A program made the position numbers and the translations under genes. Below the pieces are notes generated by a model. The model searched no databases. It was not told the origin of the DNA and was given only the letters and a program-made list of their open reading frames with translations. DNA of 64,000 nucleotides, taken from IMG/VR virus record IMGVR_UViG_3300031669_000012, positions 21,239-85,238 of that record. One strand, written 5' to 3'. This document shows positions 1 through 64,000 of the stretch, piece by piece (positions within the stretch are counted from its first letter, which is position 1; each line of letters opens with the position of its first letter). The DNA is from a virus.

Positions 1-1
1 C

Positions 2-604
2 AAACTATGGATTGAAAGAGATACAATTGAAACATTGTATACTATTGATACTGCTATAATTAAAGTAGTTGACAAAGATGGATTATTCATGTTGGTTAAC
101 GATGTGTTAGATAAAGTTGGTAGAAACAACTTTGAAATATATTGGGAATATTATGGAGATACATATGCGCCAACATCTTTTATAATTGTTTCAGATACAG
201 AAATAGTTAATGGTGGTTTAAAAGATGGAGAAAACAGTGCAACGATCAATACGATAAATTATCAATTATCAACTTTAAATAATACAAAAACTTCACCAAC
301 TGATTTAATTAAAAGTAGTGAAATAGATGAAGTATTAGGAAATACGATGTATACATTAAATAGACATCGTAAACCTTTAATAGATATTCAACAAAACAAA
401 ATCATTGTTTTTAAAAATAATAATTTCGATGTTAACTCTCTTTCTTTAACATACATTAAAAGACCAAGATTGATAAATATTAATACTGGAGCAATGTGTG
501 AAATAAAAGTTGGAGAAAAGATTGTAGATTTAAGTGCTCAAAAACTTAAAGCTTATATTGAAGGTAGTTATCAGGCTATTTTAAACGAAAATAAAACTAA
601 TTAA
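2..604 (+). CDS. Virion structural protein, probable head-tail connector/ring protein (5' end outside window)
   Basis: The reading frame is open back to the first bases of the window, so this is the C-terminal 200 residues of a longer protein; the TTG at 35 need not be its start. The C-terminal part contains a YIKRPRLIN segment followed by a Cys-Glu-Ile stretch and an IVDLSAQKL helix, a pattern I associate with crAss-like phage connector proteins that precede tail genes. It ends one base before the next gene, so both are probably co-transcribed. The structural role rests on position plus this weak family resemblance; the exact ring or connector identity is not established. Confidence 0.5.
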   Translation, partial: KLWIERDTIETLYTIDTAIIKVVDKDGLFMLVNDVLDKVGRNNFEIYWEYYGDTYAPTSFIIVSDTEIVNGGLKDGENSATINTINYQLSTLNNTKTSPTDLIKSSEIDEVLGNTMYTLNRHRKPLIDIQQNKIIVFKNNNFDVNSLSLTYIKRPRLININTGAMCEIKVGEKIVDLSAQKLKAYIEGSYQAILNENKTN

Positions 605-605
605 A

Positions 606-1574
606 ATGATTCAAAAATTTATTACTGTTGGTCTTAAAGGCTCAACTGATAGGTTCTCAAAAGGTCTTACTGCTGGCGATGTTATCGGTGGGATTACTGA
701 TTTGGCTGATGGTGGAATTACATTTTTAGGACATGATGGAGTTCTTTTAGTTCCTGGAGTAACAGGTGCAGCAATTGCTGCTAACCTAGGTCTCGATGCA
801 ACTAAGTATGGAACTTTTATGGTAAATCATGGTGGTGATTTTCAATCAGCTAATCCAATGAATGCCGGTAAGATCAAAACTGTAAAAAAGACATATGTTG
901 CTCCAACAAAGTTTACATATGCTTTAGGTTATAATGCTGCATCAGGTCTTACAACTAAGAACATCAATGCTCCTAGTGATTATACGAATTATGTTGGATT
1001 ACCTGTATCTTTGTATACATACGATCCAATGATTGTAAATGAAAATCCACTTCATAGTCGTCATTATGAGACGTTAGTGCAAACTGGAGATTCTACTGCA
1101 ACTATTCTTGCTCGTTTAGTAGCGCTTGTGAATGCTGATTCACACGCACATGGTGTTGCAACTGTTACGAATTCTACAGTTTATTATGGAATCCAATTAG
1201 TAGCAAAAGATTACGATCATCCTATCTTTGCAAAACTTGGTGATCTATATGCAGGAACTGCTTATGCAATGGTTTCTGGAACTATGGGAACTCCTGTAAG
1301 TGATCTAGTTGCATTGGAAAATGAAGCAAAGGTAAGCAATGGTCAGAATCCTGCTCCTGCTGCAAAACTGTTTGGAGAAATTCCATCGTATATTGATACA
1401 ACTTTGACGTATGTTGCATATTTCATAACATTTGTAAATAAGACTGAATCTCTAAGCACCGAATTTGAAATTCAAAATGTTATCGCTGTTCCAACAACTT
1501 CTACAGCACTGATTGCTGATATGGATTCTATTCTTGCTGCTCTTGTCGGCTCTGCTGCTGAAACTTGGGCATAG
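606..1574 (+). CDS. Abundant virion protein of unknown fold
   Basis: A 322-aa protein rich in Ala, Gly, Thr and Val, with an ordered beta-like composition and no membrane segment. I do not recognise the family. Its codons are visibly richer in G and C (GCT, GGT, CTT, GGA) than those of its neighbours, as expected for a highly translated gene, and a strong intrinsic terminator follows immediately. Together these suggest a major virion component, for example a capsid decoration, head-fibre or tail-tube-like protein. Motifs such as FTYALGYN and repeated Thr/Ala strands do not settle the matter. It starts directly after the upstream connector gene. Confidence 0.55.
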   Translation: MIQKFITVGLKGSTDRFSKGLTAGDVIGGITDLADGGITFLGHDGVLLVPGVTGAAIAANLGLDATKYGTFMVNHGGDFQSANPMNAGKIKTVKKTYVAPTKFTYALGYNAASGLTTKNINAPSDYTNYVGLPVSLYTYDPMIVNENPLHSRHYETLVQTGDSTATILARLVALVNADSHAHGVATVTNSTVYYGIQLVAKDYDHPIFAKLGDLYAGTAYAMVSGTMGTPVSDLVALENEAKVSNGQNPAPAAKLFGEIPSYIDTTLTYVAYFITFVNKTESLSTEFEIQNVIAVPTTSTALIADMDSILAALVGSAAETWA

Positions 1575-1595
1575 TAACAAGGTGACACATTTAAT

Positions 1596-1637
1596 AAGCC
1601 CTTCTCTAATGATTTTATTTAGAGTAGGGCTTTTTTA
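1596..1637 (+). terminator. Intrinsic terminator after the abundant virion protein
   Basis: A 14-base stem (1596-1609 with 1619-1632) has one T-T mismatch and a 9-base loop, and is followed by six T residues. It is the strongest terminator on the + strand side. It probably cuts transcript levels between the abundant protein and the downstream appendage genes, with partial read-through feeding the latter. Confidence 0.88.
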
Positions 1638-1655
1638 CTTAAAACAAACACTATT

Positions 1656-3491
1656 GTGAAAAATACGATAACTCTCAAAAAGGTTTCTAAACCAATTGAA
1701 TCAATTGTCGAAGCGCAATTTGATGGAACACCAATAATAACATTATATGATACTTATAGTGATAGATCCGTTAGTATAAATAATGCTGATACATGGGAGT
1801 CTGTATACTTTAGAACAAATAAATTAAGAGATACAGAAGTCAAAGCCATGTATGAAAGTGCAACAGGTAAATTGTATATCAATGCTATGGATGCAAGACA
1901 ATATCTCGATCTCGATGAAGAGATAAGTGTTGTTTTAGATATTCAGGCAGGTGGATATATGACTTATCATAATTTTCTTAAGTTTTATAATTACGATCTT
2001 GCTTTTGATTTGAAGATGCTAACTTTAGATTTAAATCATATTGCGTATGCTTCTTTTGCATATAATTACAAACCTTATAGTAAAATAGTAAATCTATTTA
2101 AAAATAATAATTCTGTTAGTACGAATGTTAAATATCTAGTTGGAAGCAAATATTATAGTTCTTCAAACATATCTGGAATAACTCAATTTATTTCTCCTAC
2201 ATTTGTAGATAATAGTTTAGTAACACTTGTTTCAGAAAATACTTTTATTAATCCTGATATTCAAATATTTGAAACTGTTGTAGATACCAGTGCCCCTATT
2301 CAAATCATATTACCAAAATATGATCCAGATGTTACATTTCAAATGAATCCTATAGATGGCAAATACGTTATTGGTAAAAGATACTCACCAAATATAATTC
2401 TAGATTTTACAAATGTTACTAAGTTTTATATAGATGGAGTTCTTTCAAATCCAGATAGACAACTTGGAATAAATTACGAATGTAAATCTGATACAGGCAA
2501 AGTAATAAACACTCGTGAATATATGGGCTATAATACGACAGGTATTCAGAATGTTAGTATTTATCCATTTGAAATAGATGAACCTGGTAATATAACTAAT
2601 ATTATTACTTTCTTCAGACTTGGAGAAATAGCTAATCTAGTATATGCTTCTAGTTTGCAATTAGGAACTTATATCAGAATGACTGTTAGATGGGAATATA
2701 CTCTATTTGAAACTGTTACAATTTCTAATCAAAGTCAATTAGATGTATATAAAACAGAAGATAGTTATTTTTTACCTGTAATGGATTTAAATGTTGATCT
2801 GCAATATTATAAATATTTTCAATTGACTCCTGTAAACGTTGGAGATATTCCAACTATAAATGAATCTTTAGGAGATGAAGTTGATTCATATTTCCAAGGT
2901 GCTGCTAATTACATTATATCGTATGCGGATTTTGATGCAGGTTTTACTATCAGTGTAAATGGAGTATTGACAACTAGAAATAAAACTAATGAAACTGGAA
3001 TTCCAGCATTATCAACTGTTACAAAACTACATGTAATTACTGAAAAATATCAATCAAATATAAGTATTGTATCATATGAAAATATAACATACACTTTATA
3101 TCAAATGAATGATGATAAACTTTGGGATACAGTTGAAACAAATAATATCGATACTACTGAAAAAATACTAAGTCTCCCAGATGGAATATTTAGAATAAAC
3201 ATTGTAGATTCTTTAGGAACATATGATTATATATTTGTAGCATATCCTACAATATTGAATGGTAATACTAAATATTTAGGAAGTTTGTTACAATCATATC
3301 CTAGCAATAATCCTCATGCTTCGTTTTATGACTTCAATGTATTTATAACTTTGAAAGATACATTGTATAGAAAACTTAATTACATGTATTCTTTTGATTA
3401 TACATATCAAGATTTATACGATGCTTTGATTAGTGAACTATATGTATTGAAAGATTTAATTGATAATCTTAAGAAATATGTTCCAGCATAA
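1656..3491 (+). CDS. Putative tail appendage/baseplate-like structural protein
   Basis: A 611-aa protein that is the first gene after the terminator. The only start near the 5' end in this frame is GTG at 1656. It is rich in Tyr, Asn, Ile and Asp with many short beta-like stretches. The C-terminal 60 residues become helical with Leu-Tyr-Asp repeats, which could be an attachment or trimerisation region. There is no catalytic motif, signal peptide or membrane helix. I do not recognise the family. Placement at the head of a run of fibre genes suggests an appendage component. Its 3' end overlaps the next gene by 14 bases, implying translational coupling. Confidence 0.5.
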   Translation: MKNTITLKKVSKPIESIVEAQFDGTPIITLYDTYSDRSVSINNADTWESVYFRTNKLRDTEVKAMYESATGKLYINAMDARQYLDLDEEISVVLDIQAGGYMTYHNFLKFYNYDLAFDLKMLTLDLNHIAYASFAYNYKPYSKIVNLFKNNNSVSTNVKYLVGSKYYSSSNISGITQFISPTFVDNSLVTLVSENTFINPDIQIFETVVDTSAPIQIILPKYDPDVTFQMNPIDGKYVIGKRYSPNIILDFTNVTKFYIDGVLSNPDRQLGINYECKSDTGKVINTREYMGYNTTGIQNVSIYPFEIDEPGNITNIITFFRLGEIANLVYASSLQLGTYIRMTVRWEYTLFETVTISNQSQLDVYKTEDSYFLPVMDLNVDLQYYKYFQLTPVNVGDIPTINESLGDEVDSYFQGAANYIISYADFDAGFTISVNGVLTTRNKTNETGIPALSTVTKLHVITEKYQSNISIVSYENITYTLYQMNDDKLWDTVETNNIDTTEKILSLPDGIFRINIVDSLGTYDYIFVAYPTILNGNTKYLGSLLQSYPSNNPHASFYDFNVFITLKDTLYRKLNYMYSFDYTYQDLYDALISELYVLKDLIDNLKKYVPA

Positions 3492-4212
3492 TATAAATAG
3501 TCGAGATGAGAAGATAATAAAGTTTTTAGATTTAACTAAAACTTATTATAATAATTTAATTAATCAACAATTAGATGAGGATGCAGAATTTAATCTAAGT
3601 AATGCTTATAAAAATATCATATTTTTAAATACAATCCTAGAATTACTCGATAATCTCTTCTATAATGAAAGCAAATTCCTAAAATGGAGTGAAATAAAGG
3701 TTAGGTATAGTTTCGATAAGATACGCTCTAAATTGGCATACTATGGCTACGATTTTGATACTTTCCTATCCATATATTTAAAGAAGTATAAATTGGAAAA
3801 TGAGATAGATAGTCCAATAGGTCAAATGTCTATTTCTGATATAATTGAAGTTAAACATGAAATATTAACAGTTACAATACCTACAATTCCTTCTACTATG
3901 TTACAACTTATATATGGGTTAAGTTCTACGTTAGGTTCACTTACATCTGATGAATATAACAACGGAACGGTTGTTAATATATCTGACACATATGGTTATA
4001 TGCAATTAACTATATCGAACATTGTAAATAAGATTCCATATTTTTTAGTTCCAGTTGGTCATACTATAAACAGTATTAAAGACGGAGAAGATGAAACTGC
4101 AACAGATTATAGAAAATCTACTATAACTTTAAATGGTAGTAATTATTATTTATATCAATTGAGTGGTATAACTTCAATAGATGTTTTTAAACGTAGTTTA
4201 GCAATAACATAA
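3478..4212 (+). CDS. Unrecognised tail-region protein
   Basis: The frame can open at TTG 3460, but ATG 3478 gives a short 14-base overlap with the preceding stop and is preferred (244 aa). The N-terminal 110 residues are helical (Tyr, Asn, Leu, Lys rich). The second half is beta-like, ending in a GSNYYLYQLSGI segment. No known domain is evident. It lies between two putative appendage proteins and its stop shares one base with the next start (TAATG), so it is likely a minor virion or assembly protein of the same appendage. The function is inferred from context only. Confidence 0.5.
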   Translation: MFQHNINSRDEKIIKFLDLTKTYYNNLINQQLDEDAEFNLSNAYKNIIFLNTILELLDNLFYNESKFLKWSEIKVRYSFDKIRSKLAYYGYDFDTFLSIYLKKYKLENEIDSPIGQMSISDIIEVKHEILTVTIPTIPSTMLQLIYGLSSTLGSLTSDEYNNGTVVNISDTYGYMQLTISNIVNKIPYFLVPVGHTINSIKDGEDETATDYRKSTITLNGSNYYLYQLSGITSIDVFKRSLAIT

Positions 4213-6548
4213 TGAGTATAGATAAAACTTCTTCTTATTTTTTACGACGTCAAGAACCTTTAGATAAAAAGGCATGGCTTGATATACAAGGAATGAATTC
4301 TTTAGTTCTTAGTGATAGATATCCTTGGATGTTAGTTGTTGAAAAAACAAGTGGACAATTATATCAATTACAACCTGTAGCAATACCTTCTACAGCAGAT
4401 CTTGTAAATGATTGGACATTTAAACCTTTTTCAACTGGTGGCGGAACATCTAATTATCAAAACGTAATATGGACAAATGGAATTCCATATCAAATAGGAT
4501 ATGTTGTATTTTTTGGTGAAAAGATTTATATAAGTAAAACAATAAATATTGATAAAGCTCCTGTAGTAAATGGAATATTAGATACTGTCAATTGGTATGA
4601 ATCTGGAATTAGTTTGTATTCTCATCCTAAGAATCAAGATTTGAGATTAGGAAGAAGTTGGAATTTTATATCTGCTGTTGGTTATACTCCTGCAGGCAAT
4701 AGTATGCAAGGATTAGATATTAGAAATTATTATAAAACTGTAAATACTTGTCAATTATCGATAAAAGATAGTGCTTCATTTGGTAGTTTAGTGATTGACA
4801 ATTCAAATGGAATAAATTTAGAAGATATAACCGTAAATGATTTTTTAATTGTTTTCAATTTTTATAATGGAGTAGATGTTAATACTCCACCTGCAACAAC
4901 TAAAACAATAACATTTAAAGATACACTAAATGTTTCTAATACAGATATTTTTCCAATGTTTCTTGGTGGAAAGGATATCACATTTAGTTCTGATGATGGT
5001 GCATTTGGTCAATTTATACACTTCAAATTAGATATTTATAATAGAATCTATCTTTATAATAGTTCTAAAAAAGATATTACTGCAACAGTTATTTCTTCAG
5101 ATTTGAAACCTGTATTGGCAATACTTCCGGATTTATCTAATTTTCCAACAAATGAAATAGGAGACAGATATATTGTGGCAAATAGTATATATGAGAAATA
5201 TCCAAATTCTTCAACATATACTAAAGTATTAGATGCTAGTTTACTAGAATTAGGACAAGCAGTAGTTGTTCAAACTAATCCTGCAAGTTGGTATATTTGG
5301 AATGGAAGTTCGTGGAATAAGGATGCTGCATATGATCCAAGTAAAATTGATAATATTGTAGATTATTTTAATGGTAACAATCATACATATAAGAGATTTA
5401 CTGAAGAACTTGTTGCAGATCCTACAGGTGAAAGTTCTGAAAAGATAATTGTTCCAACTTACATTTCAGATGGTATTACAAAACATTTGACAGATATTAA
5501 AACTTATTATTCGGATTGTGCTATCGATTCTCCAAATACAAATCAAGACGGAGATAAAGTTACAATATATAAAGTGTTAAGATATGATAATATTGAATTA
5601 GTAAATAATGAAAATTATAGAATGGTTACAGCTTTTGTTCCATCTGATAAAAAAGTTTATATGATGATATATGACATAACTAATTCAAATAAATATTTAG
5701 ATTGGACACAAATATATCCTATGTCTGTAAATTCAATTGCAGAATTTAATCTAGGAGATTTTATAAATAAAAATAATTTTATATTAAGTATTGATGAAAC
5801 ATCAAATAAAATTATTGCAAAAGATTTTTCATATACAGACATTGTTCCTTTAGAAGATGATTTTCAAGGAATGAGTAAAAATCAAACATTCAATAAGATT
5901 CCAATTTCAACTATGATACACGATATAATACATAAATATTATAAGCCTGTTGCAACATTTTTATGTGGGATACCTACATATAATGAACTAGGAAGTCAAT
6001 TTCCAACTGAAACATTGTTTACATGGATATATCAAAATTCTCAAAACATATTGATAGATGCAGTTTCAGGAATGCATATAGAAATTTTAGATTCTACTAA
6101 TGGTGGAGCAATATTATTCACTACTGATAATGCAAATAGTTCTGAATTAGTTGCACTTCAAAATCTTACAATTCCTCAAGTTCAAGTATTTAGACTGCAA
6201 TGTTATGATATAAAAGGAAATCTTATAACTAAAGATATAACTATATATGGTGTTAATCCTATATACTATGGAGCCAGTAATCTTGAATCATTGGCAGATA
6301 CAGATATACTACTTATGATTAAGACATTGATAAATAATTGGAAAACTACTTATCCTATTGCAGATAGTGGGTATAAATATATAAATATTCCTGTTTCAAC
6401 TGGAACGCCTGTTGCATTTAAAGATGCTGATACAGGATTTGCAATAGATATGCAAAGTTCAATAGTTATAACAGTAAATGGAATAGATTATAATTCATAT
6501 AGATCGACTAACATATTACATTCTTCAGTTAACATAATTGTATCATAA
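4212..6548 (+). CDS. Putative tail fibre/appendage protein
   Basis: A 778-aa protein starting at a TAATGAG junction. Residues ~25-60 carry a WLDIQGMNSLVLSDRYPW-type segment, then short repeated beta motifs, including a middle region where a variable value is tested, as in the text-like 'ADLPTNEIGDRYIV' modules of gut phage fibres. Such segments (here near residues 305-330) are common in fibre proteins of Bacteroides phages. No enzymatic motif is visible. The neighbours on both sides are fibre-like. It probably forms part of the receptor-contacting apparatus; whether it is head or tail fibre cannot be told from sequence alone. Confidence 0.55.
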   Translation: MSIDKTSSYFLRRQEPLDKKAWLDIQGMNSLVLSDRYPWMLVVEKTSGQLYQLQPVAIPSTADLVNDWTFKPFSTGGGTSNYQNVIWTNGIPYQIGYVVFFGEKIYISKTINIDKAPVVNGILDTVNWYESGISLYSHPKNQDLRLGRSWNFISAVGYTPAGNSMQGLDIRNYYKTVNTCQLSIKDSASFGSLVIDNSNGINLEDITVNDFLIVFNFYNGVDVNTPPATTKTITFKDTLNVSNTDIFPMFLGGKDITFSSDDGAFGQFIHFKLDIYNRIYLYNSSKKDITATVISSDLKPVLAILPDLSNFPTNEIGDRYIVANSIYEKYPNSSTYTKVLDASLLELGQAVVVQTNPASWYIWNGSSWNKDAAYDPSKIDNIVDYFNGNNHTYKRFTEELVADPTGESSEKIIVPTYISDGITKHLTDIKTYYSDCAIDSPNTNQDGDKVTIYKVLRYDNIELVNNENYRMVTAFVPSDKKVYMMIYDITNSNKYLDWTQIYPMSVNSIAEFNLGDFINKNNFILSIDETSNKIIAKDFSYTDIVPLEDDFQGMSKNQTFNKIPISTMIHDIIHKYYKPVATFLCGIPTYNELGSQFPTETLFTWIYQNSQNILIDAVSGMHIEILDSTNGGAILFTTDNANSSELVALQNLTIPQVQVFRLQCYDIKGNLITKDITIYGVNPIYYGASNLESLADTDILLMIKTLINNWKTTYPIADSGYKYINIPVSTGTPVAFKDADTGFAIDMQSSIVITVNGIDYNSYRSTNILHSSVNIIVS

Positions 6549-8179
6549 TGAGCACAGCACAATCAAGTAGTGGAGTTGGAGTAACTGGAACAATCGTTAG
6601 AAAAGATCCTAATGATACGTATCCTACTCATAAAGCCTCTTTAGGAAAAGGAGGATATTTTGAAGTTGATGATATTGCTGCAAGAGACAATATACCAAGT
6701 GAACAAAGAACTTTAGGAATGCACGTATATTGTGTTGCAGAAAATGAAACATATATACTTAAAATAGCATTAGATAATGCAAGTTGGGTATTAGATCAAA
6801 GTGCTGGAGTTACAGATCACTATGCTCTAACACATATTGGAGTAAATACTCACGATCAAATAGATGAATTTATTTCAAGTAAAGGAAATGCAAATGGATT
6901 AGTTCCTTTAGGAGCTGACACAAAAATACCAACACAATATATTCCTGCTTTAGCAATATTAGATGTTGTATATGCTGCAAGTGAAGCTGAAATGTTAGCA
7001 GCGTCTGTTCAAAAAGGAGATTTGTGCATAAGAAATGATGAAGCAAAAACATATATTTTAAAAACAGACGATCCTACACAACTTATAAATTGGGCACTTT
7101 TATTATTTCCTGGTAGTGTTGTTTCAGTAAATGGAAAAACAGGAGTTGTAGCATTAAGTTTAACAGATCTGATTGATGCTTCAATAGTAAGTCCTGTAAA
7201 TAGAAATTGCATAGTATATAATTCTACAACAGGATTATTTGAAAATAGAATGGTTACAATGGACGATATTACAGATTTAGTTACAACTTTATCTGCTAAA
7301 GCTCCAAGTATTCATACACACACTGTTTCTCAAATAACTGATTATATTACCGATATTACAAGTAGATTACTTGCTTATGCTCCAATTTCTCATACTCAAG
7401 CAATATCTACAATAACTGATTTACAAAATCAATTAAATACTATAAATACAAATCTTGCAGGCAAAGCCCCAATAGTTCATACACATGTTATTGCAAATGT
7501 AACAGGATTACAAACTGCATTAGATGGAGTAACTAAAGGACTGGGTATAGCAACTGCTGCAAATATTTCTTCTATAACTACTTCAATGGTAAGACTTGGA
7601 ACAATATTATACATTGAAGATGAAACTAAGTATTATAAATGTTTAGACAATGCTACTCCAAATGTGATTACTGCTTGGCAACAAATTGATGGAACATCTT
7701 TTGATAGTTTTGAATTATTTACTACAGATACACCAACTATACAAGGACAACATAGAGATAGATTGTTTGAATTAGATATTCTTACAAATTTGGCTACTAG
7801 AAGTATTCCAATCACTTTAAAATTTCCAATTAATATTTTAACAAATGGGGATGTAATATTAATACCTATTTCTCAAACTCCTATGAAATTTATGATTACA
7901 GATATATATTATGTGTATACAACTATTTCAGGAGTTACTGTCACTAACCCAGCATATATAAAAATCGGCAATAATGCTTCAAAAGATAATATATTAGGAT
8001 CTACAAATTTACATGTAGATAATATAGCAAATTCTTTAGCATTGTTTACTAAACTAATCCCTTCTACAAATTATATAATCGATTTGACTTCTGCAAATGT
8101 TGTTATGAATATAACTCCTCCTGTAAGTGGTTGGACTATTGGAGCAATTGAGTTATTTTTACAAGGAATAATTTTATAA
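6548..8179 (+). CDS. Tail fibre protein with repeated His-Thr-His modules
   Basis: A 543-aa protein. Residues ~35-85 have the fibre module around VDDIAARDNIPSEQR and a GMHVYCV strand. A segment near residues 190-205 reads VVSVNGKTGVVALSL, a widespread fibre shaft motif. Residues ~250-330 hold three related modules of the form Ala-Pro-x-x-His-Thr-(His/Gln) followed by an Ile-Thr-Asp/Gly-Leu-Gln helix, typical of trimeric phage fibre shafts. The C-terminal third is probably the tip or an attachment domain. Start and stop are coupled to neighbours (TAATGAG at the start, two bases to the next ATG). The fibre assignment is well supported; the binding target is unknown. Confidence 0.75.
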   Translation: MSTAQSSSGVGVTGTIVRKDPNDTYPTHKASLGKGGYFEVDDIAARDNIPSEQRTLGMHVYCVAENETYILKIALDNASWVLDQSAGVTDHYALTHIGVNTHDQIDEFISSKGNANGLVPLGADTKIPTQYIPALAILDVVYAASEAEMLAASVQKGDLCIRNDEAKTYILKTDDPTQLINWALLLFPGSVVSVNGKTGVVALSLTDLIDASIVSPVNRNCIVYNSTTGLFENRMVTMDDITDLVTTLSAKAPSIHTHTVSQITDYITDITSRLLAYAPISHTQAISTITDLQNQLNTINTNLAGKAPIVHTHVIANVTGLQTALDGVTKGLGIATAANISSITTSMVRLGTILYIEDETKYYKCLDNATPNVITAWQQIDGTSFDSFELFTTDTPTIQGQHRDRLFELDILTNLATRSIPITLKFPINILTNGDVILIPISQTPMKFMITDIYYVYTTISGVTVTNPAYIKIGNNASKDNILGSTNLHVDNIANSLALFTKLIPSTNYIIDLTSANVVMNITPPVSGWTIGAIELFLQGIIL

Positions 8180-8181
8180 CC

Positions 8182-9831
8182 ATGATAAAATCAAATAATA
8201 AAATAGTAAAATCGAATGATAAGATTATAATAGCAACATCTAAAAAGATTTTTACATTTTTTAATAGAGACACTACGACATATGTAAAATTTGTAATAGG
8301 AACTATTGTAAATATGACTATTTATTTAGATAATGTTGCTTATAATTGTATTGGAGGTGTTAACACAGTAGTAAATATATCTTTACCTAGTATTAAAAAT
8401 TACGATGTTATTGTAAATGACAATGATTTAGAAAACATACGATATTTATATATAGGAAGTTCATCTTATGCTAAAGTGATAGGAATTATTCCAAATAGAT
8501 TTAATAAATTGATAAATTTAGATACATTGCTGATATTTAATAATATGGATATTATAAAACAACAACTGAATGTTGGACTTAATTTAACATATGTATATTT
8601 ATATAGAGGGAAAAAAGTTTTTACTACATCTATGTTGAACTCACTTACAAAATTAACTTCTGCACAATTAGATCAATATGCGCAAGATGAAGATTTTACA
8701 ACATTTTTTCAAAATAATACAAATCTTCAAGCCTTAAATATTAGTCCAGCATCAGGAACAAATCTTGTAGGAAATGCATCTGAAATATCTGCAACAGTAA
8801 GTTCGATATCATTAGGTGGGAATTTTACAGGTGATATTTTAAAACTAATTGAAAATCCTATATTAGCAAATGTAAATTTAACATATGCTCCTTTAGTATT
8901 TACAGATTTTACAAATCTTCAAAGTTATAATTTATCTCTGTTTCAAACATCTTACAACTCAAAAGCTGATATTGAAACTGTATTAACTCATTTTGGAAAT
9001 ACTGCTTCAGGATATATTTATATAAGAGGAACTATTACTGGCAATATCTCAAATTTAATAGATTATAGATCACCAAATTATAATTCAACAGTATATTCTA
9101 AAATAGTTGGAAATAAATTTAGTAATATATATTTAGTTGCATCAGATGGAATATTTTCAGGAGATGCTGAACAATTTATAAATTTAATATCAGATTATTT
9201 AGGATATTATACATATATGTGTTTTGGAAATTATTTATATAATCATACGTTGAATATAAATTTTGATAGTCTTTCAAATAATGGTTGGACAAATTTAGAA
9301 AAATCTATATACATATACTTTATTGGAATGACTGTAAATGGAGATATGTATAATTTTGCAAATGATGTAAACTCTTCAACAAGAGGTGGCACAAGAACTC
9401 AATATTTTATGTTAAATTCTTCTATTTGCAATATTTCTAATTTAAAATATATTGCATATTATTCTAACATTGTGAACATAAATGTGACATATAATACAGG
9501 AATTTCTCAAATAGAATTAGATTCATTGATAAATGAAATATATCTGAATAGAACTAGTTACATTAATACTTCTGTTAAAATATTAAATATTGGAGGAAAT
9601 GATGCAAGCATATCTGGAATATATTCTTCTCCATTTGATCTCGGAGGATATACAGGAGATATAAATGATTTAACTGAAACACAACTCAATTATTTAAATC
9701 AAGGTTTAGGATATGATGGAAATAGTAGTAATACAATTTGGACACCTAAAGAAAAATTATGGATTCTTATAAATTTAAAAATATCTTCTACAAATTCTAC
9801 TCCTAGATATCGATGGAGTGCAACTTATTAA
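8182..9831 (+). CDS. Leucine-rich-repeat-like receptor-binding protein candidate
   Basis: A 549-aa protein with a short Lys/Asn-rich N-terminus, then irregular leucine-rich-like repeats of the form 'GxIxGNISNLI' and 'GGNFTGDILKLI' spaced through residues ~100-420. Near residues 455-495 a stretch with an ISQIELDSLI helix followed by ILNIGGNDA matches the closing motif I know from fibre-tip repeat proteins of gut phages. It directly follows the His-Thr-His fibre, the usual position for a distal tip or adhesin. No signal peptide or enzyme motif is present. The repeat fold and receptor role are inferred from pattern and gene order. Confidence 0.6.
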   Translation: MIKSNNKIVKSNDKIIIATSKKIFTFFNRDTTTYVKFVIGTIVNMTIYLDNVAYNCIGGVNTVVNISLPSIKNYDVIVNDNDLENIRYLYIGSSSYAKVIGIIPNRFNKLINLDTLLIFNNMDIIKQQLNVGLNLTYVYLYRGKKVFTTSMLNSLTKLTSAQLDQYAQDEDFTTFFQNNTNLQALNISPASGTNLVGNASEISATVSSISLGGNFTGDILKLIENPILANVNLTYAPLVFTDFTNLQSYNLSLFQTSYNSKADIETVLTHFGNTASGYIYIRGTITGNISNLIDYRSPNYNSTVYSKIVGNKFSNIYLVASDGIFSGDAEQFINLISDYLGYYTYMCFGNYLYNHTLNINFDSLSNNGWTNLEKSIYIYFIGMTVNGDMYNFANDVNSSTRGGTRTQYFMLNSSICNISNLKYIAYYSNIVNINVTYNTGISQIELDSLINEIYLNRTSYINTSVKILNIGGNDASISGIYSSPFDLGGYTGDINDLTETQLNYLNQGLGYDGNSSNTIWTPKEKLWILINLKISSTNSTPRYRWSATY

Positions 9832-9833
9832 TC

Positions 9834-10064
9834 ATGGAACAATGTGGATTTTTAATTGAAAATGGAATACTGATCAACGTATTTGAAAGATATTACATTG
9901 ATGGAATACAACAATATGAAATAGGTCACTCTGATGATTTATCTTTAATTACAGCATCTAAAGTTTCTTTTAGAATTATAAGTAAAAGAGATAACATAGA
10001 TATTTCTAAATTTGATAACGATTTTAATTTAAAATTGGATGAAGGACTTAACACTACTTACTGA
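9834..10064 (+). CDS. Small protein of unknown function, possible fibre tip accessory
   Basis: The frame opens at ATG 9813 inside the previous gene. ATG 9834, two bases after that gene's stop, gives a 76-aa protein and fits the tight spacing seen elsewhere. It is small, acidic and beta-like, with no membrane helix or known motif. Placement right after the receptor-binding candidate suggests a fibre assembly helper or short accessory. Its last 26 bases overlap the next gene in another frame. Confidence 0.4.
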   Translation: MEQCGFLIENGILINVFERYYIDGIQQYEIGHSDDLSLITASKVSFRIISKRDNIDISKFDNDFNLKLDEGLNTTY

Positions 10065-10734
10065 TTCATTAGAACCTTGGATGGTATTTGTAATAGCAAT
10101 GATGCTAGTATTAATACCAATCTTGACAGAGGTTATACGACAAGTTCGACAATCTAGAAAAGATAAAACTATAAATACTTTTACAAGTAATTTGTATAAT
10201 TCACAAAATAATATATTTGCACAATTGCATAGAGTTGCAACTATAATAGAATCTAGTAATAAGGATACTTCTCATAGAATGACTGAATTAATTGATATTC
10301 TTTATGAAAAGTTTGCAAATAATATTACGCAAGTTGTAGCAATGGATATAATAGACTTAGTTTACAGTAGAACTAAATTATCAATATTAGATACAATTGG
10401 AGAAGCAATTTGTTTAGAAGATAATTATTCAGAAGAAAGATTCATGATAAATAGAGTTGAAACTACTATAAGAACTCACGTAACAAATAGATACTTTCAA
10501 GATGCAAGATTTTTAAACAAACTTACATGTAGAGGAATTAAATTAGATTTTCATTTAAGTAAGAAAATGGATATGGAAGATTTTTCTAATAAATTATTGA
10601 ACCTAATATCCATTTCTGCTAGTGAATCTTCTGATATATTGTATAGAGAAGTTAGAACTTTTATAAATAACTATTTTACAACACAAATTAGTAAGGCTAA
10701 AACAGAACTAGACCTGCTAACAAAAGACTCTTAA
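10039..10734 (+). CDS. N-terminally membrane-anchored protein, lysis candidate
   Basis: A 231-aa protein with one clear hydrophobic helix at residues ~13-33, followed by a basic stretch (RQVRQSRKDK) that would keep the rest cytoplasmic by the positive-inside rule. The remaining 190 residues are helical and amphipathic without a recognised domain. The neighbour downstream is a three-helix membrane protein, so the pair resembles a lysis cassette (holin plus accessory), but no endolysin motif occurs in the window. An alternative is an inner-membrane protein for DNA entry or superinfection control. It overlaps the upstream gene by 26 bases. Confidence 0.5.
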   Translation: MKDLTLLTDSLEPWMVFVIAMMLVLIPILTEVIRQVRQSRKDKTINTFTSNLYNSQNNIFAQLHRVATIIESSNKDTSHRMTELIDILYEKFANNITQVVAMDIIDLVYSRTKLSILDTIGEAICLEDNYSEERFMINRVETTIRTHVTNRYFQDARFLNKLTCRGIKLDFHLSKKMDMEDFSNKLLNLISISASESSDILYREVRTFINNYFTTQISKAKTELDLLTKDS

Positions 10735-10737
10735 AAA

Positions 10738-11034
10738 ATGGACACATTGTTATCCAAAATATTTGATTTCAACTTTTACTATTTATTTTCAACAACGTTG
10801 TTAATATATGGTATTTTAAAATATCTGATAAAGAAACCCAACAAACCTATTCAAATAGGTGTTTCACTTGTTGTAGGACTAGGTCTTGGATTTCTATTTT
10901 ATAAATTAGATTCGACAAACACTCAACAATTAATATATACATTCACCGTAGCAATGGTGTTATACAACTGGATTATTAAAGAAGTTTTAAAAACTTTTAA
11001 TGATCATTATGATAATAATAAAGGATTAGTATAA
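10738..11034 (+). CDS. Putative holin
   Basis: A 98-aa protein with three predicted membrane helices at about residues 14-31, 38-56 and 64-84, a short Lys/Pro-rich loop between the first two and a charged, Asn-rich tail. Size, helix count and location within the late virion block match class I holins. The start is three bases after the preceding membrane-anchored protein and the stop overlaps the next start (TAATGAG). No sequence family is recognised, so the call rests on topology and context. Confidence 0.55.
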   Translation: MDTLLSKIFDFNFYYLFSTTLLIYGILKYLIKKPNKPIQIGVSLVVGLGLGFLFYKLDSTNTQQLIYTFTVAMVLYNWIIKEVLKTFNDHYDNNKGLV

Positions 11035-11750
11035 TGAGTATAGCAGAAGTAAGAGAGTTCTTTTTACGAAATGTAAAAGTCTCTGATGGAACTCTACAAG
11101 ATAGAGAAAAGAATTATCCATTGAGTCATTTTGTGAATAAAGCATTTGTAGATGACGATGGTTTATATTCAATACGAAAAGTTGAAGTAGGAAATAGATT
11201 CTTAGAAGGAGACGTTCCTGCTGTTGAAACTTGGTCAAAACTATTGCAATCAATTCCTTTCTTTTTGAATTTAGAATCAAATGCTTCTAATTCTAGGCAA
11301 GGACTAGTAAAAATTGCTACTGATGCACAAGTAGCAACTTCTACTGAAAAAGATACAGATGGATTTTATTTAGTTCCGACAGCTAAACAACTTGGGAGTA
11401 AAGCAAATAATATTACAAATTATTCAACAATTAGTGGTAATTTTTTAACAACCCCTTCTATTGCATACAATATTGCATTAAAAAGTATAAATGGAATACT
11501 TTATGCTAAAATACTAATTGCGAATACTTCTCCTTTGACAACTGGAGCACAAATAATCACATTGAATGTTGGAATTACAAATGTAGTAAATGCTAGTTGC
11601 AAATATGATTTTCCTTCATATTCTGCTACGTTTGGACCAAGACAATCAAATGGAGATATATCATTAACATTAAGTGTTGGAAACAAATTTACTCCTATTA
11701 GTGATGTTAATCCTACAAATTATAGTTCAGGTTGGTTAATGATATTGTAA
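11034..11750 (+). CDS. Short tail fibre protein
   Basis: A 238-aa protein starting at a TAATGAG junction. Residues ~85-125 carry the fibre motif SRQGLVKIATDAQV followed by a 'TDGFYLVPTAKQL' element, the arrangement found in many short tail fibres (collar/fibre repeat families). The N-terminal ~80 residues would be a virion attachment domain. The C-terminal 100 residues are beta-like with FPSYSATFGPRQ, probably a fibre tip. The fibre identity is good; which ring it attaches to is unknown. Its stop shares a base with the next start. Confidence 0.65.
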   Translation: MSIAEVREFFLRNVKVSDGTLQDREKNYPLSHFVNKAFVDDDGLYSIRKVEVGNRFLEGDVPAVETWSKLLQSIPFFLNLESNASNSRQGLVKIATDAQVATSTEKDTDGFYLVPTAKQLGSKANNITNYSTISGNFLTTPSIAYNIALKSINGILYAKILIANTSPLTTGAQIITLNVGITNVVNASCKYDFPSYSATFGPRQSNGDISLTLSVGNKFTPISDVNPTNYSSGWLMIL

Positions 11751-12400
11751 TGAATTATATAACATTAAGTGAAAAGGTTGCTAATCTTTTAAAGCAACCT
11801 TTCTCACTTGAACTTCAGAATAGAGTAATAGATTCGTTTAAGAATCTTTACGCCACCAGAGTAAGACAATCATTTGAACGAAATGGGATAGATAATTCTT
11901 TAAAGATTTATTATAGATTGGATTTAATTGAAACTCCATTTCCATTAGATATTCGAATAACAATGATGAGAACTGTTAATAAAGTTGCGAAGCCAATTAG
12001 ATTTGAAAATGAAGCTCCTTTTACTTTTGTAGGTAGTGGGCCACTTACATTTACTTATTCGACTTGGGAAAGATTCAGATCAAGTGCATTCCTCTTTCCT
12101 AACGGCTTCTTTGGATATATACCTTTAGATGGTTATTTATATTTGTTCTCAACTGTTTCAGATAATAATATTAAACTTAAAAAGATATTTATAGAATCTA
12201 TATTCTATAGTCCTGAGGATGTAATTACAGCATTGACTCCTGAAATAGATAGTCTAGAAGTTGAATTACCTTTTGCAGAAGATATGATTAATTCGATCGT
12301 TACAGAAATGTTAAAAACTGAATTTGGGATTACTAATCCTGATGACAATTTAAGTGTAAAACTAAATGAAGACGAAACAACAGTATCAAAACAGCGTTGA
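11750..12400 (+). CDS. Putative tail ring/adaptor protein
   Basis: The ATG at 11750 overlaps the previous TAA; a TTG 18 bases upstream is less likely. The 216-aa product has a helical N-terminus (~residues 1-45), a beta-rich core with a TFTYSTWERFR segment, and a C-terminal helix around VELPFAEDMINSIVTEML. That last element resembles C-termini of crAss-like tail ring proteins with an acidic 'LPxxxxxxII' helix. There is no catalytic motif. It stands at the head of a four-gene tail ring/hub group. The ring assignment is inferred mainly from order: two genes before the gp4-like protein. Confidence 0.45.
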   Translation: MNYITLSEKVANLLKQPFSLELQNRVIDSFKNLYATRVRQSFERNGIDNSLKIYYRLDLIETPFPLDIRITMMRTVNKVAKPIRFENEAPFTFVGSGPLTFTYSTWERFRSSAFLFPNGFFGYIPLDGYLYLFSTVSDNNIKLKKIFIESIFYSPEDVITALTPEIDSLEVELPFAEDMINSIVTEMLKTEFGITNPDDNLSVKLNEDETTVSKQR

Positions 12401-13199
12401 GAAGATTCAATCTAAAATGCTTCAACTGAATGCAGAAATTCATAAACTTAGACTTTCTAAAAATGCAATGTATGCGTTGCTAAAAACTATGGAAGATAAG
12501 TTAGCGGATATAAATGTTAAAATGGAATATGTTGATACAATTCAATATAATCCTGATAAGAAAGCAAGTTGGAATTATAAGCTTGTTGGAGATAATCCAA
12601 ATATGAATGTTACATTAAAAGAACTTTTTTATAAATATGTTGTGACTTCAAATAGAATATTAGAATATTCAAGATCATATAGTATTCTAGGAAGTCTCAG
12701 AGATATTGATTATAAAAGTTATTCTGAAATTGTAAATCTAATTGGAGAAGAAATTTCTAAAGGAGTATTACTTGGAAATAAATATCTCTTTAAGAAAACT
12801 TTAGGTAATATTACTATTGGAAGATTTCCTAAAACTCCAGGTAAATTAACTATTGATTGGGCAAGAAGTAATAAAAATAAACAGGAGATATTGAATAGAG
12901 GTGGTGTTCCTAGATTAGGAGACAATAATGGAGAGAATTGGTTAATGTATAGAGAAGATGAAAGTTATTTAGCATTCAATTGGAATAGGGATGGAATTAA
13001 AATAAAGAACGGAGTGTATTATTCCTTCAAAGCTACAAATTTCATAAATACTGAAAATAGAGTAAATAGTGATATTCAATCACAATGTAGAAACATTTCA
13101 CAAACTCTTAACAATGATAAGATAGGAAATATTCAAAAGATGTTACACCTATCTAGCATAAGTTCTGAGATCAATTCAATTTACTCAAATGGTTTATAA
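12366..13199 (+). CDS. Conserved-looking tail assembly protein with N-terminal coiled coil
   Basis: A 277-aa protein whose first 60 residues form a heptad-like coiled coil. Residues ~150-230 carry a Trp/Tyr-rich pattern: a TIDWARS element, an NWLMYREDESY element and an FNWNRDGIKIKN element, reminiscent of a domain seen repeatedly in Bacteroides phage structural clusters. I cannot name the family. It overlaps its upstream neighbour by 35 bases and the downstream gp4-like gene by 11, so translation is coupled. It is probably a virion ring component or assembly factor. Confidence 0.45.
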   Translation: MKTKQQYQNSVEKIQSKMLQLNAEIHKLRLSKNAMYALLKTMEDKLADINVKMEYVDTIQYNPDKKASWNYKLVGDNPNMNVTLKELFYKYVVTSNRILEYSRSYSILGSLRDIDYKSYSEIVNLIGEEISKGVLLGNKYLFKKTLGNITIGRFPKTPGKLTIDWARSNKNKQEILNRGGVPRLGDNNGENWLMYREDESYLAFNWNRDGIKIKNGVYYSFKATNFINTENRVNSDIQSQCRNISQTLNNDKIGNIQKMLHLSSISSEINSIYSNGL

Positions 13200-13881
13200 T
13201 TATGTTAGTGGTCGAGTAGCAGTTGCAATGCTTTATAGTGATCTAGGTGTTAATTCAAGTGGTTGGGAAGCCAATGCACCTAGATGGATTATGAATGCAT
13301 TAAGTAAATTGGGTAGTATTAAGAATCTTGAAAAGACAACTGAAACAATTGAAATTGTTGACAATCTTGGAAAACTACCCTTTCATATGCGAAGAATAGA
13401 TGCAATATTTTATGAGAATGAACCAGTTACAATTTTACATTTCAATGGAAGAGTTAAAGATAGACCTATTGATGGACAACATGTTTGTCAAATAATGAAT
13501 GGTCAAATTGAATTTGATCTTCCGACAGCAGAATTAACAATTAATTATAGAAAACTTCCTGTTGCATATGATGATGAATTGAATGTTTATTTTCCTTTAA
13601 TTCCAGATCTTATAGAAGTTCAAACTTATGTAACATATTATCTTTTATATAATATTATGATACTTGGATTTAAGCATCCTGTATTTTCATTTGATAGTAG
13701 AAATCCTGATACTAACATAACTAAAGTTTTAGCAGTATATGAGAAACAAGCTAGAAGCAAAATTAGTAGAATATCTAATGCAGAACGTATTGAAATTGCA
13801 AAAATAATGGGTAATTTCCTTACAGACTATGATACATATTCTCATCACGATGTAAATTATCCAAAACTTACTTCATCATGA
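13189..13881 (+). CDS. Tail tubular/ring protein, P22 gp4-like
   Basis: A 230-aa protein. An N-terminal helical segment with WEANAPRWIMNALSKLG (residues ~25-45) is followed by a beta domain opening with LPFHMRRIDAI and then an IEFDLPTAELTINYRKLP strand pair with acidic residues before FPLIPDLIE. A final helical region contains YYLLYNIMILG. This is the layout I know for crAss-like head-tail connector proteins compared to P22 gp4 and called tail tubular or ring proteins. It is followed at an ATGA overlap by the large hub/muzzle protein, the normal order. No enzymatic role is expected. Confidence 0.65.
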   Translation: MVYNYVSGRVAVAMLYSDLGVNSSGWEANAPRWIMNALSKLGSIKNLEKTTETIEIVDNLGKLPFHMRRIDAIFYENEPVTILHFNGRVKDRPIDGQHVCQIMNGQIEFDLPTAELTINYRKLPVAYDDELNVYFPLIPDLIEVQTYVTYYLLYNIMILGFKHPVFSFDSRNPDTNITKVLAVYEKQARSKISRISNAERIEIAKIMGNFLTDYDTYSHHDVNYPKLTSS

Positions 13882-16800
13882 ACACAAATAAAGGACTAGT
13901 ATTAGATGGTTATAAAACAGATACTCCTGATAAAAAATGGAATCATGCTAGAAATGTATTGCTGACAGACGATAAAATGTCAGTAAGAACCGAACCTGGG
14001 TTTACTAAACAATTTGATGTTGTTGGTGATCTCATTGGTAGTATTGATACTCCTGAAAATATAATATCTTTTTTTAGTATTATTGAAAACGATATCACTA
14101 AATTAGCAGTATATAAAGATGCAGAATTGTTATTTAAAACTCAGTTTATTCCTATAAGTGGGAATCCTATATTTGGAACATATACTTATAATGGTATAAT
14201 GGAATTGATAATTGTATGGGCAAATGGTGTTGCAGATGATTCTGATGAAATGAGATATTTTAATTGCACTACTCCTCAAGTAGAATTAGATGCAAATAAA
14301 GAAATACTTACAGATTTAGAATGTCAGAAAACATTGTCTAATAGTAATCTTAATAAGGTTATTTATAATATAGTTCAACGTCCAACAGGAGGAACTTTGA
14401 AAGCAGGAACTTATTTTATTGCTGCAAATTATATGATAGATGATTATAACGAAACAAATTATTCATATATCTCAGATCCATTCTACACATTAGGTTTAGA
14501 TAATAACAATAAAAATGGAGTATGTGGATTCAAATTTGATAGTGTTACACCTTGTTCATTAAAAGTAAATATTACATTTGAAAATCAATTATATAAATAT
14601 GTAAATCTTGCAATTATATATTTTAATGGAACTGTTTCAATTGTTAAAAAGTTAAGTAAACTAAAAATAAATAATCGAAATGGACTATTTACAGTAGATA
14701 CAGTTATTACAAATATTGATAATTTAGAATCACTAGATTTAGATTCAATTATGATTAAAATGAATCCTTATATTAAGACTAATGAAATATCAACTATTAA
14801 AAATAAACTTGTATTAGGAGGAGTTAAAACAGCTGATAGTTTTGAATATTTTGCACAACAAGCTGCAAACAAAATATATTTTGAAACTCAAATAGATGCA
14901 TGGACTTCTGCAAAAGAATATGCTCCTGTAGATTTTACATTTCATAAAAGTTTTCAAGAAGATGAAGTTTATGCGTTTTATGCAGGATTTAAATATATTA
15001 AAGGAGGTTATATTTCTATAAATCATATTCCAAATACTCATATTCTACCTTCTAATATTCCGATGGCAGAATCTAGTAAATTATTAATACCTTCTACAAA
15101 TGATGAAGAATATTACGATGATGATTTTCCACAATTGCCAAATCAAAATGTAAGACATCATAGAATTAGAAATTTTTATCAGAATGCTATGAAGACTGCT
15201 GCATATATAATTCATGGAAATAATACAATGAGTTTAGTTGCTGGTAGCAATCAATATAGATATATGTATGCATTGAATTTAAATGATGCTGCTAATAATA
15301 TAAGACCTATAAATATTAAAATTTCTGGAACAGATTTTTTAATGAATGGATGTAGAATAACTAAACAAGATTATTCAAGTGATAATTTGAGTTTAAGAGG
15401 AAATATTAAACTATTTGATAATTTCAAAAATAGCGATATTAATGAACCACTTACAGTTTCTATATTTGCTTTAACAAGTCAAGATTTTACAAACACTTTA
15501 GAATTGGATGTTACAGATTTAACTCCAGATTATACTGCAAATATACTTCCTCAAAGTGTTATAGACGATCCAAATAGATTTGGTAGAATTTTTGAATACG
15601 AATTGATAATGGATATAGGAGTTCCTTTAAATCAATATGCTATTGTTATAAGTAGTCAACATTATCAAGTTGATTCTATAGAAAATGTAAATACTTCTAT
15701 TGGAACTTTGACTTCTAGTATGCTTCCTACAAATAGAGAATTTACACTTAGATTAAATGTAAACAATATTGAAATACCTGATGAATTTAAAGATGTTTGT
15801 GTAGGTGTTGATATTTTCTGTGCTAAACGAACAATGACAAATAGTAGGATTATAGATCAAGATGTTATACATACTAGATTTTGGAATGATACCATGCCAT
15901 ATGGTCAACAAGCTGATCCAAACGATCCAAATACTGATTTATATCAGGAAGATAAAAATGACTTATATAGTAAAGGACATGCTTTTTCATTGCTTTACAG
16001 TAAAGCAAATTTAAATAGTATTGCAAGTTTGGATGTATATGCATATGATGCTTCTAAAGGTGCTTCTGTAAATCCAGTAATTACTAATAAGGGATTTACA
16101 TTTGTATATCCAAGAACAATTGGGAAAACTCCTACAAATTTTGTAATAGCAGATTCATTAGGTTATATAAAAAATAATAATATTGTTCATAATAATGTAA
16201 GAGGTGAAAGTGCCATAAAGATAACAACTCAAATGAGAAGTATATTGCCTATTGAATATGGAGACACTTATGAAACTCCTAGAAGTTATTACATGCAATT
16301 TGTATTCTATTTTGTAAATTACATATCTAGTAATACAAACTTTTATAGTAATTATAGAAATCAAGAACTTGTTAAATTAGGATCTATCGATGTAGATAAT
16401 ATCATTGAAGGAGATGTATTTTATTATCAAGGATACAATATTAGATTGAGTAGATTGTCTGCAGATTTGATTACATTACCTACAGATGATACAGATGAAA
16501 CAAATATAATGACTAATATGTTGTTATACCCTATTAAATCTCAATATAATCTTGCTGCAAGATATAGTGGGAATGATATACAGGAACGAGTATATCCTCA
16601 TTCTACATTTGATGAGATTATGGATGTTCCTACAATATATGACAATTTTATAAATAGTGATACAAATAACGGATTCAATGTAGGTTTCAATAAGAGATGT
16701 GATTTTTATACATATGTGAATGGGCATTCTAAAAAGAATGATAGTGTTAATTTAAGTTTGATTCCAGTTAGCAATACTCAAGGTGATGAATCTAAAGTAT

Positions 16801-17963
16801 TTAATTGGAGATATTTTGCATTAAATTCTTATAAACAACTACCTTTCAATAAAGGTATGATAATGGCAATTCTAAGTGATGGTATAAAGTTATTTATACA
16901 AACTAGATTTGGATTATTTGTAGCATCAATTAAAGATGTTTTAGGAGTAAACGATCAACAAAAAACTTATTTAGGAACTGGAGATATATTTGATAGAGAT
17001 CCTGAAGAAGTTATAGCAGATAAAGATGGTTATATTGGATGTGAACATAAGTTTGCTACTACAGTAAATGAAGCAGGTTATTTTGTAGTAGATGCAATGA
17101 AAAAGAAGATATTCTGGGTAAGTCAGAATAACATATGTATTTCAGATTTAGATGCAACTAAATTCTTTAACGATCAACTGAGTCAAGAAACAATAGACAA
17201 TCCTTATAGTTATTTAAATGGCATAAGGCTTGTAAGCGACAATATAAATAAACGAGTTCTATTTATCAATAATCATACAAATACTACTTTATCATTTAGT
17301 CCTAAAGGTTCTATTTGGGTAGCATTTCACGATTATGGTGTTTTTATGGGTTTGAGTAATAGAGTAAATACATTCTATTATTCTAAGAAAATGAATCTAG
17401 TTGGAAGTCCACCAGCTGAAATAAATACAATTAGTTTGCATGCACAAGGTAACAATGAAAACTTTGGTAGATATGCAGATTATATAGCTAATCCTATTGA
17501 TGCAAATATCAAACCTTCATTTATAGATGTTGTATTTTCAAGTGAACAGATACCAGATAAATTACTACAAAGTATTATATGGAAATCTGATATTATTAAA
17601 AATGGTATAACAAGTTATACAGATACTATAGATTTTATAATGGCATATAGTAGAACACAATCTACTGGAATAGTTCCAATAGTAAAAGCTAATTCATTTT
17701 ATTTTGAAGATACAGCTTTACTTAAAAATGATCTATGGTATTTTAATGATATCAATGATAATGTGTTAGATGATACAGTTGCTATCTTTGATAATGCTTT
17801 GATGCCGACTGCAAACGTCGATAAGACCAAAAAAGCATGGTATAACCGAAGCAAATTTATAGGGGATATATTTGTAGTCAGATTCGGTTTAAGTAGCAAC
17901 ATTCGCAACATTAACGTTGCTTTGAGCGTTGTCGACTTATTGACTAGCAAAGATTTTAGATAG
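13878..17963 (+). CDS. Tail hub/muzzle protein (P22 gp10-like tail stabilisation position)
   Basis: A 1361-aa protein. The N-terminal 40 residues read as a tail-hub start: a DGYKTDTPDKKWNHARNVLL element then TEPGFTKQF, the pattern seen in large tail hub proteins of crAss-like phages, where Asn-Ala-Arg-Asn and a Glu-x-Gly motif recur. The rest is beta-rich with many short strands, consistent with a propeller-like or layered barrel, and has no membrane helix. It starts at an ATGA overlap with the gp4-like gene and ends with TAG, followed by a 48-base gap before the cargo genes. It is probably the main component of the short tail tip that closes the channel. The exact name (muzzle versus hub) is inferred. 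Confidence 0.65.
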   Translation: MNTNKGLVLDGYKTDTPDKKWNHARNVLLTDDKMSVRTEPGFTKQFDVVGDLIGSIDTPENIISFFSIIENDITKLAVYKDAELLFKTQFIPISGNPIFGTYTYNGIMELIIVWANGVADDSDEMRYFNCTTPQVELDANKEILTDLECQKTLSNSNLNKVIYNIVQRPTGGTLKAGTYFIAANYMIDDYNETNYSYISDPFYTLGLDNNNKNGVCGFKFDSVTPCSLKVNITFENQLYKYVNLAIIYFNGTVSIVKKLSKLKINNRNGLFTVDTVITNIDNLESLDLDSIMIKMNPYIKTNEISTIKNKLVLGGVKTADSFEYFAQQAANKIYFETQIDAWTSAKEYAPVDFTFHKSFQEDEVYAFYAGFKYIKGGYISINHIPNTHILPSNIPMAESSKLLIPSTNDEEYYDDDFPQLPNQNVRHHRIRNFYQNAMKTAAYIIHGNNTMSLVAGSNQYRYMYALNLNDAANNIRPINIKISGTDFLMNGCRITKQDYSSDNLSLRGNIKLFDNFKNSDINEPLTVSIFALTSQDFTNTLELDVTDLTPDYTANILPQSVIDDPNRFGRIFEYELIMDIGVPLNQYAIVISSQHYQVDSIENVNTSIGTLTSSMLPTNREFTLRLNVNNIEIPDEFKDVCVGVDIFCAKRTMTNSRIIDQDVIHTRFWNDTMPYGQQADPNDPNTDLYQEDKNDLYSKGHAFSLLYSKANLNSIASLDVYAYDASKGASVNPVITNKGFTFVYPRTIGKTPTNFVIADSLGYIKNNNIVHNNVRGESAIKITTQMRSILPIEYGDTYETPRSYYMQFVFYFVNYISSNTNFYSNYRNQELVKLGSIDVDNIIEGDVFYYQGYNIRLSRLSADLITLPTDDTDETNIMTNMLLYPIKSQYNLAARYSGNDIQERVYPHSTFDEIMDVPTIYDNFINSDTNNGFNVGFNKRCDFYTYVNGHSKKNDSVNLSLIPVSNTQGDESKVFNWRYFALNSYKQLPFNKGMIMAILSDGIKLFIQTRFGLFVASIKDVLGVNDQQKTYLGTGDIFDRDPEEVIADKDGYIGCEHKFATTVNEAGYFVVDAMKKKIFWVSQNNICISDLDATKFFNDQLSQETIDNPYSYLNGIRLVSDNINKRVLFINNHTNTTLSFSPKGSIWVAFHDYGVFMGLSNRVNTFYYSKKMNLVGSPPAEINTISLHAQGNNENFGRYADYIANPIDANIKPSFIDVVFSSEQIPDKLLQSIIWKSDIIKNGITSYTDTIDFIMAYSRTQSTGIVPIVKANSFYFEDTALLKNDLWYFNDINDNVLDDTVAIFDNALMPTANVDKTKKAWYNRSKFIGDIFVVRFGLSSNIRNINVALSVVDLLTSKDFR

Positions 17964-17986
17964 CCTTATTATATTGTAAAATTTCG

Positions 17987-17994
17987 TATCTTTG
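17987..17994 (+). promoter_or_regulatory. Candidate Bacteroidota -7 promoter box
   Basis: TATCTTTG matches the Bacteroides primary sigma -7 consensus TAnnTTTG and lies 17 bases before the ATG of the first cargo gene, in one of the few gaps of the virion block. No TTG is seen at the expected -33 position, so this may be a weak or activator-dependent host promoter. Confidence 0.4.
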
Positions 17995-18011
17995 AGAATA
18001 ATTAAGAAAAA

Positions 18012-20144
18012 ATGAAGAAAGTAAATCGAATTAAAATTAAAACTAGACCTAAAGCATCAAATAAGATGGCTAGTGGTGGAGATACTGCTGAAGTAGGAAG
18101 TTCAGTTTTATCAGGTGCTGCTTCTGGTTTTTCTGTTGCTGGACCTTGGGGTGCAGTAGGAGGTGCTGTAATACAAGGAGGACTTAGTCTAATGGGTATA
18201 AACAGTAGAGAAAAAGCTATGGAAGAAGAAAAGAAGAGACTTGAAGAAGCAAAACGTGCTGCTTTAACAACTTCTGATACAGCTTCTATGGCTAACTTTG
18301 CTGGTGGAAATGGTAATGGCATCAATGTCAATGCTTTATATGCTGGAGGTGGTGAACCAACAGGATTAAAAACTGGAGATATTACTCCTAAAACTGGAGA
18401 TGTTGCTCCTAAACCTACAGTAGATGATACAGGAACATATCCTGGAACTCCAGAACATTTAAAATATGATCTGGCTAGAATGGGATATGAAAATTATAAT
18501 CAAGTGATGAAAGCAAATGTTAAAGAAGCAGCTAAAATAACTAAGTTAATTAGAAGCACAGTTTTAGCAAATCCTGAAAATTTTAAAGATTATTATCATA
18601 TGGATGATGCAGGCATACCAATTATTAATTTTAATGCATTGATCCCTAAAGTTCTTCCTGGAATTTCAGGAACAGTTGGATTTGTAGGTAATCAATCTGG
18701 ACAAACTGCTCCAGAACCTTTTAAAATGCCTAGCACATTTGGTGAAGGTGGAGAATCTAATCCAACTCTTGCAAATCCTAATGGTGGAATTGTTATGCCA
18801 GTTGCTAGTAATGCTGGAATTGCGTTAGGTCAGACTCATGAACAAGGAGGCATCGCAATTGGTAATAATACAGAAGTTGAAAACAATGAAACTTTAATTA
18901 AGAATAAAGAAGGTAACGTTGATGTATTTAGTCATAGACTTGGATTTGCAAATCAAGCTAATCAACTAGCAATTGAGAAAGGTAAACTTGAAACTAAGGC
19001 AAGTCTGTATGTAACTAAAATAACACAGCTTCTTAAAGATTATGATAATGCTCAAGACATATTTAAAAGAAATGGAGATTCTCATAAAGTTGATGGAAAT
19101 CATAAAATACTAGAAGGTATTATTTCTCAAATTGATATGATTGATAAAAGTCTTACAGATTTGTTTAATAAACAAGAAGCACAAAATGGTCGTATGGAAA
19201 ATAACAAAGCAATGCTTGCACTTGGAGGAATAGTTAAAATGAAATTAGGAGGAAGTGATCTAATAGCAAAGTATAGAAAACTTAGTGATTCTATGTTTCC
19301 TATGACGGACACTAAAATTCCATATCCTAATCCAAGAGATAACTCAAATCTTTCTACTGTTCCATCGATTGCACCTAAAGTAGATGTAACACCACAATCT
19401 CTTAATTTTGATAATGTAAAAACTACAACTGATTTGAGTGTTAAAACTCCTATTGATAATAATAAAAAATTAGGAAAGATTGCAAGTGCAATAGCACCAT
19501 TTATTGATAACATTGGAAATTTCTTTGCAAATGAAAATCTTAAGAAGATGGATGTTCCATCTCCAATTCTTGCAAAAGCACAAACACTAGATCCCAATAT
19601 AGATGTTTCAGCATCTATGAATGCAATTGATACAGCAGCTTTAAATACTAAGAAGTTTATTGAAGCAAATTCTTCTAATTCTTCAATTGCTAGAGATATG
19701 ATTCAAAGTGTTAATAACCAAGTTGGATTAAATAAAGCTGGCATTATAGAAAAGAAGAATAATCAAGAATTGTCAATACGTCAAAGTAATCTAGGGAATA
19801 TTCAAAACGTTGATAATGCTAATGCACAAACTTTGAATCAACATGCTCAAGAAGTATTTGCAAAGAATGTTCAAACTGGAATCACGAATCCTAGTGAGAA
19901 TCTTGCAAACATTGAATCAAATGTTAAAGATGCTATTAGTCAAAAGAATACTAAAGATTATCAAGACAAACAATTAGGATTATATAAGGATATGACCCCC
20001 AAAGGAGTATGGGATGATATAGAACCTGCAATACATACAACTACTGCTACTGATTATGCTGCAAAACTTAAAGCAATGGGTAGAAGTGATTCATACATTC
20101 AGGATAGAATAGCATTTCTGACAAGCAAAGGAATCTTCAAATAA
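18012..20144 (+). CDS. Putative virion cargo protein (crAss001 gp45-like)
   Basis: A 710-aa protein. It has a basic N-terminus (~20 residues), then a Gly/Ala-rich hydrophobic stretch (residues ~30-65, ending GGLSLMGINS) and a short charged helix. Around residues 255-310 is a Gly-rich segment with THEQGGIAIGN, an acidic-polar motif and DVFSHRLGF. This 'HEQGGI...VFS' combination is the feature I associate with the cargo protein preceding the giant genes in crAss-like phages. The C-terminal half is helical and Gln/Asn rich. It opens a block of four large genes and has a host-like promoter box upstream. It is likely packaged and ejected; it carries no enzyme motif. Confidence 0.6.
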   Translation: MKKVNRIKIKTRPKASNKMASGGDTAEVGSSVLSGAASGFSVAGPWGAVGGAVIQGGLSLMGINSREKAMEEEKKRLEEAKRAALTTSDTASMANFAGGNGNGINVNALYAGGGEPTGLKTGDITPKTGDVAPKPTVDDTGTYPGTPEHLKYDLARMGYENYNQVMKANVKEAAKITKLIRSTVLANPENFKDYYHMDDAGIPIINFNALIPKVLPGISGTVGFVGNQSGQTAPEPFKMPSTFGEGGESNPTLANPNGGIVMPVASNAGIALGQTHEQGGIAIGNNTEVENNETLIKNKEGNVDVFSHRLGFANQANQLAIEKGKLETKASLYVTKITQLLKDYDNAQDIFKRNGDSHKVDGNHKILEGIISQIDMIDKSLTDLFNKQEAQNGRMENNKAMLALGGIVKMKLGGSDLIAKYRKLSDSMFPMTDTKIPYPNPRDNSNLSTVPSIAPKVDVTPQSLNFDNVKTTTDLSVKTPIDNNKKLGKIASAIAPFIDNIGNFFANENLKKMDVPSPILAKAQTLDPNIDVSASMNAIDTAALNTKKFIEANSSNSSIARDMIQSVNNQVGLNKAGIIEKKNNQELSIRQSNLGNIQNVDNANAQTLNQHAQEVFAKNVQTGITNPSENLANIESNVKDAISQKNTKDYQDKQLGLYKDMTPKGVWDDIEPAIHTTTATDYAAKLKAMGRSDSYIQDRIAFLTSKGIFK

Positions 20145-20156
20145 CAAACAAAACAT

Positions 20157-22787
20157 ATGCAATTTGGTAATTTAAGTTATAGTCAAGGAAGTCCGGTTGA
20201 TCCCGGACTTCCTATTGAAGATATAAAGGCAGTATCATTAGAATTAACCAATCGGTATAATGCTAATAGAGATGCTGCTAATAAACTTCTGACTGAAGCC
20301 TCGTCTATTCCTTACATTTCATCTTCTACAAATGATGCAGCAATAGTTGCAAGTAGTGTTGAAAAAGTTAAAGGAAATATTAATCAAATGGTGGAAAATC
20401 AAGATTTCCATAGGTCTGCTGATACTATCAATTCAATGGTTTCTAGTCTACAAAGTAATAATGGTTTAAAAGCTGTTATGACAAGTTACAAAACCATGCA
20501 GGATGATTTTGCAGATATAGATAAAGCTAAAGGTTTTAGTAATGAACAAAAACAAATACTTAAAGCAAGACAGGTAGCAAATTATAAAGGAGTTGAATAC
20601 GATCCTTCTGAGAACATTGCTAAAGGTGGTTATCAGAAATATGGAATTGAAGATGCTCCAGATTTAGATCAGATTAATAAGGTTATGTCTATGTTTAAAG
20701 CTGATAAATCAGTTGTAAATAGTGGATGGAAAGGTCTAGATGTTAATAAAGTAGACGAAATGACGAATATGAAAGGTCTTAAAGAGTATATTCAAAATGT
20801 AGAAACTACTAAAGAATCTGTTAGTGAGCAAGATGTTCGCAAAGCAGTTTTAAATTATCTTCAAAATAGCCCTGCATACAAATCTTATTATAATACTTTA
20901 GGAGATATTGAAGTTTATAAAATGCAAAAAGCATTAGGGACAGAAGATTTAAATAATCCACAAGCAACAACTGCTATACTAGGAACAATTAAGACATATG
21001 CGTCTAAAGTTGATCCTATGATTATTTTGAATCAAATGGGTGTAAATATAAAAGAATTTAATAAACTTCCAGATGCTGATAAAAATCCAAATGCTCCTCA
21101 AACAAAACAATCAGTTTACGCTGCAGCTGTAGATTTATTTACACAACAAATGTATTCTCAGAATCAACAACTTGGAGGAGATAATACAACAATGTTAAAA
21201 GAGATGACTGCATATAGTGAAGCAGATAAGATTGCAAATCTTTATTCAAATGTTGTTGGCTATACAAGTATAGCTCAAAAATACGATTTGAAAAGTAATA
21301 CTCTTTGGGGGAAAAGGTATGATGAAAATTCAAAAAGAATGCCTTTTTCTGTAAGTGGAACAAATTTAGATATTGGTGATTATAGTGACTTGAATAAAGC
21401 TTATAAACAAAATCTTTCTGATATGCAAACTTTTGATAGACAATTGAAAAATTTAAAAGCAGGAAATGATTCAATATTAAACAATTTAAAAGCAGCTTTA
21501 GATAATGCAAAACTTTCTGGGGATGTAAATAAGATAGAAGATTTAAAAAAACAATATGATAATCAAGCAGAAGTTGTTAAAAGAAATATAAAAGATTTGG
21601 AAGCAAAAAAAGCAGCAATAGAATCACAAAAAGCAACTTTTGAGGCTATGCGTAATAATGCTATGAATCAATTAAATTTAAATGTTCCAACTCAAAAAGG
21701 AACAGCTAATGTTGCAATAACAAATGAAGCTGTATTATCAAATGATAAACTTATAAAAGCCTTCGGTGAAAATCCAGCATTCGACAATTTAGAAGTTGTT
21801 AAAAAAGCATCAGAAGTTATGGAAAATGCTTTAAGTAAAGATTTACCATATAGTGATATAAAAGCTGAACTTGATAGTATAGTTTCAACAAATATGTCTA
21901 ATCTTCCAATTATATATCGAGCAAGTTTTCCACATCTTATCGAACAAGCATATAATAAAATGGTTCAAAACAAACAAAATAATATAGATTCAAAAATTGA
22001 AGATTTTCAAGGAAGTGGAGGAAAATTATCTGTTCCTATTCAATTAATGTCAATGCAAGGAAATCCTGTTTACGATAGTTATACAGATGGAATTGCTAAT
22101 TCTTTAAGCACAGGACAACCTTGGAAGATATTAGGAAATAATGATTATCAAATGGCAAATGATGAAGATTTTATTGATGAAGTTCTAAAAAAATCTTCAA
22201 GTAGAAAAGTTATGTTAGCTAGAACAACTAATAATCCAGATGGTAATGTTATGGCAAATGTTACATACTATGATAAAGATAATAAACCTATCACAACTGT
22301 AATGGTAGAAGTTCCTAATTCAGAATCTATGAATACAGGAATGACTAAAGCATTGCTGACAGAAACAATGAACAATGCTTTTTATGCTCCAGGAGGAGAT
22401 CTTGAATCAGTAGGTGATGGAACAAGAAATGTTTTAACTGCAACACAAGTAGCATCAATGGTTTATTATGATCCATCTGATGTAAAGAATGCAAATGGTG
22501 GTAAAACTCCAGCTGGAACACTTGGAGAATTGTTTACAAAAATAGATAATTCAACTGGTGTAATAGATAAAGACATTATCATAAATGAAACAGATGGAAA
22601 AGCTACTCACTTAAAAATTCATGTGGATGCCGATGGAGCTACAGCTACATTATCTGGAGGTAAATATGGAAATCATATGGAATTAAAACCTTTCAATAAA
22701 GATAAACACGAATTTGCAACAGTTGGTGATATGATGCCTGTATTATATAATACCTTAATCTACAAATATGCCGATAACCAACAATAA
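20157..22787 (+). CDS. Putative cargo/ejection protein, long helical
   Basis: An 876-aa, mostly helical protein. Residues ~15-110 form amphipathic helices after a short loop (GSPVDPGLPIED). Residues ~405-510 are a strong coiled coil rich in Lys, Asp, Leu and Ala. The C-terminal 250 residues are more globular, with Gly-Asp-rich beta elements. No catalytic motif or membrane helix is visible. It begins 12 bases after the 710-aa gene and overlaps the 2084-aa gene by 20 bases. By position it corresponds to the second large protein before the polymerase genes in crAss-like phages, thought to be virion-packaged. The function beyond that is unknown. Confidence 0.55.
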   Translation: MQFGNLSYSQGSPVDPGLPIEDIKAVSLELTNRYNANRDAANKLLTEASSIPYISSSTNDAAIVASSVEKVKGNINQMVENQDFHRSADTINSMVSSLQSNNGLKAVMTSYKTMQDDFADIDKAKGFSNEQKQILKARQVANYKGVEYDPSENIAKGGYQKYGIEDAPDLDQINKVMSMFKADKSVVNSGWKGLDVNKVDEMTNMKGLKEYIQNVETTKESVSEQDVRKAVLNYLQNSPAYKSYYNTLGDIEVYKMQKALGTEDLNNPQATTAILGTIKTYASKVDPMIILNQMGVNIKEFNKLPDADKNPNAPQTKQSVYAAAVDLFTQQMYSQNQQLGGDNTTMLKEMTAYSEADKIANLYSNVVGYTSIAQKYDLKSNTLWGKRYDENSKRMPFSVSGTNLDIGDYSDLNKAYKQNLSDMQTFDRQLKNLKAGNDSILNNLKAALDNAKLSGDVNKIEDLKKQYDNQAEVVKRNIKDLEAKKAAIESQKATFEAMRNNAMNQLNLNVPTQKGTANVAITNEAVLSNDKLIKAFGENPAFDNLEVVKKASEVMENALSKDLPYSDIKAELDSIVSTNMSNLPIIYRASFPHLIEQAYNKMVQNKQNNIDSKIEDFQGSGGKLSVPIQLMSMQGNPVYDSYTDGIANSLSTGQPWKILGNNDYQMANDEDFIDEVLKKSSSRKVMLARTTNNPDGNVMANVTYYDKDNKPITTVMVEVPNSESMNTGMTKALLTETMNNAFYAPGGDLESVGDGTRNVLTATQVASMVYYDPSDVKNANGGKTPAGTLGELFTKIDNSTGVIDKDIIINETDGKATHLKIHVDADGATATLSGGKYGNHMELKPFNKDKHEFATVGDMMPVLYNTLIYKYADNQQ

Positions 22788-25700
22788 TAAAGCTAATATG
22801 AATGTTCCTAATTTAGGTGCAAATGTTCCTCAAGGAGTAAAAGCTGGTTTTGCAATTGGAAACAATGATAGCAAACAAGCTACTACTGCTGGAATGGAAC
22901 TTCTTGCACCTCAACCATATCAGGTAAAAGATTTTAGGAATTATTTTGACAATACCACTCCCATTAATTTCTTTAATCCAGATTTAATGGAGGAGGCTAG
23001 AGCTAGAAATCAAAATGGTTGGGCTTTAGCAGGTAATAGTTTAGCACAAACAATTGGGAATGATATTATAGGTGGGACAGTTAGTGGATTTGGAACACTT
23101 CTTGATCCTAGAGCATGGCTAACATTTTTTCAAAGTGGTAGTAAAGCTTTTGAAGGGAATGCTTTAACTGAATTAGGCAGTTGGATTCAGAATGAAACTA
23201 ACAATGCTTTCCCAATATACCAAACTCAAAAAACTCAACAAGGCTTTGCACCTGGTGATAAAACATGGTGGGCATCTATGTTTCCTACTGTTGCATCTAC
23301 TGCAAGTGCTCTTATACCAACAATGGCTGTTACTAAATTTGCAAAATATCTTGGTGAAGCTGTTGGTTTAGCTGAAAAGTTTTCTGCAACTGGGAAACTT
23401 GCTTCAGAAATTATTGCAAATGCGGTTATGTCTAGGCACATTGATGGATTTCAATCTGCTACTCAGACATTTCAACAGCAGTATCAAAAATATAAGAACC
23501 TTGGATATACAGATGAAAAAGCTAAAGAAGCAGCAGGAGATGAAGCTTCAAGTGCATATAGATATAGTTGGTTAAATCTAGGTTTCGATATCATACAATG
23601 GAAGTATTTACTTGGATCTAAAGGTATACTTGCAGGCAAAATAGATAAAGCTACTGCTGAAGCAATGCTTGAAAAGAAATTGATTACTCCTTCAGGACTT
23701 TCAAAAATACTAGTCAATTCTGAAAAAGCTCCTTCTCTTACAACAACTTTAATAGCAGAAGGTTTGAGTGAAGGTTTTGATGAATCTACAATGGACTTCT
23801 TTCAAAAGGAAGGAATTAGATCAAGTCATGTAATTAAAAAAGATGGTCAGGATGATAATTCTACTATGCCTGAAAGATTCTTACATCACATGCTTACTGA
23901 TAGAAGCACATGGGATAGTTTCTTTTGGGGTGCATTCGGTGGTCTATTTATGACAGGTATGCACAAAGTAGGAGATCATTTTCTTAATGGCAATGAAGAA
24001 GATCAAAAGAATAAAAGATTGGCATTAATAATGGATAGAGCTGCTAACATCAGAAGTAATGCTTCTACACTAAGTCAATATATTAAAAATGGAGATACTA
24101 TAAACGGAGAAGTTGGAGTTGCAAATATAGTATCAAGTATTTTAGAAAATTCAATTCAAGATGGTGGTCAACATGCTTACAATGAGATGTTGAAACATAT
24201 GGCAAATCTTACTCCCGAAGAAGCTGCAGAATTAGGTGCTACACCTGAAGAAATAGCAGGAGCAAAATTAATACATCCTGAATTTGAAAAAGCTGCTAAA
24301 ATATATGATGCATTTCATGGTAAAAATTATGGTGAAGGAGATAGAGGTAATCTAGTTACAGGATTAAATGTTGCTAGATTATCTTATTTTAGTAATAAAC
24401 TCGGAGAGATAATTAATAGAATTAAAGATGATGGTTCTAGACAAGTAGAACTACAAAACTTAAAAGCCAAATTCAATCTTCCAGATGACTTTGATGTTGC
24501 AGCATTAGCTGATTTAAACAGTCCTAATCATAAAGAAGAATTAATGAAGGCTTTTGGTGATGTTTATAAGTCTAGTTATATAGATGGAATTACTCAAAGA
24601 AATAATATTCAAAGTCATATTGATGAACAAGAGAGTCATATAAAGATGTTAAAAGCAATGCATGAAATTGCACTGCATAATGAAGAAGGCGCAAAAGATG
24701 ATATTGCTAAAGAAGAACTTAAACGTAGAAGAAAAGCTGTTGAGACGGATATAAAACAAAAGACTGATTTAGTATCTAAATATACTGATAAATTAAATGA
24801 AACTAATAAAGGTTTAGATGAGATTTCAAAATCTATTCCTAAAGAAGAACTTGAGAAATTAGAAAATCTATCTCAAGCTGTAGATATGAATGAACAAAAT
24901 ACTGGAAATAGAACTCGAATCCATCTTGAGAATTTAAAAGCTCAGACAGATGAAGAGTTGAATGGATGGTTGGATAAAGATAAACGTAAAACAAAATTAA
25001 AAGATATATTTGATGAAATAGATACTAAAGCAGCACAAGAAGAAAAAGATATTAAAGAAAAAATATCTAAAGCTTCTCCTGAAGAATTAACTGCATTTAA
25101 ATCTCAAAATAATGGCAAATATGATCCAGATGTAAGAGCACGTGAAAAAGCATTAGAAGAACTTGAAAAGAATAGAACTGAGAAATTATCTCAATTAAAT
25201 GATAGAGTTGATGCATTGGATTTATCTAAAATGAATATTAGTGATTCTAGTAAATTAGCAGAAGCTCAAGAAGAAGTTAAAAAGAATCTTAAAGATACTA
25301 TGTTGTATAATATAGATTCAAATATAACTGATAAGTTTTTTAATAATGCTGTAACAAAAGAAACAAGACTTGTTGAAGAAAAATATAATAAACCTGAGAA
25401 ATCTACAAATCAATCAGAAGAAATTATAACAAAAACTAAAACTTCTAAAAAAAGTATAAAAGCTATAATTGAAGAACTTAAAGAAGATCCTTCTAAATTT
25501 AATAGAGAATTAGAACGTTATACTAAGATTGTAGATTACGTTAATGATGCAATGAAATCTCCTACTATTCCAGCTGAAGAAAAACAACTGCTGCAAGAAG
25601 TAATGAATAGATTGAATCAAATTAAAGAAGATATGGAGCAAGTATCTAATTTAATTCAACGTAATGATATGTCTCCAGAAGAGGAAAAGTTTATAGCAAA

Positions 25701-28700
25701 AACAATATCCTTTAATAACAAATATTCTAAGATACTAAATGATTCAGTTAGTATTACAGAAACTCCTGGTTCAGGAGCAATCATGACTAAGATTGCAAAA
25801 GATACAATATTTCTTTTAGATCTTGCTAACACTGCATTGAAAACATTTAGAAGCACGTCTGAAATAGAAGTTATAAATGTTGATTCTGAAGAACAAGCTT
25901 TATTAAACGATTTGATAAATGCATTTCAACCTTTTCTTGAAAAACCTTCATTGGATATTGAAGACAAAGACCTTCAAGAATGGAAAAACGATGTTACTAC
26001 AAATATAGAAAAATCTTTAAAGATTATACAATCTGCCATAAAATATATTGAATATCTTACAAAGAGTCCTATTAAAACTTTAACATATGATGATGTTCTT
26101 CAGTTAGTATATAACACTGTTCCAACAGATCAATTTCTAAATATAGCTAAAGCATTAAAACAAGTTTTCAATATTATTGAAACTTCTAAATCAAATACTC
26201 AATTATTTAAAACTCTTCCAAACGAGTTTAATAAAATCAATACTGAGGTAAAATATAATGTTGATGATAATGATTTTATAAATACATGGAAAGATAAGAA
26301 TGTTTATAAAGATACTCCTCAAGATATTGATTTTAGGGTTGAACATAAAAATGGAATGTCTGTATATTTGCATGATTTGAAGATACTAGATATTCCAGAA
26401 AATGGTCAAGTATCCGAAGAAGTTGCTAAACTATTATCAGAGTTTTATAGTTTGGTTGAAGGAAGTGAATTAACATTGCAAATTGATAAAAATCATAAGG
26501 ACGATAGATACACAGATAATGAAGCACGAAATGCTGATCCTACAAAAGTTCCAATTTCGATTATAACCAAAGGTGGAATTAGAATTGGATTTACAAATGA
26601 ACAATATACTACTCATAGAAATATAAGTTATTTCAAAGAAAGTAAGAAAGGTAAAAAAACTGTAATGACATATCATTCTTTCATAGATGATCTAACAAAT
26701 AAAGATTATGAATTGCTTGCTAATGATTCAGTTATGGCATTACTAAAAGATGTTTGGAGAAAAGAAGATTATACTAATTATAATAAGTTATCTGAAAGCA
26801 ACGCTTTGAAGCAATTAATTCGTAAGATGGTTTATACAAATAGAATTGATGATAATAAAGAAGTTACAGATGAGCAAGTTAGACATGTAATATCTGCAAT
26901 ATTTTATAGAGTTAGTAATAGAGTTATTCAAGCATATCCTCCAACTCCTAAAATGCTTCAAGAGAAGTATAATGCTTTAAACATTAGAATGAAACAAGAT
27001 TTTCAATTAGTTAAAGAACTTAGAGAGAATTTTGCTAACAATGGAATTGAATCAATGCCTGTAAAGGTTACAAATGTATCAACAGGACAACTTAAGTTTG
27101 GAAATGAATTTAAAAATATTACAGAACAAATTAAACCAATCAATGGTAAAATAACAATTGCACTTAGAGATAAAACTAGAAATGGTAATCCTAATCAATT
27201 GTTCTTAGGTGGCATGGCTAATGAAGGAAGTCCTTTTACAGAAAATAGACCTATTAAAATTGCAAATCAAAAGACAATTGAAATGGATAGTGGGTCTAAA
27301 ATATCTACACACGCAGTAGCATTTGCAATTCTTGAAGCAAATAAAGGGTCTTATTATGCACATCCTATTTATCAATCAACTTTAAATAACAGTCAACATA
27401 CTAAAGATAAAGATTATTCAAAAAAACTTATCAAGTATGTTTCTAAAAATATAGTAGAACTGCTTAATAGCAATGATACAGAAACTAGGAATAAGATTTG
27501 GGGTCAACTAGGAAAATATATTAGACTTTCAAATACTAGAAGTGCTACTGATTTTTCATTTGCATTCTTTTATAAACCTAAAAATACTGGAAAATCAAAT
27601 TTAGTATTCAAAACAGTTGAGAATGTAGGTGGACAATATCTGACTACATTTTATAAAATTGAGAATAATAATGATGGAACATACAATGTATCTTCTACAA
27701 ATGCTTTAAATGCATTAGGAAAACCTAAGTTTCGTAGTGATAGGTTTAAAGTTGTAAATGAATCGGAACTACAATCTGAAATTACAGATCCTGTTTCTAA
27801 ATTACAAAGGTATGTAGGATTTCATAAAGTTAAAGATCAAGTAGGTGTTTCACTAAATCCTGCAGAAGAATTTGTTGATGATGTGACTAACACAAAATAT
27901 ACAGCTACAAAAGATTATACAGCATATGAAAGATTTGTTTTAAATACTGGGGCTTATAATACGAATCTAAAAGCTATTAAACAAGGCACAAATGTAATTA
28001 CATCCTTCTTCCCTAACGGCTCACCTAGTGCTACTTTATTTGTAGAAACAAGTAAAACTACTCCAATTGTAGAAGATAGAATGCCATCGGATAGGACTAC
28101 AACTAAACCAGTAATTGAACCAGAACAAATCGTAAAAGAAACTAAGAAAGCTCCCGAAATTAAATCTATGTCATTTGATGAATTTATATCAAGTCATAGT
28201 GATAGTGTTAAATTTGACAATCTAGCGTTCTTAAAAGATACGTTAAAAGCTTTAGGAATTGATCTTAAGGTTGATTTGAGAATAGGTGAAGAAAAGCAAG
28301 GAGATAATAGTTCAGTTCAAGCAAGTTATGCAAATGGTAAGATTTCAATATTTTCTTCATTTGTTTCTCTAGTTAAGAATGGAGAAGTTGTTTCAAAAAC
28401 TCCTGAAGAAAGAGGATTGATAATAGCACATGAAATATTGCATAGTATTATAAATGAAAAGCTTAAAGCTATGACTCCTGAACAGAGAGTTAAATATAAA
28501 GAAGATGTTGAAACATATCTTAAAGATTTAGAATCAAAACTAGAGAATCCTGCATTGGCAGAAGGTGATAAAGAACTTATAAAAAAATATATTGCTATAT
28601 CTAGAACTGACAGTGATGAAGCATTTACATATGCTTTTGCAAATCGAAATGTAGCAAACATTCTTAATAAAATTGAAGGAGCAACTATTGAAAATAAGAA

Positions 28701-29022
28701 AACAAACTTCTTATTGAAATTAATAAATGTAGTATTGAATGCAATGGGAATAAACAAGAATAGTGAACTAATGACAGTTTACAACATTGCAAATAAATAC
28801 TTTAATATGGAACAACAAGGAGAAGAAATTAAAACAACTACTCCAGAAGAAGTTGCACCAGTAGAACAATCTACTAAAAAGGTCTTTAAAAAACGAAATA
28901 AAGATGCAACTGATGGTAAGATAAATATTGATCCTAATAAGTATTCTAGTGATATAGACTACAATAATTTGGCCGAATTGGTTACAAACTATACCACTGA
29001 AAATGGTTTGCATTTATGTTAA
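22768..29022 (+). CDS. Giant ejection-type polyprotein with C-terminal HExxH metallopeptidase domain
   Basis: A 2084-aa protein in three parts. Residues ~60-410 hold several amphipathic/hydrophobic helices (for example around 165-190 and 383-400) and an Asp-Pro-Arg-Ala-Trp element, like internal virion proteins that cross the host membrane. Residues ~600-1150 are long charged coiled coils rich in Lys/Glu. Residues ~1830-2010 form a zincin: His1888-Glu-Ile-Leu-His1892, with a downstream SDEAFTYAFAN helix giving a likely third Glu ligand. The ATG lies 20 bases inside the upstream gene. It is probably packaged and ejected; the peptidase could process the giant chains or act on host proteins. Substrate unknown. 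Confidence 0.65.
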   Translation: MPITNNNKANMNVPNLGANVPQGVKAGFAIGNNDSKQATTAGMELLAPQPYQVKDFRNYFDNTTPINFFNPDLMEEARARNQNGWALAGNSLAQTIGNDIIGGTVSGFGTLLDPRAWLTFFQSGSKAFEGNALTELGSWIQNETNNAFPIYQTQKTQQGFAPGDKTWWASMFPTVASTASALIPTMAVTKFAKYLGEAVGLAEKFSATGKLASEIIANAVMSRHIDGFQSATQTFQQQYQKYKNLGYTDEKAKEAAGDEASSAYRYSWLNLGFDIIQWKYLLGSKGILAGKIDKATAEAMLEKKLITPSGLSKILVNSEKAPSLTTTLIAEGLSEGFDESTMDFFQKEGIRSSHVIKKDGQDDNSTMPERFLHHMLTDRSTWDSFFWGAFGGLFMTGMHKVGDHFLNGNEEDQKNKRLALIMDRAANIRSNASTLSQYIKNGDTINGEVGVANIVSSILENSIQDGGQHAYNEMLKHMANLTPEEAAELGATPEEIAGAKLIHPEFEKAAKIYDAFHGKNYGEGDRGNLVTGLNVARLSYFSNKLGEIINRIKDDGSRQVELQNLKAKFNLPDDFDVAALADLNSPNHKEELMKAFGDVYKSSYIDGITQRNNIQSHIDEQESHIKMLKAMHEIALHNEEGAKDDIAKEELKRRRKAVETDIKQKTDLVSKYTDKLNETNKGLDEISKSIPKEELEKLENLSQAVDMNEQNTGNRTRIHLENLKAQTDEELNGWLDKDKRKTKLKDIFDEIDTKAAQEEKDIKEKISKASPEELTAFKSQNNGKYDPDVRAREKALEELEKNRTEKLSQLNDRVDALDLSKMNISDSSKLAEAQEEVKKNLKDTMLYNIDSNITDKFFNNAVTKETRLVEEKYNKPEKSTNQSEEIITKTKTSKKSIKAIIEELKEDPSKFNRELERYTKIVDYVNDAMKSPTIPAEEKQLLQEVMNRLNQIKEDMEQVSNLIQRNDMSPEEEKFIAKTISFNNKYSKILNDSVSITETPGSGAIMTKIAKDTIFLLDLANTALKTFRSTSEIEVINVDSEEQALLNDLINAFQPFLEKPSLDIEDKDLQEWKNDVTTNIEKSLKIIQSAIKYIEYLTKSPIKTLTYDDVLQLVYNTVPTDQFLNIAKALKQVFNIIETSKSNTQLFKTLPNEFNKINTEVKYNVDDNDFINTWKDKNVYKDTPQDIDFRVEHKNGMSVYLHDLKILDIPENGQVSEEVAKLLSEFYSLVEGSELTLQIDKNHKDDRYTDNEARNADPTKVPISIITKGGIRIGFTNEQYTTHRNISYFKESKKGKKTVMTYHSFIDDLTNKDYELLANDSVMALLKDVWRKEDYTNYNKLSESNALKQLIRKMVYTNRIDDNKEVTDEQVRHVISAIFYRVSNRVIQAYPPTPKMLQEKYNALNIRMKQDFQLVKELRENFANNGIESMPVKVTNVSTGQLKFGNEFKNITEQIKPINGKITIALRDKTRNGNPNQLFLGGMANEGSPFTENRPIKIANQKTIEMDSGSKISTHAVAFAILEANKGSYYAHPIYQSTLNNSQHTKDKDYSKKLIKYVSKNIVELLNSNDTETRNKIWGQLGKYIRLSNTRSATDFSFAFFYKPKNTGKSNLVFKTVENVGGQYLTTFYKIENNNDGTYNVSSTNALNALGKPKFRSDRFKVVNESELQSEITDPVSKLQRYVGFHKVKDQVGVSLNPAEEFVDDVTNTKYTATKDYTAYERFVLNTGAYNTNLKAIKQGTNVITSFFPNGSPSATLFVETSKTTPIVEDRMPSDRTTTKPVIEPEQIVKETKKAPEIKSMSFDEFISSHSDSVKFDNLAFLKDTLKALGIDLKVDLRIGEEKQGDNSSVQASYANGKISIFSSFVSLVKNGEVVSKTPEERGLIIAHEILHSIINEKLKAMTPEQRVKYKEDVETYLKDLESKLENPALAEGDKELIKKYIAISRTDSDEAFTYAFANRNVANILNKIEGATIENKKTNFLLKLINVVLNAMGINKNSELMTVYNIANKYFNMEQQGEEIKTTTPEEVAPVEQSTKKVFKKRNKDATDGKINIDPNKYSSDIDYNNLAELVTNYTTENGLHLC

Positions 29023-29024
29023 GG

Positions 29025-29050
29025 AGTAGGGCAAAACCGCCCTATTCTTT
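29025..29050 (+). terminator. Weak hairpin terminator/attenuator between the two giant genes
   Basis: An eight-pair stem (29025-29032 with 29039-29046, including one G-T pair) encloses the loop AAAACC and is followed by a short T-rich tract. It begins two bases after the 2084-aa gene's stop and 65 bases before the next start. The poor T-tract suggests partial termination or a transcript 3'-end/processing signal. Confidence 0.55.
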
Positions 29051-29114
29051 ACATATCTCAAACCAGCCTTTGTAGTTATACCTTTTTAAATTTTAATTCA
29101 AACAATCGAAGCAA

Positions 29115-32100
29115 ATGAAGTGTGAAATTATACCACAAGTCAGGAATTTACAAGATGAATTAGTAGATAGTAATCTTTTTGCAAATCTTCTCAAATCAAA
29201 TGATAGAGAAACTGCTAAAGAACTATATGCTTATGTTCATTCTCCTAAATTTAAAGAGACTTATGGGGATTGGGAATTGAAGAAAAACATTCAATTAAAT
29301 AGATACACAGACGACGAATCTGCTGTTTTTCTATCTAGATATAATGGTAACTTAGACAATATTAAATTGAAGATTGATATAGATGAGAATGGAGAACCTA
29401 TTTTCAATAATGAAGATTTATCAAATTCTCAACATAATGAGAAAGAAATAAATTCTATATTTGAACAAAATCTAGAATTATCTGATATAGGTTCACAAGA
29501 ACAATATTCTGAATATCTTAATACTATATTTCCTAATAGTAAAGTAAAAGATATTTTATATCATGGGAGTAATACTAGTAATTTAGAAAGTTTAGATCCA
29601 TCTAAAGCTGGAACACTATTACATTCTTCTATGGGTAAAGGGGTCTATATTTCTAATAATAAAAATGTGGCAGATAGGTATAAAGGTAAAATACCGATAT
29701 CTCAAATGAATGAGATATTAAAAAATAACCCAGAATATAAAGGAGACTTTTCTGAATTTGCCGAAGGTCAAACTTATGCATTATTAATAAACGCTGAGAA
29801 TTTAAATACAGACTATACCAAAGTTAATGATCCTAATGTATTTGTATCTTATATAGAACCTATTAATAGTGCTACAGGTAAAACAATGCAATCTGAATAC
29901 ATTGTAAAAGATTCATCTAAAATTCATATATTAGGTTCTAAACAAGACATAAAAGGGTTTAAAGAGTGGATAAAAAATAATATAGATAATACTTCATTTT
30001 TACCTATTTTCAATAATGATGTTAGAGAAGATATTTCTAATAATAATGTTGGATTATCTAAAGAACAAATAGTAAAAGAAAAAGAAGCACAAAGAATATT
30101 AAACTATCTTTCTAAAAAATATATGATAGATGGCGCTTTGACTTCTATGGGAGAATTTAGTAGTTATGGAAGATTTGATAGAACTAGATTAAAAATACTT
30201 ATAAACAGAGATACAACTCTTGATGACTCTGGAAATTTAGGATTTAAAAATTTAAACAATATTAAAAGGTCTTCTATATTTCATGAGTATCTTCATCCAT
30301 TTGTAGAAATACTTGAAAAAGCCAATCCTGAATTATATGAAGAACTACATAAAAGTGCAGAAGTATTAAATAAAGAACAACCTTTTGCTGAGATAAATCA
30401 CTATGATGCAACTCAACAAAAAGAAGAATTGATAGTAAGATATTTAGATAGATTGTCTAAAGATGATGGTGCTCCAACATTACTTCAGAAGTTTATAACT
30501 TGGTTATCATCATTCATACATTCAAAAAGAATCAATGATAAAGAAACATTACAGAATCTATCAAAAGATACAACTGTTGAACAATTGTATAATATTTTTA
30601 AAAATTATGGAAATCTTAAAGATGAAATTACTAAAGTTATAGAGCAAGATTCTTTGAAGAAAGAATTGGAATTAAATAAAAAATTATTGAATATTGCTAT
30701 TGAAGAAAAACTTCCTAATGAAAATATTCAAAATTATAAAGATGAAATAGAAAAATTAGAAAGTTTGATTAATAGATATGATAAATCCAATGTTCAATAC
30801 AAATTGAAGGCTGTAAATATTCTTCAATCAGATGCAGCTAAACAAGTGTTTGCTAAAGGAAATAAAAATGGTTGGGATTTAAATAAGATATTAACTGAAC
30901 TTCAGATACCTAAAGAACAAAAACAATTAGTTATAGATAGTTATAATGAAGGTAATAAAACTCCTGAACAATTAGCTATTGATATTGCTAGTAAATATGG
31001 ATACAATGTTGAAGTTAATACAGCTAAAAATGTAACTAAACAGTTTGGAGCTTTTGAACAAGAACCTGGAATACCAATGGAAGCTATTATGCAATCTAGG
31101 TATTCTACAGAAAGTGAAAAAGGAAATCCAACTTCTTATTATGCAAATCTAACAGTGCCAGGTGGTATTAACTATACCGAGAATGAAATATCTACTCCAT
31201 TAATTACACCAAGTATTAAAGGACATGCTCAATTTGCTACTGATAAGGGTATAGGTTGGTTTAGAAGTGATGAACAAAATTACAAAGGAGAAGCAGATGT
31301 AATATTACCAATAGGAACAAGTGGTAGTGGTAAATCTACATTTATAAAAACCTTACCTCAAGAAAATTTAGTAGTTATAGAACCTGATGTTATGAGAGTA
31401 GAATTTACAGGGGATGTAAATGATAAATCTAAAGATAAAGAAATATATGAAGAAGCTGCTAAAAGAGCTATAACTGCAATTAAGCGAGGTAAACAAGTTG
31501 TATTTGATACCACTAATTTAACAAAAAATAAAAGAACACCTTTCATTAATGCTATTAAAAAGGCTTTACCTACTGCTAATATACAGTATAAGTTAATGGA
31601 GTTAAATCCAGAATTAGCTAAACAAAGAATTAAAGCACAAATAGCAAAAGGTGAAAATAGGGCTAATGTGCCTGATAGCACAATAGATAGACACGCTGAA
31701 TCTTATAAGCAAATGCTTGAAGATATCAAAAGTGAGCCTATTAGTGAATATAAAGATAAACAACCTACTAAAACTCGTAGAATACTAGAACTACAATCTG
31801 ATTTATTTCAGAAAGGTAGAGATAAAAATAAACTTGCTGGTATAGGAGAAGATGAAAGTTTTCTAAAACCCATTAAAGGCACAGAGGATGAACTTGGTAT
31901 CCCTGATTTTGAAAAAGATACAGATTTAATTAGGCAAAACCAATTCCTACAACTACTAAACAAAGACAACAACTGGGTAACATTCTTTATTAAATCTATC
32001 ATTCAAGATAGTGCTAAAAAAGGATATGAGAAGGTATTATTTCCTACAGGTGAAACTGCTGCTAAAGTAGAGGGGCATGAAACTATTGCTAATGAGATAG

Positions 32101-35100
32101 AAAAAAAGAATAAAGAATTAGATAAATGGAATGATACTAGTTATGTAATATCTCATGATTTAGAAGACAAAACTAAATTTGATTGGTGGGATAAAGAAGG
32201 TGATAATATGACCTATCATTATTATAAATTAAATGATAAATATTATAAATCAGGAACATTAATTAGTAAAGATGAATTTGAAAATAAATACAATGAGTTA
32301 TTACAAAATGATAAAGATAAATTTGAAAATAATAAACAAGAAAATATAGATAGAATAACTAAAGAAAAACAAGAACTTAAATCACAAGGAATAGAAAAAC
32401 TTAAACCTATTGAAGCATTCTATGAAATTAAAGTAGGTAATATATTAGAAAAACAATTTGGTAAAGATAATATAAAGACTATTACTGATGAATATGGTAA
32501 TCAATGGCGAGAAATTACTTTAGATAAAAATAGAGATTTAGAAGATATTATGTTTCCAAAAAATAGTGAAGATATTTCATCTAATTCACTTCCTTATACA
32601 CCTGATTATAAATTTCATCAACATGAAATAAATCATACTAATAAATTAATATCTCGTATTGCAATTGATATTCTACCTGAATTAAAGAATCTTAAAGTTG
32701 AAGATTTGGCTAATAATATTTCAGTTAAGAATTCAATTATAAGTGCTCTGCAAACAATTTTAAATAGTAAGATTGACAATAATTCTATTACTAACAGTCA
32801 GTTAGAATTTGTAAATAAAGTAATAGATGATCTTAAAATGAAAGATAGCGAGATTTATAACAATTTCAAATTATATTTCAATTCAAATTACAATATTAAA
32901 ATTAATGATCTTGAAGATCTTACTGATGAAAATGGGAATGTTACAGATGAAATAACTAAGGCTTGGGCAGATGAAGGTCAATTAGAAGAAAATCTTATGG
33001 ATAAAGTTTCTAACTTTATTAAATTTAAGATTGCTAATTTAAGAAATGTTCCATCTGAATTAAGTGGAATCAGTGATGGTGTGGATATAAATGAAATTTG
33101 GAGTGTTCTTCAAACAGTTCATGCGAATGATATTACTCCTGAGGATTATATGGATACTTTAGATGTGATATCTAAATTGAATGAGACACTGATTCCTTTG
33201 AAATCTCTTATCTTAAGTGATGAGATATTTAAGAATGCTTATATTTCAACATTCAAGAAATCTATAAATGAAACTTTTGCTATAACATTTGAAAGCGAAA
33301 ATAAGAAAATTCTTGCTGACTACGCTATTCAAAATAGAAATAGTTTCCCTAGCAATGTATTGTACGATAAGTATCTTTATTCACTTAAATATTTTACTCA
33401 ACATGGCGATACTGCTAAGTTCAATACAATATTGAAACAGATTAAAGATAGAATTAAGAATGATAATAGTAAGATAACTTCATTAGAAGCAAGTCGTTTG
33501 CTTGAAGCAATGGGTATAAATATTCCTGCTATTGGATTAGATATCATAAATGAATACAAACTTAAGTTTTTAAATTCAAATATCGAACAATTAAAATCTA
33601 CAATTGGAGTGGATACTACTCCTGCAGAATTAAATAAAATAAATAAAGACATTGAAGATCTTCAATATCAAAAGGAAAATGCTAGATTCTTAAATATAGC
33701 AAATCCTATTGTAAAACTTGCTGAGAATATTTCAGAAATGATTAAGGATGAAAAAGTTAAATTTGATTCAAGAGGAGATTTAAGAAAAATTGCAACAATA
33801 TCTTCGATTGTAAATAGTCATAAAGGAGATTTCTCATTCCTTGATGTGAATGGTAATAAACGTTTTAGTGTTGATTATCCAAGTTTTATAACTGATATGT
33901 TTAAAGAAGCATCTGCTTCTACACTTGGAATACAACAAGCGTTTGGTAAATATATTGAAATATCTAAAAATAAATATTCAAATTGGTTAGTAAATACTGC
34001 TGGTAAAAATACTCCAAATGGAATATTTAATCTTGATGAAACAGGGCAAATTAATAAATTGAATCCTGTAAATGTATCATTCTTTTCTAATAAGTTTGCA
34101 ATATCATTCTTTAATGGTATTAAGAATCTTACAGAAGAGAAAGGTTCTACTTATGACGAGATGGTTCAAGGTCTTTGGGATTATGCTACAATAGTATCAT
34201 TTTTAACTGGAGATTATAATAGTAAAGGTGAACAAGAAACTGCTTATTACAGAATTCCTTCATCGGATAGTCCTAGAATGCTTACAATTAAAGCTCCTGT
34301 GTTTACTGTTACAGATTTAATAAAATATGATACTAATTTTAAAGTAGTAGGACTTAATAAAGAACATTCTACATTTCAAACATTGAGAAATACAATGCTT
34401 CAGGAATTAGAAGAAGCATATGTTGCGAGAGATGCAATTTACGATCCTATTTTAAAAGATGGTAGAATTATAGGTTTTAAACCTAAAGAATTATATGATG
34501 CATCTAATCCAGAGAATGCTCTTCATACATTACACGATGTTAAACATTGTAAATTAAATGGAGAAGAAATTCAAATATTAGATAATAATAAAATGCCAAT
34601 TGGTAGAGTTTATAAAATGACAAATTTATCTTATAAGGTAGATGGTAAAGAATATACTTTTGAAGATTATCTTAAAGAGAAATATAAAACTTTAAATCTA
34701 CTCACATATAATAATTTTGAAGAAGCTAAAGCATCTTTAAAAACATCTATGGATGAATTTATTGATACAACTATTACTAAACGTATTAATGACAATACTA
34801 ATAATTTTGAATCATTACGAGAAATAATTGGTAACACTTCATTACGTGTTCCCGGTAGGAAAAGAGAAAGTAAATCTATAATTAATTCTGATAAGGATTT
34901 TAATGATATTGTTGCTAAATTTACAGTTAATGATTATTTAGCAATGGTAGAAATAAATAATATGTTTCTTGGTAATAATTCCGAATATGGTTCTTCTGAT
35001 AAATGGAACAAACGTGTTGGACAAGGAATTAAAAAAGGGCAACAATTAAATTCAGATAGACTTTTCAATGCATTAACTGTAAATGATATATTTTACGATA

Positions 35101-38100
35101 GTCCTATCTTCAAACAAATTGAAGAAGTATCTGGTAAAACTGTTGCCAATATGTTTAAACATATCGATGCAAGTGATGCTTTTTCATATATTACAATTGA
35201 AGAATATGAACATCGTTTAAGAGAAGCAGGTATAATTGAATCATACAAACCTATACTTGAAGCATTAAAGAATAGAGATGTTGCTTTCAATCCTGCACTT
35301 TATAATAAGTTTTTAGAATCTTTGAAATTCTTTTATTATGATAGAGATGTAAAAGAACTACCATATAAACAAATGGTTAGTGTTCAGCAAAAGAATTCAA
35401 CTATGGTTCTTGCTCCTGCATTAATAAAGAATACAGATCTTGAAAACTTATATAATGATATGAAATTAAATAATGTTGATCAAATAAACTTTAAATCTGC
35501 TGAAAAAGTAGGTGGAACTGTTCCAGTTGATATATTTAAAAATGGTAAATATGTTCCATTAAGTTCTAGTATTGTTGAACAAGAAGTAATTCCTTCTAAA
35601 GTTAGTGGTTTGAAATTACAATTGGAAGTTAAACCTCATCTTATGGATGAAGTAAATAAACTTGCAATTCAACTTTCTAAATCTATTTTTACAAATGTTC
35701 AACTTGAAAATGAAATTTATAAAATAGGAGACGAAACTGTTTCAGGACAAAAGTTGTTCGATGATTATAATAAGATTCTTGCAACAAATATTAAAGAAAG
35801 TGCTTTAGGACTTTTAAAGAGTTGGGGAGCAGTTCAAAATGGAGAAATTAGAAGTGATGAAAATGGAAATATAATTGTAGATATCACTAAAATATCTAAA
35901 CAACTTCTTCAATATGTAATGAATGAGTCTTTAGATAATAATGCTTTAGCAGCTGTTAAGATGACAGACACAGGTGAATCTGCAATGCCTATTTATGCAC
36001 CAATTCATTATAAGAAATTCTCATCAATTCTATTAAGTAAGATTACTAAAAATATAATTGAACAAAAACTTCCTGGATTTCATAGTCCTATTGTTCCTAA
36101 TGTTTTATTCAATCCTTCTAATGTTTCAAGTGACAGTAAGATGGATATGAAAGAACTGGTTGAAAAAGGACAAATAACTTATTTAAATTCTGTTAAGGAA
36201 GATATAATTGCAGGTAAAAGAACTTCTAATCTTAAATATGAGATAGTTGAAAAAGAAGATGGTAAGCATCTTGAAGTTGAATGTGTTGTTAATCCTTGGG
36301 ATTCTAAGTTCATAAAATATGATGAAAAGCATAATCCGATTGGATATATGGATATTAATGATATTCCTGAAGAGGCGCTTCATTTATTAGGCATTCGTAT
36401 TCCTGTTGAGGGAAAACAATCAATGGTATATTTTAAAGTTGTAGGTTTTCTAAATAGTGGTGCTACTCAAATTGTATTTCCTTCAGAACTTATAACTCAA
36501 ACTGGATGGGATTTTGATATTGATAGTTTGTTCGCTTATACTAAAAATCTTGAGTTCAATAAAGATGGAAAACTTCAAGTTGTAAAATATTCAAATGACA
36601 ATGAAGAATTATTCAATGCTTGGAAAAGAGATAGACTTGCAACTAATCTTGCGTCTCTGACAGATAATGATCGTGCAGAAATACACAATCTTAAAAATAT
36701 TGCTGGGGATATTCGTGAGGGTATGGATAGTATATTTAAAACTGAAATACAATCTCATCATGCAAATCTTGAAGGGATGTTTAAATTTCAGAATGATTAT
36801 ATTGAAACAGTTTTAAATGATCTTAAAGATGAATTTGAAATTGAAAGATCTAGTAAAACTTCTGATCCTGATGCAATGACTATTGATGATACTAAAATTC
36901 ATGATTTGGTAGATCTTAAGAATCAACTTCTTAAATTTGCAGATAATTATGATATCGATGCTAGTTTTGGAAAATATATTGATGGAGTTAGATTGGAAAT
37001 TCAAAACTTCAATAATAAAATCAATAGTGACACTGAAAATATAAAGAAATCTTATGATGATTTAAATAATCTTAAAATAGGAAAACAATCTATAGAAGCT
37101 CGAATTGATAAACTTTATCATAAAATATTTGATAACCTTAGCTTTGAAGAAAAACATACGCTTGCTAGTAGACAAAATAGAATCGTTGATACATTCACTT
37201 CAATTCTTAATAATCCTGCACATCTTGCAGAGAAAATTAAGCCTAATGAAATGCAACATAGTATTAACGCTGCTAATCTTGTAAATGAATTATATCAAAC
37301 TGGTGCAAAAGGACTTAATCCTAACTTCTATGAAGATTATAATCTTTTTAGAAATATCAATATGTCTATTAGAGCACTTAAAGGTAATTCTGTTGGATGG
37401 GATTCTATTATGTCAATTATGGGAGTTCTTGGAGTTAAATTTAGAGAAGGTTCTTCTGTTAAATTTAAACTACATGAAAGTTATCTTCCTAAGAATTTTA
37501 AAATTGAAGATGCTAAATCAAAAGTTTTAAATGTCACTAAGAAAGGTGGATTTTATACATTTGATATAAATACTTTGTTTAACAATGAATCTAAAACTTG
37601 GACAGATATTTTAGATGAAAATATCACAACTCAATATTCTGAAACAACTTCTCATATTTTAGATGCTGTTACAAAACTATTAGGATTCAATCTTAATATT
37701 CATACTTTACCAGTATACAAACTTATATCATCTCTTCCTTTTAATTCTCAATATGAATTTAACGGAGTTAGAGAAAATAATAGATTCGTTGTTCCTAATT
37801 TATTAATTCACCAGCCTATAATATTAGAATATGTTAAAGGAATTATTGATAAAAATATTACAACCAGTGTTAATAAGAAATCGATTCAACAAGATATAAT
37901 GAATGACTACATTGCTAGAATGCTGGTTCAAATGAGACCTATTTTAGACAACGCAGTTGTAAATTTGAAATCGAAATATAATAAAGACACCTATAAATAT
38001 AGTGCTAGTCCAGATGATCTAAGATCTATAATGAAAACTATATATTATAATATAGAGGCTCATGGTGGATATTCTAGTTTTTCAAATGGTATTTTAACAA

Positions 38101-41100
38101 CTAGAGTTGCTACATTACTTCAAGTATATTCTGATTATACTGAACATGAAATAGAATTGGGAACGAATCCTATAATTCCAGATATTGGGGAAATGATACA
38201 AAGTATTAAAGATAGAAGTTCATTTGTAAATGTTATAAATTCGTCATATGTTCCTAAACTTAATTCTGAGCAATCTATAACTGGTAAAGATGTTCAAAGT
38301 ATTGATTTACAACGTGAAGGAATTAAAACTGCATTGATTCAAAGAGATAAACCTAAATATAAAGAAGGTGATAATGTAACGTTTGGAAATGATAATATTA
38401 TATATCATATTGATTCAATGACAAGAACTAGTTTGAGTTCTAAAACTTCAGAAGAAACTTTATCTAAAATTGCTACTGCTGAAGGAACAAATCTTACATT
38501 TTTAAAGAAAAGAGTTGACTCAGGTTCTATGGAAAATGGTGTTTATTTTGTTAAATTCCATAAAACTGATATGACTACAGCAAACAAAGATGCAATAAAT
38601 TATTTAGCAACACAACTTCAAACATTGCACACATATTCCTATTTAGATGGTATTGCTCAAGGTGTGATTGCTTACAGTGCAATATTAAATGCAGATAAAA
38701 AGAAAGTTGGACCAGATACAAGTATTTCTGATCTAAACGAATATAGAATGAGAAATATACTTGTAGATAAAGCTAATCTTAAAGAACATCTTCTTAAAAA
38801 TGGGTATAAAACAAATCAAATAAATGAAATAAATAGAGTATTAGATTCTCTTCCAACTAATGAAATGATTCCTTTTCTTGAAAATGAAGTTGGATATTCT
38901 GCTCCATCAATTCTTACATTGGATGATCATAGTTTAATTGAATCTGTATACGAAGCTTTTAATACTGAAGAATCTAAATATCCTATATTGAATGCATTTT
39001 ATGAAAATGGACAAAGGCTTAGTCAAAAGTTAATGGCTAATCTAAGTATTTATGACAATGATAAATTTAAAGAATTTAAAAATAGCTATTTAGTAGGGAT
39101 TTCAAATAATACTCAATTGACTGACACAAATGAGAGAATAAATAATTTCTTTATAAACTTCATGTTAAGAGATTTAAATCTATTTACATATGATAATGAA
39201 AATTCATTTGAATTAAATAAGGATGTTGCTACAAAACAATTGAGAACTAGAATTAATTCTTTTAATAGTTCGTATGAAGATAATCATAAAACTTTAGAAT
39301 TGACTCCTGAGAATTTTGAAGCATTTCAACAACTAACTCTTTCAAATAAGATTAGATTGATTCAAGACAATCCTGTATATAAAGAGTATTTTAATAATCC
39401 TACATTTGAAAATAATCATATATTGAACGTTTTGAATATTCAAGATGATAAAGATATAATAGAATCTAAAGGTAGAATCTTTATAAAAATTGGTGATACA
39501 AGTGATGCAAATATGACTTCTTTCTCAATGAAAGATATGTATTTTAAAGATCCATTTCTTAGAGATATAGTTACGGATTTAACTAGATATGCTTATTTCA
39601 ATTTTGGATTAAGTTTTGGAAACAATCTTTCTAAATTTATTCCTGTTGAATTACTTACAAATCCTAAATCTAATTTAGGAGAATATGGAGATGCATTGAA
39701 AGGTGTTAAAAGTCAAATATTTTCACAAATGTTTGATCCTGATTTTAAACAACTTCTACACCAATCCAACATAGATAATACAAATATAAATCCAATTGCT
39801 TATAGTCCAACAAAAGTTATTCCGGGTAATGTATATGCTAAATTTAAATTAGTAAAAGCTGCAATTCCTTTAGGAGATACACATCTTATATTTGAAACAA
39901 ATGAAAGCCTTGCATTCCATAATTTAGCAATGAAAGATTATATTGTAAAACTCATTGGAGAAGATAAAGTTCTATTTAAGAAGATGGCAATGAGATTAGA
40001 AAATGGTGATAATCTCTATGTATATTATCCTATTGAAAGTCATGATATGTATGAATTTACTGATGCAGCAAACAATAGGAATAGAAGATATAAAGAAGGA
40101 GCAAGTGAATTTGTTATAGCTCCTGAAGAATTTTATAAAGGAATGCAAGAAATGTATGATCCTTCTGTATTATTGCAAATATACAATGATACAAATAATA
40201 TTAAAGTTGAAACAAATATGGATACCCCTGAAAAGAATTCTGTAGATTTGGAAACTCATAAAGACGAATCTACATCTACATGGAGTAATAAATTTAAAGA
40301 AGAAGGTAGACAAGTATTCTATATCTATAATGAAAATAAAGATTTTTCATTAAATATTCTAAAAAACAGCAATGAAGTAGGGGAGATACGTGCAACAGAT
40401 TATAACGATATTGTTTCTAATTTGAATATTAATAGTAATAAAATTGTATTAAGTTTTGGACAAGACTTTAAAAATAAAGATGCAGCTGTAACAGCAATTG
40501 CTTTTATACATAGTATGTATCCTGAAGTAAATGTAGGAATTTTAAATAACTCAAATTTGACTAGTGAAATAGTTAATGAAAAAGTTAATAGTTTAAACGT
40601 ATTTAATTCTAATACACTTGGAAGATCAATAGAGCAATATAGTGAGGACTTAGGTTTCGATGTATCTACAAAATTAGATATTCATAATGCTAGTGAAACA
40701 ATGCTGGGAATGCTTGAAAACAATCTCAGATTAAAAAATATGTTTCAAAATAGAAAACTTACTTTTGCTAAAGAATTGAATACACTTGATGATAAAATTA
40801 TTAAGAGTAAAATTGGTGAGGAACTCAATAAAGATAATATATCTTCTATATTGGAAGGTATGGATATGGAGATAGGAATATTTACACATATTAATAAAAC
40901 ACTTTCTACAATTGGAAGTGAGTTTAAAGGTATCAATACCGATGAATTATATAAAAAGGGTGAAGAATCTAAAGTTGAATTTGTAAGTAGATTAAAAGAA
41001 GCACAAGCAATAAGTAGTATGTATGATTATATTGATAGACTTGATAAAATATCTTTAAGTAGTGCTAGAGAAGAAGATAGTTCAACTATCGAAATGATAA

Positions 41101-44100
41101 ATAGCAGAATTGCTAAATTGAAGGAGATGAAAGAAGAGAGTGCAAGAGATAGAAAACAAGTTAAAGAAGCTGTAGATACATATCTTGCAACTATAATTTA
41201 TAATACTAGTAGAAATAGTAAATCTTTTAATACTGCTTTTGAAAAGGCAAGAGAAGGAATAGATACAAGCATAACTAAAGAAGAGTTAGCAGAGAATATG
41301 ATAAAGATGTTAAGAAATAATGAAGATATTAGTGGAGCTATGTTATGGTTTGATAGTTCATTTAATACAGGTATCGCAATGGTAGATAATACCATGCTTG
41401 AATATTTTAAATACATGGGTGCTAGAGATGAAATGCGTGATTCAATGATAGATGATGTTAATGAACTTATGAAGAAGTTGACTCCGGGAGTTGAAAATGT
41501 ATTAAGTCATCACAATAAAGCTAAAAGAACTTCAAACTTTACTACTACAATGTTTGATAGTAAAAATGGAACATTGATATCTAAATTTAAATGGGAAGAT
41601 TATAGACAAGCAGAAAGAGAAGCATTGAAAGCATTTTCTGAATCTATGAAAAGAATAGATGCTTTAACTATTGAAAATGATAATCTTCTCAAATCTGTAG
41701 ACCCTATGGAAGAATCTGAAGAAAATACAACAATTAATAAAAGAAGTAGTGATCTTGTTAAACAAATGGAAGTCATAAGAAGAAATGCACAACAGAACCT
41801 TAAAAAGTTTTATAATGAAAATAGAAGTCAAGAATCATTGACAACTGAAGAAGCTACTGAATTAGATTCTCTTCTTGCAAATAATAGTCCTAAAATTGTC
41901 AATAAATGGTTGAACAATCATCATGTTAAAGAATATAAGGGAAAATATTATAAAATTATTCCATCTGATAAATATCTGAATGAAGATTATGCTAAGATGA
42001 AAGATAGTGATAAAGAGATATTGGATGGAATTAAAAATGTTATTGCCAAGATAACAAAGACTTGTTATGGATTTGAAGTTAGTGATGATTTCTTTCCAAT
42101 TAATTTAAGTCAAACTGCTACTAGTGCAATAAAACAAGTTGTTGGATATAGACGAATTTATGAAACTCAAAAAGAATTAGGATTAAACGATGAAGAATAT
42201 TTCAAGCATGAATTCCCAATGTTTAATTATGTTGAGTTTCATCCTATATATAAAATAAGGCCTAGACGAATAGGTGAAGATTTCGAAGAATATGAAGATA
42301 AGGTTGTAAAATCAATTAACTACAAACATAAACTTAAAGGTGAACAAGCCTTTACTTCATTAGAAGAAATACGAACTGCAAATTTAAAGAATTCAGATTT
42401 GAATAAGAGAGATACAGTTGAGAATATGACTGCTGATCCATATGAAGCTTTAAAACTATTCATATATCAGAGTGCTAATTTTAAACATACTGTTGATTTT
42501 GAAACTTTGTTTGGACTTCTTTTAGATAGAGTTAAGAGTGATGATTTCTCAACAACTCAAACAAGAATGAAGGGGACAGGAGTTGTAAATACACTTGGAA
42601 GTTTATTGAAAGGAGAACGAGATTATAAAACTGTAAAAGGACAAGATACAAATGTAGCAAAACGTTTGGAAACATTCTTATCAACTCTTAATGGAGAACA
42701 TAATGTTAGAAATAGAGTTGAACAAGTTTTAGCAATTGCTAAACAATATACTTCTCTCACATACATGTCTTTAAATGTTACAGGTGCTATTAAAAACATA
42801 GGTCAAGGTTATATGAATATAATGCAAGAAGCATTTGCAAAAGAATTTATATCTCATAAAGATATTGGATGGGCAATAAAAAATTATAATATTACAAAGA
42901 TAGTTGCTTCATTAGGTGAAGAATATTCGGATGATATAAATACAGCCATTATGAAACGTTTTGGTAATATGTTGGAGTTGAAAAATGAAAACGGTTTTGA
43001 AACTAATATTGCTGAAAACAATGCTCATAGAATTCTAATGTCTGTAAATGCGATGTATTTTCTTAATAGTGCTGGTGAACATTTTATGCAATTTACTACA
43101 CTACTTGCTGCAATGAGATCACATAGAGTTCTAAATGGAGTATTTGTTAACTTCAATGAATTTTATAATGACAAACGTAAACAAGTTTTAGGAACAATTT
43201 TAAATAAAGAACAGAAAGAATCTTTAGATAAATATCTTGATTATATGAATAAGAATAATCCTAGACATAGTGATAATCCTGACTTCATTGCAAGATGGAT
43301 GACTAATAATAATTTGACAGATGTTCAGAAAACTGAATATATTCAAAAGATTAAAGAAGCTGAAAAAGCTGCAAGAGAAGAATTTGATAAACTTGAAACA
43401 GTATATGATCAATACGAATTGAAAGATGGTAGAGCAGTTATAAAAGAAGGAAGTAAATTTACTGATGATCAATCTGTTATGTTTGAAAGACGTGTTCAAC
43501 AGTTAAATCATAGTATTCATGGTATTTATAATCAAATTGATAGATCTAAATTACGTAATAGCCTTTTAGGAGATATGGCAATGCAATTTAGAGCATGGAT
43601 AAGACCTAACTTTGTTAGATATTTTGGGCAAAGGTGGGGAAGAAGTGTTTATAATGAAGCATTGGGAAGTTTTAGAAAAGGTGCATGGAATAGTATGCAG
43701 GATTTTATAACATCTCCATTTAAAATGGCTAAATACAATAGTAGAGAACTAACAAGTAAACAAGCTTTTGTAAATATTATGAAAGCTTATGGTGAATTCT
43801 TTGCTAATCTTAGATTTAATTATAGAGCAATGAATATTCAAGATAGACAAAATATTCGTAGGAATATGGGTAACTTTATAAATATTGCAATGTCTATTGC
43901 AGGACTTCTATTACTAAATGCATTATCAGATGATGATGAAAAAGACAATCCTTACATGTTGTCATTTGCATTATATGAATTGAATGCTTTATATAATGAA
44001 CATACTGAATTACTACCCGGTATAGGTTGGTATAAAAGTATTATACAAGCTAAACAATATCTTACTCCTAGTGAAAGAATTGTAGATGATACTTTTTCAA

Positions 44101-44312
44101 TTCTATATACTCTTACAACATATCCTTTCTTAAATCCTGAAGATAGAGTTTTCAGTAATGGAATGTATAACGGTGAAGATAAACTTAAAATCGCTATAAT
44201 GAAGAACACTCCTTTGTTTAGACAGTATCATAAGATGATGTATATTCCTTTATATAACAATTGGTATAAAGCCTATAATCCAATTTATATTTCCTCTAGT
44301 AAAAAAAATTAG
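29115..44312 (+). CDS. Giant virion RNA polymerase polyprotein with ADP-ribosyltransferase-like, peptidase and kinase domains
   Basis: A 5065-aa chain. Residues ~43-285 form an ART-PolyVal-like domain: SPKFKETYGDWE, Tyr149-His-Gly-Ser, GVYISNN, SEYIVKDSSKIHILG. Residues ~335-480 form a zincin (His390-Glu-Tyr-Leu-His394, Glu437/438). GHAQFATDKGIGWFRSDE begins at ~703, and a P-loop kinase spans ~728-890 (Walker A Gly734 to Thr742). A further polyvalent-type region at ~892-1150 contains LQSDLFQ and FPTGETAAK. The virion RNA polymerase core lies around residues 2180-3000, with the metal-binding loop Asp2466-Phe-Asp-Ile-Asp2470 preceded by GIRIPVEGKQS. The C-terminal third is helical, with one hydrophobic segment near 4918-4938. 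It ends in TAG before a bidirectional terminator. The polymerase call is firm; the other domains rest on motifs. Confidence 0.85.
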   Translation: MKCEIIPQVRNLQDELVDSNLFANLLKSNDRETAKELYAYVHSPKFKETYGDWELKKNIQLNRYTDDESAVFLSRYNGNLDNIKLKIDIDENGEPIFNNEDLSNSQHNEKEINSIFEQNLELSDIGSQEQYSEYLNTIFPNSKVKDILYHGSNTSNLESLDPSKAGTLLHSSMGKGVYISNNKNVADRYKGKIPISQMNEILKNNPEYKGDFSEFAEGQTYALLINAENLNTDYTKVNDPNVFVSYIEPINSATGKTMQSEYIVKDSSKIHILGSKQDIKGFKEWIKNNIDNTSFLPIFNNDVREDISNNNVGLSKEQIVKEKEAQRILNYLSKKYMIDGALTSMGEFSSYGRFDRTRLKILINRDTTLDDSGNLGFKNLNNIKRSSIFHEYLHPFVEILEKANPELYEELHKSAEVLNKEQPFAEINHYDATQQKEELIVRYLDRLSKDDGAPTLLQKFITWLSSFIHSKRINDKETLQNLSKDTTVEQLYNIFKNYGNLKDEITKVIEQDSLKKELELNKKLLNIAIEEKLPNENIQNYKDEIEKLESLINRYDKSNVQYKLKAVNILQSDAAKQVFAKGNKNGWDLNKILTELQIPKEQKQLVIDSYNEGNKTPEQLAIDIASKYGYNVEVNTAKNVTKQFGAFEQEPGIPMEAIMQSRYSTESEKGNPTSYYANLTVPGGINYTENEISTPLITPSIKGHAQFATDKGIGWFRSDEQNYKGEADVILPIGTSGSGKSTFIKTLPQENLVVIEPDVMRVEFTGDVNDKSKDKEIYEEAAKRAITAIKRGKQVVFDTTNLTKNKRTPFINAIKKALPTANIQYKLMELNPELAKQRIKAQIAKGENRANVPDSTIDRHAESYKQMLEDIKSEPISEYKDKQPTKTRRILELQSDLFQKGRDKNKLAGIGEDESFLKPIKGTEDELGIPDFEKDTDLIRQNQFLQLLNKDNNWVTFFIKSIIQDSAKKGYEKVLFPTGETAAKVEGHETIANEIEKKNKELDKWNDTSYVISHDLEDKTKFDWWDKEGDNMTYHYYKLNDKYYKSGTLISKDEFENKYNELLQNDKDKFENNKQENIDRITKEKQELKSQGIEKLKPIEAFYEIKVGNILEKQFGKDNIKTITDEYGNQWREITLDKNRDLEDIMFPKNSEDISSNSLPYTPDYKFHQHEINHTNKLISRIAIDILPELKNLKVEDLANNISVKNSIISALQTILNSKIDNNSITNSQLEFVNKVIDDLKMKDSEIYNNFKLYFNSNYNIKINDLEDLTDENGNVTDEITKAWADEGQLEENLMDKVSNFIKFKIANLRNVPSELSGISDGVDINEIWSVLQTVHANDITPEDYMDTLDVISKLNETLIPLKSLILSDEIFKNAYISTFKKSINETFAITFESENKKILADYAIQNRNSFPSNVLYDKYLYSLKYFTQHGDTAKFNTILKQIKDRIKNDNSKITSLEASRLLEAMGINIPAIGLDIINEYKLKFLNSNIEQLKSTIGVDTTPAELNKINKDIEDLQYQKENARFLNIANPIVKLAENISEMIKDEKVKFDSRGDLRKIATISSIVNSHKGDFSFLDVNGNKRFSVDYPSFITDMFKEASASTLGIQQAFGKYIEISKNKYSNWLVNTAGKNTPNGIFNLDETGQINKLNPVNVSFFSNKFAISFFNGIKNLTEEKGSTYDEMVQGLWDYATIVSFLTGDYNSKGEQETAYYRIPSSDSPRMLTIKAPVFTVTDLIKYDTNFKVVGLNKEHSTFQTLRNTMLQELEEAYVARDAIYDPILKDGRIIGFKPKELYDASNPENALHTLHDVKHCKLNGEEIQILDNNKMPIGRVYKMTNLSYKVDGKEYTFEDYLKEKYKTLNLLTYNNFEEAKASLKTSMDEFIDTTITKRINDNTNNFESLREIIGNTSLRVPGRKRESKSIINSDKDFNDIVAKFTVNDYLAMVEINNMFLGNNSEYGSSDKWNKRVGQGIKKGQQLNSDRLFNALTVNDIFYDSPIFKQIEEVSGKTVANMFKHIDASDAFSYITIEEYEHRLREAGIIESYKPILEALKNRDVAFNPALYNKFLESLKFFYYDRDVKELPYKQMVSVQQKNSTMVLAPALIKNTDLENLYNDMKLNNVDQINFKSAEKVGGTVPVDIFKNGKYVPLSSSIVEQEVIPSKVSGLKLQLEVKPHLMDEVNKLAIQLSKSIFTNVQLENEIYKIGDETVSGQKLFDDYNKILATNIKESALGLLKSWGAVQNGEIRSDENGNIIVDITKISKQLLQYVMNESLDNNALAAVKMTDTGESAMPIYAPIHYKKFSSILLSKITKNIIEQKLPGFHSPIVPNVLFNPSNVSSDSKMDMKELVEKGQITYLNSVKEDIIAGKRTSNLKYEIVEKEDGKHLEVECVVNPWDSKFIKYDEKHNPIGYMDINDIPEEALHLLGIRIPVEGKQSMVYFKVVGFLNSGATQIVFPSELITQTGWDFDIDSLFAYTKNLEFNKDGKLQVVKYSNDNEELFNAWKRDRLATNLASLTDNDRAEIHNLKNIAGDIREGMDSIFKTEIQSHHANLEGMFKFQNDYIETVLNDLKDEFEIERSSKTSDPDAMTIDDTKIHDLVDLKNQLLKFADNYDIDASFGKYIDGVRLEIQNFNNKINSDTENIKKSYDDLNNLKIGKQSIEARIDKLYHKIFDNLSFEEKHTLASRQNRIVDTFTSILNNPAHLAEKIKPNEMQHSINAANLVNELYQTGAKGLNPNFYEDYNLFRNINMSIRALKGNSVGWDSIMSIMGVLGVKFREGSSVKFKLHESYLPKNFKIEDAKSKVLNVTKKGGFYTFDINTLFNNESKTWTDILDENITTQYSETTSHILDAVTKLLGFNLNIHTLPVYKLISSLPFNSQYEFNGVRENNRFVVPNLLIHQPIILEYVKGIIDKNITTSVNKKSIQQDIMNDYIARMLVQMRPILDNAVVNLKSKYNKDTYKYSASPDDLRSIMKTIYYNIEAHGGYSSFSNGILTTRVATLLQVYSDYTEHEIELGTNPIIPDIGEMIQSIKDRSSFVNVINSSYVPKLNSEQSITGKDVQSIDLQREGIKTALIQRDKPKYKEGDNVTFGNDNIIYHIDSMTRTSLSSKTSEETLSKIATAEGTNLTFLKKRVDSGSMENGVYFVKFHKTDMTTANKDAINYLATQLQTLHTYSYLDGIAQGVIAYSAILNADKKKVGPDTSISDLNEYRMRNILVDKANLKEHLLKNGYKTNQINEINRVLDSLPTNEMIPFLENEVGYSAPSILTLDDHSLIESVYEAFNTEESKYPILNAFYENGQRLSQKLMANLSIYDNDKFKEFKNSYLVGISNNTQLTDTNERINNFFINFMLRDLNLFTYDNENSFELNKDVATKQLRTRINSFNSSYEDNHKTLELTPENFEAFQQLTLSNKIRLIQDNPVYKEYFNNPTFENNHILNVLNIQDDKDIIESKGRIFIKIGDTSDANMTSFSMKDMYFKDPFLRDIVTDLTRYAYFNFGLSFGNNLSKFIPVELLTNPKSNLGEYGDALKGVKSQIFSQMFDPDFKQLLHQSNIDNTNINPIAYSPTKVIPGNVYAKFKLVKAAIPLGDTHLIFETNESLAFHNLAMKDYIVKLIGEDKVLFKKMAMRLENGDNLYVYYPIESHDMYEFTDAANNRNRRYKEGASEFVIAPEEFYKGMQEMYDPSVLLQIYNDTNNIKVETNMDTPEKNSVDLETHKDESTSTWSNKFKEEGRQVFYIYNENKDFSLNILKNSNEVGEIRATDYNDIVSNLNINSNKIVLSFGQDFKNKDAAVTAIAFIHSMYPEVNVGILNNSNLTSEIVNEKVNSLNVFNSNTLGRSIEQYSEDLGFDVSTKLDIHNASETMLGMLENNLRLKNMFQNRKLTFAKELNTLDDKIIKSKIGEELNKDNISSILEGMDMEIGIFTHINKTLSTIGSEFKGINTDELYKKGEESKVEFVSRLKEAQAISSMYDYIDRLDKISLSSAREEDSSTIEMINSRIAKLKEMKEESARDRKQVKEAVDTYLATIIYNTSRNSKSFNTAFEKAREGIDTSITKEELAENMIKMLRNNEDISGAMLWFDSSFNTGIAMVDNTMLEYFKYMGARDEMRDSMIDDVNELMKKLTPGVENVLSHHNKAKRTSNFTTTMFDSKNGTLISKFKWEDYRQAEREALKAFSESMKRIDALTIENDNLLKSVDPMEESEENTTINKRSSDLVKQMEVIRRNAQQNLKKFYNENRSQESLTTEEATELDSLLANNSPKIVNKWLNNHHVKEYKGKYYKIIPSDKYLNEDYAKMKDSDKEILDGIKNVIAKITKTCYGFEVSDDFFPINLSQTATSAIKQVVGYRRIYETQKELGLNDEEYFKHEFPMFNYVEFHPIYKIRPRRIGEDFEEYEDKVVKSINYKHKLKGEQAFTSLEEIRTANLKNSDLNKRDTVENMTADPYEALKLFIYQSANFKHTVDFETLFGLLLDRVKSDDFSTTQTRMKGTGVVNTLGSLLKGERDYKTVKGQDTNVAKRLETFLSTLNGEHNVRNRVEQVLAIAKQYTSLTYMSLNVTGAIKNIGQGYMNIMQEAFAKEFISHKDIGWAIKNYNITKIVASLGEEYSDDINTAIMKRFGNMLELKNENGFETNIAENNAHRILMSVNAMYFLNSAGEHFMQFTTLLAAMRSHRVLNGVFVNFNEFYNDKRKQVLGTILNKEQKESLDKYLDYMNKNNPRHSDNPDFIARWMTNNNLTDVQKTEYIQKIKEAEKAAREEFDKLETVYDQYELKDGRAVIKEGSKFTDDQSVMFERRVQQLNHSIHGIYNQIDRSKLRNSLLGDMAMQFRAWIRPNFVRYFGQRWGRSVYNEALGSFRKGAWNSMQDFITSPFKMAKYNSRELTSKQAFVNIMKAYGEFFANLRFNYRAMNIQDRQNIRRNMGNFINIAMSIAGLLLLNALSDDDEKDNPYMLSFALYELNALYNEHTELLPGIGWYKSIIQAKQYLTPSERIVDDTFSILYTLTTYPFLNPEDRVFSNGMYNGEDKLKIAIMKNTPLFRQYHKMMYIPLYNNWYKAYNPIYISSSKKN

Positions 44313-44330
44313 ATCAGTAGGGGTAATTTA

Positions 44331-44365
44331 AAAAAGTCCAACTTCAATTAGTTGGACTTTTTTTT
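44331..44365. terminator. Bidirectional terminator between virion and replication blocks
   Basis: A near-perfect stem, 44331-44343 with 44350-44362, has the loop TCAATT and is flanked by A-run and T-run on both sides, so it can stop transcription from either direction. It sits between the stop of the 5065-aa gene and the convergent 3' end of the replication operon. Confidence 0.93.
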
Positions 44366-44371
44366 ATTATA

Positions 44372-44725
44372 TTAAATAAAGCTTTTCACAATAGCTACAA
44401 AGAAACTATCTTTCAACTGTTGCTCTTTCGGCAACTGAGAATAAGGAAGATAACAAGGATGTTGTTTTTTATCAGGATCTTTTACAGGCCCATATGACCA
44501 TCCATTTTCAGTCTTTTCTTTTAACCAACTATTATGACTATCTTCAGGAGTAGAATCAGGATAATGGAGATGATATCTTACTCCACTCATAGCACTATCT
44601 TTTTGCCATTGAGGAGCATCATTCCAAGAAACTTGACTATTATCTCCAATTGATTCACAATAAACTTTATTAACTTCATGACATGCTTTCGCAATCATCA
44701 ATACTAATAAATTATCAAGTTCCAT
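44372..44725 (-). CDS. RyR-domain protein
   Basis: The start chosen is Met at 44725, one base past the dUTPase stop; a longer frame to 44773 would overlap dUTPase. The 117-aa product is essentially one ryanodine-receptor repeat (RyR) domain: IAKACHEVNKVYCE, then a GDNSQVSWNDAPQWQKDSA element, an HNSWLKEKTENGWSYG element and KKQHPCYLPYSQLP. These His/Trp/Gly positions match the bacterial and phage members. Such proteins are thought to bind small ligands, possibly nucleotide-derived, but no function is proven. As the last gene of the operon beside dUTPase, it may act in nucleotide metabolism or sensing. The family is clear; the role is open. Confidence 0.8.
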   Translation of the reverse strand: MELDNLLVLMIAKACHEVNKVYCESIGDNSQVSWNDAPQWQKDSAMSGVRYHLHYPDSTPEDSHNSWLKEKTENGWSYGPVKDPDKKQHPCYLPYSQLPKEQQLKDSFFVAIVKSFI

Positions 44726-44726
44726 A

Positions 44727-45254
44727 TTATTCTTTTTTATCAGTTGAACCAAATCCACCCTCACCTCTATCACTTTGAGTATTTTCTAGAAACGAATGTA
44801 GATCATTATATTCAAAAACAACGTCCCATTCAGGACAATTCTCATATTTTGCAAATACTCCTTGAGCAATTTTCATTCTATCTTTTATGATAATTGGAAG
44901 TCTACTCAAATTAATAAGTAAAACTCCAACATCTCCTCTATAATCAGAATCAACTGTTCCAGGAGAATTAACCATTCCAAGACCTAATTTTAAAGCATTG
45001 CCACTTCTAGGTCTAACCTGAAATTCAATTCCTTTTGCAAGAGCCATTCTAACACCTGTTGGGAATAAACCTCTTTGTAATGGCATAAGTGTTACAGTCT
45101 TATTCGCCATATCAACTTTGCCATCCCAAGCCTCAGCATTAAAGCCATCAAAATTAAATTTTAAATCCCATCCAGCACTGCCATCTGTTGCTCGAACAGG
45201 TCTCAAATCTTCAGATTCAAGAAACATTGAAAAAGTTGAAAAAATTGCTTTCAT
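44727..45254 (-). CDS. dut: Deoxyuridine 5'-triphosphate nucleotidohydrolase (dUTPase)
   Basis: A 175-aa trimeric-type dUTPase that hydrolyses dUTP to dUMP and pyrophosphate. All five motifs are present in order: ATDGSAGWDL (I), RPRSG (II), GTVDSDYRGDVGV (III, with the catalytic Asp region and uracil-binding loop), DRMKIAQGV (IV) and RGEGGFGSTD (V, the C-terminal arm with the Phe that stacks on uracil). It is slightly longer than the usual ~150 aa, through an insert between motifs I and II. It works with the UDG-like gene of the same operon to keep uracil out of phage DNA and supplies dUMP for thymidylate synthesis. It starts one base after the upstream stop. Confidence 0.95.
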   Translation of the reverse strand: MKAIFSTFSMFLESEDLRPVRATDGSAGWDLKFNFDGFNAEAWDGKVDMANKTVTLMPLQRGLFPTGVRMALAKGIEFQVRPRSGNALKLGLGMVNSPGTVDSDYRGDVGVLLINLSRLPIIIKDRMKIAQGVFAKYENCPEWDVVFEYNDLHSFLENTQSDRGEGGFGSTDKKE

Positions 45255-45255
45255 T

Positions 45256-46266
45256 CTAAATTTGATTAATTAGTTTAAGACTTTGATTCATTTTACCATC
45301 AATGATTCCATAAAGTATATTATCAAATCGGTCATCTTCAGTCTTATAATTCTTAGCATTATGATAATAACTGCTAATACCATTGTATAACCACAAACCT
45401 GTCATTTGATTAAATTGTTGTCCAGAAGCTTTATTGACATGAGTATATGTGTTATTCATCTCGTTTATTTTTCGAGTAGATATTTCCTTAATTCCTCTCA
45501 AATCAAAGTTTGCACTTTTGGCAAGAGTAAATTCGTCTTTATTTAAATTTAACAATGCAATAGTTTGTAAAAGATCTGGTTTAGTTATTCTTTTAAGACG
45601 TAGAACTTCAAGTTGTTCTTTAAAATCACGAATATAATTACCATTCATTTTTAGAATAGTCTGGACATCTGTCAAACCATCTCTCACATTCTTAGTATGT
45701 CTAAAAGAAACTCTTCTAGCAATAACAGAATTTGTTAAAGCCATATTCATTGTATTTTCACATACAACTCGAATAGGTGTAAAAAGAATATCGATTTGTC
45801 TACTTTTATCATGACTAGATACAAGAAGTAAATACTCATTGATATAATCTCCTTGAGTATTTTTAATTTCAATTGTCTCAGGAAGTTTTACACTAACAAA
45901 TATCTCTCTGCCACCGTTAAAACTACCAGCAGTTTCAAACTTAGCAAACTTAGTAATACCATCAATGAAATTAAACATCTCACGATTTTGAACAACTTCA
46001 TAATCATTTCCAACAGTTCCTAAAATTACTTGACTATCTGTTCTAACTGTTGAAAATACATTAGGAACACGTTTAAATACAGTCTTTGTTAAAAATTCAA
46101 TATCTTCTTTATCTAGTTCTACAACTTTCTGATACTCAATAAAATGAGATCTTTTTTCAACTTCAAAATCTAAATCTGCTAGTTTAATACATTCTTCAGA
46201 AGAAACTGCAGAAGATACATCTTTTCCGTTTTTAATCAAACTTTTTCTAACATTTGAATCAAACAT
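45256..46266 (-). CDS. DUF932 / phage-plasmid-like protein
   Basis: A 336-aa protein. The central region has the DUF932 signature: GTVGNDYEVVQNREMFNF followed by ETAGSFNGGREIFVSVKLP, then an IRVVCENTMNMAL strand-helix and a downstream HTKNVRDG helix. This family is common in phages and plasmids (the TIGR03299 type) but has no settled biochemical role; associations with replication or recombination genes are frequent. The start overlaps the upstream DHH-like gene by 8 bases. It ends with TAG one base before dUTPase, so it belongs to the same transcript. Confidence 0.75.
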   Translation of the reverse strand: MFDSNVRKSLIKNGKDVSSAVSSEECIKLADLDFEVEKRSHFIEYQKVVELDKEDIEFLTKTVFKRVPNVFSTVRTDSQVILGTVGNDYEVVQNREMFNFIDGITKFAKFETAGSFNGGREIFVSVKLPETIEIKNTQGDYINEYLLLVSSHDKSRQIDILFTPIRVVCENTMNMALTNSVIARRVSFRHTKNVRDGLTDVQTILKMNGNYIRDFKEQLEVLRLKRITKPDLLQTIALLNLNKDEFTLAKSANFDLRGIKEISTRKINEMNNTYTHVNKASGQQFNQMTGLWLYNGISSYYHNAKNYKTEDDRFDNILYGIIDGKMNQSLKLINQI

Positions 46267-47230
46267 CTTTGATAGGGTTAAAGGATCTAATTATTTCTAA
46301 CAAATGATTAAGATCACTAGTAATAATATAAATCTTATTGTGAACAATTTTATATGCATAATCTAAAAGAAATTCAGTCAAATCTTTATCATAAGTGACA
46401 ACGATTGAAGAAGTCTTTTTAATAGAATTTACATTTGTAAAATTTGTATAATAAATTGAAGCAGTTGCAGCATCCATATTGTCTATAAAATCAAAAGTAT
46501 CTGTAAGATGTCTATGACTAACTTTGATTCCATTATCAAATGTTTCATATATAATATTCCTTTTGGTGATATTATTAGTAGCTCTAAGATATTCAAAAAT
46601 AATATAAGCATCTCTCAATAGTCTACCAATTCTACCTCTATCCAATTCTGTAAATATCTTACCACAATTAAATAAAGCAGTATTGCTAAGATTAGTGCGG
46701 TAGATATCTTTAAAAATAGCTTGAGTAAAACTCATTCCTTCTTTCCTAAGGGGGCCATTAGTATAAATTAAATCAAGTCTTTCAAGAAATTCTTGTTGAA
46801 GTGAAGTTAATTCTAAACCAAGAAGATTAGCCATAAGTCCAGATGTAGATTTCTCAGATTCAATTACTTCAAATCTGTTATTGAAATTTACTTGAATATG
46901 AGGTTCTAATTCATAGTGTTTGAATTGTGAAGGTTTTATAACAAGTGTGTTAGTAAAATTAGTTATCATGTAATCCTCAAAAAGATTATAATCTGGTAAT
47001 ACATTTACAAATATAATATCTTCAATTACTTTCTTATTTGGATGAAGTTGATTAAATTTAAATGAACTATCTATTCTGCTTTCATCGACTCCTCTCAATT
47101 GTAATTTACTTTCAAAGTTATTTTCTAGATATTTTGCAATGAAATAAGAAGTTAACAATGCATCAACATCATTATATTGATAGTAAATTATTACAGGTTT
47201 GTATTTTAAAAGTTTTTCAAAAAATTCCAT
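46259..47230 (-). CDS. DHH-like phosphoesterase, possibly degenerate
   Basis: A 323-aa protein whose N-terminus (IIYYQYNDVDALLTSYF, residues ~14-30) resembles motif I of DHH-superfamily phosphoesterases, in which a His-x-Asp-x-Asp-Gly pattern precedes a Ser-Ala helix. Here the His is Tyr and the Gly is Ala. A later IFVNVLP strand and a STSGLMANLLG helix resemble the motif III/IV regions ('Ser-Ala/Ser-Gly-Leu'). No intact DHH triad can be seen, so catalytic activity is doubtful. It is preceded by a terminator and a U-rich leader, then overlaps the DUF932 gene by 8 bases. Confidence 0.4.
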   Translation of the reverse strand: MEFFEKLLKYKPVIIYYQYNDVDALLTSYFIAKYLENNFESKLQLRGVDESRIDSSFKFNQLHPNKKVIEDIIFVNVLPDYNLFEDYMITNFTNTLVIKPSQFKHYELEPHIQVNFNNRFEVIESEKSTSGLMANLLGLELTSLQQEFLERLDLIYTNGPLRKEGMSFTQAIFKDIYRTNLSNTALFNCGKIFTELDRGRIGRLLRDAYIIFEYLRATNNITKRNIIYETFDNGIKVSHRHLTDTFDFIDNMDAATASIYYTNFTNVNSIKKTSSIVVTYDKDLTEFLLDYAYKIVHNKIYIITSDLNHLLEIIRSFNPIKDV

Positions 47231-47251
47231 AAGGCGTATTAAAAAAAGAAT

Positions 47252-47280
47252 TTAAAAAAAGAGGAGAATTAACTCCTCTT
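47252..47280 (-). terminator. Intrinsic terminator before the DHH-like gene
   Basis: A perfect 8-base stem (47259-47266 with 47273-47280) with the loop AATTAA is followed on the minus strand by seven T residues. It overlaps the end of the 91-aa gene and lies 29 bases from the next start codon, in the hairpin/U-tract arrangement repeated elsewhere in this operon. Confidence 0.85.
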
Positions 47281-47555
47281 TATAAATCGTTCCAAGGAAC
47301 TATAAATTCAGCACGTTTGATTACTTCTTCTTGTGTTAAAGAAATTGGATTCCAAACAGTTGTAGAACCTTCTTTACGAACAACTATATCAAAGAACTTA
47401 ACATTATTAAATCTATAATCCACAATTTCATGTTTAGATTTTTGAAATGTAATAATCTTGTGCAGAATGTTAATATTACCACTATAATATTCGCTTATAA
47501 CACCGTTTAAATATGAAACAATATAAGAGCCGTTGAGAATGTAAACTTCAAGCAT
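47280..47555 (-). CDS. Small protein of unknown function
   Basis: A 91-aa beta-like protein with a YILNGSYIVSYLNGVISEYY N-terminus and an acidic-aromatic C-terminus (FIVPWNDL). No known domain, membrane helix or cysteine cluster is visible. Its ATG overlaps the stop of the Gp157-like gene by one base, so it is probably translated with it. Its own stop is part of a terminator stem, which may tie translation to termination. Confidence 0.5.
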   Translation of the reverse strand: MLEVYILNGSYIVSYLNGVISEYYSGNINILHKIITFQKSKHEIVDYRFNNVKFFDIVVRKEGSTTVWNPISLTQEEVIKRAEFIVPWNDL

Positions 47556-48316
47556 TATTTCATTATTACAATATCTGAAGCTTTATTAATTTTAACTTGT
47601 GCAAACTTATTAAGAATAGTTTGTTCTCCATTCGATATTACTACTTCTTCTTGAATACTTCTTAAAAACTCTAACTTCTCCATCAACATTTTCTTATCAA
47701 TTGCACAATTAACTGTATAAAACGAATTAGTTCCTTCTATAAAACTTTTAAGTTTATCTGCAATAATCAATGCATCATCTAATGAAAAATTAATTGTAAT
47801 CGAAGCATTAACGAATCTACATTCTTTAAGTTCTTTTTTATCAAGACTTTCCATTAAATCTATAGAAACATCTTTTTGAACAAAGTTGAATATATTTGTT
47901 AGAAGTTCTTTATAACTTGCATTTTCTGTTTCAATTGCTCCAACTTCATCAACAATTCTTGTCATTGATTTAGTGTAAGCATTCAAATCAACATATTTCA
48001 ATTGTTTCCCACCAGATCTTGTATCAGTTCCAAATGAATTTAAAGCAAACAGAACATACTTTTTAAGTCTGGTTTGAAGATTCTCAGCACTTTTAATATG
48101 TGCGTCATATCGTTTCTTTTCATCTTTTAAGAAACCAACATCATTTTCTGCTTTGTCAATCATAAATTTATATCTATGAAGTTTTTCTTCAACTTCACCT
48201 TCAAGAATCATTAATTCGTTTTCATCTTCTTCAGATAAAAGACCCTCATTCATTTCGATTTTACCCAACAGGACATTGTAATCTTGCCCTAATTGAAACA
48301 GATTAATACTCTTCAT
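47555..48316 (-). CDS. Siphovirus Gp157-like coiled-coil protein
   Basis: A 253-aa protein. Residues ~15-100 match the Gp157 family pattern: a short helix with EDENELMILEGEVEEKLHRY, then FMIDKAENDVGFLKDEKKRY and a basic coiled coil ending in KKYVLFALNSFGT. Gp157 proteins are small coiled-coil proteins first noted in Streptococcus phages, usually near recombination or single-strand annealing genes; their exact activity is unsettled. Here the C-terminal 100 residues are a mixed domain of unknown nature, longer than the typical member. It starts 25 bases after a hairpin terminator and its stop overlaps the 91-aa gene. Confidence 0.65.
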   Translation of the reverse strand: MKSINLFQLGQDYNVLLGKIEMNEGLLSEEDENELMILEGEVEEKLHRYKFMIDKAENDVGFLKDEKKRYDAHIKSAENLQTRLKKYVLFALNSFGTDTRSGGKQLKYVDLNAYTKSMTRIVDEVGAIETENASYKELLTNIFNFVQKDVSIDLMESLDKKELKECRFVNASITINFSLDDALIIADKLKSFIEGTNSFYTVNCAIDKKMLMEKLEFLRSIQEEVVISNGEQTILNKFAQVKINKASDIVIMK

Positions 48317-48327
48317 AAAAAGAATTT

Positions 48328-48350
48328 AAAAGAAAAAGAGGTTAAACCTC
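48328..48350 (-). terminator. Hairpin terminator before the Gp157-like gene
   Basis: A five-pair stem, 48338-48342 with 48346-48350, has a three-base loop and is followed on the minus strand by a nearly pure T tract (TTTTTCTTTT). It overlaps the stop codon of the 138-aa gene and lies about 20 bases before the next ATG. The stem is short, so termination may be partial. Confidence 0.65.
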
Positions 48351-48758
48351 GCTATATGAGAATACAAATCTATTCTGTCTTGCAAATGCTGAAATGCTAT
48401 CGTTTGGAACTTTGTCAATTTCATCTCCTATAAAATAAGAGTTTTTATGACAATTCGCATTATAACTGCTAAAATGTAAACGAATTGTTTGTTTTACAGC
48501 AGCAAGATTGTTTGTATTTAAAGTATCATATTTGGTTCTAGTTTGTTCAATTCTATCATATATTTCAATATGAAAAACTTTATCAACTAGAACAACTGGT
48601 GGTCTAGAAATTCTAACTTTCCTAACAGGTTCAGAAGTAATATTATCATTCTGATTTTCTTCTGTCTCAGTGTATCCATCAAGAGTTGATAAATATTCTC
48701 TATCTATCATTTCAATATCATATACTACTTTAGCGGGGGTATTTAATTTTTGGCTCAT
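48342..48758 (-). CDS. Protein of unknown function with a disordered, acidic middle
   Basis: A 138-aa protein: a short helical N-terminus, then a low-complexity acidic/Asn stretch (around TETEENQNDN), a basic-proline segment (KVRISRPPVVLV), a beta domain with FHIEIYDRIEQTRTKYD, and a C-terminal SYFIGDEIDKVP element with aromatic residues. I do not recognise a family. It follows the 106-aa basic protein by one base and ends in a hairpin terminator. Confidence 0.5.
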   Translation of the reverse strand: MSQKLNTPAKVVYDIEMIDREYLSTLDGYTETEENQNDNITSEPVRKVRISRPPVVLVDKVFHIEIYDRIEQTRTKYDTLNTNNLAAVKQTIRLHFSSYNANCHKNSYFIGDEIDKVPNDSISAFARQNRFVFSYSEV

Positions 48759-48759
48759 A

Positions 48760-49080
48760 TTATTTATAAATTATAGGTTTGCAAGCATAATGAAATAAAA
48801 GATTTCTTCTGTTATGTTTTAGAATCACAGTAGTATCTTTAAGTGAATCAATTCTTACTCCTACACATCCATATCGTATTACACTTCCAGCTAACTTGAA
48901 ATTAGCAAATCCAAAAGTAGGATTATCTACTCTCTTCCTACGCTTACTTCTTGCAATAGCTTCTTGCATTTGAACTTTCTTAATAATTACTCTAGGATTG
49001 ATCTCCATTCTGGCACGATCAACATAATTCTTATTGTGCTTACTTTGACTATATGCAGCACGATTCTTATTAAAATCCAT
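48760..49080 (-). CDS. Small basic protein, possible nucleic-acid-binding
   Basis: A 106-aa, strongly basic protein (many Arg/Lys/His), with a helical middle containing AIARSKRRKRVDN and a C-terminal beta-like part (GSVIRYGCVGVRID). The charge pattern suggests DNA or RNA binding, but no specific motif is present. Upstream lies a 117-base untranslated segment with inverted repeats that probably holds its leader. Confidence 0.45.
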   Translation of the reverse strand: MDFNKNRAAYSQSKHNKNYVDRARMEINPRVIIKKVQMQEAIARSKRRKRVDNPTFGFANFKLAGSVIRYGCVGVRIDSLKDTTVILKHNRRNLLFHYACKPIIYK

Positions 49081-49197
49081 TATTGTGATTTTTGCTTGTT
49101 CTCAGGGGTGCTATAAACTTACGGCATTATAGCCTTGCCATGCTAGGAAAAGTTAACGCTAATCAACTCAATTAGTAAAAAGGTATAAAAACACAAC
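49081..49197 (-). other. Non-coding segment with overlapping inverted repeats
   Basis: This is the only substantial gap inside the replication operon apart from the leader upstream of 63538. On the minus strand it contains a seven-base inverted repeat (49110-49116 with 49127-49133). It also contains an alternative, partly exclusive pairing of GGCA with TGCC (49136-49139 with 49123-49126) and a further short CTAAT/ATTAG pair near 49160-49176. No open frame of more than a few codons and no tRNA-like T-arm is present. It is probably a promoter, leader RNA or attenuator for the 106-aa gene. Confidence 0.4.
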
Positions 49198-49557
49198 CTA
49201 GTTTAAAATCTCTAAAGGAAGCACGCCATTTGACTCAATTTCCTTTTTCGATTGCATTAAAATACCATCTCTATGTAAATCGGCTTCAAAAGAAGCAATT
49301 AAACCATACCATTCAGGTATATTTGATAATTTAACTTTATCATATTTTTGTAAATATCTTATTGGCAAAAATATATGATCATCGACAATAACATTTACTA
49401 CATATAAACTTGTTATTACTGAAATGAGTTTTACAGGAGAATGCTGTATTCCTAATGTATAATCAAATTGCATAGGAAGCCTACTAACTGAAATCTTATT
49501 TCGCAATGTTAGTCCGTATCTATTAAGGATTTTCAGAAAATTCGAGTCTATTATCAT
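49198..49557 (-). CDS. Protein of unknown function
   Basis: A 119-aa beta-like protein with no recognised domain. The N-terminus is SNFLKILNRYGLTLRNKIS; a hydrophobic strand lies at ISVITSLYVVNVIV and a basic-aromatic helix at PIRYLQKYDKV. It overlaps the 3' end of the membrane-anchored gene by 35 bases, so the two are coupled in translation and could interact. It ends just before the non-coding segment. Confidence 0.45.
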   Translation of the reverse strand: MIIDSNFLKILNRYGLTLRNKISVSRLPMQFDYTLGIQHSPVKLISVITSLYVVNVIVDDHIFLPIRYLQKYDKVKLSNIPEWYGLIASFEADLHRDGILMQSKKEIESNGVLPLEILN

Positions 49558-49984
49558 AAGACAAATTCTTATATTTCATTTTAAAAAATGTTGTAAATAC
49601 ATATGCATCTGCATAATAAACTTCATTATTATATGTAAATCGTATTATATTTGCACGTTTTAAATTTGTAGTATTACCTTCTCTCATAATATATATGTGT
49701 TGCAGTAGTGCTATATTTACTATATCCAGATTAGGATTTAGCATTAGCAATGTAGGATTAGTATAAACAAATACAATATCTCCTTCAATTAAAGGAGAAT
49801 CAGATGTAAGTTCTTCTAGCAACATTGGATTAGCTATATATCCTTGCATTACTTGAACCTTTAAATAATGATTGTTTAAGTAAAATCCATGTTTACTTTT
49901 CAAATGCATTTTTACAATCATTACAATTGAGACAAAACAAATTGATAATGCAAGTATCAAATCGGATACAGTATGACTTATCAT
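49523..49984 (-). CDS. Membrane-anchored protein of unknown function
   Basis: A 153-aa protein with one hydrophobic helix at residues ~7-26 (ILALSICFVSIVMIV) followed by a basic stretch, placing the remaining ~120 residues on the inside by the positive-inside rule. The soluble part is beta-like with a GDIVFVYTNPTLL segment that looks faintly like a small beta-barrel (an SH3-type 'GDIV' turn). It sits between DNA ligase and a small soluble protein in the replication operon; tethering of replication to the membrane is one possibility, without direct evidence. Confidence 0.45.
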   Translation of the reverse strand: MISHTVSDLILALSICFVSIVMIVKMHLKSKHGFYLNNHYLKVQVMQGYIANPMLLEELTSDSPLIEGDIVFVYTNPTLLMLNPNLDIVNIALLQHIYIMREGNTTNLKRANIIRFTYNNEVYYADAYVFTTFFKMKYKNLSYDNRLEFSENP

Positions 49985-49985
49985 T

Positions 49986-51350
49986 TTATTTAATATCTAA
50001 TTCAACATTGGCATGGAATGGAATATCATTGATAGTTCGTTCATAAAACTTAACTACAACTTTCTTACCAATCCAATTGTCTTTAAATTTTAATATCTGC
50101 CTTCTACTTTCAAATGTTGTAGAAATATTACATTCAAATGTTTCATTGTTAGTATCATTTTTTAATAACATCATTCCTTGATCAGGATTTTCTCTCATAG
50201 GAACAACATCTAATACTATAAATCTTAATCTTATTGCTCTTTTTAATTTGAGCATATTATTTCTTCTACCTCCAAACATATATGGACTATTTAAATTACG
50301 AAGTATTCCACCTTCAAATCCACCATCTAGAGATTCATTTGTAAAATTTATAAATTCTTCATCACCATATAATATTTCAGTATCAAGTTTGAAAATAAAA
50401 CCTTCCTTATTAGTGATCACATTTGTATTCCTATTAGCAATCACAGATTTATTTTTATCTGAATCGAGAATTGGAATATTTAAATCAAATAATACATTAG
50501 TTCTTTCTTGTTGAATTAGCATTTCATCTGAAATATCAAATATTACGAATATCAAAGATGAATTGTTTGAATTACCTATATTTTTAGCAGCACCAGCAAT
50601 AGTTGCAACATTTAGACCTGGAAAATATATCTCCCCATCATAAACAAGATCAGGATTTAATCTTCCATTTTCAAATAATCTAATTAAACTTCTTGAAATA
50701 TGAGGAACATTGTAAACTATTCCTTCTCTACTTATTAAATCAACTCTTGACACAGGTGTATAAAATAAATCCATAGTAGGATTCTTACTTTCTGCAGGAT
50801 AATAATGAACAGTGCACCTAACACCATTTAATTTATGTTGAGCACCTGCAGGATAAGGCATTACATTTATTTTGAAAGGTTTAGCTTTCATCGGTTTAAG
50901 AACCTCATTCCTATCTGCAAGTAGTTCACCAATTCTCTCCTTTAGAAACTTATCTCGAATTTTATTAAATGCTTCAATATGAATTGGATTTATAATATTT
51001 GTAGGTGTATCTTTTATTATAAATGTAGTCGGAAGAAACATAAAAGGTTTTCCAAATGCTGGAGAAGCAATTATATCAAGGTTGCCGGTAGGAAAGAAGG
51101 ATTGAATTGTGTCAAAATCGTTATCATTTAACACAACAGCTCTATAACCTTCATTAATCTTATCTTCATAAAACTTATCACTCTTTCCAACAGAATCTTT
51201 AGCATCGCGAGTTATAAATTTAACTGGTTTCTTATCAAGTTTACCACTTGTTCTAGTTATCACGTCATTTTCAATCTCAACTTTCCAATAATAAACGTCA
51301 TTATTGTAATTACGTTTATATAATGTTGGAAAGATTACATTAGCCTCCAT
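49986..51350 (-). CDS. ATP-dependent DNA ligase
   Basis: A 454-aa enzyme that seals nicks through an enzyme-AMP intermediate. The catalytic Lys is at residue 173 in KLNGVR (motif I). YDGEIYFPG is motif III, EGFIFKL and EGGILRNL are motif IV-like elements, and MLKLKR is motif V. The C-terminal ~90 residues form the OB-fold. The first ~75 residues (NYNNDVYYWKVEIEND onward) look like the WGR-like N-terminal module seen in other phage ligases. The gene overlaps the upstream 159-aa gene by 11 bases. It seals Okazaki fragments in phage replication together with the encoded polymerase and primase. Confidence 0.92.
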   Translation of the reverse strand: MEANVIFPTLYKRNYNNDVYYWKVEIENDVITRTSGKLDKKPVKFITRDAKDSVGKSDKFYEDKINEGYRAVVLNDNDFDTIQSFFPTGNLDIIASPAFGKPFMFLPTTFIIKDTPTNIINPIHIEAFNKIRDKFLKERIGELLADRNEVLKPMKAKPFKINVMPYPAGAQHKLNGVRCTVHYYPAESKNPTMDLFYTPVSRVDLISREGIVYNVPHISRSLIRLFENGRLNPDLVYDGEIYFPGLNVATIAGAAKNIGNSNNSSLIFVIFDISDEMLIQQERTNVLFDLNIPILDSDKNKSVIANRNTNVITNKEGFIFKLDTEILYGDEEFINFTNESLDGGFEGGILRNLNSPYMFGGRRNNMLKLKRAIRLRFIVLDVVPMRENPDQGMMLLKNDTNNETFECNISTTFESRRQILKFKDNWIGKKVVVKFYERTINDIPFHANVELDIK

Positions 51351-51819
51351 TACTTGTATCTAGTTGATCGTAGATATCTCTACGTTGTTTGTAAATAATG
51401 ATATAAGGAGGATTCCCAATAAGATTCATAACACAATTCCAACTTTCTTTAGCTGTATCGTGTCCGAGAGGATTATCAAATACATGAAAAGTTCTATTTT
51501 CACGAGCATCGATTGAACTTTGAACTACTCCAAAACATTTGAAATAGCCATGTTTTTTAGGAAGAAGTATTTTTAATTTATCTTCTTCTAAATTAGGAAT
51601 TCCAAAAGTAACAATGTCATTTGGATCAATTCCATAAATATGTTTAAATTCAAGAATTGCGTCTGAATCAAGTCCTAGACCATCTCTATTAAACATTTTA
51701 GTAGCAAGCAATCGAGATCTGAATTTATTATAAACTCCTTTCTCTATTCCTACTAACATTAGTTTAAAGCCCTGAATGTTAGGATTCAATTTAAACTTGG
51801 TCAAACAATCTATTTGCAT
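51340..51819 (-). CDS. Protein of unknown function
   Basis: A 159-aa protein lying between primase and ligase. It has a helix-rich N-terminus with FRSRLLATKMFNRDGLGL, a middle with IDPNDIVTFGIPNLEEDK, and a C-terminal YIIIYKQRRDIYDQLD segment. No cysteine cluster or Walker motif is seen, and no family is recognised. Because it overlaps ligase by 11 bases and follows primase by two, it probably supports replication. A nuclease role is not supported by any visible acidic cluster. Confidence 0.45.
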   Translation of the reverse strand: MQIDCLTKFKLNPNIQGFKLMLVGIEKGVYNKFRSRLLATKMFNRDGLGLDSDAILEFKHIYGIDPNDIVTFGIPNLEEDKLKILLPKKHGYFKCFGVVQSSIDARENRTFHVFDNPLGHDTAKESWNCVMNLIGNPPYIIIYKQRRDIYDQLDTSNGG

Positions 51820-51821
51820 TA

Positions 51822-52934
51822 TTAAAGCGTGTTTAGTAAAATTAATACTATTTTCTCAGTTACTTCTACTCCATATCTTTCAATATAATCTGAAACATTT
51901 TTAGGAGTGAATATCTCATCTTTTACAGATTCTAAATCTGGATGAAACATATTAACAACAGTCTTCCAATATAACGGAACGAATCCATATCGACTATAAT
52001 AATATCCTGAAGCAGCTTCTCCAGCAGAATCAGAATCAAACATTGTATAAATAACATCGTATCTTGCTTTTAGAATATCTATTTCTGCTTTAGATAAAAG
52101 TGCAGATTCAGAACTAATTCTACTAGTAGATATATCAGTTTTATTAGATTTAAGTATTATCTTTTTTAAGCAAAGTTCATCCTTTTTAGCCTTCTGAAGT
52201 ATTAAAACTCTATTAGGTTTTAATTTAGAAACATCTTCTATCCCCAATGGATAGTTAGTTCTAAATCTGGGATGCTTTCTATCTTTTTTATTCCGTAAAG
52301 GAAAATATAATTTATATCTAGGTATACCACCTACAGAATCAAGTTTTATAACATAACATGGATCTTTAACTCTATAAACATATTCTTCTATAACTACTTC
52401 TGAATTATACATTGTCACATATTGTGCAGGAGGAAAATCGATTTCAACTTCTTCCTTTGTAAATCCAAATTTAGAAAAATATCGCATATCTTCTTTATTC
52501 ACTTCTCTGAATGATGGTTCAATTCTACTTATATCAGATGGCTTCTTTTCATGAGTCTCAAAAACTTTTATGCTAGTAGAAGCCCCTTTTTCAGTCATTG
52601 CTTTTATGATAGTCTTACATATGGTTACAAAGTGATCTGGATTATTAGAATTTAATCCAAGCATGTATCCTACTATATAAAAACAATCTCCCGAATAAGT
52701 TGAATTAGCAAAATCATGCATCCTTAATCTAGGAATCTTATATGAATTAGAATATTTAAAACCAAGAGATGGATCGTTATCATTTCTTAAAGGATTCTGT
52801 ATCTTCTTACTTGAATTGCTAATGCAATCTTCAATAGATTCTGCAGAAATTTGAAGAAATTTAGCAAATATCTCAACTTGATCTAACTCATTTAAAATAT
52901 AATCTTTAAGTCCTCTAGAAGTTTTAAATTTCAT
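51822..52934 (-). CDS. DnaG-like DNA primase with degenerate TOPRIM
   Basis: A 370-aa protein. The N-terminal ~90 residues have the primase pattern 'NPLRNDNDPSLGF' and then RLRMHDFANSTYSGDCF, but no CHC2 zinc finger. The TOPRIM domain follows at ~240-310, with RVLILQKAKKDELCL and the acidic TMFDSDSAGEAASG (Asp300, Asp302). The usual TOPRIM Glu after the first strand is replaced here by Gln/Lys (247-248). This domain arrangement is standard for crAss-like primases. It synthesises RNA primers for the phage polymerase. The gene starts right after a strong hairpin terminator, with only a few bases of leader. Confidence 0.82.
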   Translation of the reverse strand: MKFKTSRGLKDYILNELDQVEIFAKFLQISAESIEDCISNSSKKIQNPLRNDNDPSLGFKYSNSYKIPRLRMHDFANSTYSGDCFYIVGYMLGLNSNNPDHFVTICKTIIKAMTEKGASTSIKVFETHEKKPSDISRIEPSFREVNKEDMRYFSKFGFTKEEVEIDFPPAQYVTMYNSEVVIEEYVYRVKDPCYVIKLDSVGGIPRYKLYFPLRNKKDRKHPRFRTNYPLGIEDVSKLKPNRVLILQKAKKDELCLKKIILKSNKTDISTSRISSESALLSKAEIDILKARYDVIYTMFDSDSAGEAASGYYYSRYGFVPLYWKTVVNMFHPDLESVKDEIFTPKNVSDYIERYGVEVTEKIVLILLNTL

Positions 52935-52937
52935 ACA

Positions 52938-52968
52938 TAAAAAAAGAGGATGAATTTCTTCATCCTCT
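52938..52968 (-). terminator. Intrinsic terminator immediately before the primase start
   Basis: A perfect 10-base stem (52945-52954 with 52959-52968) with the loop TTTC is followed on the minus strand by seven T residues. The primase ATG (52934) begins within a few bases of the T tract, so the primase is expressed only by read-through or by a control that overrides termination. Confidence 0.9.
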
Positions 52969-52994
52969 CATTCAAATTTACGTTAAAGGTTTAC

Positions 52995-53816
52995 TTATCC
53001 GTTGATCAATTTCTGTAGATCAGGAGACATTTCTGATTCATCTGAATCCAGATTTGCAGCAGCACCTCCATCTGCATTAGCAGACTTTGCCTTACCTTTT
53101 GATAAAACATAAGTTTCCTTACCTTCAAAATAAATTGTAGGCTTAGGATACTTTTCAGAAAATGGCTCAATAAAACCTCTACCAATATAAGTAGGTAAAC
53201 AAAGATAAGCCATATCAGGCATATGAGCAATTACCTTCAACCAAACATATACATGTTTAGTAGGAGTAGCCATAAATACAGGAAGCTGAGTTGAATTAGC
53301 ATTTCCTGCAACACCAATCACCTTACCTTTATTAAAAGCATCAGCGATAAATTCATAGAAAGCTTTGTATGATTCGAGTCTTTCTTGAATATCTGCCTTT
53401 TCTTTCAGTTCAGGAAGTTTACTCCAATCAATAGCTTTGTAATTAGGAGACTTCTTAAATCCATCCTCATAAATGTGACGGATTCTGTCAAAAGAACCTT
53501 GAATAACGCCTTCGATAGTCTTATCATCTACCAATTCACCATCTTTATTCTTCAAAGCCATTGGCTTTTCAACGTGTTGAAGATATCTTTCAGGAGCATC
53601 TTCTTCTACAAATACTTGTTTAAAAGTAAATTGCAGACTTGGAAGCATAAAACCAGCATATTCGTATGTCGAAGGAACTCCCTTATCATCAGCAATAGGC
53701 ATTTCGGTTTCAACAACCGTTACTGATTCAAGCATAGCCAAAGGAATGAAATTAGTTTTTTCTTCTGGAAGAAACAATTTCCTTTTTGCAACATCTTTTG
53801 TCGTGTTAATCTTCAT
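52995..53816 (-). CDS. Highly expressed replication-block protein, candidate ssDNA-binding protein
   Basis: The frame can open at 53867 with an implausibly hydrophobic leader. Met 53816 is preferred and gives a 273-aa soluble protein. Codon use is richer in C and G than that of neighbours, consistent with high expression. The N-terminal ~230 residues are mixed alpha/beta (with PLAMLESVTVVE and KHVYVWLKVIAHMP), then a Gly/Ala linker and an acidic tail (LDSDESEMSP). An acidic tail on an abundant replication protein is typical of single-stranded DNA-binding proteins, but the core family is not recognised. Strong terminators flank it on both sides, making it a separate transcription unit. Confidence 0.5.
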   Translation of the reverse strand: MKINTTKDVAKRKLFLPEEKTNFIPLAMLESVTVVETEMPIADDKGVPSTYEYAGFMLPSLQFTFKQVFVEEDAPERYLQHVEKPMALKNKDGELVDDKTIEGVIQGSFDRIRHIYEDGFKKSPNYKAIDWSKLPELKEKADIQERLESYKAFYEFIADAFNKGKVIGVAGNANSTQLPVFMATPTKHVYVWLKVIAHMPDMAYLCLPTYIGRGFIEPFSEKYPKPTIYFEGKETYVLSKGKAKSANADGGAAANLDSDESEMSPDLQKLING

Positions 53817-53845
53817 AGTGATAAATAATTTAATGAAAAAAAGTA

Positions 53846-53874
53846 AAAAAATAAGGTAGTTATTCAACTACCTT
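53846..53874 (-). terminator. Intrinsic terminator after the 210-aa gene
   Basis: A perfect stem, 53853-53861 with 53866-53874 (one more pair at 53852/53875), has a 4-base loop and is followed on the minus strand by a seven-T run and then more T. It ends the 210-aa gene's transcript and lies about 30 bases before the next start. Confidence 0.92.
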
Positions 53875-53895
53875 AATTGTAATATTTGAAGTTGA

Positions 53896-54528
53896 TTATG
53901 CTTCAGTTTCACCCATTTGCAAATCATCTGCTGGAACATTGTCTTCAGCATCTTCTGCTTCCTTACGATCACGAGCAGTATACTCAACCTTCTGAGGGTT
54001 GGTGAGAGCATAAATAACCTGAGCTTCTTCCATACCATCAAGCTGAACAGTTCCAGCTTCTTCAAGATCAAAAGCAACTTTATAAGCAGCACTGTAAGCC
54101 TTCTTACCACCGGTAGTAACACCAGTCTTCTTTGTATAAGAAGCGGTTTCTCTCGATACCAAAAGACCTTTTTCTTCAAGGGCTTCCATAGTAAGAGTTG
54201 CAGACATTGGATCACCTGTGAGAATACGACCATAAATACCTGCCCATGAGAAAGTAAGAGGAGATTGAGCAGAATCGGTATTTGAAGCAAGTTTAGCAAG
54301 TTTCTTGCCAAAACCCTTAGTAACAAAGAAGTGACCTTCAAGAGAAGCTTCTTCATCTTGCTCAATGAAAGTGATATTATCACCACTTGCAAGACCTAGA
54401 AGTTCAGCGGCCTTAGGAGAGATTTGAAATTTGTTTACGGTAGGAAGCAAGATGAGTTCAGCCTTATCTGAAGATTGTGGCTTAACATTGTGATCAGCAG
54501 CTTTTAGTCCGTTTAAATTGAATTCCAT
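53896..54528 (-). CDS. Highly expressed acidic-tailed protein of unknown function
   Basis: A 210-aa protein with clear high-expression codon use (GAA, GCT, AAG, ACC). Residues ~30-55 read NKFQISPKAAELLGLASGDNITF, like the entry strand of small AbrB/SpoVT-type DNA-binding barrels; that is only a resemblance. The C-terminal 40 residues are acidic (EAEDAEDNVP). A long open frame at 53868-54392 in another register on this strand lacks such codon use and is taken as a shadow. The protein sits between the RecT-like gene and the candidate SSB and ends with a strong terminator, so a role in coating DNA or organising replication is plausible. Confidence 0.55.
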   Translation of the reverse strand: MEFNLNGLKAADHNVKPQSSDKAELILLPTVNKFQISPKAAELLGLASGDNITFIEQDEEASLEGHFFVTKGFGKKLAKLASNTDSAQSPLTFSWAGIYGRILTGDPMSATLTMEALEEKGLLVSRETASYTKKTGVTTGGKKAYSAAYKVAFDLEEAGTVQLDGMEEAQVIYALTNPQKVEYTARDRKEAEDAEDNVPADDLQMGETEA

Positions 54529-54566
54529 TTTGTTTAGTTTTTTAAAAGTTTAAAAAGAAAAGTAAA

Positions 54567-55508
54567 TTATTTAACAGAATAATCATTTGTATTGAGATCT
54601 ATAATCTCACGTGCTTCATCTTCATTATAAATATTGTTTAATTTATCTGCTGCAATAATTCTTCCAGCTATCATTAAGGTTCTATTTCGTAGATGAGTTT
54701 CAGGATGATTATTCCAATTGTCCTTACCATCTACTTTTTCACCATCATCTGTAACACCTTTATATAATCTTGCGTTTATTGCTTGTCGCAAAGTATAAGT
54801 TATTTGAACCTCTTGTCCAGTATTACGTCTAGTTAATTTTACAGTAGTTCTTTTATCAAATAGTGTTCTTGTTATTGGAATATAACCTTCTGCAAGTTTC
54901 TTTTTAAGAAATTCAACATTTATATCATTAGAAATAAGTATTGATTTCTCTGGAAGAGTTTCAAATGTTTCTCCTGAACTAGCATTTTTATATTTGTATA
55001 TTGGAATAGCATCTTCAAGAATATTAACAACTACTCCCGCTTCAATTAAAACTTTATTAACTATATGAATTCCTGTATACACTACAATTTTATCACCTTT
55101 AGTCCATACATGGATATTCTGCATAGCAGCAGTATCATCTAATCCAAGAGTTCTTCCTCTTTTTATAGAGATATAAGCATTTCCATTTAAAGCTCTACCA
55201 TAGTTTAATGAAGAGATAGGTTGCAAACCTAATTCAAAACCTAATAGAATACAACTAACAATATCACTTGGATTAACAACTCTTTTACCATCAACTAAAT
55301 CTTCAAACTTAGATCTATAAGAACTATTCATTACAATTTCTACAAATTCTTTAGCAATTTCAATCTGAGTTTTAGCAAGTTCAAATTGTGCTTTAAATTT
55401 ATCAGTTTGAGTTTGCATCAATTGTAAAGAAGTTGTTTCCTTCTTTAATTCTAAAGATTCTATCGTATCTTCAGATTCATCTTTTGATCTTTCTTCGGAT
55501 TCTGCCAT
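54567..55508 (-). CDS. RecT-like single-strand annealing protein
   Basis: Start taken at ATG 55508; a TTG two codons upstream is also possible. The 313-aa protein has an acidic/Gln-rich coiled N-terminus (residues ~1-55). The core follows: IVSCILLGFELGLQPISSL, then YGRALNGNAYISIKRGRTLGL. This pattern (helix, 'LG..LG', then a strand with an NG turn) is the signature of phage RecT-type annealing proteins. The C-terminal third is basic (TRRNTGQEVQITY and RNRTLMIAGRIIA). It would anneal complementary single strands during phage recombination and repair; no partner exonuclease is identified nearby. Confidence 0.65.
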   Translation of the reverse strand: MAESEERSKDESEDTIESLELKKETTSLQLMQTQTDKFKAQFELAKTQIEIAKEFVEIVMNSSYRSKFEDLVDGKRVVNPSDIVSCILLGFELGLQPISSLNYGRALNGNAYISIKRGRTLGLDDTAAMQNIHVWTKGDKIVVYTGIHIVNKVLIEAGVVVNILEDAIPIYKYKNASSGETFETLPEKSILISNDINVEFLKKKLAEGYIPITRTLFDKRTTVKLTRRNTGQEVQITYTLRQAINARLYKGVTDDGEKVDGKDNWNNHPETHLRNRTLMIAGRIIAADKLNNIYNEDEAREIIDLNTNDYSVK

Positions 55509-55589
55509 ACACAAATGTAATAAAAATTTGATTCCTCATATATAATGTTGAATTTTTTTGGTCAAAAATCTTTTATCTCAATTTCAAAA

Positions 55590-57086
55590 TTATTCAGTTT
55601 GGCAATCGAATTGAAAATAGAGAATTTTGAACTCTTCAACGGACTTACATTCTATTGGACTATTAACCAAAGTTTGTCTCCTTTTAAGTTTTTCTTTATC
55701 TCTACTAGATACAAGTGTTCCATCTGGTAGAATAAAATCATCAAAATACAAATTTATGATTGTAACTCTTTTATCAGGATTATCAAAGTTAATAGTCTTA
55801 CCTCTTGCTGATCTTTGAGTGTGTTTAGATGGAGATAAAGATCCAGCAGTAATAATTACAGTGCTGATTGATGGAGCATTAAAGCCTTCATCTAGTGCTT
55901 TGGCTGTGACAAGATAATCTATTTGAGTTTCAAGTAACTTTGGTATCATGTCTTTTAAAGCCTTTTTACCAAATAATTTGATTTCATCTTTAGATTTCAT
56001 CTTAATGAAATTCCCATCATATCCTTTAATTGGAATAGCTTTGATATAAGAATGATATACTAAAGATCTATCTAAAGACTCACCAATTTTATTAGCAAAG
56101 TCTGTAGAATCATTAAATATTAAAGTTTTACCTAAGTCTAATTTAGCCAATTCTATTACAGCTTTTAGTTTTTCGACATTATTGCTTAAAATAGCAGTTC
56201 TTAATGTTACCATATTTCTTAATACTTTTGCATCATGAAATATAGCATCAGGATTATACATATCATGTATTTCTCTTAATTTAGGATCAAAGAGATTTAA
56301 ATCAACATTCCATCCATGAATTCTTGCAATAGCATTTCTAATTGCAAAAGCTTTTATATCTTGTCCAAATATCTTTTTTCCAGATAAACAAGATAGTATC
56401 AAATCAAGATCACCTTCAAATACATTTTCAGTTCCATTTAGAAATCTTTGATAATCATGACTATATTTTTTCATAAGGTCAGTTATCTTACTTGAATATT
56501 GCATGTATAGCAATTTATCATTCTCATTAAGTTTCAAAGCAACATTATATTCTTTATATTTAGATATCCAATTCTTTAAAATTGCTTCGTCTTCACTTAT
56601 TTCATCTATTACTGGACAAAATTGATTCATCCTATTTTTATACTTTTCTTTATCTGGAAGAGTTCCAGTAAGCCCAAGTTTAAATATGGTCTGAATATTG
56701 TTTACCTTTTCATAGTATGTATCAGCCATATATTTATGAATTTCATCAAAAACACTTATATAAAAAGGTATACTGTCTATCAATTCGTAAGTTATAGAAT
56801 CTATAGTTCTAACAAATATATTATCCGCATCTGGAAAATAGTCTTCTATTTCTTTTTCCCATTGTGATTTAACAATTTGTCCCGGAACTACGATTAACAT
56901 AGATTTTATAGGAGCAACTTCATAATTCTTACTACCTCTTATTGTTTTTAAAAGAAGTATTGTTTCATAAGTTTTTCCAAATCTAGGAGGATGCTTAAAT
57001 GTTCCAATTCCTTTACATTCTTTGAACTTATTTATTGCAACAAGCATTCTCGATGTTTTTAAAGCATCTTCATTCGTTAGTTTCAT
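55590..57086 (-). CDS. SF2 (SNF2-like) DNA helicase/translocase
   Basis: A 498-aa motor with the motifs in order: PPRFGKT (motif I, residues 33-39), MLIVVPGQIV (Ia), FDEIH (Walker B, residues 113-117), LGLTGTLPD (III), KTLIFNDSTD (IV), AKALDEGFNAPSIS (V) and TQRSARGK (VI, with the arginine finger). The Gly-Lys-Thr and DEIH box indicate an active ATPase. SF2/SNF2 helicases of this kind are part of the core crAss-like replication set; the protein may remodel the fork or clear DNA-bound proteins. The start is 38 bases after the polymerase stop, with no strong terminator between. Confidence 0.88.
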   Translation of the reverse strand: MKLTNEDALKTSRMLVAINKFKECKGIGTFKHPPRFGKTYETILLLKTIRGSKNYEVAPIKSMLIVVPGQIVKSQWEKEIEDYFPDADNIFVRTIDSITYELIDSIPFYISVFDEIHKYMADTYYEKVNNIQTIFKLGLTGTLPDKEKYKNRMNQFCPVIDEISEDEAILKNWISKYKEYNVALKLNENDKLLYMQYSSKITDLMKKYSHDYQRFLNGTENVFEGDLDLILSCLSGKKIFGQDIKAFAIRNAIARIHGWNVDLNLFDPKLREIHDMYNPDAIFHDAKVLRNMVTLRTAILSNNVEKLKAVIELAKLDLGKTLIFNDSTDFANKIGESLDRSLVYHSYIKAIPIKGYDGNFIKMKSKDEIKLFGKKALKDMIPKLLETQIDYLVTAKALDEGFNAPSISTVIITAGSLSPSKHTQRSARGKTINFDNPDKRVTIINLYFDDFILPDGTLVSSRDKEKLKRRQTLVNSPIECKSVEEFKILYFQFDCQTE

Positions 57087-57124
57087 TTTAAATAAAATTA
57101 AATCCTTCTTTCCTACAGGGAACT

Positions 57125-59293
57125 TTATTGTGAAAATAGAGTATTTCGATTAAAATCGATAGCACTTATTACTTTCATACACTCATTATAATAAAAATTG
57201 TAATTAACACCATAATCATCAAATTTATCAACTTCGTAATAGTCATTAAATATTTGAAGATTTCTTTTACTTATAATCGAAACTTGTTTAACTACTACAC
57301 CTTTTTTATTAGGTTTAGGATTTTTATATCGTTTTACAATATTTGAATTTGTAATATTTGAAATATAAAATCTCACATTCTTTTGTAGCAATTCTTCTAA
57401 ATAACCTTGATCATCAGGATTGATAGAAAGCAATACATTGTTAAAAGATTCTTTAGACTTTTGACTTATGCAAAAATCATAAATATCTGTATTAGTATAT
57501 AACGTTTGTTCAATTGGAATATCATTTGCATAATATTCAAACAATGCTTTAGATATGACTGGTGCAAAATAACCTTTCTCAACAGATAAGTCTGTTAGAA
57601 ATAGACCTTTCTTTTTAATATCGTCTTCAGTTATTTCTCTATCTTTAAAATCTTTAATCGCAATATAATTATTAACAGAATAACATACATATTTAGAATA
57701 CTTTGTATATTCTAAAGAGAAGTTAAACTTCTTTTCCCAAGCCTTACAAATTTCAACAAATTCATTATATCTTTCAACTGGAACTTTTGTAATTACTCCA
57801 TCAGTATTGGCACTGATATTTTGAAAACCTTTTATTGCCAAACTTTCAATAAGTTCAAATAGATACAATTGACCGTTTATAGTTGTCGAATACATTGCTT
57901 TTAAATCATAAAGAGGACTATTCTCTTCTCCCATCTTACCGAATATAGCATTAACAACAATCTTCAATGCTTCCATTTCAGTCTCATACTTAGGCAAAGC
58001 ATTTCTAAGTTGATTTATAATATCTTCACTTGTTTCTATATGAAGAAGTTTCTTAATCTTTTTAGTGATAGCTTTTGAACTAACACGTTTATTAAGAATC
58101 ATTTCAAGAATAGCAATAAATGCTTCAACAACTAAATGTGCTGGAACAAATTTACCATTTATAATAATTCTAGGATAGAAACTTGTTACGTCTGCGTCAA
58201 TATATAAAAACTTATCATTTGAAAGATATACATTTGGTTCATCATCTGAATGCAATCCTCCTTTAGCAAGCTTATATTTTTTATTATTAAAGATAACAGT
58301 TCGTGAGAATTTATCTCCAATATTATATTCGTATGATTTTAATTCACTTAAAAGTTTCTTAAAGTAATCAGTTTGAAAACTAATTTTATCATCAATAATA
58401 TCTATAAATTTAACTTTATGTCGTATTGTTCTTAATTGTCCTAGTTCTCTCTTAGTTATACCAGTAGCGTCAGTGTAGAATTTAGCAAATAGTTTGTTAG
58501 CCATACTACTTCTAGATTCATTATAAACTGGAACATGATATATCTTCGATACATTTTCACGTAAATGTATTTCATCTATCTTAGTATGAAATAGAAGCAT
58601 AGTTATAAGAACATCATTCATATTATAATCGAGAATTTTAACGATTAAAGGATCGTCTCTATAATTTTTAACATCTGCCAATTGTAACATTTCATGTGGG
58701 CCATAAGGTAGATCTTGAACTCGATACCATTTAAGTATAATAGCAATCTGTTTCAATGAAACAAATATCTTATCTAATCTTAATATCTTTTGTATATCCC
58801 AATCAGTAAAAGGAGATTTGTAATATTTATCAACATAATTAGTTCTAAATACATTATAAAATCCTTCACCAAAATCTATGCAATCAGCACTGAGATTATA
58901 AATCAGTGAAACTATGTGTTGATTAGTTTTACGATCATAACCATTTTTAAGTTTATTAAACATGTAATAAATATAGTCTAATATATTCTTATCATAATGA
59001 TTACTATTGAAACCTACTATTATTTTATGACGACTTATGAAGTCATATAATATTTCTAGATCATCTAGTTTATCTAGTCTTATAACAAATATAATTGGAT
59101 TTAATATCTTAAGTAACTCTTTCTTTAATTGAGAATATTTTGCTAAATCATCAAGTGTAAGATTCTTATTTTTTAGCTTTATTGATACTTTTTCATAAGC
59201 ACGAATTATAGAAATCCCTTGATTCTTTATAAACGTAGCAGTAAATAAATTAGGTGCTACTTCCAAGTCATAAAAATATGGAACATTGTTCAT
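57125..59293 (-). CDS. DNA polymerase, family B, with 3'-5' exonuclease
   Basis: A 722-aa replicative polymerase. Exonuclease motifs: FYDLEVAP (Asp9, Glu11), VGFNSNHYD (Asn96/Asp101) and YNMND (Tyr223 to Asp227), so proofreading is likely active. The KGGLHSDDEP segment (residues ~344-353) precedes the polymerase domain. Motif A is IDADVTSFYPRI (Asp366), motif B is KIVVNAIFG (Lys444 to Gly452) and motif C is SANTDGV (Asp498). It is compact for family B. No terminal-protein-priming insertion is evident; priming presumably uses the encoded primase. It overlaps the upstream UDG-like gene by a few bases (start 59293, stop of the neighbour at 59290). Confidence 0.95.
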   Translation of the reverse strand: MNNVPYFYDLEVAPNLFTATFIKNQGISIIRAYEKVSIKLKNKNLTLDDLAKYSQLKKELLKILNPIIFVIRLDKLDDLEILYDFISRHKIIVGFNSNHYDKNILDYIYYMFNKLKNGYDRKTNQHIVSLIYNLSADCIDFGEGFYNVFRTNYVDKYYKSPFTDWDIQKILRLDKIFVSLKQIAIILKWYRVQDLPYGPHEMLQLADVKNYRDDPLIVKILDYNMNDVLITMLLFHTKIDEIHLRENVSKIYHVPVYNESRSSMANKLFAKFYTDATGITKRELGQLRTIRHKVKFIDIIDDKISFQTDYFKKLLSELKSYEYNIGDKFSRTVIFNNKKYKLAKGGLHSDDEPNVYLSNDKFLYIDADVTSFYPRIIINGKFVPAHLVVEAFIAILEMILNKRVSSKAITKKIKKLLHIETSEDIINQLRNALPKYETEMEALKIVVNAIFGKMGEENSPLYDLKAMYSTTINGQLYLFELIESLAIKGFQNISANTDGVITKVPVERYNEFVEICKAWEKKFNFSLEYTKYSKYVCYSVNNYIAIKDFKDREITEDDIKKKGLFLTDLSVEKGYFAPVISKALFEYYANDIPIEQTLYTNTDIYDFCISQKSKESFNNVLLSINPDDQGYLEELLQKNVRFYISNITNSNIVKRYKNPKPNKKGVVVKQVSIISKRNLQIFNDYYEVDKFDDYGVNYNFYYNECMKVISAIDFNRNTLFSQ

Positions 59294-59826
59294 TTGTAAT
59301 ATGGATAATACTTCTTTAAAATGCTTTCTACAAATGTTAAAGTTATAGTAAACTTTTTCCTATATTCAGTTTTAAGTCGTATCTTATTTAACGAAGGAAG
59401 AAATATAAAAGTTGTATTTCCAATATTCTTACTTGTAAAATATAATTTATATGGAGCAACTTTTATAAATTGTTTTATAGAATTATCACCAAATAGTATA
59501 ATCACTTTAGGTTTGTATAATACAATCTCATCTAACAAATAAGGTCTACATTTCTCAGCAGCAATTTGCAAGAAAGAATCTCTAGGTTTACATTTTATTG
59601 AAGAAGTAATATAAACATGATTATTTAAAGAATGATCATTTATGGCTTTCAATAACATTCGATTGCTAGGATTATTTCCTTTCATCAATTCGTTTTTAGT
59701 TCGATCTGAATTATAAGGAAAATCAGTAATCATAAATATTGTTTTAAAGGAAGCCATATGAGGTTTAACAGGTCTAAATAGATTTGTTAAGCATAAATCA
59801 CACTTATCACAACTTTCAATTATCAT
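59290..59826 (-). CDS. Uracil-DNA-glycosylase-like Fe-S protein, divergent active site
   Basis: A 178-aa member of the UDG superfamily, closest to the family 4 type that holds a 4Fe-4S cluster. Cysteines at 6, 9 and 12 and then 79 and 93 (IKCKPRD ... AEKC) give the cluster pattern, and HVYITSSIKCKPR and KPKVIILFGDNSIKQF are family strands. However, the usual GE-PG-ED motif is ITDFPYNSD and the C-terminal HPS motif reads LPSLNK, so the catalytic residues appear changed. It may have a different or reduced activity, such as binding uracil or another base. It is coupled to helicase (upstream) and polymerase (downstream) by ATGA-type overlaps. Confidence 0.78.
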   Translation of the reverse strand: MIIESCDKCDLCLTNLFRPVKPHMASFKTIFMITDFPYNSDRTKNELMKGNNPSNRMLLKAINDHSLNNHVYITSSIKCKPRDSFLQIAAEKCRPYLLDEIVLYKPKVIILFGDNSIKQFIKVAPYKLYFTSKNIGNTTFIFLPSLNKIRLKTEYRKKFTITLTFVESILKKYYPYYK

Positions 59827-61214
59827 TTCACTAAATATCTAATGATTGCTGATTCTTGTGCTCTACTCAAAGCAACATATAAAAGTTTATTTCTAAGAGA
59901 AACATCTGTATAAGAATTATATTTTCCATTTTTATAATAATAGATTATATCTTGAAGATCTACAGATACATGTTTGTAAGTAGAACCTTGAGCTTTATGA
60001 GCAGTTAAGCCATAGGCATAATCTATACTTTTCTTTATCTTTATCTTTTCACCATTAAAATACAATGTTATGTCTATCATACAAAGATGCATATCTTTGA
60101 AAGCAAAATACTTTCTCCAATTTTTACCTCTATTTGTAGAATCGCTTGTTATTGCATTTCTATATAAATGAAAAAGTATATTCTTATATGATTTAAGAGT
60201 TTTTTCATCAGTATGGTCAACTATCTGTAATGTCTTTGTAGGAAATACTGCACCCGGTTCAATAAAATTAACAGCGAATGTTTTTAATCCAAAATCATCA
60301 ACATAATCTCTAAATTGATATACTGCATAATCTGTGCTATTAGAAATAACCACATCATTGAATTCATCAACTATTGTGCAATATGAAGTAAATAAATCTT
60401 TATCTGTAACAAGTGGAATATCTCTACCCAACATGTGTCCTCGAATATATGTATTCCAAGTATTTACATTCCCATTTGTAAAAGAAATGTTACGAATATG
60501 ATTTGCATTTTTTAAATTCTCATTAGTAAATTGATCTTCAATTGCTTTTGAATAATCCGCAGTATTTAGAACTCGATAACCTGTATTTCCTTCCATCTGC
60601 TCAGTATGTTTTAATAAATACCTTAGAGCATCAGAAGTATTATTATCAAGATCTGATCGAATATATTTAAACAATTTTAAAAGATTATTATTTTCTTCTT
60701 GTCGAATTATTTCATTCAAAGTATAAGAATCTTTAATATCGAATACTTTGCTTTGACGTTCCTTTACAGGTGGTAATTGTCCATGATCTCCAATATATAG
60801 AACCTTAAATCCATGTTTTTTAGCCATAGCAAGTGTAAGATTGTAAATTTGTTTAGGATTTTGCGAAGCTTCATCACATATTAGAACTTTACAAGATTCA
60901 TATTTTGGAAAACCTAATGGATCATATTGTGGATTAGTAATATCAAAATCTTCAAGATTAATATTTAATCGTAGTCCGTGAAAAGAATGCATTGTAAGAC
61001 CTTTAGCATTAGTCACTGCTGATATAACTCTTACGGCTTTATGAATTGGAGCTGTAACATAATAAGGAACTCCTAAATGTTGAGTTATATATTTGGTAAG
61101 AAATGTTTTACCCGTTCCAGCATAACCTTTTAGAATAATTTCATTTGGGCCTTTTGAACTCTTTAGACTAGTTAAAATTTGTTCTGCTACTTCATTTTGA
61201 TGTGTAGTTAACAT
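59823..61214 (-). CDS. SF1 DNA helicase, Dda/RecD2-like
   Basis: A 463-aa helicase. Walker A is GYAGTGKT (residues 30-37), motif Ia is VTAPIHKAVRVI, Walker B is LICDEASQ (Asp114, Glu115), motif III is IGDHGQLPPV (~141-150), and TLNEIIRQE is motif IV. Motif V is LTAHKAQGSTY, and motif VI is LYVALSRAQE. These are the signatures of the 5'-3' RecD/Dda group, and the protein is close in size to T4 Dda (439 aa). It could load at origins or help fork restart and strand-exchange processing. It overlaps UDG by an ATGA junction and follows the 111-aa gene at once. Confidence 0.9.
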   Translation of the reverse strand: MLTTHQNEVAEQILTSLKSSKGPNEIILKGYAGTGKTFLTKYITQHLGVPYYVTAPIHKAVRVISAVTNAKGLTMHSFHGLRLNINLEDFDITNPQYDPLGFPKYESCKVLICDEASQNPKQIYNLTLAMAKKHGFKVLYIGDHGQLPPVKERQSKVFDIKDSYTLNEIIRQEENNNLLKLFKYIRSDLDNNTSDALRYLLKHTEQMEGNTGYRVLNTADYSKAIEDQFTNENLKNANHIRNISFTNGNVNTWNTYIRGHMLGRDIPLVTDKDLFTSYCTIVDEFNDVVISNSTDYAVYQFRDYVDDFGLKTFAVNFIEPGAVFPTKTLQIVDHTDEKTLKSYKNILFHLYRNAITSDSTNRGKNWRKYFAFKDMHLCMIDITLYFNGEKIKIKKSIDYAYGLTAHKAQGSTYKHVSVDLQDIIYYYKNGKYNSYTDVSLRNKLLYVALSRAQESAIIRYLVK

Positions 61215-61550
61215 TTAAAAAGGACATTCTATGCGTTTAAAAGATTCAATTATACAATTTTTGAACTCATCTTCAAGTTTATATTGTTTCTCATATTCCT
61301 TCTTATAAATAATCAAATGTTCTGCCAATGTTCCTTTTGCAAGATTTTCACGAAATTGTGAAAAATATGCCATTGCTGTATAATGATTAACTTCTATTGC
61401 AATATCATGCTTATGAAGAAAATATATAAAATAACCTAATTGTTGAATAAAAGGCATTTTATAAAAGACCATTAAATCTACATTAGCAAATTTAAGATAT
61501 GCAACAAAAGTTCTTAACGTCATCGGATATACTTTAAGAACTTCTAACAT
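61215..61550 (-). CDS. Small helical protein of unknown function
   Basis: A 111-aa helical protein with aromatic and hydrophobic clusters (MTLRTFVAYLKFANVDL and VFYKMPFIQQLGYFIYFLHK) and a basic/acidic tail with a Cys (KNCIIESFKRIECPF). No transmembrane segment is long enough to span a bilayer clearly and no domain is recognised. Its start shares one base with the previous stop and it is followed directly by the helicase. Confidence 0.5.
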   Translation of the reverse strand: MLEVLKVYPMTLRTFVAYLKFANVDLMVFYKMPFIQQLGYFIYFLHKHDIAIEVNHYTAMAYFSQFRENLAKGTLAEHLIIYKKEYEKQYKLEDEFKNCIIESFKRIECPF

Positions 61551-61963
61551 TATTTGCCTACTTCAGTTGTAACTATAAACAATTCGTCTTTATTAACATA
61601 TCCATGAACCATCATATTTAGAAGATACTTTCCCCAAAACTTATGATAAATTTCAGGATGATTTATTTTTGATTTAAGATTTCTATTATATGGAGTCCAA
61701 GCAGGATATGTATCATTTGTTGGCAATACATAAACAAGTTTGGCAGTAGAACAATCTAAAGATTGCCATGCTACTTTTACAAGTTTATTTTTCATTTTAT
61801 TGTCATAATCATAAGTTATATAAACATGATATGCATCATTCTCAAATCTAATACGACCTCTCAATAAATGTTTAGGCCTTTCTTCTTTAGGAATTCTATT
61901 CTTCCTTGTTTTAGAAGATTTACTATCTTTTGCAGAAGCTTTAACTGCTACTTTGAATGCCAT
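61550..61963 (-). CDS. Basic-N-terminal protein of unknown function
   Basis: A 137-aa protein. The first 30 residues are rich in Lys/Arg/Ser (KASAKDSKSSKTRKNRIPKE), likely disordered and nucleic-acid-binding. The rest is beta-like, with HLLRGRIRFENDAYHVYITY and a central ASTAK-type loop, then an aromatic Tyr/Trp-rich region (WTPYNRN). I do not recognise it. It overlaps the 414-aa upstream gene by 23 bases. Confidence 0.5.
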   Translation of the reverse strand: MAFKVAVKASAKDSKSSKTRKNRIPKEERPKHLLRGRIRFENDAYHVYITYDYDNKMKNKLVKVAWQSLDCSTAKLVYVLPTNDTYPAWTPYNRNLKSKINHPEIYHKFWGKYLLNMMVHGYVNKDELFIVTTEVGK

Positions 61964-63185
61964 CTAACAAATTTATATTAATATGTTCATACTTAATATT
62001 AGGTATAAGCACATGATAGTCTATTATAACTTCAATATCATTTTCAATATACAGACGTATTTTATTTCTATCTATGTTCACTCGAACATTTGTATTTGAT
62101 AGAAAATGTTTATTGATATATTTTGTTAAATATAAATATCTTCCTGTATAACCATTCAAAGTATCAAATACTATATCTCCATCTATATGTGCAAATATAT
62201 TTTCAAACATTTCTCCAGAACTAAAAAACTTCTTTAAATTTGAAGCAATTGTCATTATGGCATTCATATTGTTTGAAAAGTCTATTGGCTTAGTTACATA
62301 ATCAGCAATAATTGGTTCTCCTTGATGATTTGTAACAATTGGTTCTCCTTTATCATTTGTGTGTTTAAGCATTTCTAAGTTTTTTTTAACTTCTTCAACA
62401 GAAATATTGTGAGCTTTTGCAAACTCTTCAATTTTTAAATCTTGTGCACTTTCATTAAATGCTTCAAGTGCATCTCCAATCCAATCTTTTTCCTCGTTTT
62501 CAATCTTAGGAGGTTCTACATAATCAATGTCAACATGTTCAATACTAGCTTTTGTTTCAACATTTGTATTTAAAGGATTCCTTATGAGTTTCAATTCACC
62601 GTATTCATCAATATAATATGTGTTAAAATCTATTGCTTCTCTAGCAACTTTAAAATATTTATATAACATTCCTGCATTTGAAAGCTCTCTATGTATTTTA
62701 CTTAGTGAAACAAATTTAAACGTTTTAAAATCAAGAATTGAAATAAACTTTCCACATTTATTTATAATCTTAGCTAATTTGTTTCTCAGAACTAAATTAG
62801 TAAGATGTTCTTCCATCAATATGAAAGTTACTATATACTTTTCTTTTATTGCAATATTCAATGTAATTTTTAAATCCATTAGATTTGAAATTGTTTTTGA
62901 ATTTAAAATCCCTTTTGAATTTTTACCTTTTATAGTCACATTTAGCACTAGTCCTGAAACAGAATCAAACTCTAATTCTTTAATTTGATCAGAGTTAATT
63001 CTTTCAAAATAAATATTTAGTATTCCAAGAGTTACTAGTGTATCATAAATAAGTCCTTTATTTATAAAATATAAATCCTCGATCTTACCAATATGAAAAT
63101 CTTTTAGTGTTGCTAAAAGATTCTTTTCATCTTGAATCGCATTTTCATTAGGAATGAAAATAGGATGCACAAATGTTGCCATCAT
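61941..63185 (-). CDS. Protein of unknown function, early operon
   Basis: ATG 63185 overlaps the upstream stop in a TGATG junction and is preferred over the TTG one codon earlier or the ATG one codon later; the product is 414 aa. The N-terminal ~165 residues are alpha/beta, with ILNIYFERINSDQI and KEKYIVTFILMEEHL. The middle is an acidic linker, then a helix with the imperfect tandem segments 'GEPIVTNHQ' and 'GEPIIADYV', and a C-terminal beta domain (DGDIVFDTLNGYTGRYLYL). No enzyme motif is present and the family is unrecognised. Its place near the head of the operon suggests an early function, possibly host takeover or replication initiation. Confidence 0.5.
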   Translation of the reverse strand: MMATFVHPIFIPNENAIQDEKNLLATLKDFHIGKIEDLYFINKGLIYDTLVTLGILNIYFERINSDQIKELEFDSVSGLVLNVTIKGKNSKGILNSKTISNLMDLKITLNIAIKEKYIVTFILMEEHLTNLVLRNKLAKIINKCGKFISILDFKTFKFVSLSKIHRELSNAGMLYKYFKVAREAIDFNTYYIDEYGELKLIRNPLNTNVETKASIEHVDIDYVEPPKIENEEKDWIGDALEAFNESAQDLKIEEFAKAHNISVEEVKKNLEMLKHTNDKGEPIVTNHQGEPIIADYVTKPIDFSNNMNAIMTIASNLKKFFSSGEMFENIFAHIDGDIVFDTLNGYTGRYLYLTKYINKHFLSNTNVRVNIDRNKIRLYIENDIEVIIDYHVLIPNIKYEHININLLDGIQSSS

Positions 63186-63538
63186 CAAATTTTAACTTTA
63201 TATTTGTATGTAAAAGAATTTATAATCTCACCTTTGACTATTTCTTTCATTTCAATATTAGCATATCCATTGGACATATATCCAACTATTAAATATTTAC
63301 AAGTAGTTTTAAGAATTTCTATAAAAGTCTTTAACATTGCATATTCAACATCATATTCATTTTTAATATCACCTGTGTCTGCATCCATTACTGCACGAAA
63401 TAGTTGAGTTTTATCGGCAGTTGTAGTAAAATCTATAATTGTTCTGATTATTTGGCCGAATGCTATACGATTGTCGTCTGGTGTTTGGTAAGTCAAAATT
63501 TGACCAGCCGAAGCATCAAAGTTTAATTCTGTTGGCAT
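63185..63538 (-). CDS. Protein of unknown function, early operon head
   Basis: The longest open frame begins at 63589, but Met 63538 is preferred because the upstream portion overlaps the promoter-like leader and has no coding character. The product is 117 aa: a beta-rich N-terminus (LNFDASAGQILTYQTP) and a helix with VEYAMLKTFIEILKTTC, ending YKYKVKI. No domain is recognised. It is the first complete gene of the visible operon, preceded by a leader with tandem 10-base repeats. Confidence 0.5.
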   Translation of the reverse strand: MPTELNFDASAGQILTYQTPDDNRIAFGQIIRTIIDFTTTADKTQLFRAVMDADTGDIKNEYDVEYAMLKTFIEILKTTCKYLIVGYMSNGYANIEMKEIVKGEIINSFTYKYKVKI

Positions 63539-63594
63539 AAAATAAAAATTTAGTAGGATTGTGTGACTTGCTTTGAGATAGTTAACCATTTGAC

Positions 63595-63614
63595 CTGTTT
63601 TGGCCTATTTTGGC
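63595..63614 (-). repeat. Tandem 10-base repeats upstream of the replication operon
   Basis: Two adjacent units differing at one base, 63595-63604 and 63605-63614 (plus-strand CTGTTTTGGC then CTATTTTGGC), lie 57-76 bases upstream of the 63538 start. A much weaker partial match precedes them at 63585-63594. One-helical-turn spacing is what a protein-binding site or phased bend would show. This may be an operator or promoter element; no known consensus fits. Confidence 0.4.
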
Positions 63615-63655
63615 TTCGATATTCCTTTAAAATAATGATTAGTAGGGATATGAAG

Positions 63656-63685
63656 AAGGGCAGTAATATTTCTACTACCGCCCTT
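63656..63685 (-). terminator. Hairpin after the gene at the right edge
   Basis: A 12-pair stem with two G-T wobbles (63656-63667 with 63674-63685, six-base loop) starts with six strong pairs, AAGGGC/GCCCTT. The downstream T tract on the minus strand is poor (TCTTCAT). It likely ends the transcript of the partial gene at the window edge. Confidence 0.6.
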
Positions 63686-63707
63686 ATCTTATCTCAAATG
63701 TTAATTC

Positions 63708-64000
63708 TTAAAACTCACAATGTGAACACTTGATATGAGCAAGAATATGATAATTTGAATCTCTCAAAGAGAAAGACTCTCTTTTACACTTCAATGTCTT
63801 ACCAAGACTCCCGTCTTTAGTTTCAAGACGAATGTGGAAGATATCTTCACGATTACGTTTCACTTCCATATCGACAATTACACCCTTACGAGTTTCAACT
63901 TCATAAAGGCCATAAGGATCGATAATTTCGATGTCAGTAATACGAACAAGATCTTGTTCTTTTGCATTCCGGGGTTCTTTGATAGTATAGACTTCTTCAG
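63708..64000 (-). CDS. Highly expressed protein, C-terminal part only (start beyond window)
   Basis: The frame is open on the minus strand from the window edge to the stop at 63708, giving 96 residues of the C-terminus of a larger protein. Codon use is rich in C/G-ended codons (CGT, GGT, ATC, GAC), unlike the AT-rich neighbours, so it is probably highly expressed. The visible part is beta-like and basic-acidic (LVRITDIEIIDPYGLYEVE, KGVIVDMEVKRNRED) and ends in HIKCSHCEF, a CxxC pair at the tail that could bind zinc only with partners in the missing part. No family is recognised. A hairpin terminator follows. Confidence 0.65.
   Translation of the reverse strand, partial: EEVYTIKEPRNAKEQDLVRITDIEIIDPYGLYEVETRKGVIVDMEVKRNREDIFHIRLETKDGSLGKTLKCKRESFSLRDSNYHILAHIKCSHCEF

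What the first reader, a model, noticed from the sequence alone, without database searches (positions are those of the whole stretch)
29115..44312. One 5065-residue chain fuses the virion RNA polymerase to toxin-like and peptidase domains
The reading frame is uninterrupted for 15.2 kb and contains, in order, an ADP-ribosyltransferase-like domain, an HExxH peptidase, a P-loop kinase, a further polyvalent-type region and the DFDID polymerase core, followed by about 2000 residues of helical protein. In the studied phage phi14:2 the polymerase is a separate protein of about 2200 residues. Here polymerase and effector-like domains would enter the cell in one molecule, either acting together or being cut apart after ejection.
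Basis: partly seen in the sequence, partly recalled or inferred. Interest (0 to 1): 0.8.

Follow-up and report, generated by a model that had tools for sequence, protein, structure and literature searches.

The report
Phage polymerase string with cysteine-capped joints
The giant protein is a crAss-like phage's injected RNA polymerase fused to accessory enzymes, and comparison with about 90 relatives suggests these polymerase parts travel into the bacterium as one string: parts made as separate proteins nearly always carry a lone cysteine exactly at the ends that would join, and lose it when the genes are fused.

Summary
The 5065-residue frame is real. It is a crAss-like virion RNA polymerase (profile match to phi14:2 RNAP, PDB 6VR4, E=2.5e-37) with the gp49/g065-like third subunit fused behind it. 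In front lies a 'polyvalent' module: ADP-ribosyltransferase family, HExxH, and a polynucleotide-kinase-type domain nested in a polyvalent domain. Size is not exceptional: 10 of 80 complete RNAP frames reach 5000 residues, one 7427. The kinase is a recently mobile domain. Following the seams gave the larger result. The three polymerase subunits (A=gp47-like, R=RNAP, T=third) occur separate or fused. They are nearly cysteine-free, yet wherever a chain end would meet another subunit it carries a cysteine: N-terminal residues 3-5 (97/108 within residues 2-9), C-terminal last residues (84/91). String ends never do (0/54, 0/78), and seven A-R-T fusions hold one cysteine in 38,456 residues. In the window, A's only cysteine is its last residue and the giant begins M-K-C. 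phi14:2 and crAss001 obey; crAss001's A gene lies elsewhere on the opposite strand. I infer a head-to-tail disulfide-linked ejection string, which fusions make permanent. Pairing is inferred; no biochemistry was available.

The parts
18012..20144 (+). 710-aa protein, C1-like (crAss002 gp30, crAss001 'putative transmembrane' type), no Cys
   Evidence: weak BLASTP to cr127_1/crAss002/Carjivirus neighbours, best 1e-8; Cys count 0
20157..22787 (+). 876-aa protein in the C2 cargo position, no Cys
   Evidence: synteny with crAss002 gp31; Cys count 0
22768..29022 (+). Subunit A: 2084-aa gp47-like (phi14:2 g067, p-crAssphage gp45) RNAP-associated protein with HEILH at residue 1888; its only Cys is the last residue
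   Evidence: BLASTP to cr127_1 2509-aa protein 8e-31; Cys positions
29017..29019 (+). Codon of A Cys2084 (C-terminal seam cysteine)
29115..44312 (+). 5065-aa giant: polyvalent module + RNAP (R) + third subunit (T)
29115..29273 (+). N-terminal leader (residues 1-53), shared with third subunits of Steigviridae
29121..29123 (+). Codon of giant Cys3 (N-terminal seam cysteine)
29532..29984 (+). ART-PolyVal-type ADP-ribosyltransferase domain (residues ~140-290)
30087..30554 (+). Putative zincin-like metallopeptidase (residues ~325-480; HEYLH 390-394 at 30282-30296)
   Evidence: motif, profile to relatives, alignment A2; fold not confirmed
30780..32564 (+). Polyvalent 'GWFRSD...QSDLFQ' domain (residues ~556-1150) interrupted by the kinase
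31281..31769 (+). Nested polynucleotide-kinase-type P-loop kinase (residues 723-885), mobile among crAss-like phages
32595..37844 (+). Two-barrel virion RNA polymerase R (residues ~1161-2910; DFDID at 36510-36524)
37845..40820 (+). Connecting region (residues ~2911-3902), partly homologous to cr127_1
40821..44282 (+). Third subunit T (gp49/g065-like), fused C-terminally (residues 3903-5056); no C-terminal Cys

Best explanation
The frame encodes the early-transcription machine of a crAss-like phage: virion RNA polymerase (R) fused to the third subunit (T), with a modular N-terminal set of injected enzymes (ADP-ribosyltransferase, putative metallopeptidase, polynucleotide-kinase-type domain) that is exchanged between phages. 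With the upstream A protein it forms one head-to-tail string A-R-T. Shown by sequence: the homologies, the variable fusion state, and the rule that a subunit end facing another subunit carries a terminal Cys while string ends and fused joints do not. Inferred: the paired cysteines form an inter-subunit disulfide in the virion, so separately made subunits are ejected as one continuous covalent thread through the narrow tail, N-terminus first, and are released by reduction in the host cytoplasm; gene fusion is the permanent version of the same link. In this phage the predicted bond joins Cys2084 of A to Cys3 of the giant, giving a 7149-residue string. On entry the ART/kinase/peptidase module would act on host targets or defences while R starts early transcription (inferred, by analogy with T4 Alt and N4-type ART-vRNAP fusions).
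For: RNAP: profile E=2.5e-37 to 6VR4; co-linear homology with cr127_1, crAss002, Carjivirus. String rule: N-terminus at an internal seam 97/108 with Cys vs 0/54 at string starts; C-terminus 84/91 vs 0/78 at string ends; control ORFs 15/122 and 14/113. 108 adjacent junctions: 83 both Cys, 19 neither, 6 mixed (Fisher p 2.6e-15 ignoring relatedness). Seven A-R-T fusions: 1 Cys in 38,456 aa. Seam-1 state fits Cys state in 70/70 rows after setting aside truncated rows, 3 frameshift-split loci and 4 rows of uncertain A class, with 1 start corrected; at least 11 changes, 9 independent supported pairs all concordant, p=0.004. crAss001 and cr106_1 encode A on the opposite strand, not next to R, and it still ends in Cys, so it is not a gene-junction artefact. 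phi14:2: the four cysteines of g067/g066/g065 (5398 aa) are at 1797/1797, 3 and 2179/2180, and 3. L047/L049: an extra 384-aa ORF at the seam has Cys at both ends. R split in two ORFs in 5 loci: the new seam also has the pair. crAss001 gp47, gp49, gp50 are in virions by MS, disulfides are resolved in its tail, and unfolding through <50 A constrictions is proposed (PMC10172136).
Against: No biochemical evidence of the disulfide; pairing rests on terminal position and co-loss. Three loci (L025, L089, L098) lack a Cys in the last 9 residues of R; in two of them T still begins with Cys, and all three have another gene inserted at the seam. Seam-2 independent pairs do not reach significance (p 0.06-0.13). 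Some chains keep internal cysteines (three in the giant) that could mispair. The cytoplasm where virions assemble is reducing, so oxidation would have to occur in the particle or after lysis. Effector activities (ART, zincin) are family inferences; the ART fold match is weak (E 0.13).
Confidence: 0.68

Rival explanations
1. The terminal cysteines are not paired with each other; each serves another purpose at chain ends, such as binding a common virion partner (portal, C1), homodimerisation, or a packaging tag at the N-terminus.
For: Terminal Cys sit in short conserved leaders (MxC...), as a tag would. No direct pairing data exist.
Against: A tag or partner site would still be needed, or be harmless, after fusion, but both cysteines vanish at exactly the seam that is fused, the string's own N- and C-ends never have one (0/54, 0/78), and a newly split R gains the pair.
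Confidence: 0.2
2. The giant is a fused pro-protein that is cut at domain borders by its own or A's HExxH peptidase before or after ejection, as for phage P1 DdrB; the seam cysteines are incidental.
For: HEYLH in the giant and HEILH in A; P1 DdrB is processed before packaging (PMC5512222).
Against: 16/24 R-T and 4/7 A-R-T fusions have no HExxH in the chain; N4 vRNAP with a zincin is packaged unprocessed (PMC5512222). It does not explain the cysteine rule.
Confidence: 0.12
3. Ordinary giant crAss polymerase; the extra N-terminal module is neutral gene fusion without function and the cysteine pattern is shared ancestry in a Cys-poor family.
For: Giant multidomain RNAP proteins are a known hallmark of crAss-like phages (PMC7886860, PMC10136315); N4-like virion RNAPs are already reported as cysteine-free (PMC3715699, PMC3915230).
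Against: R sequences are 20-33% identical, the fused or split state changed at least 11 (seam 1) and 7 (seam 2) times, and the cysteines followed. P-loop and DTTN motifs of the kinase are intact and it is mostly 75-88% identical to the window's across phages.
Confidence: 0.08

Closest known systems
phi14:2 virion RNA polymerase gp66/g066 (PDB 6VR4) with g067 and g065
   Same: Same two-barrel RNAP family (E=2.5e-37), same A-R-T gene order, same seam cysteines
   Different: Three separate proteins; no ART/kinase module in front of R; the cysteine seam is not discussed in the papers I could read (the primary Nature paper was not held)
p-crAssphage gp44 and crAss002 gp33 ('RNAP catalytic subunit fused to unknown RNAP subunit'), cr127_1 gp_26485
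   Same: R-T fusion, 4070-4245 aa, A upstream with C-terminal Cys
   Different: About 1000 residues shorter; no N-terminal polyvalent module
N4-like virion RNA polymerase (about 3400-3500 aa)
   Same: Giant injected RNAP; reported free of cysteine, proposed to ease passage through the tail; some fused to ART and zincin domains (PMC3715699, PMC3915230, PMC5512222)
   Different: T7-type single-subunit polymerase, unrelated fold; one chain, so no seams
Polyvalent proteins (Iyer et al. 2017, PMC5512222)
   Same: ART-PolyVal and MPTase-type domains mixed in one phage-delivered chain
   Different: The paper describes fusion to N4-type polymerases; its text does not name crAss phages or the nested kinase
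P23-45 tape-measure-fused virion RNAP (5002 aa, PMC10770324)
   Same: Two-barrel virion RNAP inside a giant chain
   Different: Fused to a tail tape measure; siphovirus; no effector module or cysteine seam reported

Membership tests
crAss-like virion RNA polymerase (phi14:2 g066 type) | DxDxD catalytic motif in homologous context | tested here: met
   DFDID 2466; invariant D-F-D-x-D in alignment A1 of 10
crAss-like virion RNA polymerase (phi14:2 g066 type) | Sequence homology to the solved RNAP | tested here: met
   Profile A1 to 6vr4_A E=2.5e-37
crAss-like virion RNA polymerase (phi14:2 g066 type) | Two double-psi beta-barrels in one chain | not tested
crAss-like virion RNA polymerase (phi14:2 g066 type) | Present in virions and ejected | not testable with these tools
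   Uncultured phage; crAss001 gp47/49/50 and phi14:2 g065-g067 homologues found by MS (PMC10172136; record notes)
Order Crassvirales (genome) | crAss-type TerL and gene order | tested here: met
   TerL 39% to cr127_1 (Crevaviridae), next best crAss-like
Polyvalent protein | ART-PolyVal domain | tested here: inconclusive
   11/15 homologues match PF18760 (best 1.1e-18); window alone 0.018, below cut-off; Foldseek top hits ART-fold but E 0.13
Polyvalent protein | Zincin-like metallopeptidase (HExxH plus Glu) | tested here: inconclusive
   HEYLH 390 and a conserved downstream Glu in A2; MPTase-PolyVal only 0.052 in one relative; several relatives have EExxH instead
Polynucleotide kinase / AAA_33 | P-loop GxxGSGKS, xxDxxR, DxTN motifs and fold | tested here: met
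   AAA_33 4.2e-18; 4jst alignment shows GSGKST, D..R, D.TN; Foldseek 4gp6 E 2.3e-6
Zeta toxin | UNAG kinase family match | tested here: inconclusive
   Zeta_toxin 5.4e-5, just above cut-off but far weaker than AAA_33
Cysteine-capped A-R-T string | Terminal Cys on both sides of an unfused seam, none at string ends | tested here: met
   A Cys2084 (last residue), giant Cys3; giant C-terminus none
Cysteine-capped A-R-T string | Disulfide between the seam cysteines in the virion | not testable with these tools
   Needs non-reducing gel or mass spectrometry

The most novel reading that the evidence does not exclude
Across Crassvirales the polymerase cargo is one covalent string: separately encoded giant subunits are stitched end to end by a single disulfide at each seam in otherwise almost cysteine-free chains, threaded into the host as a continuous polypeptide and released by cytoplasmic reduction; natural gene fusions (up to 7427 residues) replace individual stitches.
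Probability: 0.6. Interest if true: 0.92.

Novelty: new variant of a known kind. Interest (0 to 1): 0.82.

Why it matters
How podoviruses push megadalton protein cargo through a tail narrower than 50 A, in the right order, is an open question, and crAss-like phages are among the commonest viruses in the human gut. The seam rule gives a simple, checkable mechanism: polymerase subunits are tied head to tail so that the first pulls in the next. It also explains why fusions of these subunits recur so often, why the chains avoid cysteine, and predicts exact cross-linked peptides that may be visible in existing virion mass-spectrometry data. The mobile kinase and ART modules show that these injected strings also serve as a platform for exchanging early-acting effectors.

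Tried and rejected
Size as the novelty: rejected, since half of complete RNAP frames are >=4000 aa. Intein or protein splicing at the seams: rejected, no intein domain between adjacent chains and Cys not at residue 1. Gene-junction or translation-coupling artefact: rejected, because A is encoded elsewhere on the opposite strand in crAss001 and cr106_1 and still ends in Cys, position varies by a few residues, both TGT and TGC are used, and string ends lack it. Zincin as obligate self-cleavage: not supported. Search with the window's own RNAP segment in viral contigs found nothing; PDB search with it alone found nothing, only the 10-member profile did. Pfam and PHROG scans of A and T found nothing informative. 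Structure of the zincin region: low confidence. Exceptions resolved: crAss002 gp33 start 32 residues early (MSC inside), frameshift-split fusions L038, L042, L082, undetected A part in G002, L063, L047, L049.

Full report
WHAT IS THERE. The window is bases 21239-85238 of an 85,238-base IMG/VR virus record. Its terminase is closest to cr127_1 (Crevaviridae, 39%) and then to other crAss-like phages. The frame 29115-44312 (+) is open for 5065 codons from ATG.

DOMAINS OF THE GIANT. Residues ~1161-5056 align along their length with the R-T fusion proteins of cr127_1 (4133 aa), crAss002 gp33 (4245 aa) and Carjivirus communis gp44 (4070 aa). A ten-member profile around DFDID hits the phi14:2 RNA polymerase 6VR4 at 2.5e-37. 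The first ~1150 residues are absent from those three. They hold an N-terminal leader shared with Steigviridae third subunits, an ART-PolyVal-type domain (11 of 15 homologues match, window alone 0.018; best Foldseek hits tankyrase and RES toxins, both ART folds by my own knowledge, E 0.13), an HExxH region, and a polyvalent domain (GWFRSD...QSDLFQ) into which a P-loop kinase is inserted. The kinase is AAA_33 (4.2e-18), and its model matches bacterial polynucleotide kinase (E 2.3e-6). In contig G007 the same polyvalent domain exists without the kinase, a short loop standing in its place.

THE KINASE IS MOBILE. In seven contigs it is 74-94% identical at the protein level while their polymerases are mostly 20-33% identical. 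Fourfold-degenerate sites agree in about 0.5-0.8 of cases for the kinase against about 0.45 for the polymerase, where base composition alone gives about 0.4. It sits before R (window, G001, G005), after R (G002), in the T chain (G003, G004), and inside R about 45 residues after DFDID (G006). So it moved between loci after the polymerases diverged.

SIZE AND FUSION ARE VARIABLE. A set of 80 IMG/VR loci found by the polymerase motif and not by cysteine, plus the related contigs, shows three subunits: A (gp47-like), R and T. They occur as A|R|T, A|R-T, A-R|T or A-R-T. Ten of 80 complete RNAP frames are at least 5000 aa; the largest is 7427 aa in G002. ART/HExxH modules in front of R recur (L050, L090, L093, L097), and in front of T in L076.

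THE CYSTEINE SEAM. Looking at chain ends for signs of processing, I found that these proteins are almost free of cysteine (0.09% in R/T chains against 0.83% in other ORFs), except at ends that face another subunit. With subunits classified by profile and not by cysteine: N-termini at an internal seam carry Cys within residues 2-9 in 97 of 108 chains, nearly always at residue 3, 4 or 5; N-termini that begin the string in 0 of 54; C-termini at an internal seam within the last 9 residues in 84 of 91; C-termini that end the string in 0 of 78; control ORFs 15/122 and 14/113. Of 108 adjacent junctions 83 have both cysteines, 19 neither, 6 one. The 19 are true string starts or frameshift-split fusions. 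Most of the mixed ones resolve on inspection (misannotated start in crAss002; extra chain in L047/L049 that itself has Cys at both ends; A not adjacent in L004). Seven A-R-T fusions hold one cysteine in 38,456 residues. Where R itself is split in two ORFs (L046, L055, L057, L071, L085) the new seam has the pair. Cultured phages agree: phi14:2 g067 Cys1797 of 1797; g066 only Cys3 and Cys2179 of 2180; g065 only Cys3; crAss001 gp47 Cys2339 of 2341, gp50 Cys5 and Cys2404 of 2412 plus one internal, gp49 only Cys5. In crAss001 and cr106_1 A is encoded on the opposite strand away from R, yet ends in Cys, so this is a property of the proteins, not of gene borders. In the window, A (2084 aa) has a single cysteine, its last residue, and the giant starts M-K-C.

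INDEPENDENCE. On an 84-row RNAP tree, the A|R state changed at least 11 times and agreed with the cysteine state in 70 of 70 scored rows; 9 independent supported pairs all go the same way (p=0.004). Rows with cut ends were not scored, three frameshift-split loci and four of uncertain A class were left out, and one start was corrected. The R|T state changed at least 7 times and agreed in 73 of 76, with 4-5 of 6 supported pairs concordant and none opposed (p 0.06-0.13). The three misfits (L025, L089, L098) have other genes inserted at the seam; in L025 and L098 T still begins with Cys. I count these as unexplained.

MECHANISM. Shown: the homologies, the modularity, and the rule. Inferred: the two cysteines pair. 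The simplest reason why both should be needed when two chains are separate and neither when they are fused is that they link those two ends covalently. crAss001 virions contain gp47, gp49 and gp50, disulfides are resolved in its tail, cargo is thought to pass constrictions under 50 A partly unfolded, and gp45 is proposed to exit N-terminus first (PMC10172136). A disulfide-tied string would make ejection of several giant unfolded chains processive and ordered, and the reducing cytoplasm would then free the subunits. Cysteine-freeness itself is already reported for the giant virion RNAP of N4-like phages and ascribed to tail passage (PMC3715699, PMC3915230). I found no report of the seam cysteines in the searchable library, but the primary phi14:2 paper was not held, so novelty is not certain. 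For the effector module, an Alt-like or defence-countering role on entry is a reasonable inference; fusion of ART to N4-type virion RNAPs has been read that way (PMC5512222).

VERDICT. Observation confirmed; interpretation partly supported. The protein is a new domain combination within a known kind. The order-wide cysteine seam is the surprising part and is directly testable.

Noticed in passing
L046, L055, L057, L071, L085 (gap ~9270-9750); L094 12998-13486; G004 gap 3377-3871: Small ferritin-like genes sit exactly at cargo seams (Pfam Ferritin 3e-12 and 4e-15 for L046 and L094; the others judged by sequence similarity only).
   Followed up: partly
L046, L055, L057, L071, L085: The polymerase is split between two ORFs (N-part fused to A, catalytic part starting MAC...), with a terminal cysteine on both sides of the new seam.
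   Followed up: partly
L047/L049 13990-15141: An extra 384-aa cargo ORF between R and T begins MKC and ends NNTCA, cysteine at both ends.
   Followed up: yes
G002 (IMGVR_UViG_3300007535_000003), ORF 7427 aa: A, R and T plus kinase, ART and three HExxH motifs in one 7427-residue frame with a single cysteine; a leader sequence survives internally at residue 4853.
   Followed up: partly
L011/G006 ORF 2691 aa, residues 1459-1747: The mobile kinase is inserted inside the polymerase about 45 residues after DFDID and is itself interrupted by about 140 residues.
   Followed up: partly
L076, L097, L059, L032 (T or R chains): The HExxH domain family has members with EExxH (EEMLH, EEAMH, EEASH) in place of HExxH, suggesting dead or altered peptidases.
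   Followed up: no
MN917146.1 (crAss002) gp33: Annotated start appears 32 codons too early; the start by homology and seam rule is the internal MSCTPSNPK.
   Followed up: yes
window 44372-44773 (-): A 133-aa protein with a RyR domain (1.4e-11) follows the giant convergently; dUTPase next to it.
   Followed up: no
window 22768-29022, residue 1888: Subunit A carries its own HEILH near its C-terminal part, so this phage has HExxH motifs in both string members.
   Followed up: no
L025 15615-17804, L098 14615-16705, L089 15714-17288: A ~525-730-aa gene starting with a KVxAEGxExILRxxxG-like motif is inserted at the R-T seam in the three loci that break the cysteine rule.
   Followed up: partly
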